NCBI RefSeq assembly: GCF_026130165.1
Contig: NZ_JAIHOM010000011.1
Span: 1-64,000, forward strand
Direction: 5' to 3'
Length of the DNA stretch: 64,000 nucleotides
DNA from: Spirulina subsalsa FACHB-351
GTDB taxonomy: Bacteria > Cyanobacteriota > Cyanobacteriia > Cyanobacteriales > Spirulinaceae
Numbering within the stretch: the first letter of the stretch is position 1; the number at the start of each line of letters is the position of its first letter. Below are positions 1 to 64,000 of the stretch, one piece after another. The notes beneath the pieces are model-generated. The model was given only the letters and a program-made list of their open reading frames with translations. It had not been told where the DNA came from and did not search any database. The translations under genes and the position numbers were made by a program.

Positions 1-206
1 TAGGTCGGTCTAGGAGTGTTTGGACTGATTATGTATTCAGAATGAATTGAACAAGCATTGATAGACGACTTGCGACTGTTCACCCAATCCTTCCTTTCTC
101 GAAGTGCATAGTTATAAACTTGTCGGCACGTTTCAAGGTGCATCTCAATCCTTTGGACTTGAGACTTTTTAGGCTTGAGTTTGAAATCGTAGGTCATCGT
201 TATCAT
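1..206 (-). CDS. tnpB: TnpB (IS200/IS605 OrfB) N-terminus, cut by window edge
   Basis: Reading leftward from ATG at 206, an open frame of 68 codons runs off the left edge without a stop. A second in-frame ATG lies at 197. The translation contains LKPKKSQVQRIE, then HLETCRQVYNYALRERKDW and VNSRKSSINACS, which is the characteristic opening of cyanobacterial TnpB/OrfB proteins of the IS200/IS605 and IS607 families. TnpB is an RNA-guided nuclease that helps retain the transposon; its RuvC catalytic residues would lie beyond this window, so I cannot say whether the gene is intact. No tnpA is visible here. The upstream sequence holds an IS605-like hairpin at 292-312. Confidence 0.8.
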   Translation of the reverse strand, partial: MITMTYDFKLKPKKSQVQRIEMHLETCRQVYNYALRERKDWVNSRKSSINACSIHSEYIISPNTPRPT

Positions 207-291
207 GCTCCCATTATAACACACTTAATAAAACTGGCAAGGCTCATTAAGTGTTGACGCTTCGCGGGTTACATACTGTTTTTCTTTTCAT

Positions 292-312
292 CCCCGTCCT
301 AAAGTATCGGGG
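292..312. repeat. IS605-like end hairpin
   Basis: CCCCG (292-296) pairs with CGGGG (308-312) around an 11-nt loop and is followed by GCTTTCAAG. This resembles the subterminal hairpins of IS200/IS605 elements. It lies upstream of the tnpB start, so it could be the left end of that element or the right end of another, deleted one. Element boundaries cannot be fixed from this window. Confidence 0.4.
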
Positions 313-329
313 CTTTCAAGAAAACATGA

Positions 330-461
330 TCGGTAATCTTCCACCAATATCCCGCACCACCGGGGTCTGGTCAAGTGATTGAGGTAGAAATTGAGCTAAA
401 ACGCAAGGATGGTCAGCCTGTAGATGAATGGCTGCAAGCGGAGATTAACCGCCACGCTTAG
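330..461 (+). pseudogene. Fragment of an unrecognised protein gene
   Basis: An open frame runs from just after a TGA at 327-329 to a TAG at 459-461. It encodes 43 residues ending VIEVEIELKRKDGQPVDEW and then LQAEINRHA. It has a hydrophilic, protein-like composition but no ATG; the first possible start is GTG at 375. It sits directly beside the IS605-like hairpin, so it may be the 3' remnant of a gene broken by the insertion. I do not recognise the family. Confidence 0.3.
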
Positions 462-542
462 AATCAGTGGGGAGCAGGGGAGTTGGGAATAAGCATCAAT
501 CATCGGTATTGGGATGATCAACTAAGACAATGAAGACTACCT

Positions 543-1148
543 TCAACGAGAACGTTGATAAAGAGCCACCAATTCCCCTAAACCATCCACATTAATCCCT
601 TTGCCAACTGCCGTCATTCCCCAATCTTGTTCTCGTCGTTCCAACTCCGCCAAAATCAACCCCGTCATCCCTTGATACTCAGAACCTGAGAGATTATAAC
701 GCGCCACTTCTTGCTGATTTTTTGAGTTCACCAACCGGACAAAAGCATTCTTAACTTGCCCAAAATCCTGCTTTCTTTCCCGACATTTATAAATATTCAC
801 CGTAAAAACTAGCTTGACAATTGAATTGGGAATCTTCGCTAAATTAACCAAAATTTGTTCATCATCTCCCTGTCCTTCCCCCGTCAAATTATCTCCTAAA
901 TGAACAATCGCACCAGAAGCATGACGCAGATTGGCATAATAAACTAAATCTTGTTTGTTGACAAAACGATCCCCTTGTGATAAGCAAATGATTGAGGCAT
1001 CTAAATCAAAATCAGGTGTATTTTTGAAGAGGCCGAATAACCCACCCCCTTGTTGAACATCCCAACCTAAACCACACATCACTTGGGTTAAACCGGGGGA
1101 TTCTTTGGTTAAAGAAATCCGTTGTCCTTTCTGTAAATTAATCGCCAT
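543..1148 (-). CDS. TerD family protein
   Basis: 201 aa starting MAINLQKGQRISLTKE. It has the TerD-fold landmarks: LGWDVQQ near residue 28, FDLDASIICLSQGDRF with the acidic DLDAS motif, HLGDNLTGEGQGDDEQI (the calcium-binding region of TerD proteins), and a C-terminal Ala-Glu-Leu-rich segment. TerD proteins bind calcium and belong to stress-response or tellurite-resistance type systems; the exact role in cyanobacteria is not established. A second TerD gene lies 104 bp upstream on the same strand (1253-1828), forming a pair. No terC, terB or phosphoribosyltransferase partner is visible. Confidence 0.88.
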   Translation of the reverse strand: MAINLQKGQRISLTKESPGLTQVMCGLGWDVQQGGGLFGLFKNTPDFDLDASIICLSQGDRFVNKQDLVYYANLRHASGAIVHLGDNLTGEGQGDDEQILVNLAKIPNSIVKLVFTVNIYKCRERKQDFGQVKNAFVRLVNSKNQQEVARYNLSGSEYQGMTGLILAELERREQDWGMTAVGKGINVDGLGELVALYQRSR

Positions 1149-1252
1149 ATTGGTAATATCCTTTTGGGACGTAATGTCTGCTTTAAATCATATCCTAGGG
1201 GGAATTCATGGATTCCCCCTAATATAATCTCTTCAGGGCTAGGTTAATTGGG

Positions 1253-1828
1253 TTAATTATAACGATCGAGTAAAGCTTGTAATCCTCCTTGATAGCCTTC
1301 TCCGATAGCACTCATGCGCCATTCTCCGTCCTTTAAGTACAATTCACCCATAATCATGGCTGTCTCAATGGAATAGTCTTCTGAGAGGTCGTAACGCAAA
1401 ATTTCTTGCTTAGTTTGCACATCCACTAAACGAACAAAACCATTTTCAACTTGACCGAAATTTTGCCCCCTTTCTTCTGCCTCATAAATGGTAATAGTAA
1501 AGACAATTTTTGCGACTTCGGGGGGAACTTTGCGCAGGTCAACAATAATGGCTTCATCGTCTCCTTCTCCGGCTCCAGTGAGGTTATCTCCCATGTGTTT
1601 AACCGACTGATCTGGATCGGGACTGGTCAGGTTATTGTAAAAAATGAAATGTTGGTCAGAGAGGAGTTTTTCATTAGAGCCTAACAGGAAGACAGAAGCA
1701 TCAAGGTCAAAACTTTTCCCTGTATCGGTACGTTTTACGTCCCAGCCTAAACCGACAAAGACAGCAATTAAACCGGGGGCAATTTTTTCGAGGGAGACTC
1801 GTTGGCCTTTTTTGAGTGAGATTGACAT
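1253..1828 (-). CDS. TerD family protein, second copy
   Basis: 191 aa from ATG at 1828 (MSISLKKGQRVSLEKIAPGL). The frame stays open upstream to 2008, but the extra 60 residues do not look like TerD, whereas residue 1 of the short form aligns with the start of the neighbouring TerD, so I place the start at 1828. Landmarks are GLGWDVKRT, FDLDASVFLLGSN, HMGDNLTGAGEGDDEAI and IGEGYQGG near the end. It is similar to the downstream TerD across the whole domain, which points to an old duplication, and it probably shares a transcript with it. Confidence 0.87.
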   Translation of the reverse strand: MSISLKKGQRVSLEKIAPGLIAVFVGLGWDVKRTDTGKSFDLDASVFLLGSNEKLLSDQHFIFYNNLTSPDPDQSVKHMGDNLTGAGEGDDEAIIVDLRKVPPEVAKIVFTITIYEAEERGQNFGQVENGFVRLVDVQTKQEILRYDLSEDYSIETAMIMGELYLKDGEWRMSAIGEGYQGGLQALLDRYN

Positions 1829-2215
1829 TTTATCTGGAGTGAATGTGAAAGAATGAAATTTAACGAAATTGTAGACAAATTGTAAACAAATTAAGGTCTG
1901 AATGGTCACAAGGGAGCCGCTTCGACTCCCATCCTCATTGTAGCCCTCAAATTCTGAGTCTGGCATCACTGGATGAAGCAACAGAATATTCTCTTCTTCA
2001 CCCGACATTGCAGATAAAGAGAATTTGATGGTACTCTGTCAATGACCTACGGGACGTGGGGCAAAGCCTATCGCCAGAGAGTAAGACTCGTTACTGGGAA
2101 AAGTAAAAAGCATCTCTTTGGGTAGGAAGCCAAGACTGTCATTTTTCATTCAGTGTTGGTAGTTCACTTCACTCAAACCGGAATTCCCGATTTCCTATTC
2201 CCTAACTAATCCTCC
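1829..2215. other. Intergenic region between divergent terD and lpxD
   Basis: About 390 bp separates the leftward terD pair from the rightward lpxD and must hold promoters for both. I see no tRNA and no strong hairpin. An open frame continues from the terD gene into this region on the minus strand (to 2008) but shows no family similarity. Confidence 0.4.
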
Positions 2216-3250
2216 ATGGAATTTCAGCAATTAATTACCCACTTAGGTGTAGACCCCAGTCAAACCAGTTTAGCCCAGCAACCGGATCTCAACCCGGAGA
2301 TTCAAGCCGTCTGTGCCGTATATGAGGCAACGCCGGAATCCCTAAGTTATGTGGAGGGAGCAAAATATGCCCAGTGGATTAGTCAAACGGCGGCGAATAG
2401 CCTTATTTTGCCTCCAGATCCGGCATTCCAAGCCGAAGCCACACAACGGGGGATTGCTTGGTTAGCCACTCCTGAACCCCGTTTATTGTTTGCTCGGGCG
2501 ATCGCACTATTTTATCAACCCTACCGACCGAAACCCGCAATTGACCCCACAGCGGTGATTCATCCCAGCGTGGTGTTCGGAGAGTCTGTCTATATTGGCA
2601 GTCATGTTGTGATTGGTGAGGGGGCAAAAATTGGCGATCGCGCTTGTCTTCATCCCAACGTGGTGATTTATCCCGATGTGGAGATTGGGGAAAACACCAC
2701 GATCCATGCTAACGCTACGATCCACGAACGAACCCAAATCGGGGCGAATTGTATGATTCACAGTGGGGCCGTCATTGGGGGGGAAGGGTTTGGCTTTGTT
2801 CCCTCCGCCCAAGGATGGGTCAAAATGGAACAATCGGGGCGAGTGGTCTTGGAAGACGGGGTAGAAGTGGGGAGTAATAGCACCGTAGATCGTCCGGCCG
2901 TGGGAGAAACTCGCATTGGTCGCAATACCAAACTCGACAACCTCGTACAAATTGGCCACGGTTGCAAAATAGGCACCAATACGGTGATTGCGTCACAAGC
3001 AGGCATGGCTGGAGGGGTGAAAGTGGGGAATGGGGTAATTTTGGCGGGTCAGGTGGGAATTGCCAACGAGGCCGTAATTGGAGATGGTGCGATCGCCACT
3101 GCCAAAGCGGGTATTCATAACAACATCAAGGCCGGGGAAATTGTCACAGGCATCCCGGCCTTACCTCATAAAGTCTTCCTCAAGGCCAGTGCCGTCTATC
3201 AGCACTTACCAGAAATGTACAAGACTTTACGGCGTTTAAAGCGAGGATAG
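2216..3250 (+). CDS. lpxD: UDP-3-O-acylglucosamine N-acyltransferase LpxD
   Basis: 344 aa. LpxD adds the second acyl chain, from acyl-ACP, to UDP-3-O-acyl-glucosamine in lipid A synthesis. The N-terminal 100 residues form the uridine-binding LpxD domain. From about residue 108 the protein is a run of hexapeptide repeats making a left-handed beta-helix (IDPTAVIHPSVVFGESVYIG, then IGDRACLHPNVVI and so on). The catalytic histidine is in the conserved IGHGCKIG stretch. The C-terminus is a helical tail with LPEMYKTLRRLKR. No other lpx gene is adjacent. It is cytoplasmic and full length for the family. Confidence 0.95.
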   Translation: MEFQQLITHLGVDPSQTSLAQQPDLNPEIQAVCAVYEATPESLSYVEGAKYAQWISQTAANSLILPPDPAFQAEATQRGIAWLATPEPRLLFARAIALFYQPYRPKPAIDPTAVIHPSVVFGESVYIGSHVVIGEGAKIGDRACLHPNVVIYPDVEIGENTTIHANATIHERTQIGANCMIHSGAVIGGEGFGFVPSAQGWVKMEQSGRVVLEDGVEVGSNSTVDRPAVGETRIGRNTKLDNLVQIGHGCKIGTNTVIASQAGMAGGVKVGNGVILAGQVGIANEAVIGDGAIATAKAGIHNNIKAGEIVTGIPALPHKVFLKASAVYQHLPEMYKTLRRLKRG

Positions 3251-3254
3251 GGAG

Positions 3255-3281
3255 TCGGGTTCGTAGTTGCGCTTTAGCGCC
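3255..3281. repeat. Dispersed repeat with GCGCTTTAGCGC palindrome
   Basis: TCGGGTTCGTAGTTG followed by the palindrome GCGCTTTAGCGC. Variants of this 27-bp sequence recur in opposite orientation at 26500-26526, 26572-26598 and 41336-41352, always outside or at the end of genes. Confidence 0.75.
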
Positions 3282-3317
3282 CAATCGGGAGAGGGGGAGA
3301 GGGGAAGCAATTATCAA

Positions 3318-3342
3318 TAGATCGCCCTTAGGCGTTGATCAC
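3318..3342 (+). repeat. Orphan half of the CRISPR repeat
   Basis: Read on the plus strand, these 25 nt match the last 25 nt of the CRISPR repeat (in its leftward-transcribed orientation) from the array at 15618-16521 at 24 of 25 positions. The single difference is a G-to-C change in the 4-nt loop of the CGCC/GGCG hairpin; the stem and the terminal TTGATCAC handle are unchanged. The stop codon of the minus-strand pentapeptide gene (3339-3341) lies inside it. The first 12 nt of the repeat are absent, and no second copy or spacer-like periodicity is visible nearby. Confidence 0.8.
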
Positions 3343-5396
3343 AGTTCAAGACCCAGTAACCTGGCAATCTTAGGCAGGATTTCCGAGGCATCCATTAACG
3401 GTCCCGGGGTGGATAAATCAATTAAACTCCCTTTGAGGAGATGGAGAGCGGTTTTAGCAGCTTTACGGTGGCTACTGTCGGGATTCTCTAACCCCACTTC
3501 GGCGAGGATGCGAATTTGTTCGAGGGCGGTGATCTGATCGTCTTCGCTCAATTCTGAGGTGGCGACTAAGATGTTTTGTAATTGTTGGAGAAATTCGGCG
3601 AGTTTAAGGGCTTTAGGGGTGTTGGTGGCTTGGAGGCCAATGATGGCATGGTGGGTTAGGTGCTGGGTGCGGGTGAGAAGGGTTTCGGGGGGGGCGGGGG
3701 TGGGTTTTTCGCTGCCAAAGACAGCCCAAGGATCACTATTTCGGGGACTGGGGGGACGGGTGAGGGCGGTGATAATCATGGTTTCGAGGTTACGGACGCG
3801 ATCGCCTTCTAAAATCCCCGATAAGCCAATACTACTGTCGGGCATGAATTTGAACTGGTTGTAAGTGTGGAAATATTCCGCACTCAACAGGGAATGATCT
3901 ACCACTTCGGCGGTTTTCACCCGCAATAACAGGTTCTGCCCCCGTTTTTCTAGGGCGACCAATTCTAGACGGGCTTCGGGATACAATTCCTCTAGTTTCT
4001 TGTAGGCGATCGCAATGGAACGAGGATCCACCCCCTGAGTATGGTACAAGTCTAAGGTGTGGGAAATGGGCTTAATAAACTCCACAAAGTCCCCCGGTGC
4101 AAAGGTTTCCCGGTAATTATCCGGTTTCCGGCGCGGATTGGGCTGATCTGGGGTAGGAACGTGGAGAAACACATACTGACAGTCTATAAAATCTAAGCGG
4201 GTGGTATTGGTCACACCCCAATCCTCCAAATAAGCCCCCGTCAGAGAAGCCCGCGTTAAGTCCGCCCCATCGAGTTGAGTCTGCTTGAAAATCGCTCCCG
4301 TTAAGTCCGTATTCACCAAGTTGGCATAACTCAACACCGCCCCTGTAAAGTCCGCTTGGGCTAAATTTGCCCCCTCTAAATAAACTCCTTGTAAATTTTT
4401 GTGCCTAAATACTTGACTTGCACCCTGACCTGTGATAAGTAAGCGACGAATCTGGGCATCTTGTAAATAAGTGTCCCCAGTGCGCACAAGGCTATAACGT
4501 TTGAGACGGAACCATTGAGTCCGGGTGAGAATCGCCCGACGGAGGTCTACCCCCTTTAATTCCGCTTGGTAAAAGTTGACATAGGAGAGGTTCGCCCCTT
4601 GGAAATTCGTGCCTTTAATCGCTGCTAGGGCAATAGCGAGGTTATAAATAAAAGCTTGTTTGCGATCGCCAGACAACGCCTGCCAACCCACATAAGTTCC
4701 CACCATTGCCCCCACCCCAGCCCAAATCAGAGAGAGCAATTTCACCTCATTGCCCGGCAGAGGAATCATCCCGATTTGCACATTGGCCCCCGCCATTGCC
4801 CCCGGAATCGTACCCAGCAGCGCCAACAATTCTGTCGCCGCCACCGCCCCAAAACCGGCCACCGCCATAGCCAAAGCCGCCGACACCGCCACCCCCAAAG
4901 TTGTCCCCACCCCAATGGCTAAGGCCACCCCCATAATAACCGCCATAATAATCGGATTCGACCCCGCCCCAGCCCCCGCGTAGGCTGTCGCCCAGACCAA
5001 AATCACCACCCAGAAACCCATCGCCACCAGCGCCCCCGTCGCCTTGGGCAACCCTTGGCGCGCCGTCATCCCGTAGAAAATCCCTAAAACCACCACCTCC
5101 ACCAGCCCAATTAAAATATCCCCCGGGTGGAGATTTTGCAGCACATTAAATACAATACTGCCCATAAAAGCCGAAATGAGGGCGCAAGATCCCGACAACA
5201 GACAACAGCCCCCAATCAACGTCAACACCCAACGCCCTTGTAATCCTGTGCGAGCGTAACTAAAATTGGCTTCCGCTAAATTGGCTCCCCGAAAGTCTGC
5301 ACTGCGTACATCTGCACGGCTAAAATCTGCCCCGCGTAAATCTTGATTTTGGAAGGAAGCACCGCATAGATTTTGACCGGAGAAATCGGTGGACAT
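3339..5396 (-). CDS. Pentapeptide-repeat protein split by a membrane domain
   Basis: 685 aa starting MSTDFSGQNLCGASFQNQDL. Residues 1-50 are pentapeptide repeats (A[D/N]Lxx type: RGADF, RSADF, RGANL, AEANF). Residues about 55-240 are strongly hydrophobic, rich in Gly and Ala, with several membrane helices. Pentapeptide repeats resume at about 255-395 (FQGANL, LEGANL, LTGAIF, LDGADL). The C-terminal 290 residues are soluble and contain NYRETFAPGDFVEF, a region that follows pentapeptides in other cyanobacterial proteins of this type. Function is unknown; membrane localisation is inferred. The stop codon sits within the orphan CRISPR-like sequence. Upstream (5440-5480) is a short direct repeat of AACAGTCAATCATC. 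Confidence 0.85.
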   Translation of the reverse strand: MSTDFSGQNLCGASFQNQDLRGADFSRADVRSADFRGANLAEANFSYARTGLQGRWVLTLIGGCCLLSGSCALISAFMGSIVFNVLQNLHPGDILIGLVEVVVLGIFYGMTARQGLPKATGALVAMGFWVVILVWATAYAGAGAGSNPIIMAVIMGVALAIGVGTTLGVAVSAALAMAVAGFGAVAATELLALLGTIPGAMAGANVQIGMIPLPGNEVKLLSLIWAGVGAMVGTYVGWQALSGDRKQAFIYNLAIALAAIKGTNFQGANLSYVNFYQAELKGVDLRRAILTRTQWFRLKRYSLVRTGDTYLQDAQIRRLLITGQGASQVFRHKNLQGVYLEGANLAQADFTGAVLSYANLVNTDLTGAIFKQTQLDGADLTRASLTGAYLEDWGVTNTTRLDFIDCQYVFLHVPTPDQPNPRRKPDNYRETFAPGDFVEFIKPISHTLDLYHTQGVDPRSIAIAYKKLEELYPEARLELVALEKRGQNLLLRVKTAEVVDHSLLSAEYFHTYNQFKFMPDSSIGLSGILEGDRVRNLETMIITALTRPPSPRNSDPWAVFGSEKPTPAPPETLLTRTQHLTHHAIIGLQATNTPKALKLAEFLQQLQNILVATSELSEDDQITALEQIRILAEVGLENPDSSHRKAAKTALHLLKGSLIDLSTPGPLMDASEILPKIARLLGLEL

Positions 5397-5524
5397 GATA
5401 GAGGGACTAAGGTTTGAACGGCTGGAAATATTATCAACAGTGAACTATTAACAGTCAATCATCTAACAGTCAATCATCAATGATTCACCCTTAACCTCAA
5501 CAGCCCACTCTGGACGATTCACTA

Positions 5525-6406
5525 TTATTTCACCTCTTTTGAAATCACACAAAGTTTCATCCCTTCCTTCGCCAATACACTACCGGGCATCGCTTCTTTA
5601 ACTTCCTCAGCCACCTGATCGAGAAAATCATCACTGTGATTCGGTTCGTGATGGAACACGACTAACTGTTTTACCCCGGCTGCTTTAGCCGCTTTTACCC
5701 CTTCTTGCCAAGTGGAATGGCCCCAGCCCACCTTGGGAGACTTGGGATTGTGATACTCTTCATCGGTGTACATCGCATCATAAATAAACACATCGGCATC
5801 CCGTGCCAAGTGCAGCACATTCTCATCCAACCGATCAGGAAAATGTTCCGTATCGGTACAATAAACGGCCGTATGACCGCCCCAAGAGACGCGATAGCCC
5901 ATCGCCCCATTAGGATGGTTTAAGGGCTTAGTTTCAATCACAATGTCATCGAGATTAAAGGTTTCCCCACAGACAATATCGTGATAGGTTAATTGGGCTT
6001 GAATATCGGCCACCGGAACCGGGGAGTTTATATGTAATACCCGATCTCGGAAATGCCGCTCCATTTTCATAATTTCCCCTTCTTGGGGAACTTGTCCATG
6101 AATATAAAAGCAATCTTCGGCGGTAAATTGGGGCAAGAAAAAAGGCAACCCTTGGATATGATCCCAATGGTAATGGGTAAAAAACATACAGGCTTCTAGG
6201 GGTTGCTCATGGTATAAATCATAAAGATGTTTCCCTAAAAGACGTAACCCAGTCCCCCCATCAAAAATCAGTTGTCGATCCCCAATTTCCATGGAAACGC
6301 AGGAGGTATTCCCGCCATAGCGGACGGTTTCGGGGCCTGGTGAGGGGACACTGCCTCGGACCCCCCAAAATCTTACAAAAAATCCAGAAGATGAGTTATT
6401 TTTCAT
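5525..6406 (-). CDS. MBL-fold metallo-hydrolase
   Basis: 293 aa from ATG at 6406 (MKNNSSSGFFVRFWGVRGSV). A longer frame reaches 6478 but would overlap aroC by 65 nt and adds an unlikely N-terminus. The metallo-beta-lactamase motifs are visible: FDGGTGLR, then THYHWDHIQGLPFF (HxHxDH), CTDTEH and VVFHHEPNHSDDFL. This matches the RNase Z/phosphodiesterase-like subgroup with the start FWGVRGS and PETVRYGGNTSC. It probably hydrolyses a phosphodiester or similar bond with two zinc ions; the substrate is unknown. The gene follows aroC by 7 nt and is likely co-transcribed. Confidence 0.85.
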   Translation of the reverse strand: MKNNSSSGFFVRFWGVRGSVPSPGPETVRYGGNTSCVSMEIGDRQLIFDGGTGLRLLGKHLYDLYHEQPLEACMFFTHYHWDHIQGLPFFLPQFTAEDCFYIHGQVPQEGEIMKMERHFRDRVLHINSPVPVADIQAQLTYHDIVCGETFNLDDIVIETKPLNHPNGAMGYRVSWGGHTAVYCTDTEHFPDRLDENVLHLARDADVFIYDAMYTDEEYHNPKSPKVGWGHSTWQEGVKAAKAAGVKQLVVFHHEPNHSDDFLDQVAEEVKEAMPGSVLAKEGMKLCVISKEVK

Positions 6407-6413
6407 GGGACAT

Positions 6414-7508
6414 TCAAGGCGTGAGTGTGGCACATTGACCCTGATGACGCAGCAGGTGGTCACATAACACGAGGGCAACCATTGCTTCTACCATAGGCAC
6501 GGCTCTAGGCAAAACACAAGGGTCATGTCGCCCCCTAGCGGCTAAGGTGGTTTCTTCCCCAGTGTTGGTCACCGTTTTCTGGGCTTGACCTATTGTAGCA
6601 GTTGGTTTAAATGCCGCTCGGAGAATGATATTTTCACCGTTACTAATCCCTCCTTGAATCCCACCAGAACGGTTGGTGACGGTGCGTGTGGCTCCTTGTT
6701 GATCAATATAGAACTCGTCGTTGTGTTCTTTTCCGGTGAGTAACACCCCGGCAAAACCGGAGCCAATTTCAAAACCTTTGGTCGCGGGAAGGGACATAAT
6801 GGCTTTAGCGAGGTCGGCCTCTAGTTTATCAAATACGGGTTCACCGAGGCCCCGGGGGACGTGACGGGCTACACATTCCACTACCCCTCCGAGGGAATTG
6901 CGATCGCGCTTGGCCTGATCAATCAAGTCAATCATCCGTTCGGCACATTCTTCATCGGGACAGCGCACAATATTATTTTCCACCTGTTTGAGGGTGACGG
7001 TGTTACTATCAACGACCGCCTCTAGGTCTTTAATGCGCTTGACATAGGCGACAATTTCCACCCCAGCGACTTGGTAGAGGATTTTTTTGGCGATCGCACC
7101 TGCCGCCACCCGTCCAATAGTTTCCCGGGCCGAAGAACGCCCCCCTCCTTGCCAATTGCGAATCCCATATTTCGCGTCATAGGTCGCATCAGCATGGGAA
7201 GGGCGATAGGTGGTTTCCATTTCCTGATAGTCTGCCGGGCGAGGGTCTTGATTGCGGACTAAAATGGCAATCGGAGTCCCTAGGGTTTTCCCTGCAAACA
7301 CCCCCGATAAAATCTCACATTGATCCGCCTCTTTCCGGGGAGTGGTAATCTTACTTTGTCCCGGTCGTCTGCGGTCGAGTTCAAACTGGATTTCGTCTCG
7401 GGATATCTCCAAGCGGGGGGGACAGCCATCAATCACAACGCCAACCCCTCCCCCGTGGGATTCTCCAAAAGTCGTAATGCGAAAGAGATGTCCGAATGTA
7501 CTGCCCAT
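6414..7508 (-). CDS. aroC: Chorismate synthase AroC
   Basis: 364 aa, normal length. AroC converts 5-enolpyruvylshikimate-3-phosphate to chorismate with reduced FMN, the last step of the shikimate pathway. Signature blocks are [17 protein letters not shown] near the start, [18 protein letters not shown], and [17 protein letters not shown] at 7508 follows the sequence gcttATG. It is first in a likely two-gene unit with the MBL hydrolase downstream. Cytoplasmic. Confidence 0.97.
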
Positions 7509-7604
7509 AAGCTTCTATTTTGGCGTTGACCGTCTTGTATTGTAACAGTGTTCTAGGGGCAATGAGCGGGGGAGGAGCTATGTCCACCAAAAAGCCGAGG
7601 CTAA

Positions 7605-9623
7605 TCAAAGCTCATCACGACAACGTTCTAAGTAAATTTGTGCCACTGAATCTTGAGGATTAAGGCTTAAACATTGAGCAAATAGCTGAATAGCCTCGGC
7701 TAAATCTCCCATATAATAACAGAGTAACGCTTGCTCAAAACGAGTTTTAGTTTTCTGTTTTCCCTTATATAATTCCGGGGGATCGGCATCAAAGACTTCA
7801 AACACTGAAACCTGTTCTGATTTGCCTTTAACAATCACCCGATCAATTAATCGGATGCCATATTCTGAACGATGGGAGAGTTTTAAAAAGGTTTGATGGG
7901 AAATCAATAAAGAAACACGATATAAACGGGTAAGACGTTCTAAACGAGAGGCTAAATTCACCGTATCACTCACGACCGTGCCATCCATGTGTCGTTTACC
8001 CCCAACGGTGCCTAACATTAAATGACCTGTATTAATACCAATGCCAATACTAATAGGGGTTCGTTCCCGTTGGCAACGATATTGATTATAAGCAGCTAGA
8101 CGTTTTAACATAGACACACCCGCTTGTACTGCATCATCGGCACTGCCACTAAAAAGCGCCATAATTTCATCCCCAATATACTTATCAATAAATCCACCAT
8201 TTTGGGTAATCGCCGGCTCCATGCGAAATAAATAAGCATTAAGAAATTTAAAGTTATCGGCGGGGGTCATTTGCTCACTAAAGGTGGTGAAGTTGCGGAT
8301 ATCTGCAAAGAGTATGGACATTTCTTTTTCTACGGCATCCCCTAATTCCACGTCAATGATGCTGTCTTTTTCGAGGAAGCGTAAAAACTGGTTCGGCACA
8401 AAGCGTTCATAGGCTGCGTTGAGTTGGCGCATCTGGCTATTACTAGCCTCTAACTGCACAAAAGATTCCTGTAATTGGTGGGACATTTGTTGCAGGAGTT
8501 GGGCGAGTTCTCCGAGTTCATCGCGATTGGCGATCGCCACTGGAGAATCCCATTCCCCCTGACCCAAGCGCCGCACGGTTTCCTGAAGCATAGAAAGGGA
8601 AAAAACAATGCGCCGTTTGGTAAAAGCCAGAATATCAAAAACCACCCCCAAGACGGCTAGCAACACTAACAGCCAGAGAATCGTGACTAATAACAAAGCC
8701 GTGGCAAATTCTCCGGCTGGTTGTTCCACCACCACAAACCAGGGTACCACTTCTAAACGTTGCACAGAACCCACCACAATGCGGCCAATTAAGCCCCGAT
8801 AGCCATTAAAGCCAGAACGACTCATCTCAAGGGGAGAACGCCCCACAATGTCCTTTAAATAGACGTTGGGTTTTTGGGAGCGTCGCTCTGCAACGGCGAT
8901 GATTTGCCCGTCTTCATCGGTGAGATAGACATACCCGGCCTCACTGGGTCGAATGTGTCCAGTTAATATCCACAGAGCCATTAAGTCTACGCGCACGGTG
9001 AGAGTGCCGAGGGGTTCTTGGGTCGCTCCTCGAACATCTGTACTTAAATAAACATAGGGGGAGTCCTCTGCAAATTGAATGGGACTCAGTTGAACGCCTT
9101 TATGGGAGTTGATTTCTAGGTTTTCATAGCGGGTCAAGGGGTGAATTCTTGCGTCTTGATGATGGTATTCAAGAATCGTGCCATCTGGGGCAGTCAGCCA
9201 AATGGCGAAAAATTCAGGATTGCGTTGCAACATAGTCCGGATGATTTGATCCCGGTTGTTGCTGACGGCGAGGGAGGCACTGGTGGCTACTAAATCACTT
9301 TTAATGTCTAGGAGGGCTAAATCCACATTGCGGGCCACTTGGGCTCCAGCGCGGTCTAGTTTGCGTTTGACCCGTTCTACACTGGTAGTTAAGCCCAAAG
9401 ACATGGCCGTGAGCAGTCCCAGTAACGCGGTTAAGCTCAGGAGAATCACCCGTCGAGTGATCTGTTGACTCAAAGAGTCTCGGCGCTGTCCTGATACAGT
9501 TTTTGCCTGATAGGCGGGTTTCCCCGGGCGATTCTCGTTCCGAGACACTGGGCGATTCTCGTTCCGAGACGCTGCGCGATCGCGACTCACTCTTATCTCC
9601 TCCCCACTCAGGCTGTTTCCCAT
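7605..9623 (-). CDS. Sensor adenylate/guanylate cyclase (Cache-HAMP-class III)
   Basis: 672 aa. A charged N-terminus (about 50 residues, with a duplicated SRNENRP) precedes a membrane helix (VILLSLTALLGLLTAMSLGL), an extracytoplasmic Cache-type sensor, a second membrane helix (ALLLVTILWLLVLLAVLGVV) and a HAMP linker. A class III cyclase catalytic domain follows: ILFADIRNFTTF and DKYIGDEIMALF carry the two metal-binding Asp residues and the purine-selecting Lys, and GTVVSDTVNLASRLE supplies the Thr typical of adenylate cyclases. The last 60 residues resemble a TPR. It likely makes cAMP in response to a periplasmic ligand. Confidence 0.9.
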   Translation of the reverse strand: MGNSLSGEEIRVSRDRAASRNENRPVSRNENRPGKPAYQAKTVSGQRRDSLSQQITRRVILLSLTALLGLLTAMSLGLTTSVERVKRKLDRAGAQVARNVDLALLDIKSDLVATSASLAVSNNRDQIIRTMLQRNPEFFAIWLTAPDGTILEYHHQDARIHPLTRYENLEINSHKGVQLSPIQFAEDSPYVYLSTDVRGATQEPLGTLTVRVDLMALWILTGHIRPSEAGYVYLTDEDGQIIAVAERRSQKPNVYLKDIVGRSPLEMSRSGFNGYRGLIGRIVVGSVQRLEVVPWFVVVEQPAGEFATALLLVTILWLLVLLAVLGVVFDILAFTKRRIVFSLSMLQETVRRLGQGEWDSPVAIANRDELGELAQLLQQMSHQLQESFVQLEASNSQMRQLNAAYERFVPNQFLRFLEKDSIIDVELGDAVEKEMSILFADIRNFTTFSEQMTPADNFKFLNAYLFRMEPAITQNGGFIDKYIGDEIMALFSGSADDAVQAGVSMLKRLAAYNQYRCQRERTPISIGIGINTGHLMLGTVGGKRHMDGTVVSDTVNLASRLERLTRLYRVSLLISHQTFLKLSHRSEYGIRLIDRVIVKGKSEQVSVFEVFDADPPELYKGKQKTKTRFEQALLCYYMGDLAEAIQLFAQCLSLNPQDSVAQIYLERCRDEL

Positions 9624-9751
9624 TGAAGCTGTTCCTATTGTCGCTTATTTTTCCCGAAGCCATCGCAATGGACGGGTTGCTGTTTAGCATTGAGGAGAAG
9701 GAGATGTAAAAACTCTACCAGTTGATCTTTCTTCGGTGTGGGAGGGCCTCA

Positions 9752-10723
9752 TTAGTCAGATTGACATTGCTCAACTAACCAAGTGATCACTTGTTTTCCT
9801 AAAGATACCCCATCTAAACGGTCAATTTCTCGAACTCCGGTGGGACTGGTGACGTTCACTTCTGTTAGGTAGCCACCAATGACATCTAGTCCCACAAAGT
9901 ATAAACCATCGGCTTTGAGGGAGGGGGCAACGGTCGCGCAAATCTCCCGATCTCGCTCAGTAATCTCGGCTTTCGCCACTCGTCCCCCGACGGCCATATT
10001 GCCCCTAAATTCTTGCCCCGTGGGGATGCGATTGACGGCTCCAATGGGTTGGCCGTCGAGTAAAATAATCCGTTTGTCCCCTTCACTGGCAGCTGGGAGG
10101 TACTGCTGCACCATGACGGGTTCTTGACCCCATTTGGTGCTAACTTCAATCAGGGAATTGAGATTGCGATCGCCTGCTTCCAAGAACAAAATTCCCTCCC
10201 CCCCTTTACCCCCCAAAGGTTTCAGCACCGCCGCCCCTTTTTGAGCTACAAAGTCTAAGATCACGCTTTTGGCTTGACTGACAATCGTTTCGGGAATCAC
10301 AGTGGGAAAGTTCAAAGCGTAAAGTTTCTCATTGGCCGCCTGTAGACCTCGGGGGTTGTTGAGAACCAGTGTTTTCGTCGGATCAATTAAATCTAAAATT
10401 TGAGTAGTGTAGAGATAAGGCACCGTCACCGGGGGATCTTTGCGCATTAAAACCCCATCCATCGTGGTGAGAGGCTGCCAAGTTCCAGGCCCCTTTTCAT
10501 ACCAAGATTTAGGCGCAAGCCAGCGCTCTCCGACTAATTCAACGGGAGTGAGGGAAACGGGGGACAATAACGCCCAAGCTTGGCCTTCCACCACGCTCAA
10601 CTGTTGAACTTCGGTTATATAAACTTCATGTCCCAACATTTGAGCCGCTTCCATCAGAGCTACGCTGGTATCGTGACCCGGGTCTAGTTGAGCAATGGGG
10701 TCAATAATAAAGACGAATTTCAT
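9752..10723 (-). CDS. gshB: Glutathione synthetase GshB
   Basis: 323 aa, normal length. It is an ATP-grasp ligase joining gamma-glutamylcysteine and glycine. It opens MKFVFIIDPIAQLDPGHDTS, the family signature. KPLGGKGGEGILFLE is the glycine-rich ATP-binding loop, and the metal-binding segment is followed by EVNVTSPTGVREID near the C-terminus. No gshA is nearby. It is monocistronic as far as can be seen. Confidence 0.96.
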   Translation of the reverse strand: MKFVFIIDPIAQLDPGHDTSVALMEAAQMLGHEVYITEVQQLSVVEGQAWALLSPVSLTPVELVGERWLAPKSWYEKGPGTWQPLTTMDGVLMRKDPPVTVPYLYTTQILDLIDPTKTLVLNNPRGLQAANEKLYALNFPTVIPETIVSQAKSVILDFVAQKGAAVLKPLGGKGGEGILFLEAGDRNLNSLIEVSTKWGQEPVMVQQYLPAASEGDKRIILLDGQPIGAVNRIPTGQEFRGNMAVGGRVAKAEITERDREICATVAPSLKADGLYFVGLDVIGGYLTEVNVTSPTGVREIDRLDGVSLGKQVITWLVEQCQSD

Positions 10724-10880
10724 AGGAGTGTCAGGAAGGGGGGATGAGAGGCTTTTGTCCCTATTTTAGCTCAAATGTCGATATAGCGTTTCCATTTGAG
10801 TTTTGTAATCCACAAGGGAAAGCAAAGGGAGCAGGGAATTGATAATTGACAATTGATAATTGACAATTATTTCCGACACC

Positions 10881-10916
10881 CTCTCCCCTGCTCCCCAAGT
10901 TATTCAGCAAGCCCTA
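10881..10916 (-). repeat. Dispersed repeat supplying the rfbB C-terminus
   Basis: On the minus strand: ATAGGGCTTGCTGAATAAC, then TTGGGGAGCAGGGGAG. The same sequence occurs at 41640-41675, and partial versions at 30709-30733 and 29197-29212. Here it encodes the last residues (IGLAE) and the stop codon of rfbB. Confidence 0.7.
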
Positions 10917-11943
10917 TATAAGCCCCAAGCGGTTGCCACCAGTGGGGATGGTCTAAATACCATTCCACGGTGGCGCGTAAACCTTCCTCAAGGGTGACGG
11001 AAGGAGTCCAATGGAGTTGGCTAGCGATTTTGTGGGCGTTGATGGCGTAGCGACGATCATGGCCGGGGCGATCTTTGACAAAGGTGATCAGTTGCTGGGA
11101 GGGACGCACGGGCAGACTGGGGGCGAGTTCGTCCATGATTTGACAGATCATTTGAACTAAATCCAAATTTTTCACTTCATTGTTGCCGCCAATATTGTAG
11201 GTTTCGCCGGGTGTTCCTTGGTGAATCACCCGGTCGAGAGCGCTACAGTGATCCAATACATACAGCCAGTCGCGGACATTTTGACCATCACCATAGATGG
11301 GTAGGGGTTTCCCGAGGAGGATGTTGAGACAGATCAGGGGAATGAGTTTTTCGGGGAACTGATAGGGGCCGTAATTGTTGGAACAGTTGGTGATTAAGGT
11401 GGGGAGTTGATAGGTGTGGTAATAGGCTCGAACAAGGTGATCACTGCCTGCTTTTGAGGCGGAATAGGGGCTGTTGGGGGCGTAGGGGGTGGTTTCACTA
11501 AAGGGGGGGTCATCGTGGTCTAAACTGCCATAAACCTCGTCTGTGGAGACGTGGAGGAAACGGTAGTGGGTGGGGGTGTTTTGTGTGACCCAGTGATGGC
11601 GGAAGGCTTCAAGGAGGGTAAATGTGCCGTTGATGTTGGTTTGAATGAAGGTATCGGGGGCCAAGATGGAACGGTCTACATGGGATTCGGCGGCGAGATG
11701 GGCGAGGGTGTCGATTTGTTCGCTGGCGAGGAGGTGGTCAAGGAGGGGGCGATCGCCAATATTCCCCTCCACAAATCTATAGTTAGGGTGGGCGTTGAGA
11801 TCCTTGAGATTATCTAGGTTTCCAGCATAGGTCAGGGCATCGAGAACAATCACGCGATCGCCCGGATAAGTTTTACACCAATGATGAACGAAGTTGGAAC
11901 CAATAAAACCAGCCCCGCCAGTAATCAGAATAGTACGAGTCAT
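10900..11943 (-). CDS. rfbB: dTDP-glucose 4,6-dehydratase RfbB
   Basis: 347 aa from ATG at 11943 (MTRTILITGGAGFIGSNFVHHW); a start five codons upstream is possible but falls in AT-rich repeat. It is an extended SDR enzyme: GGAGFIGSN binds NAD, YSASKAGSDH carries the catalytic Tyr/Lys, and HVSTDEVYGSLD holds the dehydratase-specific Asp/Glu. It forms dTDP-4-keto-6-deoxyglucose for deoxysugars such as rhamnose. No rfbA, rfbC or rfbD is adjacent. The final IGLAE is encoded by an intergenic dispersed repeat, so the natural C-terminus appears to have been extended or replaced by repeat DNA. Confidence 0.94.
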   Translation of the reverse strand: MTRTILITGGAGFIGSNFVHHWCKTYPGDRVIVLDALTYAGNLDNLKDLNAHPNYRFVEGNIGDRPLLDHLLASEQIDTLAHLAAESHVDRSILAPDTFIQTNINGTFTLLEAFRHHWVTQNTPTHYRFLHVSTDEVYGSLDHDDPPFSETTPYAPNSPYSASKAGSDHLVRAYYHTYQLPTLITNCSNNYGPYQFPEKLIPLICLNILLGKPLPIYGDGQNVRDWLYVLDHCSALDRVIHQGTPGETYNIGGNNEVKNLDLVQMICQIMDELAPSLPVRPSQQLITFVKDRPGHDRRYAINAHKIASQLHWTPSVTLEEGLRATVEWYLDHPHWWQPLGAYIGLAE

Positions 11944-12071
11944 ATTGTCAATTATCAATTATCAATTCCCTAGTTTAGGGGGGACTGTATTCTTCCCAGC
12001 CAATGGATGCCCCATTTCTCGCTAAACTAGAACTGATTGAAAACCTGCATAACCTTGAGCAATCAGCCCTA

Positions 12072-13067
12072 ATGAGTGAAATTGAAGCGCAACTAACCCA
12101 ACTGAAACAAGAAGCAACCGAAGCGATCGCCTCCGTCACCACCCTCGACGCTCTAGAACAACTGCGCGTCAATTATCTAGGTAAAAAAGGGCAACTGTCC
12201 CAAATTTTACGCGGCATGGGCAAATTATCCCCCGAAGAACGCCCCCGCATTGGTGCGATCGCCAACGAAGTCAAAGAAGCCCTACAACAAAGCCTTGACC
12301 AAGCCAACCACCAACTCGAAAAAGCCCAAATTGCCGCCCAACTTGCCGCCGAAACCCTTGATGTCACCATGCCCGGTGTTAGTCGTCCCCTCGGTCGCAT
12401 TCACCCCCTCAATAGCATCATTGATCGGGTCATAGAAATATTCCTCGGTCTGGGCTACACCGTCGCCGAAGGCCCCGAAATTGAAAGCGACTACTACAAC
12501 TTTGAAGCCCTCAACACCCCCCCCGATCACCCGGCAAGGGATATGCAGGACACCTTCTATCTGCCTCACGATCAACTCCTGCTACGAACCCATACCTCCT
12601 CCGTCCAAATCCGCTACATGGAACAGCATGATCCCCCCATTCGGGTCATTGCTCCCGGTCGGGTCTACCGTCGCGACACCGTAGACGCTACCCACTCGGC
12701 CGTTTTCCATCAAGTGGAACTCTTAGCCATTGACCGGGGATTAACCTTTACCGACCTCAAAGGCACCCTAAAAGAATTTGTCCGGCAAATGTTCGGCGAA
12801 GACCTCCCCATGCGCTTCCGCGCTAGTTATTTCCCCTTCACAGAACCCTCTGCCGAGGTTGATGTGCAATGGAAAGGCAAATGGTTAGAAGTTTTAGGCT
12901 GTGGCATGGTAGATCCTAATGTATTAAAAGCCGTCGGTTATGACCCCGAAATTTACACCGGATTTGCAGCCGGATTAGGGGTAGAACGGTTTGCGATGGT
13001 ACTCCATCAATTTGATGATATTCGTCGTCTTTACAGTAGTGATTTGCGCTTACTACAACAGTTCTGA
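12072..13067 (+). CDS. pheS: Phenylalanyl-tRNA synthetase alpha subunit PheS
   Basis: 331 aa from ATG at 12072 ([20 protein letters not shown]). An upstream in-frame ATG at 12003 would add 23 residues, but the shorter form matches the usual length and N-terminus. The first 90 residues form the coiled-coil tRNA-binding arm. The class II catalytic core shows [21 protein letters not shown] (motif 2) and [12 protein letters not shown] (motif 3). It charges tRNA-Phe together with PheT, which is not in this window. Confidence 0.95.
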
Positions 13068-13068
13068 T

Positions 13069-13187
13069 ATCAGTTATCAGTTCTGATATCAATTCTCAAT
13101 TCTGAGTTCTCAATTCTGAGTTCTCAATTCTGAGTTCTCAATTATCAATCATCAATTATCAATCATCAATTATCAATTATCAATTCC
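13069..13187. repeat. Low-complexity short tandem repeats after pheS
   Basis: Three tandem 14-bp units of TTCTCAATTCTGAG are followed by alternating TCAATTATCAATCA units. The same ATCAATT-type repeat runs recur at 10840-10870, 11945-11965, 37245-37275, 38880-38935 and 41690-41730. They are typical of short intergenic repeats in filamentous cyanobacteria and carry no coding potential. Confidence 0.8.
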
Positions 13188-13682
13188 CTATTCTGAGTGA
13201 CTCGGAACAGAAGGATTACGGTGGCCGTAAAAATTAATCCGATACTCGGTAATTTTTACCCCCGTCTGCTGCTCGATTTGGGCTAATAAATCGGCGGGTA
13301 ACTCAACATGAACATCAATAATTTGTTGTGTGTCTAAACAATTCACATGACTATGGGCATCGCTCACATTCCCGTAAAGTCTGCCATCACAACGCTCCAC
13401 GCACTCAATAATTCCCTGACTGGATAACGCATCTAAATTTTGATAAACCGAAGTGTGACCAATCTCTTTCCCGTTTTGATTCAAACGATCATAAATTTCT
13501 CGGGCGGAGAGGTGTTCTTGTTGTTCCCATAATAACTCTAAAATATAGCGACGTTGACGACTCAAACGCATCCCCAACACTTGACAGCGCTCATAGGCAT
13601 CCTCTAAAGAACGAATGGGCTTTAAAGCAACTTTCCCATGGGATTGGGAAGACTGGGACAAGGGCAAATCGGTCTTGTTCAT
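13188..13682 (-). CDS. Fur family regulator, PerR-like
   Basis: 164 aa. Residues about 25-100 are the winged helix (LSRQRRYILELLWEQQEHLSA, TSVYQNLDALSSQGII); the C-terminal dimerisation domain has DAHSHVNCLDTQQIIDVHVE, which carries the metal-binding His cluster. The paired CxxC zinc motifs of classical Fur are absent: only single cysteines remain. This resembles the cyanobacterial PerR-type peroxide sensors. A Fur/PerR-box-like AT palindrome lies in its own promoter region (13701-13716), suggesting autoregulation. Metal and inducer are inferred from family. Confidence 0.85.
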   Translation of the reverse strand: MNKTDLPLSQSSQSHGKVALKPIRSLEDAYERCQVLGMRLSRQRRYILELLWEQQEHLSAREIYDRLNQNGKEIGHTSVYQNLDALSSQGIIECVERCDGRLYGNVSDAHSHVNCLDTQQIIDVHVELPADLLAQIEQQTGVKITEYRINFYGHRNPSVPSHSE

Positions 13683-13700
13683 CCGTCAGTTGATGGCTAT

Positions 13701-13716
13701 TTATTCATAATCATTA
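13701..13716. promoter_or_regulatory. Candidate Fur/PerR box
   Basis: TTATTCATAATCATTA, 19 bp ahead of the Fur-family start codon, resembles the ATTATAATnATTATAAT operator of PerR/Fur proteins. It is probably an autoregulatory operator. Confidence 0.4.
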
Positions 13717-13894
13717 CCACTTTAGCTTAGAGACCTAAAAATGTCTATCTGTACTCGGGAGGAATTCCTCGCTTTTGAGTTCTTCTCTCCAGGAAGATGA
13801 TACAATGGCCTGACAAGCTTGGGGATGTCGGCGAGTATCCAGCAAGGGCTGGAGACAGGATAATACTATTGTTAGTCAAAAAGTAGCGGAAAAC

Positions 13895-14974
13895 GTGGTT
13901 CAAACAGTCATCAAAAAAAACCCACCCCCTCAACCAGATGCGTTAAAAAACTGGTTAGCAGAACTCGCAGACCGAGTGATTGCCGGGGAACAATTGAGTA
14001 AAGCGGAAGCCTTAGCGTTAACTGAGATTACGGGACAGGAGAACATTTTACTGCTCTGTGAAGCGGCGGATCGGGTGCGTCAGGCCTGCTGTGGGAATGT
14101 CGTAGACCTGTGCAGTATTATTAACGTTAAGTCGGGGAATTGCTCGGAAAACTGCGGTTTTTGTTCCCAATCGGCTCACCATCCGGGTCAAGATTCGCCG
14201 ATCTATGGTTTAAAGCCTCAAGGGGAGATTTTAGAACAGGCGAAAGCTGCCGCCGCGGCCGGAGCTAAACGATTTTGCTTAGTGAGTCAAGGACGGGGGC
14301 CGAAATATAGCAGTCCCAAGTCCCAAGAATTTGAACAGATTTTGGCGACGGTGCGGGAAATTATTGCCACTACGGAGATTAAACCCTGTTGTGCTTTAGG
14401 GGAAGTGACCCCGGAACAAGCCCAAGCACTGCGAGAAGCGGGGGTAACGCGCTATAACCACAATTTGGAGACTTCCGAGAACTATTTCCCGGAAATTGTC
14501 ACCACTCATAGCTGGCGCGATCGCGTCGAAACGATCAAGAATCTGAAAGCTGCCGGAATTCAAGCTTGTACCGGGGGCATTATGGGGCTAGGAGAGTCTT
14601 GGGAAGATCGGGTAGATTTAGCCTTAGCCTTGCGGGAGTTGGAAGTAGAATCTGTTCCCTTAAATTTACTCAATCCGCGCTCAGGAACCCCCCTCGCGGA
14701 GCGTTCCCGTTTGGACCCCTATGATGCCTTGAAGGCGATCGCAATTTTCCGGCTCATTCTACCTCAACAAATTCTCCGCTATGCTGGAGGACGGGAAGCC
14801 GTCATGGGAGAATTACAACATTTGGGACTGAAAGCCGGAATTAACGCCATGTTGGTGGGTCATTACCTCACCACCCTCGGGCAACCCCCCGAAGAAGACG
14901 CTGCCCTGTTAAACGCATTAGGACTAGAAGGAGGAGAAGCCCCTGTTCCCGGTGAGTATAAACCGTCGCGCTAG
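13895..14974 (+). CDS. bioB: Biotin synthase BioB
   Basis: 359 aa from GTG at 13895. It is a radical SAM enzyme inserting sulfur into dethiobiotin. CSENCGFCSQSAHH holds the CxxxCxxC motif for the SAM-binding [4Fe-4S] cluster; the downstream conserved Cys residues (CCALGE, ACTGGIMG) and an Arg in LRYAGGRE serve the auxiliary [2Fe-2S] cluster. The end overlaps the bioY start by 23 nt, so the two are translationally coupled: synthesis and uptake of biotin in one operon. Confidence 0.95.
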   Translation: MVQTVIKKNPPPQPDALKNWLAELADRVIAGEQLSKAEALALTEITGQENILLLCEAADRVRQACCGNVVDLCSIINVKSGNCSENCGFCSQSAHHPGQDSPIYGLKPQGEILEQAKAAAAAGAKRFCLVSQGRGPKYSSPKSQEFEQILATVREIIATTEIKPCCALGEVTPEQAQALREAGVTRYNHNLETSENYFPEIVTTHSWRDRVETIKNLKAAGIQACTGGIMGLGESWEDRVDLALALRELEVESVPLNLLNPRSGTPLAERSRLDPYDALKAIAIFRLILPQQILRYAGGREAVMGELQHLGLKAGINAMLVGHYLTTLGQPPEEDAALLNALGLEGGEAPVPGEYKPSR

Positions 14975-15611
14975 AAGACCCAGAACAGCCAACCCCCAAA
15001 AGCCCCGCCGCCAGAACGAGCGTCGGTTATCCTTTCCCCATCAACTGGCCTGGGCAGCCATTGGTTTAGTCTTAACCATTGGCGGCACATTTATTGAAGC
15101 CTCGGCCACTAATTTTCCTTGGCAGTGGTCAGAACAAGGGGTGGTTGTCATTCCCCTTAAAATCTCTTTTCAAATTGCCGCCGTTTTATTCGTCGGCTGT
15201 ATGGGAGGTGCTAAAGCTGCTGCACTCTCCCAAGTTGTTTATGTCTTATTAGGCTTAATTGGCCTACCGATTTTCACCCAAGGGGGCGGCCCGGGGTATA
15301 TTCAAGAATTAACTTTTGGTTATATTTTGGGCTTTATTCCGGGGGCTTGGATTTGTGGCTCTTTAGCCCTACGCGCCAAAGCCCAACTTGAATCCTTAGC
15401 CTTTAGCTGTCTTTGCGGTTTGGCCATGATTCATCTTACCGGAATCACCTATTTAGCCGGACTTCAGTTATTAAGTCCCATTGGCGAAGGTTTAATGGCT
15501 CTCATTGGTGATATTATTCGCTACTCTGTCCATTTTTTCCCCCGTCAGTTAGTTTTAGTTTGTACTGTTTCAGTCCTCTCCTTCTGTCTGCGTCGGATTA
15601 TGTTTTACTAA
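14952..15611 (+). CDS. bioY: Biotin transporter S component BioY
   Basis: 219 aa from GTG at 14952, overlapping bioB. An Arg-rich N-terminus precedes about six membrane helices; GLIGLPIFTQGGGPGYIQELTFGYILGF is cut here into GLIGLPIFTQGGGPGY and TFGYILGFIPGAW, the BioY signature. BioY is the substrate-binding membrane subunit of an ECF-type biotin transporter, sometimes working alone. No energising ATPase genes are adjacent. Only 6 bp separate its stop codon from the first CRISPR repeat, and no terminator is seen between them. Confidence 0.92.
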   Translation: MSINRRARRPRTANPQKPRRQNERRLSFPHQLAWAAIGLVLTIGGTFIEASATNFPWQWSEQGVVVIPLKISFQIAAVLFVGCMGGAKAAALSQVVYVLLGLIGLPIFTQGGGPGYIQELTFGYILGFIPGAWICGSLALRAKAQLESLAFSCLCGLAMIHLTGITYLAGLQLLSPIGEGLMALIGDIIRYSVHFFPRQLVLVCTVSVLSFCLRRIMFY

Positions 15612-15617
15612 AAGTAT

Positions 15618-16521
15618 GTGATCAACGCCTAACGGCGATCTAAGGTTAACTCACTTCTTCTTGTGATATTCCTAGTTCTTTTCTTCTTGTGATCAACGCC
15701 TAACGGCGATCTAAGGTTAACTCACCTGCAACCGGGATCGACCGCGATCCGATTCCCCCTGTGATCAACGCCTAACGGCGATCTAAGGTTAACTCACTTC
15801 CCTTCTTTTTCCTTTCGGTAGCCTCTTTTACTCGTGATCAACGCCTAACGGCGATCTAAGGTTAACTCACCCATCGTTTTTTGTTATATTCTTCTAATGT
15901 TTTTTGTGATCAACGCCTAACGGCGATCTAAGGTTAACTCACATAGGAAATAACCCTCAAAATGATTACGAAAATTATAGTGATCAACGCCTAACGGCGA
16001 TCTAAGGTTAACTCACTCTTCTGGGGTCGGGGGTCTATATGACTGTTTGTCGTGATCAACGCCTAACGGCGATCTAAGGTTAACTCACACAGACGACTAT
16101 TGTTTTGCATTTGCATTATCTGGTGATCAACGCCTAACGGCGATCTAAGGTTAACTCACAAGAACTGGGACGCGGGTCGATTTGAAAGATTTCGTGATCA
16201 ACGCCTAACGGCGATCTAAGGTTAACTCACTTATGGGCGATCGCATAAAACCCTTGGCACTCCTTTGTGATCAACGCCTAACGGCGATCTAAGGTTAACT
16301 CACAGACCGTAGGAAATGGCGGGGTGATTGTCCAATTGCCTGTGATCAACGCCTAACGGCGATCTAAGGTTAACTCACAAAAAAGGAGACACCCATGTAC
16401 GATAAAGATCAAAGTGATCAACGCCTAACGGCGATCTAAGGTTAACTCACAAGCTCGTCTTTGTAAGCCCAGTACCTCTGCACAGTGATCAACGCCTAAC
16501 GGCGATCTAAGGTTAACTCAC
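15618..16521 (-). CRISPR. CRISPR array, 13 repeats and 12 spacers
   Basis: Thirteen identical 37-nt repeats begin at 15618, 15689, 15761, 15834, 15906, 15980, 16052, 16123, 16194, 16267, 16342, 16414 and 16485. Spacers are 34-38 nt. On the plus strand the repeat starts GTGATCAACGCC, contains CGCCTAACGGCG (a 4-bp stem with a TAAC loop) and ends GTTAACTCAC, so both ends share GTGA/TCAC. A leader-like region lies on the right, so transcription is probably leftward, with crRNA handles ending TTGATCAC and newest spacers at the right. The left end has no degenerate repeat. No cas gene lies anywhere in the window, so the subtype cannot be assigned from context. Confidence 0.98.
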
Positions 16522-16790
16522 AGCACCCGCCAAAACCCTTACAGGACAACACGCCTCAGACAGTTTTGCAAGCACCCCCACCACTCCGACCCAATTAACC
16601 CCATACTACACCATTTTTCGCTAAATCGCAACAGCCCAAACCCAACCCCCATCAAGGGTTCAGGATTTTGCAAGCACCTCCCGCCTCACCCAAACCCCCT
16701 CTAAGCCTTATCCCATAAAACTTACAGCCATTTTGCTTCCCCTTTTTCCCCCAACAGTCAGAGGTGCTTGCATTTTTGTCCCCAACAGGC
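16522..16790 (-). promoter_or_regulatory. Probable CRISPR leader
   Basis: This non-coding stretch abuts repeat 13. TTTTGCAAGCACC occurs at 16564-16576 and again at 16666-16678, and its core recurs inverted as GGTGCTTGCA at 16763-16772. Read leftward it has the GGTGCTTGC-AAAA and GTAAGGGTTTT elements I associate with cyanobacterial CRISPR leaders. The left flank of the array is only 6 bp from bioY, leaving no room for a leader there. Orientation is inferred from this. Confidence 0.6.
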
Positions 16791-16792
16791 AG

Positions 16793-16821
16793 GAAAAAAC
16801 CACACCCCTCCAAGAGTGTGG
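16793..16821 (-). terminator. Rho-independent terminator of the hox operon
   Basis: On the minus strand CCACAC (from 16821) pairs with GTGTGG (to 16800) and is followed by TTTTTT. It lies about 50 bp after the hoxH stop and would insulate the leader from hox transcription. Confidence 0.85.
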
Positions 16822-16869
16822 CGATCAGAACAACTGAGGTAGAAAATTCAAGGCCTGAAGGGACAAATC

Positions 16870-18294
16870 CTAGCGGCGGTAGACCTCATTCAACAGCGCT
16901 CCATCTGCCCCAATGAGTTCAACGTGCAAGGGCATTTGTCCAGCCGCGTGGGTAGAACAACTCAGACAGGGGTCAAAACACCGGATTCCAGCCTCAACAC
17001 GGTTTAATAAACCTTCGGGGATTTCGTTGCCGTGAATATAATGTTTGGCGATTTGCGTCACGGTTTTATTCATGGCGAGGTTGTTTTGTCCCGTGGCAAT
17101 AATCAGGTTCACTTTTTGGATTAAACCGTTTTCGTCCACTTTGTAATGGTGGAACAAAGTACCGCGAGGGGCTTCACTGACTCCTACGCCTTCGAGTTCG
17201 TTAATTCCGGCTTGGGCGCGTACTCGTTCCGACACCACATCAGGATCATCCATTAACTGCTGGATTTTCTCTAAGGCGGCGAGAATTTCGATTAAACGGG
17301 CGTAGTGGTAGAAGAAAGAGGAGGTGGGAAGGCCACCAGCGCGATCGCGCATTTCCCGTAATTCCCGATCCGCCGCTTCCGTGCCGATGTGATCACACAC
17401 ATTTAACCGCGCCAAAGGCCCCACCCGATAAATCCCGTCAGGATAGCCCAAGGGCTTGTAGTAGGGGAACTTGAGATAAGACCAAGGCTCCACCGCTTCG
17501 CCGATAAAGCTGTGATAGTCGTCCTCGCTGAGATGATCGGCGATAATAGTCCCCTCACTATCCCGGAAGCGTAAATGACCGCCGTAGTGTTCCCACTCGC
17601 CATTTTTGCCCACTAAGCCCATAAACAGGGAGGGGAATTTGCCAAATTCCTCGGTTTCAGTGGTGAAACGATCTAGAAGTTGTTTAAACAGATTTAAGGC
17701 CGTGTAGAGCGTTTCAAAGGACTCTGGGAGGCGTTCCCGGATCCAGGTGCGTCCTTCTTCCGATAAAGGCGATCGCACCCCACCAGGCACCGCCCAGGCC
17801 GCGTGAATTTTCCGCGCCCCCAACTTCTCAATAATCGTCTGACCAAATTGGCGTAAACGAATGCCAGCGCGGGCTAAATCCGGATCAGCCGCAATTAAAC
17901 CAAACACATTCCGCGTCGCCGGATCACTATCCCACCCTAATAAAAAATCAGGGCTGCTTAAGTGGAAAAAGGACAGAGCATGGGATTGGGTAAACTGTCC
18001 TAAATTCATTAAACGGCGCAATTTTTCCCCGGCGACTGGCACCTTCACCGCCAGTAATTTATCCCCGGTTTTCGCGGCCGCCAGTAAGTGACTTACCGGA
18101 CAAATGCCACAAATGCGCGCCGTAATTCCGGCCATTTCCGTAAAGGGTCTACCTTCACAAAACTTTTCAAAACCCCGATATTCCACCACATGAAACCGAG
18201 CATCTTCCACCTCCCCGGCATCATCTAAATAGATGGATATTTTGGCATGACCTTCAATGCGTGTTACGGGGTCAATAACTACGGTTTTCGCCAT
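16870..18294 (-). CDS. hoxH: Bidirectional [NiFe] hydrogenase large subunit HoxH
   Basis: 474 aa. It carries the Ni-Fe active site. The N-terminal ligand motif is [10 protein letters not shown] and the C-terminal one is DPCLSCSTH, followed by a 22-residue tail ([20 protein letters not shown] and two more Arg-ending residues) of the kind removed by the HoxW protease during maturation. With HoxY it makes the hydrogenase half of the cytoplasmic HoxEFUYH complex, which exchanges electrons between H2 and NAD(P)H or ferredoxin. It is the last gene of the operon, 50 bp after hoxY. hoxW and hyp genes are not in the window. Confidence 0.98.
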
Positions 18295-18344
18295 AATGTT
18301 CTCCTCTGAAAATGAATAACGAATGATGAGAAATGTTCTGAAAT

Positions 18345-18893
18345 TTAGCCAAATTTAATCATTTCTCGTCCTTCCATTTTGGGCTGTTCCCCATTTAAAA
18401 GCGGCTCAATAGTGGCTTTAATTCTATCCGCAGAGGGAGGACAACCGGGCATAAAAATGTCTACTTTGACCAATTCATGAATGGGGGTTACACGATCTAA
18501 TAATTCCGGTACAATTCCGGGGGCGTAGGGTAACTGTTGATTACAGTCCCCGAGTTCTAAATACCCTCGTTTTAACACCGCTTCTGCTGTTCCTAACATA
18601 TTTCGCATAGCGGGAACATTCGCAGTCACAGCACAATCTCCAAAGGAAATGAGCAGTTTTGTTTTAGCGCGAACTTCTTCTAAGAGTTCTAAGTTTTCTT
18701 GGTTGGCGACGGCCCCTTCTACTAAACAAACGTCTACATTATCGGGATATTCTTTCAAATCACAACCGACGGGACTATAGACCACATCTACATATTGGGC
18801 GAGGTCGATTAGCCATTCATCCATATCCAAGAAGGACATATGACAACCGGAACAACCAGCTAACCAAACGGTGGCGAATTTTATTTTTTCCAT
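18345..18893 (-). CDS. hoxY: Hydrogenase small subunit HoxY
   Basis: 182 aa from ATG at 18893 ([20 protein letters not shown]); the frame extends 17 codons further upstream, but this start gives the standard HoxY length. It is a small subunit holding one proximal [4Fe-4S] cluster: ligands are in [17 protein letters not shown] and PGCPPSADR. It has no Tat signal, consistent with a soluble cytoplasmic enzyme. It lies between hoxU and hoxH, with a 63-bp gap from hoxU that includes a short AATTGATAATTG repeat. Confidence 0.97.
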
Positions 18894-18956
18894 CTCTTTT
18901 GCTCCCATTTCCTTGATTTGAATTGATAATTGATAATTGCACAATGGCGGATTAAT

Positions 18957-19673
18957 TTAGCGCGTCCATTGTCCTTGTTCCCGTGCGGTGACAAGGAATT
19001 CTAATTTTTCGCGATCGCCTGCTTTCTCCGCCGTTGTGGTACCCTTACGGAAAATCGCCCCCGTTGGGCAAGCATCCACACACTTCCCACAAGAGGTACA
19101 AGCCTCCACCTCGCCCCAAGGTTGATTCATCCCCGAGACAATATAACAAGCGGCTCCCCGTTGGGCTACATCCCAAACGTGGGCCCCTTCCACCTCATCA
19201 CACACCCGCACACAACGGGTACAGAGGATACAACGGTTGTGATCAATGCCAAATTGAGAATGGGAAACATCTACCCCCCGATCCGGGAAACGGTAGACAA
19301 AGCGACTGTGGTCCATTCCCACTTCTACCGCCACATCCTGCAACTCACAGTTATTATTCGCCACACAAACGGAACAGACATGATTTCCCTCAGCAAAGAT
19401 TAACTCAACGGCCATCCGTCGGTATTCCTGCAATTTGGGGGTATTGGTGCTAATTTCCATCCCTTCCGCCACTTGAGTAACACAGGCGGGTAGGAGTTTG
19501 TTAATCCCTTTGACTTCCACCAAACATAATCGACAAGCCCCCACATCAGAAACCCCTTCTAAGTGGCACAGGGTAGGAATGGGAATTCCGGCCTCTTTGG
19601 CGGCATCTAGGATGGTTTTTCCCTCTTCAATAGCGATGGGCTGATCATTAATCGTGAGTGTTTTAACGGACAT
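18957..19673 (-). CDS. hoxU: Hydrogenase diaphorase subunit HoxU
   Basis: 238 aa. It is an electron-transfer subunit equivalent to the N-terminal part of NuoG. In order it has a ferredoxin-like [2Fe-2S] site (CHLEGVSDVGACRLC with LLPACVT), a His-Cys [4Fe-4S] site (GNHVCSVCVANNNCEL), and two [4Fe-4S] sites (CILCTRCVRVCDEV and CTSCGKCVDACP). It links HoxF flavin and HoxY clusters. Only this subunit is separated from hoxF by an extra gene (19747-20811). Confidence 0.97.
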   Translation of the reverse strand: MSVKTLTINDQPIAIEEGKTILDAAKEAGIPIPTLCHLEGVSDVGACRLCLVEVKGINKLLPACVTQVAEGMEISTNTPKLQEYRRMAVELIFAEGNHVCSVCVANNNCELQDVAVEVGMDHSRFVYRFPDRGVDVSHSQFGIDHNRCILCTRCVRVCDEVEGAHVWDVAQRGAACYIVSGMNQPWGEVEACTSCGKCVDACPTGAIFRKGTTTAEKAGDREKLEFLVTAREQGQWTR

Positions 19674-19746
19674 GGTGCTGTTTCTCCTGTATTAGGTTTC
19701 AATCCTCATCCAGCGCGGAGGCCGGGTACTAGATTAGGGGGAATTC

Positions 19747-20811
19747 CTACAGCCCGGATTCCGGGGGGGAATGGCGGGGAGTAGGGGGAAGAGGAGCGCC
19801 TAGGGGATACCCCAGACGGAAAAGGAGTTGAGGGAAAGCAGAGGAACAAAATTGTTGAGTGACTTGCTCCCGCAAGGATTGCACTTCTAGGGGTTGATTA
19901 AAGAAAGAAGCGCGCACTCCCCAGAGTTCGGCCTCTAATAACACCGCGCTGAGGGCTTGCCCTGTGGCTAACCAAGCGTCGGGATCATCGGCTTCTGTCA
20001 CCAACAAGGCCAAATGGGGGGCATTGGCCACTAAGGTTTGATCCTTCTGGGCTTGACTGTCCCCTAGGTCTACCCAACGAATGAGTTGAGCCACGAGGGG
20101 GGTGACAAAATCGAGGGCGGGGGGGATGCCTTGGGCATAACTGGGGATGCCATCGTGATCCTTGTTGGTGCTGGGTTTGATCCAATGGCTCAACTCTTGG
20201 CGAAATTGAGGGTTTGCCATTTGGATGCGATCGCCTTCCCCCACCCATTCCACCATCAACCAACGGCGTTCCGGGCTATCGAGCCATTGCAAATCTACCC
20301 CCTCCCCTTGGGCTACCCTCTCCAACGCCTGCAACTGTTCCCCTGTTAAGGTTTTCGCCCCACTTCCCCCCTCAGTCAGGGGGGATGATCCTTGATAAGG
20401 ACGGCGATCCGTGCGACGGGTGACGATAGCCTGACACAATTCCTGCGCCCGCTCATCCGGAGAACAAGTTTCCCCAAACTCCAACCAAGCCAACAGATCC
20501 GGCTGGTCCGCATCGGGAAACGTGGTCACAGTTCCCCCATAGCCAAAAGCCGCCAAAGCCACCCGCAGATTAAACAACGCCGCCCCACAACTAATAATTA
20601 GGGCGCGATCTTGGGGATCCACCACCGCTAAAGAGCGTTGACGATCGGCATAGAGCGCCATTTTCTCCCCCACCACCCCAAAGCGCCAAGGCTGGGTATT
20701 GTGGCCAGAGGGGGCTAAAACCGCATAATTCCAGAGATAATGCCACCGTTCCGAGGGTGTTCCCCCCCGGGGAAAAGCGTCTAGGGTAACTTGCCAAGGA
20801 TCCATCACCAA
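19747..20811 (-). CDS. Acg-like nitroreductase-family protein in hox operon
   Basis: 354 aa. WHYLWNYAVLAPSGHNTQPWRF near residue 23 is the FMN-binding opening of nitroreductase-like proteins, and the two-lobe layout with TRRTDRRPYQGS and DAWLATGQALSAVLLEAELWG fits the Acg family, large single-chain members that bind FMN. Function is unknown. It begins 7 nt after the hoxF stop and ends 73 nt before hoxU, all on the same strand, so it should be on the hox transcript. Composition matches its neighbours. It might exchange electrons with the Hox diaphorase; that is speculation from position. Confidence 0.8.
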   Translation of the reverse strand: MVMDPWQVTLDAFPRGGTPSERWHYLWNYAVLAPSGHNTQPWRFGVVGEKMALYADRQRSLAVVDPQDRALIISCGAALFNLRVALAAFGYGGTVTTFPDADQPDLLAWLEFGETCSPDERAQELCQAIVTRRTDRRPYQGSSPLTEGGSGAKTLTGEQLQALERVAQGEGVDLQWLDSPERRWLMVEWVGEGDRIQMANPQFRQELSHWIKPSTNKDHDGIPSYAQGIPPALDFVTPLVAQLIRWVDLGDSQAQKDQTLVANAPHLALLVTEADDPDAWLATGQALSAVLLEAELWGVRASFFNQPLEVQSLREQVTQQFCSSAFPQLLFRLGYPLGAPLPPTPRHSPPESGL

Positions 20812-20818
20812 AGGCCTC

Positions 20819-22429
20819 CTATACTGGTACCTTGCCGTTTTGGGGTTGTTTCAACAGTTCCAGATACTCTTCCTTGAAGTAACGCAAGGTACTTAACACA
20901 GGGTTCGGGGCTGTCATGCCCAAACCGCATAGGCTGGTATCCTTGACCATGTAACAGAGCGCCTCCATCTTCTCAATATCCTCGGCTGTCGCTTGACCTT
21001 TGAGGATCTTGGTTAGGAAACTATAAAGTTGTACCGTTCCCGTGCGACAGGGAACACATTTCCCGCAGGTTTCCCCACGACAAAATTCCATATAGAAGCG
21101 GGCTACTTCCACCATGCTGGTTTCTTTGTCCATTACCACCATGCCCCCAGATCCCATCATGGAGCCAATTTTAATCAAGGAATCATAGTCCACAGTGGTA
21201 TCTAACAAGGAAGCTGGAATACAGCCCCCAGAAGGCCCTCCCGTTTGGACCGCCTTCACTTCTCCATCCGGGACACCCCCGCCCATTTCTTCCACAATTT
21301 CCCGTAGAGTAATGCCCATCGGCACCTCAATTAAACCGTTGTTGCGGATTTTTCCAGTCAGGGCAAAGATTTTTGTGCCTTTACTCTTCTCTGTGCCAAT
21401 ACTGCTGTACCATTCAGCACCCCGTTTAATAATATTGGCGATATTGGCAAAGGTTTCCACATTATTGATTAACGTGGGACATTGCCAGAGGCCTTTTTCG
21501 GCGGGGTAGGGCGGCCGAGGAATCGGATTCCCCCGTCCTCCTTCAATGGATTGAATCAGGGCGGTTTCTTCCCCACAAACAAACGCCCCAGCCCCAATGC
21601 GGATATCTACCTTAAAGTCAAAGGGCGAGTTAAACACTTGGCTGCCGAGGATGCCGTATTTTTTGCCCTGTTGGATGGCTTTTTGTAGGCGCTTAATGGC
21701 GAGGGGATATTCTGCCCGTACATAAATGTAGCCGTGGGTGGCTCCGATGGCATAGCCCGCAATGGCCATTCCTTCTAGGACTAAATGGGGGTCACTTTCA
21801 AGGATACTGCGATCCATGAAGGCGCCGGGATCCCCTTCATCCCCGTTGCAAATCACATATTTCTGATCGCCGGGCATTTTCGCCACCGTCGCCCATTTGA
21901 GGCCTGTGGGGTAGCCACCGCCCCCTCTACCCCGTAGTCCACTGCTAGAGACTTCCTGCACGACGGTTTCTGGGGTCATCTCATACAGCACCTTATGCAG
22001 GGCTTGATAGCCCCCGAGGGCGATATAATCTTCAATCCGTTCTGGATCTACTTTGCCGCTATGTTCGCGCACTACGCGCATCTGACGGGCAAAGAAGGGG
22101 TGTTGACTGTCCCCTTGAACGGGTTCGGCGGTGCCTCCATTGAGGGCGTGGATGATGCTGCCTGCGGTTTCTGGGGTGACTTCTTCGTAGAGGGTATCCA
22201 TCGGGTCAATTTGGACTAACGGGCCGCGGCCACAAAAGCCCATACAGCCCACGCCCACCACTTCGACGCGATCGCCCATACCCGTTTCTTCAACCGCTTT
22301 ATCTAGATTCTCCTTCACGCCCAGAGAATTCGCCGCTTGGCATCCCGTCGAAGTACAACAATGCACTCGAATACTTTTCCGTTTCGAGCGTTCTTGTTCT
22401 GCTAGTGCTTGTAATTCTGCTAAATCCAT
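20819..22429 (-). CDS. hoxF: Hydrogenase diaphorase subunit HoxF
   Basis: 536 aa, NuoF-like. The N-terminal thioredoxin-like [2Fe-2S] domain has VHCCTSTGCQAAN and VGVGCMGFCGRGP. The NADH/FMN domain follows with GLRGRGGGGYPTGLKW, CNGDEGDPGAFMDR and GAGAFVCGEETALIQSIEGG. A C-terminal [4Fe-4S] site is in CGKCVPCRTG plus a distal Cys. It oxidises or reduces NAD(P)H for the complex. AGGAG sits just ahead of the ATG. The gene follows hoxE after 144 bp of repeats. Confidence 0.98.
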   Translation of the reverse strand: MDLAELQALAEQERSKRKSIRVHCCTSTGCQAANSLGVKENLDKAVEETGMGDRVEVVGVGCMGFCGRGPLVQIDPMDTLYEEVTPETAGSIIHALNGGTAEPVQGDSQHPFFARQMRVVREHSGKVDPERIEDYIALGGYQALHKVLYEMTPETVVQEVSSSGLRGRGGGGYPTGLKWATVAKMPGDQKYVICNGDEGDPGAFMDRSILESDPHLVLEGMAIAGYAIGATHGYIYVRAEYPLAIKRLQKAIQQGKKYGILGSQVFNSPFDFKVDIRIGAGAFVCGEETALIQSIEGGRGNPIPRPPYPAEKGLWQCPTLINNVETFANIANIIKRGAEWYSSIGTEKSKGTKIFALTGKIRNNGLIEVPMGITLREIVEEMGGGVPDGEVKAVQTGGPSGGCIPASLLDTTVDYDSLIKIGSMMGSGGMVVMDKETSMVEVARFYMEFCRGETCGKCVPCRTGTVQLYSFLTKILKGQATAEDIEKMEALCYMVKDTSLCGLGMTAPNPVLSTLRYFKEEYLELLKQPQNGKVPV

Positions 22430-22436
22430 TATTGTG

Positions 22437-22572
22437 TTCTCCTCTTGATGGGGTAATAGGTAATGGGTAATAGGGAATAGGTAATGGGTAATAGGGAATA
22501 GGTAATAGGTAATAGGTAATTTCTCCCCTGCTCCCCTGCTCCCCTGCTCCCCTGCTCCCCTGCTCCCGACTC
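22437..22572. repeat. Short tandem repeats between hoxE and hoxF
   Basis: Imperfect repeats of GGTAATAGGGAATA are followed by five tandem 10-bp-scale TCCCCTGCTC units. These expand the hoxE-hoxF spacer; such units also occur between other genes in the window. Confidence 0.75.
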
Positions 22573-22573
22573 C

Positions 22574-23098
22574 CTATTCGTGCCATTCCTGAATCCGGGC
22601 TAACGTGCTTTCAGGGGTCTGTTTCCCGGCCACTGCGCCATCTAACACCACAGCCGGAGCAATCCCACAAGCCCCTAAACAACGTGCCGCCATCAGCGAA
22701 ATTTGACCATCTGGGGTGGTTTCTCCCACCTCAATCCCCAGTTCTTGTTCCAGTTTTTCTAAGACTTTGCCACTGCCTTTCACATAACAAGCCGTCCCCA
22801 TACAAACCACGCAACTATGAGCGCCACTGGGTTTGAGGGAAAAGAGATGATAGAACGTAGCGACACCATAGACACGACTGAGGGGAAGTTTGAGCGATCG
22901 CGCTATATAATCCAGAACCTCCGGTTCTAAATAGCCAAAAGACTCCTGTGCCTTATGTAAAACCTCAATCAAAACATCTTGGCGATAATGATTCCGCTTC
23001 ATGGTTATTTCCAACACCTTGAGGCGTTTATCGTCCTTGACTTTTTTATCTGACCCTTGAGACGGGGTAACGGCATTTTCTGTTACAGTCTTGGGCAT
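22574..23098 (-). CDS. hoxE: Hydrogenase subunit HoxE
   Basis: 174 aa, NuoE-like, thioredoxin-fold protein with one [2Fe-2S] cluster: ligands in CVVCMGTACYVKG and AARCLGACG. It is the fifth subunit of cyanobacterial bidirectional hydrogenase, bridging HoxF to ferredoxin. It is first in the hox operon; the promoter should lie in 23099-23430. Confidence 0.97.
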   Translation of the reverse strand: MPKTVTENAVTPSQGSDKKVKDDKRLKVLEITMKRNHYRQDVLIEVLHKAQESFGYLEPEVLDYIARSLKLPLSRVYGVATFYHLFSLKPSGAHSCVVCMGTACYVKGSGKVLEKLEQELGIEVGETTPDGQISLMAARCLGACGIAPAVVLDGAVAGKQTPESTLARIQEWHE

Positions 23099-23708
23099 TT
23101 TTTTAGATCCTTCGTAACTCTATCAGTGATCAGTCTCAACGCAACAGCACAACTCCAAACAATTCCTCTGATTAAAACCAGACAAGCCACAGGAGAATCC
23201 TATAAAATCCCCCATAACGCCCTGTTTTTCCTTGTTTTTGTTGGTTGTTCCCGCTTGAATAACTGTTAAAAAAAACACGAAACAAGCCACCTCATTGGGT
23301 GTTTCTTTAGGCACAGATCCAAGTCTAGTTACATTTTGCCTCTACGCTCTCACAAACTCAGAGAAATTTAGGATCATTCCAGAATTGCCAAGGCTTTCAC
23401 AACAACTCAGTTGTTTATTTCCCCCCCTCTTGTCCCCCCCTTCCAAAGGGGGGCTAGGGGGGATAAATTAACTCAGTAGGAATCGGTCGGTTTTTCCCTT
23501 CGTTGAGTAGAATCCCCCTAAATCCCCCTTCCAAAGGGGGACTTCCCGATTTCCTCCCTTCCAAAGGGGGACTTCCCGATTTCCCCCCCTTCCAAAGGGG
23601 GGCTAGGGGGGATAAATTAACTCAGTAGGAATCGGTTGGCTTTTCCCTTCGTTGAGCAGAATCCCCCTAAATCCCCCTTTGGAAGGGGGACTTCCGGATT
23701 TCCTCCCC
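23099..23708. repeat. hox promoter region with MITE-like duplicated hairpins
   Basis: 610 bp without a convincing gene. The part next to hoxE (23099-23430) is non-repetitive and should hold the hox promoter. Then a sequence of about 97 bp, 23434-23530, is repeated nearly exactly at 23583-23679 (offset 149 bp). Each copy starts with the hairpin CCCCCTTCCAAAGGGGG and includes ATTAACTCAGTAGGAATCGG. Between them a 30-bp unit containing AAAGGGGGACTTCCCGAT occurs twice (23531, 23561). These are non-coding palindromic repeats common in cyanobacterial genomes. Confidence 0.75.
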
Positions 23709-24665
23709 TCAACGCCGCCGCACCTGCACCGCCGGAACCCACAAATTCAAACTCGTACCATCCAAACGGTACCATCCGGCCACAAGCTCCTCCACTCGCA
23801 CCTTCGTCCCATCAGGTAAAGAAGCCCCCACAGGCTGGGACTCATAATTTGGACCCGCCCGCACAACCGCCCCACTCCCCGGTGCAATTATTTCCCCATT
23901 GGCCATTTCACAATCCCGAAAAACCCGCGCCTCCGTTTCTCCACCCGAATTAGAATGAGGCGACGGACTCGGATTATTCACCACGGTTCCCCCCGTACCA
24001 ATCCCCAGCGCCGTCAATGTTTCCCGCCCCACCTTACCATCCACATACTCCAGCCCTTGCGCCCGTTGGAACGCCAGCACTGCCTGTTCCGTTTGCACTC
24101 CAAACACCCCATCAGCCCCCGTCGGCCCCAGATTATAGCCCAACGCCACTAAACGGCTCTGCACCGTCTCTACTAACGGCCCTCGCGCCCCCACCGTGAG
24201 AAATCCCTGTTCACCTAGTCCCACCTCCTCCCCACTATTGCCATTTCCCGACGCTCCCCCAGTCGTTACCTCCTGCCCAATCGTATAGGGACCAAACAGC
24301 CAATTTCCATTCTCCAACTGTAACCAAGTCCCTTGAGCCGCTATCACTTCCACCCGTTGACCATTGCCCAAACAAGTCACTGTCCCAAACTCCATCCCCG
24401 GCCCTCTGCGTATATTCAAGCAGCCCCCATGAGGCGTTCTCACTTGGCGCACCGTTGCCCCAGATATATGGGGAGGAAGCAACACCGAGAGGACAAGGGT
24501 CATTAAAACCGTATAGAGCCAAATGCGAAGGGTAAAACCTTGAAACGCCCAATCAGAACGAGAAAAATCTAGAGGAGAAAAATCCAGCCATTCTAGAGAC
24601 ATTGACCCAGACTCATCAGACCCAGAACCCATCTGAGAAGCGTAGGAATAAGCAAAAGCATCCAT
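23709..24665 (-). CDS. SH3 / peptidoglycan-binding membrane-anchored protein
   Basis: 318 aa from ATG at 24665 (MDAFAYSYASQMGSG). A single membrane helix (LRIWLYTVLMTLVLSVLLPP, about 47-66) is followed by a bacterial SH3 domain (CLNIRRGPGMEFGTVTCLGN, WLQLENGNWLFGPYT), then a PG_binding_1 domain (VQSRLVALGYNLGPTGADG, FGVQTEQAVLAFQRAQGL), a Ser/Pro linker and a second SH3-like segment (VVRAGPNYESQPVG). It is probably anchored in the inner membrane with its domains on the cell wall. No catalytic domain is visible, so it is likely a binding or scaffold protein. Confidence 0.82.
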   Translation of the reverse strand: MDAFAYSYASQMGSGSDESGSMSLEWLDFSPLDFSRSDWAFQGFTLRIWLYTVLMTLVLSVLLPPHISGATVRQVRTPHGGCLNIRRGPGMEFGTVTCLGNGQRVEVIAAQGTWLQLENGNWLFGPYTIGQEVTTGGASGNGNSGEEVGLGEQGFLTVGARGPLVETVQSRLVALGYNLGPTGADGVFGVQTEQAVLAFQRAQGLEYVDGKVGRETLTALGIGTGGTVVNNPSPSPHSNSGGETEARVFRDCEMANGEIIAPGSGAVVRAGPNYESQPVGASLPDGTKVRVEELVAGWYRLDGTSLNLWVPAVQVRRR

Positions 24666-24864
24666 GAGAGACTCCGCAACAATCAAAATCTAGGGGGACT
24701 TCTTCCATTGTAGCCATTAACAGATTGACCAATCTTCGATTCAGGTTTCCTTGATTCAGGACAGAAGCACAGGTTAAGAATAGCGTAGTACGTCCGATGG
24801 CTTAAAATAAACCTAGGCGTTTTGATACTTTCCCCAAGCAATATTGAGTTTATACGGAAAGAAA

Positions 24865-25575
24865 ATGGTTCAAGCACAAGAAAAAATCACTTACGATTTC
24901 ACGGTGGATATTTTGTCAGGATCTTTGAAAGGTCGTCAGTTTACGGGATTTTTCACCTATGACTCTTCAGCACTCCAAGGAGAGGAAGAGGAAACCATCA
25001 AAGCAGAGGAAGTAGAATTTAATTATTTGAGCCAATACCGTCGCGAGAATCCAGGGCCTAATCTTATATTCAAGAGGGGAAACTTCCAGAGAATGGTTTG
25101 GGTCGATGGGAAACAAACTGAACGCTTTGGGTTCAATGGGGGGTTTAATCGACGGCAGTTTTGCCGAGCTAGTGAGGTTTTTATCCGAGAAGGAAAGGAT
25201 TATTTTGGCTATCTTGATCGGTATACTTATGTTGATGGTGCGGGGGTCATCACCTATGTTAAACGGGATTCGGTTCTACTGGGCGATCGCAAGAATCCAG
25301 AATCTGGTGATCATCCCGGAGATTCCACAACCGTTACAGAAATTCCAAGCGCGGTATTGTTACGCTGCGAAAAGATATCGGGAAAGTTGCGAATTCGGGT
25401 GATTTCCGAAGGGTACAATCGGGACGTGAATGTGCAATTTCCCCGCAGTATCCGAGAAGTTGGGGCGCTTTATGTGGTGGATGAGGTGGAATTATCCAGC
25501 AATGGCAAGTTCTACCGTACTGTGGGTCAGATTCGCCGTCTGGTGTTACCGGAAGATATCACGACGGATCACTGA
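24865..25575 (+). CDS. Conserved hypothetical, N-terminal IxYDFTVDI domain
   Basis: 236 aa from ATG at 24865 (MVQAQEKITYDFTVDILSG). The first 60 residues (YDFTVDILSGSLKGRQFTGF, FTYDSS) resemble the beta-rich N-terminal module found in cyanobacterial PEP-CTERM-type proteins, but there is no signal peptide and no C-terminal sorting signal. The C-terminal 70 residues (LRIRVISEGYNRDVNVQFPR, REVGALYVVDEVELS) look like a separate small beta domain. It overlaps the convergent gene 25559-26479 by 17 nt. Function unknown. Confidence 0.65.
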   Translation: MVQAQEKITYDFTVDILSGSLKGRQFTGFFTYDSSALQGEEEETIKAEEVEFNYLSQYRRENPGPNLIFKRGNFQRMVWVDGKQTERFGFNGGFNRRQFCRASEVFIREGKDYFGYLDRYTYVDGAGVITYVKRDSVLLGDRKNPESGDHPGDSTTVTEIPSAVLLRCEKISGKLRIRVISEGYNRDVNVQFPRSIREVGALYVVDEVELSSNGKFYRTVGQIRRLVLPEDITTDH

Positions 25576-26479
25576 TGAGGGACAAAAGGCGATCGCTTAA
25601 AACCCGACGCTCGGAACCGGGGCGAATCCATTGATGCTTGGAGACATCATAATCCCCTTGTTGTAATAACACCTCCTGTAACTCCGCCTTTTGTGCCGCA
25701 TCTAAACGGGGGAGCATCTTTTCCATTACTTCAAGGGCGTTCCGTTGTTCAAAGGCGGAACGAGAATCGCCAATAATCCTTAAAATATCGGGAAAATAGG
25801 CCGCCGCTTCCTCCATTTTGCCTAAACAGGATAACCCCACCAAACGCCGTCCGTCATGTTCAGAATTTAAGTGACTGCTAATCTCCGTATCCGTCCACCC
25901 CGCTTGAAAAACGAGCGATCGCATTGCTCCGGCGATCGCCTCAAACAAAAAATTGCGCCTTGTTCCCGTCGGAGCAGACTGGAGGGCTTGATAGCGTTGG
26001 GCTAACTGCTTCATCTCCTGACGCGCTTGTTGATGGGTGAGCATCCCCCCATACTCCTGAGCAAGTTGTTCCTCCATCTCCTGTAAATGGACTCGTTGGG
26101 CCCCTAATGCCGTTTTTTGGGCATCTTCTAACACCGTATGCACCGCCCCCACCATCTCATCTTTCGTTTCACGGGTGATGAATTGCAATAGCGGGTCAAT
26201 TCCCCCACTACTCAACTCCGCGGCCGGGGTTTTAATCATCCCCCCCACCAAAGCGAACAGTTGCAATACCGCAGGCAACCAGGCCACTAATAAAATCAAA
26301 ACTGTTGTATTGTTAACGCCAAAGGTCAGATCCCATCCCTCATTTTGCGTCCAGTGAACCTGAAACAAACTGATGAAACTAATCAACAAAATGGGTTTTA
26401 ACCAGTTACCGGGCAGACGAACGGCTAACTGTAGCAGTTCGGTTAGGGTTTCTAAGGGTTGACGGGGAGGGGTTTTCAT
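25559..26479 (-). CDS. Conserved hypothetical membrane protein
   Basis: 306 aa. Two N-terminal hydrophobic helices (LKPILLISFISLFQV and TTVLILLVAWLPAVLQLFALVGG) are followed by about 220 mostly helical, charged residues, including a coiled-coil-like stretch (LQEMEEQLAQEYGGMLTHQQ) and a HEAT-like tail (RRLVGLSCLGKMEEAAAYFP). No catalytic motif is visible. The soluble part is probably cytoplasmic. Family not recognised. Confidence 0.65.
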   Translation of the reverse strand: MKTPPRQPLETLTELLQLAVRLPGNWLKPILLISFISLFQVHWTQNEGWDLTFGVNNTTVLILLVAWLPAVLQLFALVGGMIKTPAAELSSGGIDPLLQFITRETKDEMVGAVHTVLEDAQKTALGAQRVHLQEMEEQLAQEYGGMLTHQQARQEMKQLAQRYQALQSAPTGTRRNFLFEAIAGAMRSLVFQAGWTDTEISSHLNSEHDGRRLVGLSCLGKMEEAAAYFPDILRIIGDSRSAFEQRNALEVMEKMLPRLDAAQKAELQEVLLQQGDYDVSKHQWIRPGSERRVLSDRLLSLISDPS

Positions 26480-26499
26480 GGTTGATCTGGCAATCTGGT

Positions 26500-26645
26500 G
26501 CGCTGAAGCGCAACTACGAACGGGAATTACGAACGGGAACTACAAATGGGAACTACAAACGGGAATCCGGTGCGCTGAAGCGCAACTACGAACGGGAATT
26601 ACAAACGGGAACTACAAACGGGAACTACAAACGGGAACTACAAAC
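26500..26645 (+). repeat. Expanded GCGCTGAAGCGC / CGGGAACTACAAA repeat
   Basis: Two copies (26500, 26572) of the dispersed repeat GCGCTGAAGCGCAACTACGA head tandem runs of an 11-12 bp unit, CGGGAACTACAAA and variants. The last units overlap the 3' end of the acetyltransferase gene. The same head sequence is at 3255-3281 and 41336-41352, without the expansion. Confidence 0.8.
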
Positions 26646-27240
26646 GATTTGGGAGCATTTTTCGGGCATAATGGGGCTTACAAGGACTCCCCCAAGCGAC
26701 TTGTTCCTCGGGGATATTGCCGAAGACGCTACTTCTTGCCCCAATCACAGCATTAGCGCCAATTTTCACCCCCGGAGCGACAAAACAATCCGTTGCCACC
26801 CAGGCCCCATTGCCGATGAAAATGGGGGCGGTTTCGAGGGTAAAACGAGGGGTCGTGATGTCATGGCTGCCCGTGCAGAGATAACATTTCTGGGAGATGA
26901 CACACTGACGACCTACTACAATCCGATCCAAACTATAAAACACCACATCATCCCCCACCCAAGTATAATCGCCGATTTCCACCTTCCAAGGGTAGGTAAA
27001 CCGGGCTGTGGGGCGGATTAATACGCCTTTGCCGATTTTGGCCCCAAAGAGGCGCAAAATGGCGCAACGTAGACCACTTAAATTATGGGGAGTTAGGGGG
27101 AAAGTAATAGCTTGAACCAACCACCAGACTAAAATCCACAGGCCAGATTTTCCCCGTTCAAAATTAGACTGGTCATAATGGCGTAAATCTACAAAGGGTT
27201 CACTGCTTAAAATGGGGTCTGGTTTGGGGGCATGACTCAT
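26638..27240 (-). CDS. WcaF/HpsU-like polysaccharide acetyltransferase
   Basis: 200 aa. A left-handed beta-helix acetyltransferase: LRCAILRLFGAKIGKGVLIR, TYPWKVEIGDYTWVGDDVVF, then LCTGSHDITTPRF and hexapeptide repeats ending VAWGSPCKPHYARK. This is the WcaF-type pattern; cyanobacterial relatives are annotated in hormogonium polysaccharide (hps) clusters. It presumably O-acetylates an exopolysaccharide precursor. Its start overlaps the stop of the upstream glycosyltransferase in an ATGA arrangement. It is third of three genes. The C-terminal residues fall in the edge of the expanded repeat. Confidence 0.82.
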   Translation of the reverse strand: MSHAPKPDPILSSEPFVDLRHYDQSNFERGKSGLWILVWWLVQAITFPLTPHNLSGLRCAILRLFGAKIGKGVLIRPTARFTYPWKVEIGDYTWVGDDVVFYSLDRIVVGRQCVISQKCYLCTGSHDITTPRFTLETAPIFIGNGAWVATDCFVAPGVKIGANAVIGARSSVFGNIPEEQVAWGSPCKPHYARKMLPNRL

Positions 27241-28223
27241 TGTTGTTCTGTGACCGTTTGGGGGACAGAGGGAGGATTAGAGGGGGTGTTTGAGGGGGGA
27301 TGTTGGACATCGACGTTCAAACTGCCGCCAAATTTGCGCAATTCGTAAAGTTTGACTCCGATTTGATACTCATATTGACTGAGTAAACGACCGTAAATAT
27401 AGCCGGGAGTGCCATCTAAAAAGCCGAGACGCAGAATATAAAACAAAATGAAGCGCACGAAGGGTTTAAAGGGTAAACGAACCCAGATTTTTTTCAGGTA
27501 GCGTTTGCGTTGGACGGCATCCCCAAATAGGTTCGCGCCAATGTTGTCGCCGTCCATTTTTCCGGTCAGGATATTGTAATAAACTTGGGCTTCCCAGTTG
27601 GAGTAACGGTTATGGCGGGCTAACCATTCGTAGATGTCCCGAAAGTCGATGTGCAGCATATCTTCTTTGAGGTATCCGGTTTTCCCTTCAATGATCACAT
27701 GCTCGTGAACTTCGTTGTCTCCGGTGTTGCGGATGTTTTCAGTTTTCAGGTTTTCGTAACGGCCTTTTTTGTGCCGAAACAGACGCATATTCCAGTCGGG
27801 ATATTTCCCCCCGTGGCGAATCCATTTGCCGAGGAAAAATACTTTCCGGTTGAGGAAATAGCCGTCATATTCAGGGTCTTGGATGCGTTGGGCGATTTCG
27901 TCCCAGAGTTCGGGGGTGATGCGTTCGTCACAGTCTACAATGAGAACCCACTCGTTGCGGAAGGGGAGATTTTCTAGACCCCAGTTTTTTTTCTTGGGCC
28001 AACGGCCGTTAAAGTGGAATTGAAAGACTTTTGCGCCGTAACTTTCGGCAATTTCTACGGAGCGATCGCCACTCTGAGAGTCCACCATAAACACTTCGTC
28101 GGCTCGGGTCAAGCTTTCGAGACAAGCGGGTAGATTGCGCTCCTCATTTTTGGCGGGAATGAGTACGGAGACGGGGATTTTGTCTATCTTAGAAGTCATA
28201 TTAGAGCGGGGGTAATGGGACAT
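27237..28223 (-). CDS. Family 2 glycosyltransferase
   Basis: 328 aa. GT-A fold: VSVLIPAKNEERNLPACLES at the nucleotide-sugar site, EVFMVDSQSGDRS, and VLIVDCDERITPEL as the DxD-like motif. KKNWGLENLP and ILRLGFLDGTPGYIYGRL are typical of the group related to waaE/KdtX-like transferases. The proline-rich tail is disordered. The start codon at 28223 overlaps the previous gene's stop by 1 nt (TAATG), supporting this start. It probably builds an exopolysaccharide; donor and acceptor unknown. Confidence 0.85.
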   Translation of the reverse strand: MSHYPRSNMTSKIDKIPVSVLIPAKNEERNLPACLESLTRADEVFMVDSQSGDRSVEIAESYGAKVFQFHFNGRWPKKKNWGLENLPFRNEWVLIVDCDERITPELWDEIAQRIQDPEYDGYFLNRKVFFLGKWIRHGGKYPDWNMRLFRHKKGRYENLKTENIRNTGDNEVHEHVIIEGKTGYLKEDMLHIDFRDIYEWLARHNRYSNWEAQVYYNILTGKMDGDNIGANLFGDAVQRKRYLKKIWVRLPFKPFVRFILFYILRLGFLDGTPGYIYGRLLSQYEYQIGVKLYELRKFGGSLNVDVQHPPSNTPSNPPSVPQTVTEQQ

Positions 28224-29161
28224 TAGGATTTAAAGGGTTTGGGCAAGAGCATTCCGGCCACGGCTGTTTTAAGATACCCAATCTGACCATAGGCATACAC
28301 TAGATTATCAAAGCGGATGGCCGGATCTTTAAAGTATTTAAGGGATTTATAAAGACCGCGCACAATGCGTTCCCCTCCCCGGGAAAATTGGACGAGTCCA
28401 GCCCGTCCGGCCAGTTGTTCCCGATAGGCCTCGCTGACTCCTTGCCACCAGCCCCGACGCATAAACCAAGTCCGTTGCAGACGGTCAGGGGTGACGTTGT
28501 GGGCGACGAGGGCGGCGGGTAAATAAGCGACTTGCCAACCTTGTTCTAGGGCAAGTTCGGTCATTTGCAATTCTTCATTAGACAGTAGATTTTTGCCCAC
28601 TCGTCCTAAGTTGGGGTCAAATCCGCCAATTTGCTCTAAAAAGCTGCGCCGAATGGCGTAATTTAGACCCCGAGGGGTATAGATGGGGTTAGTGATGGGG
28701 GTGATTTCTGGGCCGAGGTCGTAGGCGCCGAGGTTGCCTGCGAGGCCGTCGGAGAGCCAAGGGGGGGGGCTGGTGACTCCGGGAGGCCAAAGCAGGGTAA
28801 CTTTTCCTCCAGCAATGGCGAGTTTTTCGTTGGCTTGAAATCCGGCGAGGAGGGCGCTTAACCAGCCGGGGGTGGCTACGGCATCATCATCTAGGTAGGC
28901 GAGGATCTCTCCTTGGGCAACTCTTGCGCCAGTATTGCGGGCGACTGACAGCCCCACTTGGGCCTCGTGGACGTACTGAAGCCGAGGATGGGGTAAACGG
29001 GCTTCGGTGACTTCTTTGGTGCGATCGCTCGAAGCATTATCAATGACAATCACTTCGTAGCTGGGGGCATCTTGGGCGAGGAGGCTATCTATGGCTGCGC
29101 CCAAGTATTGATCCCGGTTATGGGTACAAATAATGGCGGAAATGGGTAGGGAGTCAACCAT
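28223..29161 (-). CDS. Family 2 glycosyltransferase
   Basis: 312 aa. SAIICTHNRDQYLGAAIDSL and EVIVIDNASSDRTKEV open a GT-A domain; ILAYLDDDAVATPGWLSAL is the DDD metal motif; the acceptor region has NYAIRRSFLEQIGGFDPNLG. It is first of a three-gene minus-strand unit (two glycosyltransferases and an acetyltransferase), with 1-4 nt overlaps between all genes. The unit resembles parts of cyanobacterial hormogonium polysaccharide clusters, but I do not assign an hps letter. Confidence 0.84.
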   Translation of the reverse strand: MVDSLPISAIICTHNRDQYLGAAIDSLLAQDAPSYEVIVIDNASSDRTKEVTEARLPHPRLQYVHEAQVGLSVARNTGARVAQGEILAYLDDDAVATPGWLSALLAGFQANEKLAIAGGKVTLLWPPGVTSPPPWLSDGLAGNLGAYDLGPEITPITNPIYTPRGLNYAIRRSFLEQIGGFDPNLGRVGKNLLSNEELQMTELALEQGWQVAYLPAALVAHNVTPDRLQRTWFMRRGWWQGVSEAYREQLAGRAGLVQFSRGGERIVRGLYKSLKYFKDPAIRFDNLVYAYGQIGYLKTAVAGMLLPKPFKS

Positions 29162-29309
29162 CCGAGTTAGGGGTAGGGGGTAGAAGTGGGGGGCTAGGGC
29201 TTGCTATAGGTATCAAGACCAAAAACCCCAAGATTATTCTGAGAAACCGGGCTGTTTACTGCTAAGTTGACCCAAGTGAAGGCTTGCGCCCTAGGGTCAG
29301 GGGGTGGAG

Positions 29310-30014
29310 TTAATGATCTTTCAAGCTACTATGAACAATAACGAGGGTTTCCGCTAGACTACTCAGACGGTTTTCGAGGGATTGTTTTTTCTTGAGCAGT
29401 TGACGGAGTTTTTGATAACGTGCGATCGCCATACTGACACTTGCCACTTGATCCGCCGGACAGGGTTTTGTCCACAAACGCCCTTTTTCGTCTAATCCAC
29501 AGAGACGATAACCCGGACGAGAACCCAAGTCAGGGGCAGGGCTAGATAGGCTGTCTTGTCCCTGATGAGACTCTAACCAACCGTCCACAATCGGTCCTTC
29601 AAGATACAGGTCTTGGATTTGCACTAATATTTGTTTTAGCTCTCGTTGCCAACCCACTACAATTTCTTCAATTTCTTTCAATAAGTTAGTGGCTAAAGCG
29701 GGGTTGACACTGTGCCGATGGTTACTCAGTTGTAGGGACTTTAATTCCGGCAGTGTCGGAACCGCACTCGGCGCAGGGGCAACCGTTCTGACTTGTTGGG
29801 GTCTGACCTTTTGGGGGAGGGAAACAGCGCGGGGCGGGGGGGGCGGGGGAACTTGAAGAGCAGCCGCCGGACGCTGGGGGGCGGGCGCAGCCACCGGATA
29901 AGCTGGAGCCGGGGCTGGTTTACGCTCCTTTACAGCCACCCCATACTTTTGCTGATGGGCGAGTTGCTCCAACTGTTCTAAGGTGCTTTCGATTCGTTGC
30001 AGTTCTGGTCTCAT
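29310..30014 (-). CDS. Conserved hypothetical with Pro/Ala-rich linker
   Basis: 234 aa from ATG at 30014 (MRPELQRIESTLEQLEQLAH); an upstream extension to 30068 looks non-coding. A helical N-terminus is followed by a long Pro/Ala/Val-rich linker (about residues 30-95) and a C-terminal domain with helices (LATNLLKEIEEIVVGWQREL) and YRLCGLDEKGRLWTKPCP. Two coiled-coil-like helices close the protein. Cyanobacterial hypothetical; no family recognised. Confidence 0.6.
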   Translation of the reverse strand: MRPELQRIESTLEQLEQLAHQQKYGVAVKERKPAPAPAYPVAAPAPQRPAAALQVPPPPPPRAVSLPQKVRPQQVRTVAPAPSAVPTLPELKSLQLSNHRHSVNPALATNLLKEIEEIVVGWQRELKQILVQIQDLYLEGPIVDGWLESHQGQDSLSSPAPDLGSRPGYRLCGLDEKGRLWTKPCPADQVASVSMAIARYQKLRQLLKKKQSLENRLSSLAETLVIVHSSLKDH

Positions 30015-30156
30015 GCTCCGCTCTTTGGCTACTGGGAGTAGAATACTGAAAACAAGGGGGAAAAACAAGACTGGCTGTTTCTGTTCCCACCATTGTACGG
30101 TTTTCCCTTAAATTGTTCACCTGAATGTCGCTGTTGTGGCTGGCACTCTATCCGTT

Positions 30157-30711
30157 ATGCTCCATTCTCCTACTATCATTTTAGTAACCGGCCCGGCGAG
30201 TTCGGGGAAAAGCGAGTGGGCGGAATATCTGGCGATGCAGTCGGGAAAACGGGTGTCGTATCTCGCGACAGCACGGTTAAATCTTGAGGATCCCGAATGG
30301 CAGGCGAAGATTGCCAAACACCAAGCCCGTCGCCCACCAGATTGGCAGATGTTATGGGTACCGGAGGAATTGACGGCGACTTTAGCCCAGAATCGGGCTG
30401 AGGATTGTTTTTTAGTGGATGCTTTGGGGACTTGGGTGGCTAATGGTTTGGAGTGGCCCGAGGAGGAATGGCAAGACCGGGTGAGGGATTTATTACAACT
30501 CTTGCCGACTTTGCCGGGGGTGGTGATTTTGGTGGGGGAAGAGACGGGCTGGGGATTGGTTCCGGTGTATCCGTTGGGGCGACAATTTCGCGATCGCCTC
30601 GGTTCTCTGCTCCGTTACATTGGGGCTATGGCCTCTACGGTTTATTTGGTCACGGGGGGCTATGCGCTGGATTTAACTCAACTGGGGATTCCTTTGCCGA
30701 AGAATCCCTAG
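30157..30711 (+). CDS. cobU: Adenosylcobinamide kinase/guanylyltransferase CobU
   Basis: 184 aa from ATG at 30157 (MLHSPTIILVTGPASSGKSE). The P-loop GPASSGKS is followed by VSYLATARLNLEDPEWQAKI, the conserved YLATA segment, and HQARRPPDW, where His is the guanylylated residue. VDALGTWVANGLE and VGEETGWGLVP complete the CobU pattern. It phosphorylates adenosylcobinamide and transfers GMP to it in late cobalamin assembly. It stands alone here and no cobalamin riboswitch is seen upstream. The stop is followed by a partial copy of the GGGC-TGCTGAATAAC dispersed repeat. Confidence 0.9.
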   Translation: MLHSPTIILVTGPASSGKSEWAEYLAMQSGKRVSYLATARLNLEDPEWQAKIAKHQARRPPDWQMLWVPEELTATLAQNRAEDCFLVDALGTWVANGLEWPEEEWQDRVRDLLQLLPTLPGVVILVGEETGWGLVPVYPLGRQFRDRLGSLLRYIGAMASTVYLVTGGYALDLTQLGIPLPKNP

Positions 30712-30842
30712 GGCCTACTGAATAACTTCGGGGGTCGCGCCTGCATTTTTGATGCAAAATGGGGAAAAAGACATTAAAATGAGCGGTACAATCCCCTGCC
30801 ATACCTTGCCTACCATCTTTGAGGTCGGAGCAAAAAGCAACC

Positions 30843-31394
30843 GTGAATATTACAGAAAATCTAAATGTTAATAGCCTAAGAAGTGAAGTCTCTCGCCTCC
30901 GAGAAGAACTTCAAATGCGCGATCAACTGGTGCAGCAGTTATCCCAAGAACTCTTCCGACTGGTCAAGGGCAATACGAACTTTATGCCCCAGCCGGAAGT
31001 TTCTGAACGTCACAAGGCAGAAATGCGGATGTTGCGGGAACAACTGCAAGAAGTAGAACAACAAGTCACGTTCTATCAACAGCAGATTGCCGTGCGGGAT
31101 CAAGAAATTTATCAACTCCGCCAGTCGGTGCAGGAATTGACTGATCGTAGTCGGATGTTGGAACAAGCCCTGCAAGAAATGCCCCAAATTTACCGTCGCA
31201 AATTTGCTGAACGGATGGAGCCGGTGCGGGAGAAAATCGAACGTCTACAACGGGAAAATCGACAACTTCATGTTGAGTTACAAAGTGTTAGCTATCGGTT
31301 AGCGGTGAAAACCCGTCGCAATACATCTAAAGTAGATTTACCCAGTTTTTCCCGTCGTTTACCCGGCCCGATTCCCAGTTTCGGCACCATGTAA
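30843..31394 (+). CDS. Coiled-coil conserved hypothetical protein
   Basis: 183 aa from GTG at 30843; GGAG lies 12-15 nt upstream, and a TTG at 30819 is the alternative. The protein is almost all long helices: VSRLREELQMRDQLVQQLSQ, ELFRLVKGN, then heptads EMRMLREQLQEVEQQVTFYQ, ending in a basic tail (VKTRRNTSKVDLPSFSRRLP). It belongs to a small family restricted to cyanobacteria as far as I recall. It is probably structural; function unknown. A terminator follows at 31420. Confidence 0.7.
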   Translation: MNITENLNVNSLRSEVSRLREELQMRDQLVQQLSQELFRLVKGNTNFMPQPEVSERHKAEMRMLREQLQEVEQQVTFYQQQIAVRDQEIYQLRQSVQELTDRSRMLEQALQEMPQIYRRKFAERMEPVREKIERLQRENRQLHVELQSVSYRLAVKTRRNTSKVDLPSFSRRLPGPIPSFGTM

Positions 31395-31419
31395 CTGGGG
31401 AGACAGCATGGTATTTTAA

Positions 31420-31446
31420 AGGGGCAAAATTTAGCCCCTCTTTTTA
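31420..31446 (+). terminator. Rho-independent terminator
   Basis: AGGGGC (31420-31425) pairs with GCCCCT (31434-31439) and is followed by CTTTTT. It ends the coiled-coil gene transcript 26 bp after its stop. Confidence 0.85.
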
Positions 31447-31455
31447 GGTTTTTTT

Positions 31456-32079
31456 ATGCCGCCAGTATTGATTGTTTGTGATCAGGTCAATCCCCCCTTA
31501 CCCCATGCTTTAGCTTTAAAAGAGGCGATCGCCTCCTTAGAGCCCGAGGTAGACATTGCCCTGATTACCCCCGAGGATCTAGACCTGGATCTTGATGCCG
31601 TCTACTGTCCCCTTACCCTACACATTCCCCCAGAATTACCCCTCCCCTCCCCCAGTATTTTTCTCGCTTGTCAGGACTTAGCGGAACAACAGCAATGGGT
31701 GGAAACCGAATTAGACTATGAAACCGGCCCAGGTAATTATTGGTTGCCTATTGTTTGGACGATTAAGGGCCCCCTCTATGGGGAAGTGATTGGATGGGAA
31801 AATGAAGGGTATGTGCAACCGATTGATCTCCCGGATGATCAACGTCAACCCCTCTATCATCTCGCCTACGACCTGTTACACCACTTAAACGCCCCCCCGG
31901 CCGTTTATACCCTCCAATTTGCCTTGAACGACCGAGCTATTGTCTTTGATCGGCTGTTTCCCTTCCCCACAGAATGTGCGATCGCCTCCCTAAAAATCCA
32001 AGAACCGGATCTTTTGGTCTGTCATTGGTTATGCTTAACCCATCAGCCCATTTTGGATCTAACCATCCTGCCCCAATAA
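31456..32079 (+). CDS. Conserved hypothetical protein
   Basis: 207 aa starting MPPVLIVCDQVNPPLPHALA. Acidic and Leu/Pro rich, with two apparent halves: residues 1-80 (alpha/beta, LALKEAIASLEPEVDIALIT) and 90-207 (FALNDRAIVFDRLFPFPTEC). No signal peptide, membrane segment or catalytic motif recognised. It is followed 25 bp later by the DUF4332 gene and probably shares its transcript. Confidence 0.6.
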   Translation: MPPVLIVCDQVNPPLPHALALKEAIASLEPEVDIALITPEDLDLDLDAVYCPLTLHIPPELPLPSPSIFLACQDLAEQQQWVETELDYETGPGNYWLPIVWTIKGPLYGEVIGWENEGYVQPIDLPDDQRQPLYHLAYDLLHHLNAPPAVYTLQFALNDRAIVFDRLFPFPTECAIASLKIQEPDLLVCHWLCLTHQPILDLTILPQ

Positions 32080-32104
32080 ATGGGATATTCCTTGAGGGAA
32101 CATT

Positions 32105-32539
32105 ATGCCTCCTGCTTCCAATCGAGTCACCATCCAAGCTTGTAGTTGGGATCTCGAACAACTACCCGGTTTGAACGAAGAATTGCATCGCCAATTCCAG
32201 TCTCTGGGTTTAGAGACAACAACCGCCCTGCTCCATGAGGGAACCACTCCTGAACAGTGTAATGCGATCGCCAGTCAACTCCATTTGCCTCTCCAACAAG
32301 TGAAAAAATGGGTGGCCATGTCCGATTTAGCCCGTTTACCTAGCGTCGGCTGTGAATATTGCGGGATCCTACTCCACTCCGGCATTGCCTCCGTGAGTCA
32401 ACTCGCTCACACCCCTGTTCACCGTTTACACCGTCAAATCCTCCGGATGCAAGTCTCTACCCTCCAACGGCGAGATTTATGTCCCCCCGTCCAAGAAGTT
32501 CAAAAATGGGTCAGAGAAGCCCAAGTTCTGCAATCCTGA
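32105..32539 (+). CDS. DUF4332 helix-hairpin-helix protein
   Basis: 144 aa. Tandem helix-hairpin-helix-like segments (DLEQLPGLNEELHRQFQSLG, LARLPSVGCEYCGILLHSGI, VSQLAHTPVHRLHRQILRM) match the DUF4332 pattern, in which such motifs may bind nucleic acid. CEYC is a possible metal or redox pair. Role unknown. It ends ahead of a bidirectional hairpin shared with the convergent Bax-inhibitor-like gene. Confidence 0.72.
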   Translation: MPPASNRVTIQACSWDLEQLPGLNEELHRQFQSLGLETTTALLHEGTTPEQCNAIASQLHLPLQQVKKWVAMSDLARLPSVGCEYCGILLHSGIASVSQLAHTPVHRLHRQILRMQVSTLQRRDLCPPVQEVQKWVREAQVLQS

Positions 32540-32602
32540 TAGAGTCAAGTCCTTTGGTGGCTTGTCATGAAATAGGGAATGATGTGGCTCAACAGTAACA
32601 AG

Positions 32603-32639
32603 AATCTCCCCCTAAGCTTTGCTATAGAGGGAGATTTTG
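32603..32639. terminator. Bidirectional terminator
   Basis: AATCTCCC (32603-32610) pairs with GGGAGATT (32629-32636), followed by TT on the plus strand. It lies between the convergent DUF4332 and Bax-inhibitor-like genes. Confidence 0.65.
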
Positions 32640-32717
32640 GCGAACTACCCCATCCTGCCGTTGGCGAGGATAGGGAATTCCGCAACACTTTTGCTAAATA
32701 TCCCGTTAGTCTGAGGA

Positions 32718-33446
32718 CTAATCGCGACCATTGAGCGCAATAATCAGCCGTAGGATAAAGATAAACAGGTTGATGTAGGTTAAATACATTGAGAGTGCCG
32801 CAGACAGATATTGCTCGTCACGATAGGCACGGGGCAGGATGAAGAAGTCTAACACCGAAGCCCCAGCGAAGATGAACACCCCGGCGGCAGAAATCCCTAC
32901 TTCTAAGAAAGTGGGAGTCCCTATACCAAACAGGGCAAAACCGAGTTGACCGACCAAAACCACTAACAGGGCAATCAGGGCGATGCTGATGGTCTTACCG
33001 AGGGCAAAACCATCTTCTTCTGAGAGGTTGGAACCGATACTGCGTCCGGCAATGAAGGCGACACCACAGCCCAAGGCGGCGATCGCAATTCCTTGGAAAC
33101 CTACTCCAGAAGTCCCCAAAGCGTAGGCAATTAAACCACTCAGGGTATAGCCCGATAACAAGCTATAAGTGGCCAGCAAAGGTAAAGCAACGGAGTTATT
33201 GCCCTTCTCTGCCACACCCCGCGCCACAAAAAAGAGAATCAATTCCACGACTAGCGCCGCGAAAAAGGTGGGGAAGAAAATACTTGGGTAATTTTGCAAT
33301 ACCCCCAACCCACCATAAACACCAACGGCGGTTAAAACTAAACCCCCTCCTAAATAAGGCAAGGCATTAGAGATCACATTCGGCCCAATCAGGGCTTTAT
33401 TGCGTGCCGCTTTGGCGGTTTCTAGGAAATTACTACTATTGGCCAT
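32718..33446 (-). CDS. Bax inhibitor-1/YccA-like membrane protein
   Basis: 242 aa from ATG at 33446, preceded by GGGAGA; an upstream TTG at 33458 is less likely. About seven membrane helices (LPYLGGGLVLTAVGVYGGLG, FFPTFFAALVVELILFFVAR, FALGKTISIALIALLVVLVG and others) and the loop SVLDFFILPRAYRDEQYLSA with AALSMYLTYINLFIFILRLI match the BI-1 family. These proteins are implicated in calcium leak and membrane stress; the cyanobacterial role is not defined. Confidence 0.85.
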   Translation of the reverse strand: MANSSNFLETAKAARNKALIGPNVISNALPYLGGGLVLTAVGVYGGLGVLQNYPSIFFPTFFAALVVELILFFVARGVAEKGNNSVALPLLATYSLLSGYTLSGLIAYALGTSGVGFQGIAIAALGCGVAFIAGRSIGSNLSEEDGFALGKTISIALIALLVVLVGQLGFALFGIGTPTFLEVGISAAGVFIFAGASVLDFFILPRAYRDEQYLSAALSMYLTYINLFIFILRLIIALNGRD

Positions 33447-33740
33447 ATTTTCTCCCAATGACTAAAGTCAGGAAAAACTTTAGATGAACAGTGTTTTTTC
33501 TATTCTACCTTGCCAATTTTGGGGGGGGAGGTGAGGAGATCCCAACCCCAAAAAACCCCCTTACGGTCTACATAACTTAACAATTCTTTAAGAGGTTAGC
33601 CCCTAGATTCAGTAGTTCTACGGAGAATCTTTGACTCGGTGAATCGGATTTCCGTGAAACAACGATGGTATATACCCCGTTCAGTTTCGACAATAGAAGT
33701 AGTCGGGATTACTAATCTAGGGTAAAGTGTTGGGACTATT

Positions 33741-34517
33741 ATGTTAACTTCTGCTGCATCTCTCCAAACTCGTGGACTTGAATTATTGGTCGCTTACGCT
33801 AAAAATCCGTCATTAGAGTTACGGAATCAATTAGTCCGACTCAATTTAGGGTTAGTACGGAAAGTAGCTCATCAGATGAGAGAGCAATGCAATGAACCCT
33901 ACGAAGATTTAGAACAAACGGGATATTTAGGCTTAATTCGGGCTATTGAACGGTTTGATATTCAACAAGGTTATGCGTTTAGTTCCTTTGCCTTACCCTA
34001 TATTCGAGGAGCGATGCTGCACTACTTACGGGATAAAGCCAATACGGTGAGGATTCCTCGTCGTTGGCAAGAGTTATATTCTCGGGGGAGAAAGCAGCAG
34101 AAGCAGTTAACGGCTTGTTTAGGTTATACACCGAGCGATCGCGAAGTTGCCCAATCCCTAGGCGTTTCCCTAGAAGAATGGCGAGATTGTAAAGCCGCCG
34201 CGAAACAATGTAATCTCGTCAGTCTAGACGCTTATCTTACCACTTCCAGTGAATCCCCCCTCACCCTCGCCGACATTTTGCCCGATGGTGATGAGTTTTC
34301 CCGTCGCCAACAACAAGAAGATTTCATCAATATCCAAAGCGCCTTAAGTCAACTCAACGACAAGGAAAAACTCGCCATTGAGTTAGTTTTTCTAAAAGAA
34401 TACTCCCGTCGCGAGGCCGCCCAGGCCATTGGCATTAGTCCCATGACGGTGACTCGTTATGTTAACAAAGGGATGAAACAGTTAGAGTCACTGCTCACCC
34501 CCTCACAGGTGGCGTGA
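33741..34517 (+). CDS. sigF: Group 3 sigma factor, SigF-like
   Basis: 258 aa. Region 2 is LVRLNLGLVRKVAHQM to GLIRAIERFDIQQGYAFSSF, with core-binding and -10 recognition elements; region 3 is VRIPRRWQELYSRGRK to YTPSDREVAQSLGVS; region 4 is LSQLNDKEKLAIELVFLKEY plus the HTH RREAAQAIGISPMTVTRYV. This layout without region 1 and with IPRRWQEL is typical of cyanobacterial SigF, which in Synechocystis is needed for pilus gene expression and motility. No anti-sigma gene is adjacent. Confidence 0.88.
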   Translation: MLTSAASLQTRGLELLVAYAKNPSLELRNQLVRLNLGLVRKVAHQMREQCNEPYEDLEQTGYLGLIRAIERFDIQQGYAFSSFALPYIRGAMLHYLRDKANTVRIPRRWQELYSRGRKQQKQLTACLGYTPSDREVAQSLGVSLEEWRDCKAAAKQCNLVSLDAYLTTSSESPLTLADILPDGDEFSRRQQQEDFINIQSALSQLNDKEKLAIELVFLKEYSRREAAQAIGISPMTVTRYVNKGMKQLESLLTPSQVA

Positions 34518-34652
34518 TGGATGTAGGAGGGAATAAGTTGAAATTTGCTGTCTCACTCATCCACTGTTTTTCTAACATTCAACAGTTCTGATTTTCTACA
34601 ACTATTTTTTAAGTCGGGCAAGTTCAGCGTTGAAAGCCACTCAGAGCGCTCT

Positions 34653-35636
34653 CTAATCTTTTAACCAACGGGCTGCATCTTTGGCGTGATAGGTTAAGAT
34701 TAAATCGGCTCCAGACCGTTTAAAGGCGGTCAGGGTTTCTAGGACAATCTTCTGTTCGTCCACCCAACCATTTAAGGCCGCGGCTTTGACCATTGAATAT
34801 TCTCCGGACACATTGTAGGCGGCGACAGGTAACTGGGTAATTTCTTTGACCCGCCAGATAATATCCATATAGGCTAGGGCTGGTTTGACCATTAACATAT
34901 CGGCCCCTTCAGCAATGTCTAATTCTACTTCCTTGAGGGCTTCGCGGCCATTGGCGGGGTCCATCTGGTAGGTTCTGCGATCGCCAAATTGGGGAGCCGA
35001 TTCCGCCGCATCCCGGAATGGCCCGTAATAAGCTGAGGCGTATTTTGCCGCATAGGACAAAATGGGGGTATCTTGGAATCCGGCCTCATCCAGTCCTTGG
35101 CGAATGGCCTGGACAAAACCATCCATCATCCCTGACGGTGCAATAATATCTGCCCCCGCTTTAGCTTGGGAAACGGCCGTTTTTTTCAACAGTTCTAATG
35201 TGGGATCATTCAGCACTCGTCCCGTTAAATCGCCCACCTCTAAATAACCACAGTGACCGTGACCTGTGTATTCACAAAGGCAAGTATCCGCAATTACCAC
35301 CAAATCCGGCACCGCTTCCTTGACGGCTGAGGCGGCTTTCTGGACAATGCCGCAATCATGCCAAGCGCCTGTTGCGTCGTCATCTTTGCTGTCGGGAATA
35401 CCAAATAAAATAATGCTGGGAATGCCTAAATCGTAAACTTCCTTAGCTTCTTCCACAATTTTGTCTACCGACAACTGATAGACTCCGGGCATAGAGGTCA
35501 CTTCTTTAGCAACACTGGTACCCGGCACTGCAAATAAGGGATAAATTAAATCATTGACTGTGAGGAGATTTTCCTGCACCATCCGGCGAAGATTAGCCGT
35601 TTGCCGCAGACGACGAGGACGTTGAATGGGAAACAT
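34653..35636 (-). CDS. hemB: Delta-aminolevulinic acid dehydratase HemB
   Basis: 327 aa from ATG at 35636 ([20 protein letters not shown]), which gives the usual length; the frame opens 14 codons earlier. It condenses two ALA molecules to porphobilinogen for heme and chlorophyll. Schiff-base lysines are in SYAAKYAS and [26 protein letters not shown] keeps the three-cysteine zinc site, unlike the plant magnesium-type enzymes. Single gene, divergent from yggT. Confidence 0.96.
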
Positions 35637-35843
35637 AGGGTTTTGATCTAAAAAGTTTGTGTGAAAGTATCTGCTCAAAATAGTTTAAGGCGATCGCGTT
35701 CCCCCCTTTGATCCTTTTTTGGTGTTTTGTAATGTTTCGCAACACATCCCCTCACCCAGACCGGAGCGCCCACCGCGCTGTGAATTGATTTCCCCTTGCT
35801 ATACAATCAGAAAGGAAGCGCGTCACACGAGGATCAAAGCACT

Positions 35844-36122
35844 ATGTCGGATTGGGTTATCTTAGGGGTTGGACTCCTTTTAGGTCTATTGGTTTTCTTC
35901 TTTATCTTCCGGATCGTCCTCACTTGGTATCCCCAAGCAGAAACGACTCGCTTTCCTTTTAACGTTGTCGTCCTACCGACAGAACCTTTTTTGGCCCCTA
36001 CGCGCAAACTTGTACCCCCTGTGGGAGGGGTTGACATTTCTCCCATTTTATGGGTGGCTATTATCTCACTCCTGCGAGAAATTTTGGTTGGACAACAGGG
36101 ACTTCTGCGAATGTTTTTCTAA
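35844..36122 (+). CDS. YggT family membrane protein
   Basis: 92 aa from ATG at 35844, with GAGGA at 35829. Two membrane helices (VILGVGLLLGLLVFFFIFRI and the C-terminal VDISPILWVAIISLLREILV) flank the conserved loop VVLPTEPFLAPTRKLVPPVG, which is the YggT signature. Relatives in cyanobacteria and plastids affect nucleoid or thylakoid organisation; osmotic roles are reported in bacteria. Convergent with the DUF760 gene 13 bp away. Confidence 0.88.
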   Translation: MSDWVILGVGLLLGLLVFFFIFRIVLTWYPQAETTRFPFNVVVLPTEPFLAPTRKLVPPVGGVDISPILWVAIISLLREILVGQQGLLRMFF

Positions 36123-36135
36123 ACAATCGAGGATG

Positions 36136-36471
36136 TCAAGCTCTAGCTTCTTCCTCGGTTGCGGTTAAACAATAGTCAAATTTCATCCGTTGTTCGACGC
36201 GGTTTAAGAAATAACCGCTCATCATCGCAGAAGCGAGTAAACGCCCGAGTTGTTCCCGATTTGTCGTAATGGTTACGTCGAAATGTTCTGGGGGTAAGCT
36301 GCCTAACATCCCGGTAATATTGCCTTCCATCATTTGAATAACTTCCGGGGAAGGTTGGGAGAGACGGGCTATGGTTTCAGGATCAAGGGATTGAACATAT
36401 TGCCATAAACCATTGCCTTGGTGGGGATGATCTAACATTCCGGGGTTGTGTGGAGTGGAGTTGTTCATCAT
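36136..36471 (-). CDS. DUF760 family protein
   Basis: 111 aa. The conserved block LWQYVQSLDPETIARLSQPS, followed by VIQMMEGNITGMLGSLPPEH and LGRLLASAMMSGYFLNRVEQ, matches the DUF760 family of cyanobacteria and chloroplasts. Soluble, helical. In plants relatives bind DNA/chloroplast components; function in cyanobacteria is not established. Confidence 0.87.
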   Translation of the reverse strand: MMNNSTPHNPGMLDHPHQGNGLWQYVQSLDPETIARLSQPSPEVIQMMEGNITGMLGSLPPEHFDVTITTNREQLGRLLASAMMSGYFLNRVEQRMKFDYCLTATEEEARA

Positions 36472-36771
36472 CGTTATGGGTTAAGGTTGACTGGACGGTT
36501 TGTTAATCGCACTTTCAATATAGCTTTTCCCTTCAGGAGGTTGGGAGTGCAAAACCGAACCTTTCAAGCCGGGATTTTGCGAATTTTTTGTGGGTTGACT
36601 ATAACTGAAATTTATCAATTTGGGGGAGAATTCCCGGGTTTTCCCTATGAGCGATGGGGTTTTAAGGCTTTTCCGTTGCAAATTGTTAAGAACTGCCAAA
36701 GAATTGAGTGCTATGACACCAACTTCAAGCTAGTCTAGTCCCTATGTTCCCCTACTAATCCTGATTTTTCG
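36472..36771. other. Divergent promoter region, DUF760 and HU
   Basis: 300 bp between divergent genes. I see no gene, tRNA or strong hairpin. It must hold promoters for both, most importantly that of hupB-type HU. Confidence 0.4.
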
Positions 36772-37053
36772 ATGAATAAAGAACAGTTAGTCAACGCGAT
36801 CGCAGCGCAAACCACCACAACTAAGAAAGAGGCAGATACTATCCTCTCCGCAACCTTGGAAACCATTATGGAAGCCGTTGCGACAGGGGATAAAGTGACG
36901 CTGGTTGGTTTTGGAAGTTTTGAGGCTCGCAATCGCAACGCTCGCACCGGGAGAAATCCTCAAACCGGAGAACCGATTACCATTCCAGCTACTCGTGTCC
37001 CCGCTTTTTCTGCGGGTAAACTGTTTAAGGAAAAAGTGGCTGGGCAGTCTTGA
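36772..37053 (+). CDS. hupB: HU-type nucleoid protein
   Basis: 93 aa. Opens MNKEQLVNAIAAQTTTTKKE, continues ILSATLETIMEAVATGDKVT, and the DNA-binding beta-arm is GFGSFEARNRNARTGRNPQT with the conserved Pro in NPQTGEPI. A full-length bacterial HU that bends and packages DNA as a dimer. Followed by repeat-rich DNA rather than another gene. Confidence 0.94.
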   Translation: MNKEQLVNAIAAQTTTTKKEADTILSATLETIMEAVATGDKVTLVGFGSFEARNRNARTGRNPQTGEPITIPATRVPAFSAGKLFKEKVAGQS

Positions 37054-37351
37054 CCAGTTAAGCTTGAATGTCCTCTTGTTAAGGTTAGGGAATAGGGAGT
37101 CAGGAGTCGGGAGTCGGGGGCTTAAGAATTATTCCCTATTACCGATTGCCTGTTCCCTGTTCCCTTTTTGGGCCTAGGGTTTCCGTTCCTTTCTTTTCTT
37201 TCGGAAGGCTTCGCCAAGGTCACGCTCCGCGAACGGAAATAATTGTCAATTATTAATTACTAATTATCAATTATCAAGGCCCTCACCCCCCATCCCGCCA
37301 TCTCTTAAGGATGAACAGAGATATTCCCCCTCTTGCTCTAAAATGTAAAGC
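37054..37351. repeat. Repeat-rich spacer after HU
   Basis: About 300 bp holding AGTCGGGAGTCGGGGG, CTGTTCCCTGTTCCC and ATTATCAATTATCAA repeats, plus an imperfect inverted repeat around TTTCCGTTC (37180) and GAACGGAAA (37230). No gene seen. Confidence 0.6.
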
Positions 37352-38815
37352 ATGGATCTGGGCAAAGGATGGAAGAAAATGGCCGTTAAATTGCGGAAAC
37401 CTGTGTTGGTGGGAGGAATTACCCTTTCTTTTGGCTTATGGCTGTGGTGGACGATTCAAGACTCCCTCGCGGAAGTGGGAGAGGGGGGAATGCTTTTTTT
37501 AACGGCTTTAGGGGGGGGCTTGTGGTGGCTTCAGCGTCGCCGAAAGGGGGGGGTGCTTCCTGAGTCGCCTATTGTGCCGTTGAGTCTTGAACAAGTGCAA
37601 AGTGCGATCGCCCAAACCCAAAAACAATTACAAACTCTCTACACAGAAGCGCCTCATCAAGACTACTCGGCCTTATCCCAAGCCCTAGAAGAATTACCCC
37701 AAACCTTACAACGTCAAAGGTTAAACCTAGCCATCACGGGACTGGGAAAAGTGGGGAAAACCAGTCTGCTCAGTCATCTCATGACATCCCTTCAAACTCC
37801 GGAGATTCACTGGCAGGAAATCCCCCTCTCCTCCTTGGGGGAATCTGACCTAGAAACCCATCTCGCCCCCTTAAAGTCGGTGGATTTGCTGCTGTGGGTG
37901 ATTACGGGGGATTTAACGGAGAGTCAACACCAAGCCTTACGCTCCCTGAAAGCCAACCATCACCGCACTTTGATTCTGTTCAATAAACAAGACCAATATT
38001 GTGCTGAAGATCGCACTTTGATTTTAGAACAAGTGCGCCAACATCTTTGGGGACTGATCCCAGAGCAAGATATTATGGCCATCGCCGCCGCCCCCAGTCC
38101 GGTCAAAGTTCGCAAACATCAAGCCGACGGCACCATTGAGGAGTCGTGGGAAGCACAATCCCCCAGCCTTACGGGTCTAAATCAGCGTTTAGGGGAAATT
38201 TTGACCGAAAACCCTCAACCACTGGTTTGGGCGACCACATGGCGGCAAAACCAAGGCTTACAGCGCAGGATTAAAGAGCAATTGAACGAAGTTCGACGCG
38301 ATCGCGCTCTTCCCATCTTGGAACAATATCAATGGGTTGCCGCCGCCACGGCCTTTGCTAACCCTGTCCCCGCCCTCGATATCCTCGCCACCGCCGCCAT
38401 TAACGCCCAGTTGTTAATAGATTTAGGGGCAATTTACGAGCAAAAACTCTCCCTCAACCAAGCCCAAACCGCCGCCGCCACCCTCGGCAGCTTAATGATG
38501 AAATTAGGCCTAGTGGAACTTTCTACCCAAACGATTGCAGGCTTCCTCAAAACCAATGCTATGACTTATATTGCTGGGGGGGTTGTCCAAGGCATCAGCG
38601 CCGCTTACCTAACCCGTTTAGCTGGACTCAGTTTAATTGAATATTTCCAAACTCAAGACGCAGATTTAGAAGCTAATCTGACCTTTAACCCCCAGCGTCT
38701 GGGCCAAACTCTAAAACAGATTTTTGAGCAAAATCAACGGGGGATAGTATTACAAAAATTTGTTAAACAAGCTATGACTCGCTTAACAGGGGAGAGTGTA
38801 AGGCTGACCAGTTAA
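37352..38815 (+). CDS. DUF697-type membrane GTPase
   Basis: 487 aa. Two N-terminal membrane helices (residues about 18-34 and 44-60), then a P-loop GTPase domain: GLGKVGKTS at 130-138 (Walker A) and NKQD at 211-214 (G4). The C-terminal 170 residues are the DUF697-type hydrophobic domain (FANPVPALDILATAAINAQL, IAGGVVQGISAAYLTRLAGL). Cyanobacterial members are annotated as GTP-binding or YcjF-like proteins. Role unknown; probably membrane or envelope homeostasis. GTP use is inferred from NKxD. Confidence 0.85.
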   Translation: MDLGKGWKKMAVKLRKPVLVGGITLSFGLWLWWTIQDSLAEVGEGGMLFLTALGGGLWWLQRRRKGGVLPESPIVPLSLEQVQSAIAQTQKQLQTLYTEAPHQDYSALSQALEELPQTLQRQRLNLAITGLGKVGKTSLLSHLMTSLQTPEIHWQEIPLSSLGESDLETHLAPLKSVDLLLWVITGDLTESQHQALRSLKANHHRTLILFNKQDQYCAEDRTLILEQVRQHLWGLIPEQDIMAIAAAPSPVKVRKHQADGTIEESWEAQSPSLTGLNQRLGEILTENPQPLVWATTWRQNQGLQRRIKEQLNEVRRDRALPILEQYQWVAAATAFANPVPALDILATAAINAQLLIDLGAIYEQKLSLNQAQTAAATLGSLMMKLGLVELSTQTIAGFLKTNAMTYIAGGVVQGISAAYLTRLAGLSLIEYFQTQDADLEANLTFNPQRLGQTLKQIFEQNQRGIVLQKFVKQAMTRLTGESVRLTS

Positions 38816-38817
38816 GT

Positions 38818-38972
38818 GGGGTTGGCTGAATCAGTCGGGGAGTAGGGGAGCAGGGGAGCGGGGGAGCAGGGGAGCAGGGGAATTGATAATTGATAATTGA
38901 TAATTGACAATTGACAATTGACAATTGATAATTATTACCTATTCCCTATTCCCTATTCCCTGTTCCCTTTTG
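38818..38972. repeat. Tandem heptamers ahead of the M48-like gene
   Basis: A GGGGAGCAGG run (38839-38880) is followed by eight or so units of TTGATAA/TTGACAA (38881-38933) and then CCTATTCCCTATTCCCTATT. Non-coding; the repeats directly abut the next gene's upstream region. Confidence 0.8.
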
Positions 38973-39030
38973 GGTGGATTTTTCTCTCGCCGTCGAGTTA
39001 TCTTGGGCAAAGAGTGGGAGAAACGGAACT

Positions 39031-41286
39031 ATGACATCAATTCCTGAACCAAGTTTAAGGGCGGGGACCGAGGCTTTTCGGGAGGGAAATTATGAGGAGG
39101 CGATCGCCCATTTAGAGGGAGTCTGTGCTGTAGAGTTGGATCCAACCGTCCTCAACAGCGCCCAGCAAGCCTTGATTGTCGCCTATTGTAAGACCGAAAG
39201 GCCGGCCGAAGCGATCGCCCGATGTAAACAACTGGCCCAAACTCCAGACCTTTATCCTTGGGCTGCCCAAACCTTAGCGGACCTCACCCAGCGCTATCGT
39301 AAAGCCAACGCTGCCAACTTTGTCCCCCCCGATGAGCAAACAGCCCAACCTGCCGCCTCCCCTTCTCCCCCTTCTCCCCCCCTCCAGCGCCCCCTACCCG
39401 TTGCCTATCAAACCCCACCGGAAGCGGCCCCCTCAGTCTATGTTTCGGGGCGGACTTGGCGCAATGGGGAACGGGCGAAACGATGGAAGAAACTCAAAAG
39501 CCCTCGACAATGGAAGTTTTGGCTACGTCAGGCCATCACCTTAGCCCTGTTGCTCTGGTTAGTGAATACCAGCCTAATGTGGGTCATGGAGGGCATCAAT
39601 GAGGTTCTATGGCGTTTACCTGTTTTAAGGCCTCTGGGCTTGTTTTATCGCAATCCTTGGCCGGTGGTCTGCGGGGTGTTTCTGGTGGTCTTTGTCGCGG
39701 CCCCTTGGTTCCTGGAAATCTTGCTGCAACGTCTTTATAAACTCGAACCTCTGCCCTTACACCGTCTGGCCGCCCAGTATCCTGAAACGGCTAAAGTCTT
39801 CCAACGGTTAACCCGTCATTATCAGGTTCCCACTCCAAAACTCGCCCTTTTGCCCACAGGTGCGCCCGTTGCCATGACTTACGGTCACTTACCCCGCACG
39901 GCTTGTATTGTGCTGAGTGATGCCCTGTTAGAACAGTTAGAAGATGACGAGTTAGCCGCCCTCTTGGCTGCCCAGTTTCGCCCCATTGTTAGCCGCGAGG
40001 GATTTTTGATGTCTGGTGCGATCGCCTTTTTACAAATTCCCTTTACCCTCTACTGGCTGATCGCCCAACAGGGAGAGCGATGGCGGGAAAAACCCCCGCG
40101 CCACTATCCTCTGGTTGCCATCCCTCTCCTACAAGCTTTGTGTAGCCTAGGGACTACTGTTTGTTATACCTTCTATTGGTTGTGGCGGCTTCCCCTGCTC
40201 TATGTTTCCCGTCAGCGTCAATATTATAGCGATCGCTTTGCCGCCCAATTCACAGGCAACCCCAACGCCCTCAGTCGGGCCCTGCTTAAAATGACCATCG
40301 GCATCGCCCGCCAGATTGAACAACGGCAATTTACCACCGCCCTCTTAGAGAGTTTTGATCTCCTCATGCCCATCAGTCACCGTCAAGCCCTGACTTTGGG
40401 CAGTGTACCCGATACTAGCCCCTTTAGCGACCTATTGCGCTGGGACTGTACCAACCCTTACCGCCACTGGCTCGCCCTCGTCAACTCCCATCCTTTATTA
40501 GGCGATCGCCTTTATCTCCTCAACCGCTACGCCAACCACTGGAAACTCCAGCCAGAGGTCGATCTTCCCACCCTCATCCCCCCTCCCAAAACCCCCAAAG
40601 ATCATTGGTTCAAACTGAAAAACAGTTACACCGCCCTACCCATCCTGCAAAGTGCCATCCTCTCCGGCCTCGGTTTCGGGTTACTCGCCCGCCTGATTTT
40701 AGCCGCCATTGGCTTACTCAGTGACCTCCTCAGCCCTTGGGTGCGCCTTCCCCTCTGGCGTTTAATTTGGTTCTATAATGCTCAACCCGTATTAATTAAC
40801 GCCTGTATTCTCGCCGCCTTTAGTTTGAGTTTAATTGTCTGGATTAACGGCTACTTCCCCGATATTCGCATTTCCCCCTCCCGGGAAGATCCCCGTCTAG
40901 AGGACTTAATCCGTCCCTCCCACTCCGTCCCCCCTAAAAGTTATCCCGTGCGCTTAAAAGGGCAATTAATGGGGCGACAAGGGCTACAGAATCAACTGTT
41001 ACAAGACCTGATGCTAAAAACCGATAGCGGTTCGATTAAGCTTCATTTTTTCTCCAAGTTAGGCCCACTGGGAAACTTGCTCCCCCTCGCCCCCCATCCG
41101 AGCCAGTTTATCGGTCAAATGGTCACGGTTAGCGGCTGGTTTCGTCGAGGCAGTACCCCCTGGATTGATGTAGATATCATTCGCACCCAATCAGGACAAC
41201 AAACCCAAAGCGGTTATCCGGTCTGGGTGACGATTTTAGCGGTTCTCTCTGCTATGGGAGCGGCTTATTTTATTTGGCAAGCCTGA
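39031..41286 (+). CDS. M48-like membrane protein lacking zinc ligands
   Basis: 751 aa from ATG at 39031 (MTSIPEPSLRAGTEAFREGN). Residues 1-95 are TPR-like; 100-140 is a Pro/Ser linker; membrane helices at about 168-186 and 208-232 precede an M48/HtpX-type domain (240-510), then more membrane helices and a C-terminal beta domain (about 640-720) and a last helix. In the M48 domain the HExxH site is AQFRP (314-318), and the third ligand, the Glu four residues before the conserved Asp of SDRFAAQFTGN (Asp401), is Gln397. All zinc ligands are lost while the surrounding family sequence is kept, so this should be a non-catalytic relative. Confidence 0.82.
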   Translation: MTSIPEPSLRAGTEAFREGNYEEAIAHLEGVCAVELDPTVLNSAQQALIVAYCKTERPAEAIARCKQLAQTPDLYPWAAQTLADLTQRYRKANAANFVPPDEQTAQPAASPSPPSPPLQRPLPVAYQTPPEAAPSVYVSGRTWRNGERAKRWKKLKSPRQWKFWLRQAITLALLLWLVNTSLMWVMEGINEVLWRLPVLRPLGLFYRNPWPVVCGVFLVVFVAAPWFLEILLQRLYKLEPLPLHRLAAQYPETAKVFQRLTRHYQVPTPKLALLPTGAPVAMTYGHLPRTACIVLSDALLEQLEDDELAALLAAQFRPIVSREGFLMSGAIAFLQIPFTLYWLIAQQGERWREKPPRHYPLVAIPLLQALCSLGTTVCYTFYWLWRLPLLYVSRQRQYYSDRFAAQFTGNPNALSRALLKMTIGIARQIEQRQFTTALLESFDLLMPISHRQALTLGSVPDTSPFSDLLRWDCTNPYRHWLALVNSHPLLGDRLYLLNRYANHWKLQPEVDLPTLIPPPKTPKDHWFKLKNSYTALPILQSAILSGLGFGLLARLILAAIGLLSDLLSPWVRLPLWRLIWFYNAQPVLINACILAAFSLSLIVWINGYFPDIRISPSREDPRLEDLIRPSHSVPPKSYPVRLKGQLMGRQGLQNQLLQDLMLKTDSGSIKLHFFSKLGPLGNLLPLAPHPSQFIGQMVTVSGWFRRGSTPWIDVDIIRTQSGQQTQSGYPVWVTILAVLSAMGAAYFIWQA

Positions 41287-41902
41287 CTTCCTTAACCATT
41301 GATCATTGTTCCCGACTCCCGATTTGGCGCTAAAGCGCAACTACGAACCCGATTCCCTATTATTCCCTAACCCTGACCAGAGAACATTCAGGCTTGTCAC
41401 TCGTGAGCCAGCCTACACCCTCTCTGAGTCCCCCTTTTGATAAAAATGTAAAGAAATGTTGCCAAATTGCAAAATATCTGTTACATTTGTTCACATAAGA
41501 AATACAGCGTTTCGGATTTTGCCTAAACCTCTGGCTCAGTCGGGTATGCGTAAACTCTGTCAAACATTTGTATCTCAATATCTCCTCCCAATACAGCAAG
41601 CTCAAAGTCAAGTCGTGAAAACGGCTTGCTTTTTCTATGTAGGGCTTGCTGAATAACTTGGGGAGCAGGGGAGCCGGGGAGTCGGGAATAATTATCAATT
41701 ATCAATTATCAATTATCAATTATCAATTCCCCGAACTTTTTGGGAGCTAGGGAAGTCTAACTTATAGACCGTCCTTTTCCAGTCCTCGGTAAAAGCCGCC
41801 AAGGACGTGGCTTGTATCCCATGAATCTTGGTCAAATTGACCAAGGGTGATAGGATTTGAAGAATTGTTAACCCTCACACTTGAATCAAACCCAGTACAG
41901 TT
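41287..41902. other. Intergenic region with dispersed repeats
   Basis: 616 bp. It contains one copy of the GCGCTAAAGCGC dispersed repeat (41336-41352), one of the TAGGGCTTGCTGAATAAC repeat (41640-41675), an ATCAATT run (41690-41730), and a near-perfect 19-bp palindrome (41827-41845). Small open frames here (such as 41456-41656) end in the dispersed repeat and show no family similarity, so I call none. Confidence 0.6.
41827..41845. promoter_or_regulatory. 19-bp palindrome, candidate operator
   Basis: CTTGGTCAAATTGACCAAG: perfect 9-bp inverted repeat with one central base, 57 bp ahead of the TPR gene start. It is the size and symmetry of a dimeric repressor site; no matching regulator gene is adjacent. 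Confidence 0.5.
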
Positions 41903-43015
41903 ATGAAAGGATCATTGCTCCAGCAAACAACCCGCCCTCTTTTATGGACTCTGCTCTTAGCAGGCTGTACCCTTGGCCTGTTTTCTCAACCTGTTTATAG
42001 TGAGGTGCAGGTCGCCCAAGCAGCATCTAGAACGCAACAACTCAATGATTTTTTGCGTCGCGGTCGGGAATTAGTGGATGCGGGAGATTATAGTAATGCG
42101 ATCGCCGTTTATCAACAAGCGATGCAACTCGACAGCAACAATGCGCGGATTTTCTCAGGTATTGGCTACCTACACGCCCGCCAAGAAAACTACAGCGCCG
42201 CCGTTGAAGCGTACCGCCGCGCCATTGCCCTAGAAGCCAATAACGCTGATTTTCACTACGCTCTCGGCTATAGTTTGGCGAAAACGGGGGACTATGCCAG
42301 CGCAGCCACCTCTTACCAGCGCGCTATCCAACTCGCCCCCAATGATAAAGAGAGTTATTTAGGATTAGCCGTCGTTCAACTGCGCAGTGGCAATTATGAA
42401 GGGGCGATTCAAACCTATGAACAAATCATTGCCAAAGACCCCAATAATAGCGCCGATATTTATGGTCTAGTGGGAACGGTGTTAGTAGAACGGCGACAAC
42501 TGGATAAAGCCATTGCTCTGTTGGAACAAGCAGCCGAAAAGTTCCCCAGTAACGTTCAATTACGCTTACCCCTTGCCGTTGCCTTCTTAGAACAAGGCAA
42601 TTATGACCGGGGTATGGCTGTTCTAGAGAGAATTATAGAACTCGATCCCCGCAACGCGATAGTTCATCTGCAAATCGGCAAGATTCGCGCTGCCCAAGGA
42701 GATATAGAAGGGGCGGAAGAGTCCTATCGTCGGGCTTCTATTTTAGATCCTCAATCGGCAGATGTTCAGAGGGCTGTAGGAGATTTTTGGCTGGAACAAG
42801 GTCAATTGTTAATGGCTAGTACAGCCTACCGACGAGTGACAGAGTTAATCCCTAATGACCCTGAAGCCCATTTTAAACTGGGTTCGGTTTTGCGCGATCG
42901 CCGACGTTCTGCCGATGCCCGCGAAGCCCTAGAAACAGCCCGCAAACTCTATCAAGCCCAAAATAATCGTCAAGGGGTAGCCAAGGTCGATGAATTATTG
43001 AGTCAGTTCCGTTAG
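41903..43015 (+). CDS. Exported TPR protein, possible lipoprotein
   Basis: 370 aa. The N-terminus has a signal sequence with LLAGC at 18-22, a good lipobox; cleavage after AQA (about 40) by signal peptidase I is the alternative. About nine to ten TPR units follow (AIAVYQQAMQLDSNNARIFS, AVEAYRRAIALEANNADFHY, AATSYQRAIQLAPNDKESYL and so on) to the C-terminus. It is probably a periplasmic or outer-envelope scaffold. A 19-bp palindrome precedes it and a hairpin follows at 43077. Confidence 0.85.
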   Translation: MKGSLLQQTTRPLLWTLLLAGCTLGLFSQPVYSEVQVAQAASRTQQLNDFLRRGRELVDAGDYSNAIAVYQQAMQLDSNNARIFSGIGYLHARQENYSAAVEAYRRAIALEANNADFHYALGYSLAKTGDYASAATSYQRAIQLAPNDKESYLGLAVVQLRSGNYEGAIQTYEQIIAKDPNNSADIYGLVGTVLVERRQLDKAIALLEQAAEKFPSNVQLRLPLAVAFLEQGNYDRGMAVLERIIELDPRNAIVHLQIGKIRAAQGDIEGAEESYRRASILDPQSADVQRAVGDFWLEQGQLLMASTAYRRVTELIPNDPEAHFKLGSVLRDRRRSADAREALETARKLYQAQNNRQGVAKVDELLSQFR

Positions 43016-43076
43016 GTGGGATGACTTGACAAAATACACACCAGCCCAATTGCTTTAATTTCGCTCAACTCACTAG

Positions 43077-43110
43077 GGGAATATCCTCCCTAATCGGTTG
43101 GGATATTCCC
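43077..43110 (+). terminator. Hairpin after TPR gene
   Basis: GGGAATATCC (43077-43086) pairs perfectly with GGATATTCCC (43101-43110). The 3' T-run is weak (TCTAACCGTTTC), so this may be a terminator or an RNA-stabilising hairpin. Confidence 0.5.
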
Positions 43111-43169
43111 TCTAACCGTTTCGGGGGGAATCTGTCACCATAAAGATCAAGTCACTCAGGTAATGTCCC

Positions 43170-43490
43170 ATGAAAAAGTTGGTTGAATCCTTTTACGTTT
43201 GGTATCGCAAAACCCTACGAAACACCAAATATCGCTGGTTTCTCATTGGCGGCACCCTTCTTTATCTCATCAGTCCTATTGATATTTCCCCCGACTTTAT
43301 CCCTATCATTGGCTGGATTGATGACGGGATTATTGCCACGGTTTTGGTCACGGAATTAACTCAATTAGTCCTGGAGAACCGGAAACGCCGCAAAGAAGGC
43401 AATATGACCCAAGAGGAGGGAGGGGTGAAAGCGGAGTCAGAAGTTGTGGTGGATGTTGTTGCGGAACCATCAACCTCTGCTAAAGTTTAA
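43170..43490 (+). CDS. YkvA/DUF1232 family protein
   Basis: 106 aa. LLYLISPIDISPDFIPIIGW with WIDDGIIATVLVTEL is the DUF1232 signature, a short hydrophobic hairpin likely associated with the membrane. The charged C-terminal tail (RKRRKEGNMTQEEGGVKAES) is not part of the domain. Function unknown. GTCCCATGAAA supplies the start context. Confidence 0.87.
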   Translation: MKKLVESFYVWYRKTLRNTKYRWFLIGGTLLYLISPIDISPDFIPIIGWIDDGIIATVLVTELTQLVLENRKRRKEGNMTQEEGGVKAESEVVVDVVAEPSTSAKV

Positions 43491-43505
43491 CGTTTTTGAG
43501 GGAAG

Positions 43506-43561
43506 ATCGAACAGTCCGGCAAAGTGCCTCTAACCTGCATTCTTTCGTCGGACCGTTCGAT
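43506..43561 (+). other. Inverted repeat, candidate structured RNA
   Basis: ATCGAACAGTCCG (43506-43518) pairs with CGGACCGTTCGAT (43549-43561), 12 of 13 positions plus one A-C mismatch. The loop is 30 nt. There is no immediate T-run; TTTTTT comes 26 nt later. It starts 16 bp after the DUF1232 stop. Terminator, attenuator or small RNA are all possible. Confidence 0.45.
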
Positions 43562-43718
43562 AGTCCACAGGGCAAGGATTTCAGCCTTTTTTCTCGAGGA
43601 AATCGCGATGAGTTTTGGTCAATTTTGGTTAGTGTTCGCAAACGGGGTCTGGACATCTTGTCCTGTGGGGGTTTAGAACGGGGGGTTTCCCCTTCACCGG
43701 GGGACTAAATTGAACCCA

Positions 43719-43755
43719 GAAAAAACCGGACTTCTCCTAGAGAAACCCGGTTTTT
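43719..43755. terminator. Bidirectional terminator
   Basis: AAAAAACCGG (43719-43728) pairs with CCGGTTTTTT (43746-43755). T-runs occur on both strands, so it can serve the plus-strand DUF1232 transcript and the minus-strand pha operon ending at 43819. Confidence 0.8.
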
Positions 43756-43818
43756 TCCTATTTCCTGCCCCCACTCCAACCCGAGAAAATGGGGGCGCAA
43801 TCGTGAATCAAATCTAGA

Positions 43819-45036
43819 TCACATTCGAGTTTTTAACCAGTCCACAATAGTGGGCGGTAAATCCCGTTGTACCTTACCACTGACATACATCCCAATATGT
43901 CCCACCGGGAAAGATTGCACCGTGTAATCCTTCGTCGTCACATACTGTTGTAACGCCAAAGAAGACTCCGGCGGCACTAAATGATCCTTCTCCGCATAAA
44001 GATTTAAAATCGGCATAGTCAAGTTACTTAAATTCACCTGTTTATCCCCAATCATTACCTCCCCTTTAATCAACTTATTCCCTTGATAAAAGTCTTTCAT
44101 GAATTGGCGATAGGTTTCCCCCGCTTGGTCTGGACTGTCAAAAATCCATTTTTCCATCCGCAGGAAATTCAAGATTTTATCCTCACTATCCATGATTTCC
44201 GGGAAGTCTAAATACTTCTGAATCCCCAACTGTCGCGGTTTCAACATTAAAAACTCTAGATTGAGATAATCTCCCGGAATATTGCCCAAAGAATCCACCA
44301 TTAAATCTACATCTAACGCTTCCGCCCCTAAAGTGCATCCACCCCGCATATTTAACAAACTATTGGGCATATTAAAGTCCACTGGGGCAACCATCACAAT
44401 GAGGTTTTTGACCTTCTCAGGATAGAGAGAACTATAACACAAGCTAAACGTTCCCCCCTGACAAACCCCCAAAAGATTCACCTTCTCTAACTGGTTGGTT
44501 TCCCGGATAAAATCAACGCAATTGTCAATATAACCGTTGATATAATCATCTAAGGTTAACCAACGATCAGCCCGTGTGGGATAACCCCAATCAATCAAAT
44601 AAACATCTAAGCCCAATTTTAACAAATTCGCCACAAGGGAACGATTTTCCTGTAAATCCACCATAAAAGGACGATTCACAAGGGCGTAAACAATCAAAAC
44701 AGGAACAGCCAAAGGCTTTTTGACCACAGGTTTAAAGCGATACAACGTGATTTTATCTTCCTGATAAACCACATCCTTGGGACTTGCGCCAATCTCAATA
44801 TCTTCTTCCCGCAAACGGCTTAGATTTTCAATTCCTTTGACTAACTTTTGTGTCAGTTCCGTGTATTCGTGGGTGGTATCTTCTAAACCCATTTGGGTTA
44901 AAAATGGTAACATAATTCTGAAGACTCCTTGTAATAAATGCCAACATTCCGGGGAAAAGTGGGGCGGAAAATTCGCCACAGTAGGGGAGAGACAATGGTC
45001 AATTAAGGGATGAGAATAGCAGTGGGAGGTCATCAT
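43819..45036 (-). CDS. phaC: Class III PHA synthase subunit PhaC
   Basis: 405 aa from ATG at 45036, chosen because AGGAGG lies at 45041-45046 (a second ATG at 45033 has better spacing); the frame opens at 45069. It is an alpha/beta hydrolase with the nucleophile in LLGVCQGGTFS (Cys in place of the lipase Ser), Asp in YAEKDHLVPPE and His in FPVGHIGMY. It polymerises 3-hydroxybutyryl-CoA to PHB on granules, needing PhaE. It is last of phaABEC. The 45037-45164 spacer separates it from phaE. Confidence 0.94.
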   Translation of the reverse strand: MMTSHCYSHPLIDHCLSPTVANFPPHFSPECWHLLQGVFRIMLPFLTQMGLEDTTHEYTELTQKLVKGIENLSRLREEDIEIGASPKDVVYQEDKITLYRFKPVVKKPLAVPVLIVYALVNRPFMVDLQENRSLVANLLKLGLDVYLIDWGYPTRADRWLTLDDYINGYIDNCVDFIRETNQLEKVNLLGVCQGGTFSLCYSSLYPEKVKNLIVMVAPVDFNMPNSLLNMRGGCTLGAEALDVDLMVDSLGNIPGDYLNLEFLMLKPRQLGIQKYLDFPEIMDSEDKILNFLRMEKWIFDSPDQAGETYRQFMKDFYQGNKLIKGEVMIGDKQVNLSNLTMPILNLYAEKDHLVPPESSLALQQYVTTKDYTVQSFPVGHIGMYVSGKVQRDLPPTIVDWLKTRM

Positions 45037-45164
45037 TTTTCCTCCTGAATCATGTCCCTCTTCCTTCACTTGTGGCTATTTTCAAACAACCAAACTCCAA
45101 ATCAATGCTGAGGTGAAATAGCGAAAAAATACTATCTAAAAAAGTGCTATTTCGTCCTATTTGT

Positions 45165-45386
45165 GCCATTTGATGCTATTCGTAGGTTGGGTGTAGCGAT
45201 AGCGAAACCCAACAAATCTTAGCCTAAGTCAAGCCAAAAAGCCATTTGATGCTATTCGTAGGTTGGGTGTAGCGACAGCGAAACCCAACAAATCTTAGCC
45301 TAAGTCAAGCCAAAAAGCCATTTGATGCTATTCGTAGGTTGGGTGTAGCGACAGCGAAACCCAACAAATCTTAGCCTAAGTCAAGC
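45165..45386. repeat. 76-bp tandem repeat, about 2.9 copies
   Basis: Units begin at 45165, 45241 and 45317. Each has CATTTGATGCTATTC, the hairpin core GTAGGTTGGGTGTAGCGA to AAACCCAAC, then AAATCTTAGCCTAAGTCAAG. The last unit overlaps the phaE stop codon (45381-45383). Sited between phaE and phaC. Confidence 0.9.
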
Positions 45387-46448
45387 ATCAGTACCTTTGG
45401 ACTTTTCTGCTTTATTGGTCGTCGCGGTTTTAGTGCCTTTGGATGAGGAAGTAACCTCCTGTTGTACATTCTTTTGGGCGAGGTCTTTTTTCAGTTGCTT
45501 AAGTTCCTTGCGCAGTTCATAGATGGTCTTGTGCATCTCATCAACTTCACTGCGTAAAGGCATATTCATGCTTTGGAGAAACAGTTCCATTAACTGTTGC
45601 TGTTCCAAACGGTAAGCACTTAAAGCATTTAAGAAAGCACCGCGAATTTTTAAGTTTTCTTCCTGACAAAATGCCTCCCCAAAAACATCATCAGCAATTT
45701 CACTCCAAACTTGTTGGAATTGCTTCCATGTTTGAATGGCTTCGCCTTTTTCTGCCCGCGAGATCAAGTTTTGCATTAAGGCTTCAAAGGAACGCACCTG
45801 AATATCTGCCAAAACGACTTGATAGTTAACACTCGCTTGATTGAGGTTTTTCCATGCCTCAAAACTGCGGACTAATTTTCCGTTAAATTCTCGCGTTGGT
45901 CCAAGAATCGGACTTTGCATTAAACTGCCAAAGCTTTCCTCATAGAATAAGTTCCAGTAGAGGTTATTTAACTCAATCCAAGCGGAACTGTTCCCGGTTG
46001 CGGCTTTCCCCATTGTCCCTAAATGGAGTCCCATTGGATCTAACCACAGTTGGGTAAATTTTTGCACTTGTTGTAAGTAAAGTTGCCACATTTGGGCAAC
46101 ATCTTGATTCATTTGTAGGTTGCCGTGGCTTACATTGTCCAGTTGTTCCCGCATTTTTTGGGCGTACTGACTCATGGTTTTTGTCCAGTCGCCGCCGCTT
46201 TCGAGTTGGGGAAAAATATCTTTCCACGCATCAAAGGATAGTTTAACAAACCGCAGCCATAAATCTTGATTATCCAGATAACGATGGGTGAATTTATCCA
46301 GTTCAGGCTGAACATCGCCAAAGGGTTTGGCGGTGGAAACTGTTCCCATAAAATCAAACCAGTTCCGCCATACTTGGGTACTGGTTTCTGTCCAAGTATT
46401 GACCACTTCACTGGCCATATTACTCCAGTTTTTATTGTTGTTGGTCAT
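45381..46448 (-). CDS. phaE: Class III PHA synthase subunit PhaE
   Basis: 355 aa. Opens MTNNNKNWSNMASEVVNTWT; a helical domain (about 1-290) with FVKLSFDAWKDIFPQLESGG and LYWNLFYEESFGSLMQSPIL matches PhaE. The C-terminal MPLRSEVDEMHKTIYELRKE with KELKQLKKDL is the coiled coil near the PhaC-binding end, then a Lys/Thr tail. PhaE activates PhaC in class III synthases. Its stop codon is within a 76-bp tandem repeat. Confidence 0.93.
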   Translation of the reverse strand: MTNNNKNWSNMASEVVNTWTETSTQVWRNWFDFMGTVSTAKPFGDVQPELDKFTHRYLDNQDLWLRFVKLSFDAWKDIFPQLESGGDWTKTMSQYAQKMREQLDNVSHGNLQMNQDVAQMWQLYLQQVQKFTQLWLDPMGLHLGTMGKAATGNSSAWIELNNLYWNLFYEESFGSLMQSPILGPTREFNGKLVRSFEAWKNLNQASVNYQVVLADIQVRSFEALMQNLISRAEKGEAIQTWKQFQQVWSEIADDVFGEAFCQEENLKIRGAFLNALSAYRLEQQQLMELFLQSMNMPLRSEVDEMHKTIYELRKELKQLKKDLAQKNVQQEVTSSSKGTKTATTNKAEKSKGTDA

Positions 46449-46553
46449 AATGTTTTCCTCGTTTTTTGTTAAAACAATTGCGTCAGAGGTGGGGAGAGGG
46501 GGAGCAGGGAAGTCGGGTGTAATGTTATTGACTAACTTTGACTAACTTTAGCC

Positions 46554-46615
46554 AGAAACCGGGTTGCATTCATTGTCTAGTTTTCTCGATACACCCTAGC
46601 AAAAACCCGGTTTCT
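46554..46615. repeat. AGAAACCGGGTT inverted repeat
   Basis: AGAAACCGGGTT (46554-46565) is perfectly inverted at 46604-46615 (AACCCGGTTTCT). It is between phaB and phaE. The arm also appears near 29250 (GAGAAACCGGGC) and in the 43719 terminator, so it is a dispersed MITE-like hairpin. Confidence 0.7.
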
Positions 46616-46668
46616 CATGTCAATTGTCAATTGTCAATTATCTATTCCCTATTCCCTGTTCCCTGTTA

Positions 46669-47391
46669 TCAAGTATGGTGTGCGCCATTGACGCGCAGGA
46701 CTTCCCCAGAAACGTAGCTACTGGCGACGGGAGAGAGGAGATAGGCTACAGCCCAAGCAATATCTTGAGGTTCTCCAAAGCGTCGGAAGGGGATTTCTGC
46801 GGTGATTTTGTCCCGTACTTTGTCGGGGATGGCTTGAGTCATTTCGGTGTTGATGAATCCGGGGGCGATCGCATTAGCCCGCACTCCATAGCGCGCACAT
46901 TCCCGCGCCAAGGATTTGACAATACCAATCACAGCCGCTTTTGTCGCCGCATAGTTCGCTTGTCCGGCATTGCCGCGATCGCCGGAAATGGAACTAATGG
47001 CCACAATTGACCCCCCATTCTGCTCATACATCCCTTCAATAAAGGGCTGGATGGTATTTTTAACCCCTTTTAAATTCACATTAATCACCGCATCCCAATC
47101 AGCATCAGTGAGTTTGGTAAAAAAGTTATCCCGGGTGATGCCTGCATTGGCCACTACACCATACACCGGCCCCAGTTTCTCCGTAATCATTTGGGCGGCC
47201 GCCTGCATAGATTCTAAACTGGTGACATCGGCTTCAACTGCCAAAGCTTTCCCGTCGTCGTCAGAAATCACAATGTCGGTATAGGCCACTTTTGCGCCCA
47301 AATCCAGCAACAAGTTGACAATGGCTTTACCAATGCCCCGATTTCCACCTGTGACAACGATGACTTTATCTTCTAATCCGAGAGATACCAT
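46669..47391 (-). CDS. phaB: Acetoacetyl-CoA reductase PhaB
   Basis: 240 aa, classical SDR. GGNRGIGKAIVN binds NADPH, VVANAGIT is the NAG motif, Ser in VAISSISGDRGNAGQ and Tyr/Lys in ANYAATKAAVIG are catalytic. It reduces acetoacetyl-CoA to (R)-3-hydroxybutyryl-CoA, feeding PHA synthase. The start codon lies 71 nt after phaA and 278 nt before phaE begins. Confidence 0.93.
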   Translation of the reverse strand: MVSLGLEDKVIVVTGGNRGIGKAIVNLLLDLGAKVAYTDIVISDDDGKALAVEADVTSLESMQAAAQMITEKLGPVYGVVANAGITRDNFFTKLTDADWDAVINVNLKGVKNTIQPFIEGMYEQNGGSIVAISSISGDRGNAGQANYAATKAAVIGIVKSLARECARYGVRANAIAPGFINTEMTQAIPDKVRDKITAEIPFRRFGEPQDIAWAVAYLLSPVASSYVSGEVLRVNGAHHT

Positions 47392-47462
47392 ATTAATTTT
47401 GCTCCTAAACTGATGAAAGACAATCCCCCCTCACCCGGCTTGGGACAGGGGGAATAGTGGGT

Positions 47463-48653
47463 TTAAACTCGTTCTAAGGCGATCGCCGTTCCGCCCCCGG
47501 TACCATGACACAAGGCCGCAATCCCGCGTGTTTTATCCTGTTCCTGTAGGGCATTTAACAGGGTGACAACAATCCGCGCCCCCGATGCACCGATAGGATG
47601 GCCCAAGGCGATCGCACCCCCATTCACATTCAACTGCTCATGAGGCACTCCCAGCAACTTGTTAAACAACAAATTACTAACCGCAAACGCCTCATTGTTC
47701 TCAAACAAATCGAAATCTGCTATACCCATCCCCAACTTATCCAGCAGCTTCTTCGTGGCATAAATCGGCACTTCTGGGAAACGCCAACTTTCGCCCCCCG
47801 CCCAAGCACCCCCTAACACCTTCGCCAACGGTGTTAAGCCATAACGCTCCACCGCCTCCCCACTGGCGAGAATTAACGCCGCCGCACCATCCGAGAGTTG
47901 GCTACAATTACCAGCCGTTAACACCCCATCCGACTTAAACGCCGGGCGTAACTTAGCCAAACTTTCCAGTGTCGTCTCCGCCCGAATCCCCTCATCACTA
48001 TCCAGTAACTTGGTTTCCTTCTTCACCCGCACTTCCACCGGGGCAATTTCCGCCTTAAAAGTTCCTCGCGCCGTCGCCGCCGCCGCCCGTTGTTGGGAAT
48101 AAGCCGCCACCTCATCGAGCGCCTCACGGCTAAAACCATGATCCGCCGCCAGACGTTCCGTTTGTTCTCCCATCCCCTCACCCGTCAGAGAATCCGTCAA
48201 ACCGTCATAAATCAATAAATCCGTTAACGGTTCCGGCGCACCCAACAGGGTTTTATAGCCCCAACGCGCCCGGGCTGAAAGAGCAAAGGCCGTCTGAGAC
48301 ATGGATTCCATGCCCCCAGCCAACACCACATCCGCCTCCCGCGCCTGAATGGTAATCATCCCGTTATAAATGGCCATCATCGCCGAGGAACACACCATAT
48401 CAATGGCATAACCATCCACACTAGGAGGGATACCCGCCTTAATTGCCGCTTGACGAGGGAGCAATTGCCCATGTCCTCCCCGTAGGACATTGCCCATAAT
48501 GTAGAGATCGAGGTTTTCTGGGGCAATGCCTGCCTTTTGGAGAGCAGCCGCCATCGCATGGGCTCCCAATTCAGTAGGCGCAAATCCCGACAAGCCACCC
48601 CCAAAACGACCTAGCGGAGTGCGCACGGCGGAGACAATATAAGTTTCAGTCAT
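47463..48653 (-). CDS. phaA: Acetyl-CoA acetyltransferase PhaA
   Basis: 396 aa thiolase. Active-site Cys in DMVCSSAMMAIYNG, His in LGHPIGASGAR, and the second Cys in ALCHGTGGGTA. It condenses two acetyl-CoA to acetoacetyl-CoA, the first PHB step. First gene of the phaABEC unit, divergent from the RM cassette across 500 bp. Confidence 0.94.
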   Translation of the reverse strand: MTETYIVSAVRTPLGRFGGGLSGFAPTELGAHAMAAALQKAGIAPENLDLYIMGNVLRGGHGQLLPRQAAIKAGIPPSVDGYAIDMVCSSAMMAIYNGMITIQAREADVVLAGGMESMSQTAFALSARARWGYKTLLGAPEPLTDLLIYDGLTDSLTGEGMGEQTERLAADHGFSREALDEVAAYSQQRAAAATARGTFKAEIAPVEVRVKKETKLLDSDEGIRAETTLESLAKLRPAFKSDGVLTAGNCSQLSDGAAALILASGEAVERYGLTPLAKVLGGAWAGGESWRFPEVPIYATKKLLDKLGMGIADFDLFENNEAFAVSNLLFNKLLGVPHEQLNVNGGAIALGHPIGASGARIVVTLLNALQEQDKTRGIAALCHGTGGGTAIALERV

Positions 48654-49110
48654 GATAATCCTGCAAAATGATTGATTATCGAGGTTGAGAAAATTCTAGT
48701 TTGCTTAGTTTCTCCTTTGATTAAATACAATTACCAACCAGAGCAGGCTTGATCTTCCAATCAACCCACTAATCCTTTTACGGCTATTGTTTCAATCAAA
48801 CAAGCCTTAAGATAACATTTAAAGATCCCCTGACTCTAGTTTTTCGCAGGGTTAAAACAATTCTTTTCTTTTCTCAATATTTATTCATAAACATTAAGAA
48901 AAAATGAAGGGATCACGCAATAAAATTAAGTATAAAATACAACCCATTGCGATAGAATTAAACCGGATTTAATTCCGACCTTTAAAGTCGGATTTCTAAG
49001 GATATTTTATCCTAATTACTCGCATCATGATAGGCTTGACAATATTTTCCACGAACTCCTCCCGTAACATCTTGTTAAAAAACGTAATTCTCGGATTTCC
49101 TGAATACTAT
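48654..49110. other. AT-rich region between phaA and the RM cassette
   Basis: No gene seen. It is conspicuously AT-rich against the window average. Two small hairpins occur: CCGAC(48975)/GTCGG(48991) and AGGATA(48999)/TATCCT(49013). Promoters for phaA and the controller gene must be here; the change in composition probably marks an edge of the transferred RM cassette. Confidence 0.5.
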
Positions 49111-49143
49111 AGTCTGTAGACTGAGCGTCTCTATATCTGAGAC
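49111..49143. promoter_or_regulatory. Candidate C-box operators
   Basis: Two palindromes in a row: AGTCTGTAGACT (49111-49122) and GTCTC-TATATCT-GAGAC (49127-49143). They end 9 bp before the controller gene's ATG at 49153, where C-boxes of type II RM controller genes lie; the AGTC/GACT core is like that of known C-boxes. Confidence 0.65.
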
Positions 49144-49152
49144 AATGCTCTT

Positions 49153-49392
49153 ATGACAAAAATTAATAAAGCTTTGGGTCAAGTTCTGATTAAGTACAGA
49201 ACATTGGCAAAAATTTCCCAAGAAGAGCTTGCTGACAGAGCAGGTATACACCGCACCTATGTTAGCCAGATAGAGCGCGGCTTGAAATCACCTACTTTAT
49301 TGATTTTGTTTAAGATTTCAGAATCTTTAAACACGACTCCCAGTATTTTGCTGTCTGAAGTTGAACAGATATTAGATGATATACATCCTTAA
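49153..49392 (+). CDS. Restriction-modification controller (C) protein
   Basis: 79 aa, XRE-type HTH. ISQEELADRAGIHRTYVSQI with ERGLKSPTLLILFKISESL is the HTH; size and position ahead of a restriction gene identify a C protein. C proteins activate then repress their own operon and restriction, delaying nuclease production after cassette entry. The stop overlaps the next start by 17 nt. Confidence 0.85.
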   Translation: MTKINKALGQVLIKYRTLAKISQEELADRAGIHRTYVSQIERGLKSPTLLILFKISESLNTTPSILLSEVEQILDDIHP

Positions 49393-50050
49393 ACCAAATT
49401 TTAATATTGACTGCGGGTTTAATTTGAATGGAAACCACGTCAATTCAGCCTTAGATCAAACCAATAGATTTTTAGAAACTATCCCTTCAACCGTTTACAA
49501 GAACATTGATTATAAAACCACAAGCTCTATTGTGGGTTCTATGTTTTGTCACGCTATAGCAGATGTAGTAGGTGCAATAGTTAATCCTATCGAAAAAGGA
49601 CATCCTGATATTATTCCAATCGCAGGAAAAGACGCATTAGAAGGAGAACTTCGTAATTATCCTGTAGGACTTGAGGTTAAATGTACAGTCGGCAATATTC
49701 CTAAAGGTTCTAAATTGAGGGCTGGAGAACCTAGAATTAATGCTTTAGTGGGGATTACATGGCAGGCTCATCACCAAGAAGTTACTAAGCTGTTGGGCTT
49801 AGTGTGGGATTTTGTTGCCAGTGAATATGAATTTAACTATCCCAAAATTACAGCAGCTTTTTATGCAGATAATCTGACTATAGAGGATTGGGGTAGAATT
49901 AGTGGCACTAAAGGTCGAAATACAAAAGTGACAGGGATGAAAACAACCGGAAAACAAAAGATGGGTCAAGGGTGGGTGGCTCTAATTGAAGATCCTTTGT
50001 ATAGAGAACGTTATCAAAAGATTCTGAAATTTTCTATTGAAGAAAATTAA
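49376..50050 (+). CDS. Putative type II restriction endonuclease
   Basis: 224 aa from ATG at 49376, inside the controller gene. GHPDIIPIAGKDALEGELRN, then YPVGLEVKCT, gives a PD-(D/E)xK site: Asp of HPDI and Glu/Lys of LEVK. The start overlaps the C gene, indicating coupled translation. It converges with the methyltransferase by 4 nt. Specificity cannot be read off the sequence. Confidence 0.78.
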   Translation: MIYILKPNFNIDCGFNLNGNHVNSALDQTNRFLETIPSTVYKNIDYKTTSSIVGSMFCHAIADVVGAIVNPIEKGHPDIIPIAGKDALEGELRNYPVGLEVKCTVGNIPKGSKLRAGEPRINALVGITWQAHHQEVTKLLGLVWDFVASEYEFNYPKITAAFYADNLTIEDWGRISGTKGRNTKVTGMKTTGKQKMGQGWVALIEDPLYRERYQKILKFSIEEN

Positions 50051-50730
50051 AAAAGGCTAAGTTGCTGGCTTGCTTTGTTAGACCGATAGTAGATGAATTC
50101 TTTGCTAGTTTTACCTGCTACGCTCTTTAACTCTAGTAAGGGTTTAAACGGTAAATAATCTCCTTGATACCCTTCACAAAATATAATTTCTCCCTTTCTT
50201 TCTTTTGACCATATTGCTAAGTTTTGATAATTGATCAGATGGCTGCCATAGCGATAACCTTTACCTGCATCATCTTTGTACGGTGGATCAATAAACCAAG
50301 TCGCTTCTATGTGAGGAGCCATAGTATAATCACCGTGAATAATCTGCCAGTGCTTAATTTTAAATAAGTTATCTGACATATATCGCTTACTGATTGCCCA
50401 ATTTCTAGCCAGTACCGGAGTTACTTTAATAGTTTTATAGTGAAACGCCATTTTTGTGGCAGCGTGGACAATATGAAGAAACTCAGAGCTTTTTTCTCCA
50501 ATTTTTAGATCGGGAAGGCTTTTGATTTCAGATGCAGTCGCATAATAAATCAACCATCTCCAAATCTCAAAAACACGCTCATCTCTCTCAACTAAAATAA
50601 CTTTTCTTTTCCAGTTTCCTCCATAGAGAGAATAAGCGGCTGATCCTGCAAAAGGTTCAATAATTGTCTCAAAATTAGGTAATGGATAATGTTTCGCGAT
50701 TTGCTTTTTTCTGCCGTAGTAGTAGAACAT
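50047..50730 (-). CDS. DNA adenine methyltransferase, D12 class
   Basis: 227 aa. IIEPFAGSAAYSLYGG is the SAM-binding motif I and WFIDPPYKDDAGKGYRYG holds the DPPY catalytic motif IV. The order places it in the Dam/D12 (alpha) N6-adenine group. It protects host DNA from the convergent endonuclease. AT-rich like its partners. The N-terminus MFYYYGRKKQIAKHYPLPNF lies where expected for the family. Confidence 0.88.
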   Translation of the reverse strand: MFYYYGRKKQIAKHYPLPNFETIIEPFAGSAAYSLYGGNWKRKVILVERDERVFEIWRWLIYYATASEIKSLPDLKIGEKSSEFLHIVHAATKMAFHYKTIKVTPVLARNWAISKRYMSDNLFKIKHWQIIHGDYTMAPHIEATWFIDPPYKDDAGKGYRYGSHLINYQNLAIWSKERKGEIIFCEGYQGDYLPFKPLLELKSVAGKTSKEFIYYRSNKASQQLSLF

Positions 50731-50838
50731 ATGCTTGCTAGGTTTTGAATACTATGGTATTCAGTTTGTGTGCAGGAGTCAAGAGAACACACCTGACAAA
50801 TCACTACACTACAGATGACTCCTAGCTGCCGAACAAGG

Positions 50839-50873
50839 GGGTGCGCCAGAGGAAGAGAAACCCTGACGCACCC
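50839..50873. terminator. Hairpin between MTase start and DHOD-like gene
   Basis: GGGTGCG (50839-50845) pairs with CGCACCC (50867-50873). There is no T-run; it may act as a 3' hairpin for the DHOD-like transcript ending at 50890. Confidence 0.4.
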
Positions 50874-50889
50874 GGAAACTTAACTGATT

Positions 50890-51906
50890 CTAGGGAGCAA
50901 AGGTAAAGGAATCAGGATGATAAGATTGAATCCCTTGCATATATTGCACCCGTTCAAAGGCGCTTTCATTAGGACATTTAATCTGACTCATACTGCCTTG
51001 CATTTGCTTCACTGACTCATACTCATTTTCTTCCATCCAATGCACCATTTCCTGTTCTAAAGTGCGAATGTAGGGAATCCCATGCCGTAATAACACAGAA
51101 CAAATCTGAGTAATACTTGCCCCAGCCATTAACATTTTCAGCGCATCTTTGCCGTGCTGTATCCCACTGGTAGAGGCTAAATCTGACTCAATGCGCCCGT
51201 ATAAAATGGCAATCCAGCGCATGGGTAAACGCATCGCTTGGGGGGTACTTAATAAGATATTAGGACGCACGACTAATTCATCAATATCAATGTCCGGTTG
51301 ATAGAAACGATTAAACAACACTAACCCATCCGCCCCCGCATCACTAAAACGTTTAGCCATATAGGCCATATTACTAAAAAATGGGCTGAGTTTTAGGGCG
51401 ACGGGGATGGAAACCTCGGCTTTGACGGCGGTTAAAATATCCAGATAATTCTGCTCAATTTGCGCCCCCGTGGTGTGCATATCGGTGGGAATATCGTAGA
51501 TATTTAATTCTAAAGCATCGGCTCCGGCTTCTTGAATCAGTTTAGAAAAATGAGTCCAACCGCCAATATTATTACCATTTAAGGAGGCAATAATGGGGAT
51601 ATTAACCGATTCTTTACAACTGCGGATATGTTCTAAATACAATTCTGGGCCGACGTGGAAGGTTTCCGGTTCGGGGAAGTAGGTTAACGCTTCGGCAAAG
51701 GTTTCTGTCCCGTAGGTTAAATGGTGATGGAGTTCGTACTGTTCTTTCTCTAATTGTTCCTCAAAAATACTATGCAAAATCACGGCGGCCGCGCCGGAAT
51801 CTTCCATTAATTTAATGTTGTCCAGATTCTCGGTTAAGGGGGCGGCGGCGGAAGGAACAAGGGGAGATTTTAAGTTCAGTCCTAGATAAGTGGTTGTGAG
51901 ATCCAT
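50890..51906 (-). CDS. Dihydroorotate dehydrogenase-like protein
   Basis: 338 aa from ATG at 51906 (MDLTTTYLGLNLKSPLVPSA). The frame stays open to 52353 only because it runs through a 60-bp tandem repeat; those residues are not part of the protein. It is an FMN TIM barrel: PLVPSAAAPLTENLDNIKLM, IPIIASLNGNNIGGWTHFSK, VSIPVALKLSPFFSN, LVLFNRFYQPDID, TSGIQHGKDALKMLMAGAS. This subgroup is DHOD-like, not true PyrD. It lies downstream of nifJ on the same strand, an arrangement I believe recurs in cyanobacteria. Confidence 0.87.
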   Translation of the reverse strand: MDLTTTYLGLNLKSPLVPSAAAPLTENLDNIKLMEDSGAAAVILHSIFEEQLEKEQYELHHHLTYGTETFAEALTYFPEPETFHVGPELYLEHIRSCKESVNIPIIASLNGNNIGGWTHFSKLIQEAGADALELNIYDIPTDMHTTGAQIEQNYLDILTAVKAEVSIPVALKLSPFFSNMAYMAKRFSDAGADGLVLFNRFYQPDIDIDELVVRPNILLSTPQAMRLPMRWIAILYGRIESDLASTSGIQHGKDALKMLMAGASITQICSVLLRHGIPYIRTLEQEMVHWMEENEYESVKQMQGSMSQIKCPNESAFERVQYMQGIQSYHPDSFTFAP

Positions 51907-51967
51907 GTGCTGTTTTATCCGTAATAAAAGGGAATGGGATGTCCTATGTTGTCGGGTAATCCTACCC

Positions 51968-52360
51968 GTAGGTTGGGTGAAACAACAGCGCAACCCAACA
52001 AAATCATTGATAATTGTTGAACAATTTGTAGGTTGGGTGAAACAACAACACAACCCGACAAAATCATTGATAATTGTTGAACAATTTGTAGGTTGGGTGA
52101 AACAACAACACAACCCGACAAAATCATTGATAATTGTTGAACAATTTGTAGGTTGGGTGAAACAACAACGCAACCCGACAAAATCATTGATAATTGTTGA
52201 ACAATTTGTAGGTTGGGTGAAACAACAACGCAACCCGACAAAATCATTGATAATTGTTGAACAATTTGTAGGTTGGGTGGAGCGACAGCGCAACCCAACA
52301 AAATCATTGATAATTGTTGAACAATTTGTAGGTTGGGTGAAACAACAACGCAACCCAACA
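51968..52360. repeat. 60-bp tandem repeat, seven hairpin cores
   Basis: Seven GTAGGTTGGGT hairpin cores begin at 51968 and every 60 bp up to 52328. Each pairs with AACCC(A/G)ACA after about 14 nt; the 27-bp linker contains AAATCATTGATAATTGTTG. Because 60 is a multiple of three and no unit has a stop in some frames, long frames are open on both strands (51890-52420 plus, 51915-52433 minus). The same hairpin core is at 45180-45370. Confidence 0.95.
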
Positions 52361-52440
52361 ACTCACGGGAGGATTGAGCCGAATAAGACAGGAAACAGGG
52401 GGCGATTAACCATTGTGTGATTAAACCCCCCAAGGCTCAC

Positions 52441-52460
52441 CCCTGAACTGGCATTCAGGG
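52441..52460 (-). terminator. Hairpin after nifJ
   Basis: CCCTGAA (52441-52447) pairs with TTCAGGG (52454-52460), about 30 bp after the nifJ stop. A G-rich stretch then TTTAATC follows, not a T-run. Confidence 0.5.
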
Positions 52461-52490
52461 ATGATGATTCACTCAGGGAGGAAAATGACC

Positions 52491-56081
<3,591 letters not shown>

Positions 56082-56108
56082 AATCATCAAGTCTGAATGA
56101 ACAATAAT

Positions 56109-56166
56109 GGGCTGTTGAGTCGCAATCGGTTAAAGATTGCACGGTAGGACTACTCATAAACAGCCC
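56109..56166 (-). promoter_or_regulatory. Nested hairpin in nifJ upstream region
   Basis: GGGCTGTT (56109-56116) pairs with AACAGCCC (56159-56166); inside, GCAATC (56122-56127) pairs with GATTGC (56135-56140). The structure ends 28 nt ahead of the nifJ ATG, so it should be in the leader RNA if the promoter is farther upstream. Nested inverted repeats of this kind can be RNA switches, attenuators or DNA operators. Confidence 0.55.
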
Positions 56167-57030
56167 AAAGCGTCTACTTTCGTCACAGCAAATATCCCCG
56201 TTAACGACACAGCAAGTTAGGGGTGTTTTCACCCATGGTCTCTGGTTCTTTAAGGGTTAAGTCAAAATTTTTGGGTAGTCAAATCCTCCACTTTTGGGCC
56301 AACGTTCTGCTGCCTTAGTCTGTGATCATGAATCCATCATCAGGGGGTGATCCTCAAAAGTTGTTGAAGTTAATCGGAAACGCGGAAACCCTAAACACAG
56401 GAGTCACAAGAACACGCTTAGACGAACACAAGTGATCCAAATGATCGGTTACGGGTTGTTTCATGGGGTCATTCATTGCTATTGTCTTTAGACCTCTTCT
56501 CGCTGAGATGCTTCAGTTAGATGGTTGATCCGAGTTTAGTGTTTTCAATGCCCCTCCTGTCTGTGTCCTCTTCTATCTTCTCACTTCTCTTGCCTATCGG
56601 GGGGATGTGCTTAGTTTTTTTTAAACAACTCGTAAAATTTTGATGGAATGCAATATTTGTTTTTAAAACGTAATCTTTTGCGATAAGTCTTAAAATTTCT
56701 CTTAGATATCCCTAGGGACTTTAGCACTGTATCTAGGGCATTTCAGGCTTTTTGGGTTTTAGGCTCAGTTGGCTATTTTACGAATATATTAAAATGTTTA
56801 TGTTTCTTTATTTTGGGGCGACCTCAGTTTTTCAGTCTGGCTATTGATCGAGAATGAGCAACAATTGTTCTGGGGTTTAAGCTATAATAGGATTATGGGT
56901 TTTTGTGACTATCAAAATATTAAGAAAAGTTTAAGAAAGTCCTAGAGGTTAAACAATAAAACAGTTGCTAAATTGAGGTTAGGAAAAGGTTAAAATCCAA
57001 GGTAAATCAAACAATCAAACTAGGGATAGT
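56167..57030. other. Long divergent intergenic region of nifJ
   Basis: About 865 bp free of recognisable genes, becoming AT-rich past 56600. It must hold the nifJ promoter and that of the FAD oxidoreductase. A TATAAT hexamer is at 56883-56888, without a well-spaced -35 partner. Three AGGTTA repeats (56946, 56980, 56990) precede the rightward gene. I see no tRNA or terminator. Confidence 0.4.
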
Positions 57031-58050
57031 ATGGAGCAAATTCTAGTCATTGGGGCCGGACTAGCGGGATTAAGCTGTGCCAAGTCCTTACAAAAGGCCG
57101 GGCATTCGGTTTTAATTGTGGAAAAATCCCGAGGGGTAGGGGGAAGAGTGGCCACGAAACGGCTTTATAATACCTGTGTGGATCAAGGTTTACCGGCCCT
57201 GGAACCCCAAGGGGAATGCACAGATCAACTGTTGGCGGATTTGATGTCGGCTCGTTCTTTGCAACTATGGACAGATATCACCCACCAATGGCAAGAGAAT
57301 TATAGTTTGCTTCCCCGCTCAATGGGCAAGCAATACAGCTTACCCGATGGGGTGAATGCGATCGCCAAACATCTCGCCCAAGACCTCAAAATCCTACGCC
57401 AGCAACGAGTTGAGCAGATTCACTATGCCCATGATAACTGGGAGATTACCTGTCAGATGGCAGAAGGTGAACTGACGCAATACCAAGGCAAGGCGTTAGT
57501 ATTAGCGGTTCCTGCTCCCCAAGCCATTCCCCTTGTCGCTCCCCTCAAGCTCCCTTCTCTCCTCACCCCCCTAGAATCCATCGAATTTGACCCCTGTATC
57601 AGCCTGATGGTGGGATATACCCCCACCCCCCAATGGGAAGCACTCCCTTGGCAAATCCTCACTCTCCCCCAAAGCACCACCCTTCAGAAAATTTTCTACG
57701 ACAGTCGCAAGCGCAGCCATCCTGAACAAGTGGTTTTCGTCCTCCACAGTCATCCCGACTTTGCCCGTCATTATATCGACTCCGACAACTTGGAAACCGT
57801 CGCCCGAACACTTCTCCGGGCCGCACAGGAAACGTTAGATTTGCCCTTTGACTCCCCCCAATGGCAACAAATTCACCGTTGGCGCTATGCCCGACCTAGT
57901 AATAATTTAGGTTCAGCCTATCTCTCGACGGCTGAACCATTGCCTTTGATTTGTTGTGGTGATTGGTGTTTAGGCAACAGTGCAGAGGCGGCCCTGCTCT
58001 CAGGCTATGGTGCCGCTCAGTGGCTCAACACTCGACCCCAATTAGACTAA
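57031..58050 (+). CDS. FAD-dependent oxidoreductase, renalase-like
   Basis: 339 aa. ILVIGAGLAGLSCAKSLQKA and VLIVEKSRGVGGRVATKR form the dinucleotide-binding Rossmann motif with the GGR sequence of amine-oxidase type flavoproteins. The C-terminal NNLGSAYLSTAEPLPLICCG with GDWCLGNSAEAALLSGYGAA closes the FAD site. The closest group I recognise is the renalase-like one; substrate unknown. It overlaps the convergent GNAT gene by 9 nt. Confidence 0.82.
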   Translation: MEQILVIGAGLAGLSCAKSLQKAGHSVLIVEKSRGVGGRVATKRLYNTCVDQGLPALEPQGECTDQLLADLMSARSLQLWTDITHQWQENYSLLPRSMGKQYSLPDGVNAIAKHLAQDLKILRQQRVEQIHYAHDNWEITCQMAEGELTQYQGKALVLAVPAPQAIPLVAPLKLPSLLTPLESIEFDPCISLMVGYTPTPQWEALPWQILTLPQSTTLQKIFYDSRKRSHPEQVVFVLHSHPDFARHYIDSDNLETVARTLLRAAQETLDLPFDSPQWQQIHRWRYARPSNNLGSAYLSTAEPLPLICCGDWCLGNSAEAALLSGYGAAQWLNTRPQLD

Positions 58051-59160
58051 CGTCTTCTCATAAATTCGATAGCGCTTACAAATCTTTGCCCCAGCTGCCT
58101 CAACTAAACGCCGAGAGGGTAAATTATCCTCCCAAATATAAGACAACTCAGCCCGTTGATAGCATTTTTGACTCCCTTTCCCCTTTTGCATCACCCAATG
58201 AATTAACCCCAACGGCACCATCTTCCGGCGATATTCCGGCAACGCACAAATCACCAAAACTCGCACCTGATTAATTTGCCGACGATACCACAAAAACTTA
58301 AGAATTCCCCAAATATTTAACTTACCATTGACCCGTTTAAAAGCAATATTCAAATCCGGTAAAGCCATCAAAAACCCGATCATCTTCCCATTATCCTCCG
58401 CAATCGGAAAAATATCCGGATCCACCACTTGTTTTAAATCCTCAGCCTCCGCTAAAAACTCCTCCTCACTCCTTGCGCTAGAACTCCAATTGCGCTCAAA
58501 AGCGGTTGTAAAAAGTTGATACAAATTGCGACAATCCTCCTCAAATCCTTCCCCTTTCGTGCGAATTGGGCGAAAAGTAATCCCCGACTGACAAGCAATC
58601 CGATAACCCTTTTCAAACTTAGGATCAAGTGCCATCTCTCGCGTAAAATCATAAGCATAGGCATCCTTTGCCTTTTGCCATCCCGCCTGTTCCATAAATT
58701 GGGGATAATAGGGCGGATTATAGGGCATCATCACCATCGGAGGACTATCAAACCCTTCCGTTAACATCAGACAATTATTATGGGTAGATAAATCAATAGG
58801 CCCCCGTGCCACCGTCATTCCCTGTTCTTTTAACCATTGACAAGCTGCCTCTAATAACGCCTCCGCAACGGCTAAATCTTCGATGACCTCAAAAAAGCCA
58901 AATAACCCCACAGACTGCCCTTCTCGCTCAATTAAACTCTGATTCACGGCGGCTACAATACGCCCTACAGCCTGTTCATTTTGCCAAGCCAAAAAAGCTT
59001 GAAATTTGCCATATTGACAAAAAGGATTATCCGGACTCAGGGATTTTTTAATGCTACTTTGTAACGGTTGTACCCAGTTTGGATCATTTTTGTAAATGTG
59101 CATTGGAACTTGAATAAACTGTTCAAATTCTGCTTCAGTTGAGATGGATTTGATTTCCAT
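58042..59160 (-). CDS. Two-domain GNAT-like protein
   Basis: 372 aa. Two acyltransferase-fold halves: NDPNWVQPLQSSIKKSLSPD with AFLAWQNEQAVGRIVAAVNQ, and a second with IGFLMALPDLNIAFKRVNGK and RVLVICALPEYRRKMVPLGL (acetyl-CoA pyrophosphate loop-like). AELSYIWEDNLPSRRLVEAA is typical of GNAT C-termini. Family annotated as N-acetyltransferase/YghO-like; substrate unknown. It ends overlapping the FAD oxidoreductase 3' end. Confidence 0.75.
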   Translation of the reverse strand: MEIKSISTEAEFEQFIQVPMHIYKNDPNWVQPLQSSIKKSLSPDNPFCQYGKFQAFLAWQNEQAVGRIVAAVNQSLIEREGQSVGLFGFFEVIEDLAVAEALLEAACQWLKEQGMTVARGPIDLSTHNNCLMLTEGFDSPPMVMMPYNPPYYPQFMEQAGWQKAKDAYAYDFTREMALDPKFEKGYRIACQSGITFRPIRTKGEGFEEDCRNLYQLFTTAFERNWSSSARSEEEFLAEAEDLKQVVDPDIFPIAEDNGKMIGFLMALPDLNIAFKRVNGKLNIWGILKFLWYRRQINQVRVLVICALPEYRRKMVPLGLIHWVMQKGKGSQKCYQRAELSYIWEDNLPSRRLVEAAGAKICKRYRIYEKTLV

Positions 59161-59349
59161 TTTTTTTCGTCTTCCTGAGAAACGAACAAGTGATGAGCTA
59201 GTAATAGGCAGCAGGGCATCAGACCCATCCCCCTAATCTAGATGATAAACTAGAAATATCCCCTCCCTCTCCAATTTCCCTTGAGGGATGGAACACCCGC
59301 CACCTGCCGACTATCTCAAATCACTCATTCCTCTCTTACCCGTTAAGCC

Positions 59350-59934
59350 ATGATTGCCTTAAGCGACAAACACAAACTCACACCGGAAGAGTACCTAGCT
59401 TTGGAAGAAAACAGCCTGATTAAACATGAGTATAGGGATGGGGAAGTTTATGCAATGGCTGGGACAACGGATAACCATAACACCATTGCAGGAAATTTAT
59501 ACACGCTTATCCGTAGTCATCTGAGGGGGACAGATTGCCGAGTTTATTTTGCAGATATTAAAGCGAAAATTGAGGCAAAGAATTGTTTTTATTACCCTGA
59601 TTTATTAGTGACTTGTGATACAAGAGATCGAGCGACGGCAACTTATAAATCTTTTCCCAATCTGATTATTGAGGTTTTATCAGAGAGTACGGAGGGATTT
59701 GACCGAGGGGATAAGTTCAATGATTATCAAACTCTAGCCAGCCTTGAGGAATATGTTGTGGTTAGTAGTACCCATCAACGAGTTGAAATATTTCGTCGAA
59801 AACCTTCCCATTGGCAGTATGAAGCTTATACTTTAGAGCGACCGAATTTTAGGTTAGAATCCATTGCTTTAGATGTGGGCATTCCAGATATTTATGAAGA
59901 TGTTGTTATCGAGAGGATGAGTAACTCTAATTAA
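59350..59934 (+). CDS. Uma2 family (DUF820) endonuclease-fold protein, copy 1
   Basis: 194 aa. PD-(D/E)xK-like fold: YYPDLLVTCDTRDRATATYK and FPNLIIEVLSESTEGFDRGD give the Asp and Glu-Val-Leu-Ser of the Uma2/DUF820 family; EEYLALEENSLIKHEYRDGE is its usual opening. These are abundant in cyanobacteria and of uncertain function. Start TAAGCCATG is duplicated ahead of copy 2. Only 3 nt separate the copies. Confidence 0.9.
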   Translation: MIALSDKHKLTPEEYLALEENSLIKHEYRDGEVYAMAGTTDNHNTIAGNLYTLIRSHLRGTDCRVYFADIKAKIEAKNCFYYPDLLVTCDTRDRATATYKSFPNLIIEVLSESTEGFDRGDKFNDYQTLASLEEYVVVSSTHQRVEIFRRKPSHWQYEAYTLERPNFRLESIALDVGIPDIYEDVVIERMSNSN

Positions 59935-59937
59935 GCC

Positions 59938-60531
59938 ATGATTGCCTTAAGCGACAAACACAAACTCACACCGGAAGAGTACCTAGCTTTTGAAGAAAAC
60001 AGCCTGATTAAACATGAATATAGGGATGGGGATGTTTATGCAATGGCTGGGACAACGGATAACCATAACACCATTGCCCTCAATCTAGCGACTCTTATCC
60101 GTAGTCATCTGAGGGGGACAGATTGCCGAGTTTATTTTGCAGATATTAAAGCGAAAATTGAGGCAAAGAATTGTTTTTATTATCCTGATTTATTAGTGAC
60201 TTGTGATACAAGAGATCGAGCGACGGCAACTTATAAATCTTTTCCCAATCTGATTATTGAGGTTTTATCAGAGAGTACGGAGGGATTTGACCGAGGGGAT
60301 AAGTTCAATGATTATCAAACTCTAGCCAGCCTTGAGGAATATGTTGTGGTGAGTAGTACCCATCAACGGGTTGAAATATTTCGTCGAAAACCTTCCCATT
60401 GGCAGTATGAAGCTTATACTTTAGAGCGACCGAATTTTAGGTTAGAATCCATTGCTTTAGAGGTGAGTATTTCAGATGTGTATGAAGATGTTGTTGTCGA
60501 GAGAATGAGTAACTTTAACCCTGAAAAATAG
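59938..60531 (+). CDS. Uma2 family protein, tandem duplicate
   Basis: 197 aa, nearly identical to copy 1 for about 185 residues; the unit is 588 bp. Differences include ALEENS to AFEENS, GEVYAM to GDVYAM, and GNLYTL to LNLATL, with a diverged last 15 residues. Catalytic-type residues are kept in both. The duplication is recent because synonymous sites are also mostly unchanged. Confidence 0.9.
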   Translation: MIALSDKHKLTPEEYLAFEENSLIKHEYRDGDVYAMAGTTDNHNTIALNLATLIRSHLRGTDCRVYFADIKAKIEAKNCFYYPDLLVTCDTRDRATATYKSFPNLIIEVLSESTEGFDRGDKFNDYQTLASLEEYVVVSSTHQRVEIFRRKPSHWQYEAYTLERPNFRLESIALEVSISDVYEDVVVERMSNFNPEK

Positions 60532-60595
60532 GGCATACTAACATTAATATGGGGCGAGTTTTTAACAAAAAAATTGTTAATTTCCCACCTCTCCT

Positions 60596-63500
60596 TTACC
60601 AAGGATTCCCAATAAAAGTAAAGGAACTCCAATAGTAAGGATGGGAAAAAATGCGATCGCCCATTTGTTTCAATTCCGGCGGTAAGGCATAACGGCCGTG
60701 AGGTGTCACCAACGCGCCATTCTCAAAACGCACCTCACCCCGTAATAAACTCAGTTGACTCGCCCGCAACGCTTCCGCTTTAATCGGCGCACTTCTTAGG
60801 GTACCGTAAAATTGGGTCATGAGGGCTAAAGTTCCCCCATCACTCACATACCACAAACTCCCTAACGCCGACCGCACCCCAGATAAGGCCGCTAAACCTG
60901 CAAAACCTAATTCTGCCCCTTCATCCCCCAAAGCCGTGCGACAAGAACTCAACACCAACAACTCCACCGGAGGATGATTTAATTGTAATTCCCGAATCCG
61001 ATCTAACGTGATTAATTGATCCCAAAATTGAATATAGGAATTTTGGGGTAAACCGGGCTGAAAGTCCCCGTGAGTAGCGAGGTGGAGGATTTGATACGGT
61101 TGACGACTACGGGCTAACTTGAACTGAGCAAGGGTGAATTGTTCATTTAAGTACACATCCCCCCGGGGGAGTTGTTGGGCAATGGTAGCTAATTCCAGAG
61201 GAACACCGGGCAAGTTAGCCTTATTGTCAAACTCGGCCGCTCCCATAGCTAAGATGCTAGCGTTGCGGACACTGCGATAACGAGTATCAGTCAGAAAGAA
61301 GCTGGGCATGAGTCCCACACTGTATTCTTCAATGATAAAGCGATCGCCATCATGGAGCGCCGCAAATGGTAAAGACCGCAGACCCGTATCCACAATAAAC
61401 GATAAATTCTCAATCTGCCGCTCATCCAAATCCCCCTTAAGCGGACGAATTAACCACTCATAGAGTTGTTGCGCCGGAGCTAACACCGCCTCCCCCCGCA
61501 GAGGAGTTGTTACCCGACGCTGCAATTGTTGCACCATCCCCAACACCCGTTCCCTTGTCGCCCCCGGTACCCGACGACGAACAATCTCCCCACTTTGAGT
61601 CACTAACACCAACTCCAACTCATCAGTCGGGCGAGGATTCGTCATCGGCGTAATAAACTGTTCCCGATTAGCATTAAAAGCCAAATCATTGAACTGCCAG
61701 AGAATCCTTGACTCTTCCGGTTCCTCCGTGGACTGAAAAAAAGCGTAAATTAAAGCCGGTTTAACCCCCGTCAGATTATCAATCTGGGTTAAAGTGCGTT
61801 GCATCTCATAGAGTGTCACCGGACGCTGAGGAACATCCACCGCCCCAAAATAGTTCAAAAAAGCCGAACTCGAACGCTCTTCCAAATGCTGCACCAACTC
61901 AGACATCAGCGATAGAGGCATTCTGCGCAAAGAATCCCAAGGAGGGCCACTCACTAAGCGCCGAATCGCTTCCCCACGACTGAGGGAAATTAGATCATCA
62001 GTCCCTGTATTGATGGGAGACTCCACAGACAGCATCACCGGAGACAAAACAGGCCAATACACCGAGAAATCTGGCGAGGGAGGAGGAGGTTCTTCCCGAG
62101 GAGGAATGACAGGAGGAGGTTCTTCCAGAGGAGGAGGCGGAAGAACAACAGGGGGAGGCGGTTGAGGAATAGTCAAAGTAACAGTAGCCTGATTGTTAGC
62201 TAAATTAGAATCCTCCCCCAACAACATTAGATTCTCCGAAGTTTGGGAGAGAGTCGTTCCCGCAAAGTTAGGATTGAGACGACTGGTCAAGGTTAAAGTC
62301 GCACTACCACCGGGAGCAAGTGTTCCCACCGTCCAGAGTCCCGTCACCGGATTATAAGCCCCCATTGAAGGAGTCGCACTGAGAAACTCTAAATCCGGCA
62401 GTAACAAGCTAGTCAGTGTCACCCCCGCCACATCATCGCCCCCATTGTGGGTTAATGTCACCGTAAAAGTCACAGTATCATTAGGCTGTGGGGTAGGATT
62501 ACTCACCGTCTTAGACACCGCCAAATCCGCCGTAACCTCCACTGCCCCAATATCCGGCACCCCGCGATTATTCCCCCGTTGGTCTGTAGCCACTCCAGCA
62601 TTGGTCCCGGCCTGAATCACCGGACTGGTAGGTAAGGGAACATGGGTGCGCGTCGTGCCGCCATAATTCCCTAGGGGTTTAAGTTGGGGACTTAAGGGAG
62701 TCGCAGGAGTTCCCACCAAGGTACTCACCGTAAAGCCATTGGTCCCATTACTAATCCCAATCAGGTTACTTCCCCCATCATTAAACGTCCCCACCACATC
62801 AGACCGAGCCGCATTGATAGTATTAATATTCTCAGCCACAATACTATTGCGCAGGGTAGTCGTGCCGCCATTATTGGTAATGCCACCGGAGCCCAGTCCT
62901 AATAAATCAGTCGAGCGGTTTTGGGTGATAGTGCTATGGGTGAGGGATACAGTCCCCGCATTATTAAACAATCCCCCCCCATTAACGCTAGTGTTGTTAC
63001 TAATCGTCGTGTTCGTGACCGTAACAGTTTGATTGGTGTTATAAATTGCTCCCCCCGCCACTAAACTGGTGTTGTTATCGAGGGTGCTGTTATTCACCGT
63101 GAGATTACCGCCATTATTGAAGATCGCTCCCCCTTGGTTCAGGGCTTGATTATTGGTTAGGGTGCTGTTATTCACCGTCAAGTTGCCATAATTGATAATC
63201 GCCCCCCCAGACCCTGCATTTCCGATCCCAGTGGCCGCTCCATTGCGCAAAGTCAAGTTATTGAGAGTTAAAGTCGCCCCTGTATCCACATAAAACAGGC
63301 GAAAATCCAGCAGGGAATTCCGTTCAAGAATGGAGTTAAATCCCTGAATGGTTAAACTGCCATTGTTTTGAACGGTCGGTAAACCGTTCGCCCCATCAAA
63401 TAAATTTGTATTGTTAATCAGGGTTAGGGAAAAGGTGGTATTGGGGGTTAAGTTGATGGTGGTATCTTGACCATTCGTGTTGGCCGTATTAATGGCGGCA

Positions 63501-64000
63501 ATCAATTCAGCCACATTACTAGCCGTCAAAACTTCTAATTTGCCCCGATAATCCACCGTCAGAGCGGGATTAAAGGGCAATTGAGCCGTAATGATACCGA
63601 TTTGTTTTTCTAGAGTCCAATTTCCCCCTAAATCAGCGTTTCCGATGGCCGTGGTGGACGCGGCGACACTGGCTCCGGTTTCTTCGGCCAATACCCCTAA
63701 CAACAGATCCCCCGCCAATCCTAAGCCCGTAAAGCAACTATAAAGCAAAATCTGAGCATCGGGAGACAGGGACTTTGACCAGGCCGCTAACTGAGAACGA
63801 TATTGATCAATATTCTCATGGGTCACATAGGCATGACCCAACCAAAAATAACCCTCATTCCCCTCGGCTAAGATATGCAATTCATCCACCCCCGACACCT
63901 CCGCCAAGGTGTTGGTAATCTTAGCCATGCCATCCTCTTGGGGTGTCACCACAACCGTAGTATTGCCCGGTTTACCGTTATAGAGCAAGGTTTCATAGTC
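60596..64000 (-). CDS. DUF4347/beta-helix/DUF11/CHAT protein (partial)
   Basis: At least 1134 aa; the frame is open at the right window edge, so the true start is outside. In order: DUF4347 (DELHILAEGNEGYFWLGHAY, ILLYSCFTGLGLAGD), a Asn/Thr-rich parallel beta-helix (NYGNLTVNNSTLTNNQALNQ, NTTISNNTSVNGGGLFN and others), a DUF11 domain (VSNPTPQPNDTVTFTVTLTH), a Pro linker (PPPPVVLPPPPLEEPPPVIP), and a C-terminal CHAT peptidase domain: His in LHLATHGDFQP and Cys in LVLSSCRTALGD. It looks like an exported, surface-associated protein with a cysteine protease that may process itself or partners. No partner protease substrate is evident beside it. Confidence 0.88.
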   Translation of the reverse strand, partial: DYETLLYNGKPGNTTVVVTPQEDGMAKITNTLAEVSGVDELHILAEGNEGYFWLGHAYVTHENIDQYRSQLAAWSKSLSPDAQILLYSCFTGLGLAGDLLLGVLAEETGASVAASTTAIGNADLGGNWTLEKQIGIITAQLPFNPALTVDYRGKLEVLTASNVAELIAAINTANTNGQDTTINLTPNTTFSLTLINNTNLFDGANGLPTVQNNGSLTIQGFNSILERNSLLDFRLFYVDTGATLTLNNLTLRNGAATGIGNAGSGGAIINYGNLTVNNSTLTNNQALNQGGAIFNNGGNLTVNNSTLDNNTSLVAGGAIYNTNQTVTVTNTTISNNTSVNGGGLFNNAGTVSLTHSTITQNRSTDLLGLGSGGITNNGGTTTLRNSIVAENINTINAARSDVVGTFNDGGSNLIGISNGTNGFTVSTLVGTPATPLSPQLKPLGNYGGTTRTHVPLPTSPVIQAGTNAGVATDQRGNNRGVPDIGAVEVTADLAVSKTVSNPTPQPNDTVTFTVTLTHNGGDDVAGVTLTSLLLPDLEFLSATPSMGAYNPVTGLWTVGTLAPGGSATLTLTSRLNPNFAGTTLSQTSENLMLLGEDSNLANNQATVTLTIPQPPPPVVLPPPPLEEPPPVIPPREEPPPPSPDFSVYWPVLSPVMLSVESPINTGTDDLISLSRGEAIRRLVSGPPWDSLRRMPLSLMSELVQHLEERSSSAFLNYFGAVDVPQRPVTLYEMQRTLTQIDNLTGVKPALIYAFFQSTEEPEESRILWQFNDLAFNANREQFITPMTNPRPTDELELVLVTQSGEIVRRRVPGATRERVLGMVQQLQRRVTTPLRGEAVLAPAQQLYEWLIRPLKGDLDERQIENLSFIVDTGLRSLPFAALHDGDRFIIEEYSVGLMPSFFLTDTRYRSVRNASILAMGAAEFDNKANLPGVPLELATIAQQLPRGDVYLNEQFTLAQFKLARSRQPYQILHLATHGDFQPGLPQNSYIQFWDQLITLDRIRELQLNHPPVELLVLSSCRTALGDEGAELGFAGLAALSGVRSALGSLWYVSDGGTLALMTQFYGTLRSAPIKAEALRASQLSLLRGEVRFENGALVTPHGRYALPPELKQMGDRIFSHPYYWSSFTFIGNPW

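Follow-up and report, generated by a model that had tools for sequence, protein, structure and literature searches.

A half CRISPR repeat at a stop codon in Spirulina subsalsa, very probably the relic of a lost array end

A 25-nt piece of a type I-B CRISPR repeat lies at the 3′ end of a pentapeptide-repeat gene in Spirulina subsalsa FACHB-351, within the 64,000-nt stretch analysed here (the window) of a 5.26-Mb, 279-contig draft genome (G000). This half repeat is very probably the fossil of the leader-distal (trailer) repeat of an array that was lost in G000 and kept in G001, the near complete genome of the sole other member of the genus that was compared. Four observations form its basis: the sequence identity, the end of a G001 array in the same position and orientation, a cas-linked array elsewhere in G000, and the absence of a leader at the site itself. 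From them we infer that an array was ancestrally present here and by what kind of rearrangement it was removed. The feature is real but ordinary, an array relic; among the origins offered by an earlier sequence-only reading, the evidence strongly favours a decayed array end.

Table 1 Features of the window and related copies of the repeat in G000
Feature	Position	Strand	Remarks
lpxD-like acyltransferase gene	2216..3250	+	
Junction filler	3247..3317	.	GTAGTTGCGCTTTAGCGC-type dispersed repeat and AATTATCAAT tract, where G001 has array and leader
Orphan 3′ part (25/37 nt) of type I-B CRISPR repeat	3318..3342	+	TAGATCGCCCTTAGGCGTTGATCAC; 24/25 match; a G001 array ends at this codon
Membrane pentapeptide-repeat protein gene, 685 aa	3339..5396	-	Pfam Pentapeptide; half repeat provides the TGA stop
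CRISPR array, 13 repeats	15618-16521	-	Spacers 34-38 nt, leader at right; GTGAGTTAACCT... form
Array leader	16522..16800	-	TTTTGCAAGCACC motifs, shared with the leaders of the cas-linked G000 and G001 arrays
Second CRISPR array, 11 repeats	C22:48552-49314		GTGAAATAACCT... form
Solitary half repeat fused to leader-type stretch	C20:5670-5721 (repeat at 5697)		AAAAATGCAAGCACCTC
Solitary degenerate 37-nt copy	C60:1484-1520		GTGAAACAACCTTAGATCGCCGTTAGGCATTGCCCAC

The half repeat and the array end in the sister genome

The orphan corresponds to positions 13-37 of the 37-nt repeat GTGAGTTAACCTTAGATCGCCGTTAGGCGTTGATCAC, and its single mismatch falls in the loop, where the orphan has C, the G000 repeat G and the G001 repeat A. 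Searches of the window and the genome bear out the original claim of a near-perfect match to the last 25 nt of the repeat. Both the TTGATCAC 3′ end of the repeat and the CGCC/GGCG hairpin are unbroken in the orphan, and the TGA stop of the pentapeptide gene (3341-3339, minus strand) does lie inside the element, as had been noted. The 12 nt upstream of 3318 agree with the repeat at 5/12 positions, which is near chance; on this ground a decayed full-length repeat 5′ of the 25 nt was rejected. That a chance match is implausible also holds: matches within three mismatches number 0 in dinucleotide shuffles of the window, a reversed-pattern control gave 0 matches across the whole G000 genome, and a uniform-base estimate gives ~7e-7 for a genomic match with at most one mismatch. 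No Rfam families were found in the window.

The position of the orphan is explained by the sister genome. The pentapeptide ortholog in G001 (C2:648769-650823, plus strand) has 95% amino acid identity and 91.5% nucleotide identity right up to base 3343, and behind it lies an array of 37 repeats (C2:650839-653485), opposite in orientation to the ortholog. The repeat 3′ end faces the gene's stop in both genomes, and in G001 the leader is on the far side. In a pairwise alignment of G000 and G001, the gene runs to the codon before the stop and is followed by a 16-nt gap, after which the orphan aligns with the last repeat of the array over all 25 nt; the alignment does not clearly extend past them. 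The 16 extra nucleotides of G001 include a partial, repeat-like 12 nt (GGGATCAACGCC). On its leader side the G001 array is accompanied by a cas2-like ORF, a TnpB insertion, a cas4-cas1 fusion, cas5, cas8, cas3, cas6 and a WYL gene, a cas locus of type I-B/MYXAN. With four array ends (two per array) in 5.2 Mb, we estimate the probability of a coincidence in position within ~30 nt at ~2.5e-5. Neither a leader nor a second repeat is left around the G000 copy: similarity to a leader at the junction does not go beyond chance matches of 11-15 nt, and no second repeat was found between the orphan and 15618.

In the common ancestor, the leader-distal end of the main type I-B array would have stood directly behind the pentapeptide gene, as it does in G001. 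In the lineage of G000, a deletion or a recombination within the array may then have cut into the terminal repeat and removed all that lay beyond the cut, leader and cas genes included, and the broken end would have been joined via a dispersed repeat to the neighbourhood of lpxD. The leftover 25 nt would now serve only to end the reading frame and to begin the gene's 3′ untranslated region. Several points speak against a relic. The fragment is only 25 nt long and retains no spacer to link it to a particular array, its loop base differs from both repeats, and the G001 junction carries the additional GGGATCAACGCC, so the ends of the two genomes are not identical. The ancestral state also rests on two genomes, and the family outgroup (G003) has no repeat near its homologue.

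The junction and gene-order breakpoints

In G001, lpxD lies at 3.23 Mb and the pentapeptide gene at 0.65 Mb, and the interval 3252-3343 is therefore a breakpoint in gene order. The sequence that follows lpxD in G001 corresponds to contig C268 in G000. The breakpoint at the orphan is bridged by ~70 nt of dispersed repeat: a genome search with 2216-3317 returned 83 G000 matches, nearly all of them to the junction stretch 3247-3317. This repeat occurs dozens of times in the genome, a 279-contig draft could be misjoined at such a place, and the lpxD and pentapeptide sides could form a chimera of this kind. We consider such an assembly artefact improbable, however, as the right side of the 25 nt is joined to unique gene sequence, much as in G001, and the 25 nt are truncated at their left rather than running on into an array. 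Even with a wrong lpxD join, the relic would stay real.

The shared position could alternatively mean that the site drew a new array by off-target integration, in which case no array would have been lost. The presence of repeats at this codon in two species, together with the extra partial copy GGGATCAACGCC adjoining the gene in G001, favours such an ectopic seed. When Cas1-Cas2 integrate a spacer, however, they duplicate the leader-side repeat. Such integration would not yield a 25-nt half repeat that lacks both spacer and leader, and in G001 the whole row of 37 repeats separates the leader from this site; this origin is accordingly very unlikely.

Beyond the orphan itself, array relics may bear on rearrangement in the genus. 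Gene order relative to G001 breaks at 5/5 of the ends examined, namely the three relics and, in both G000 arrays, the trailer end. In a 20-kb control stretch (window 24000-43999), 7 breakpoints fall in ~16 gene intervals, at which rate five out of five has a probability of ~1-2%, for ends that were chosen post hoc. With breakpoints this common (7 in 20 kb), the link is weakly suggestive, and the coincidence is weak as proof that repeats cause rearrangement. It is doubtful that CRISPR arrays of the genus are preferred rearrangement breakpoints that leave half repeats as scars; if many such scars did mark breakpoints, they could be used to trace the movement of CRISPR loci around chromosomes.

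In the same control stretch, gene order compared with G001 is broken approximately every 3 kb despite ~90% nucleotide identity, and dispersed repeats occupy many of its intergenic sites.

Regulatory readings and known systems

The sequence-only reading had also proposed a delocalised crRNA-like unit or anti-repeat that regulates the gene or the array's own system. As a CreA-like element, the orphan would be transcribed rightward and processed by Cas6, with the sequence from 3343 onwards guiding Cascade to repress a gene. The intact TTGATCAC end and CGCC/GGCG hairpin would suit such a role, as would the effector genes of a type I-B cas locus in G000 (contig C214), and an association of CreTA modules with type I-B systems has been described (PMC9458426). 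The unit nevertheless lacks the 5′ twelve nucleotides of the repeat, a leader and a second repeat; there is no sigma-70-like promoter at 3100-3500, and no cas gene was recognised among the ORFs of the window. The supposed guide is the pentapeptide gene's own coding end, conserved in G001, so the bases from 3343 described as spacer-like are not added sequence. This guide has no near match elsewhere in the G000 sequence searched (best, 15/36 mismatches), and a second copy of the pentapeptide gene was not found in G000. None of these assumptions is needed by a relic, and a regulatory unit seems highly improbable.

Described solitary repeats have features that were not seen in the orphan. The CreA RNA of type I-B haloarchaea is linked to cas genes, carries a guide partly complementary to the promoter of the toxin, and has its own transcription (PMC9458426). 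The orphan resembles CreTA/CreA in its type I-B setting and in the occurrence of one or two repeat-like sequences that are not part of an array. It differs in that its window holds no recognised cas gene (these are on C214) and in that no promoter-like site accompanies it at 3100-3500; the bases following it are a conserved coding end, with no near match in the G000 sequence searched. Solitary repeat units, or Racr RNA anti-CRISPRs, occur in phages or plasmids, are intergenic, span almost the full repeat and are often preceded by a promoter; they are defined by at least 90% repeat coverage and an intergenic location (PMC10651486). Like them, the orphan is a lone repeat that belongs to no array and adjoins no cas genes. 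Unlike them, it lies in the chromosome, has 68% repeat coverage and overlaps a stop codon, and thus falls outside the definition in both coverage and location. A phage-borne solitary repeat was rejected, since a 23-mer of the repeat occurs in 0 viral contigs and the neighbours are chromosomal housekeeping genes.

Decaying systems offer a further parallel. In Escherichia and Salmonella, the arrays of decaying cas systems have shrunk to few or single, often degenerate repeats, and the degraded CRISPR/cas loci show deletions flanked by mobile elements (PMC2886076). The orphan differs from these loci in comprising less than one repeat, in standing at a rearrangement junction, and in a genome that still has an effector cas locus elsewhere. 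A nearly perfect, isolated half repeat next to a gene does not have to represent a regulatory RNA, and here one sister genome pointed to array decay instead. This calls for caution when genomes are scanned for ectopic or solitary repeats.

Sequences of the GCGATC type abound in cyanobacteria and GATCGCC in the repeat overlaps this motif, but a chance hit or a common HIP1-like palindrome behind the repeat has next to no probability, given the empty shuffles and reversed control, three solitary copies outside arrays in 5.26 Mb, and any match at all in only 6/119 genomes searched, nearly all within arrays.

Other copies of the repeat and the present-day arrays

Had the repeat derived from a genome-wide palindrome, as had been considered, dozens of dispersed copies would be expected. 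A search of the G000 genome within three mismatches instead gave only three solitary copies outside its two arrays, the orphan and two more diverged ones, and this origin is refuted, as copies occur in arrays and, beyond these, only as a few relics. The half repeat at C20:5697 has the identical internal break point to that at 3318, before AGATCGCC. Its TGCAAGCACC motif is otherwise confined to array leaders in the window and eight other G000 and G001 stretches scanned. Outside the genus, a genome of another family (G092) contains a two-repeat remnant at C1:226763-226870 and no further close copies, which shows that relics of this repeat family occur there too. The exact repeat core was found in one named record, the Geminocystis sp. 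GBBB08 MAG, in three copies.

The second G000 array, on C22, has the leader of the cas-linked G001 array, which runs on into a cas2 fragment, and its trailer adjoins rnhB; in G001, rnhB is at C2:10711, without an array. The cas2 gene near this array (C22:49383-49624) is interrupted after ~115 bp by an apparent IS605-type end. A similar IS605-type end interrupts cas4-cas1 on C214:1-423 after 99 residues, and residues 100-559 were absent from a search of the G000 genome. The effector genes cas5, cas7-like, cas8, cas3 and cas6 are present. The type I-B system of G000 thus appears to have lost its adaptation genes and kept its effectors, in keeping with its short arrays (11 and 13 repeats, versus 37 and 43 in G001). 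Other, distant Cas1 proteins are present in G000.

By its leader and its hoxH side, the array of the window is the ortholog of G001 array B. The two hoxH-side arrays (window 15618-16521 and G001 C2:2659542-2662623) occupy the same place on their leader side and contain 13 and 43 repeats, respectively; the neighbour on the trailer side (bioY) differs between the species. Shared spacers, sought to date the loss, number none between the G000 and G001 arrays, and related spacers were found only among the arrays of G001 itself. There, arrays A and B contain a few related, non-identical spacer pairs across and within arrays, such as TTTACTTTTCGATATCGCTGTTTTCAGAATCCTG and TTTATTTTTCGGTATCGCTGTTTTTCTAATCCGCG, a pattern that would fit repeated sampling of homologous phage sites.
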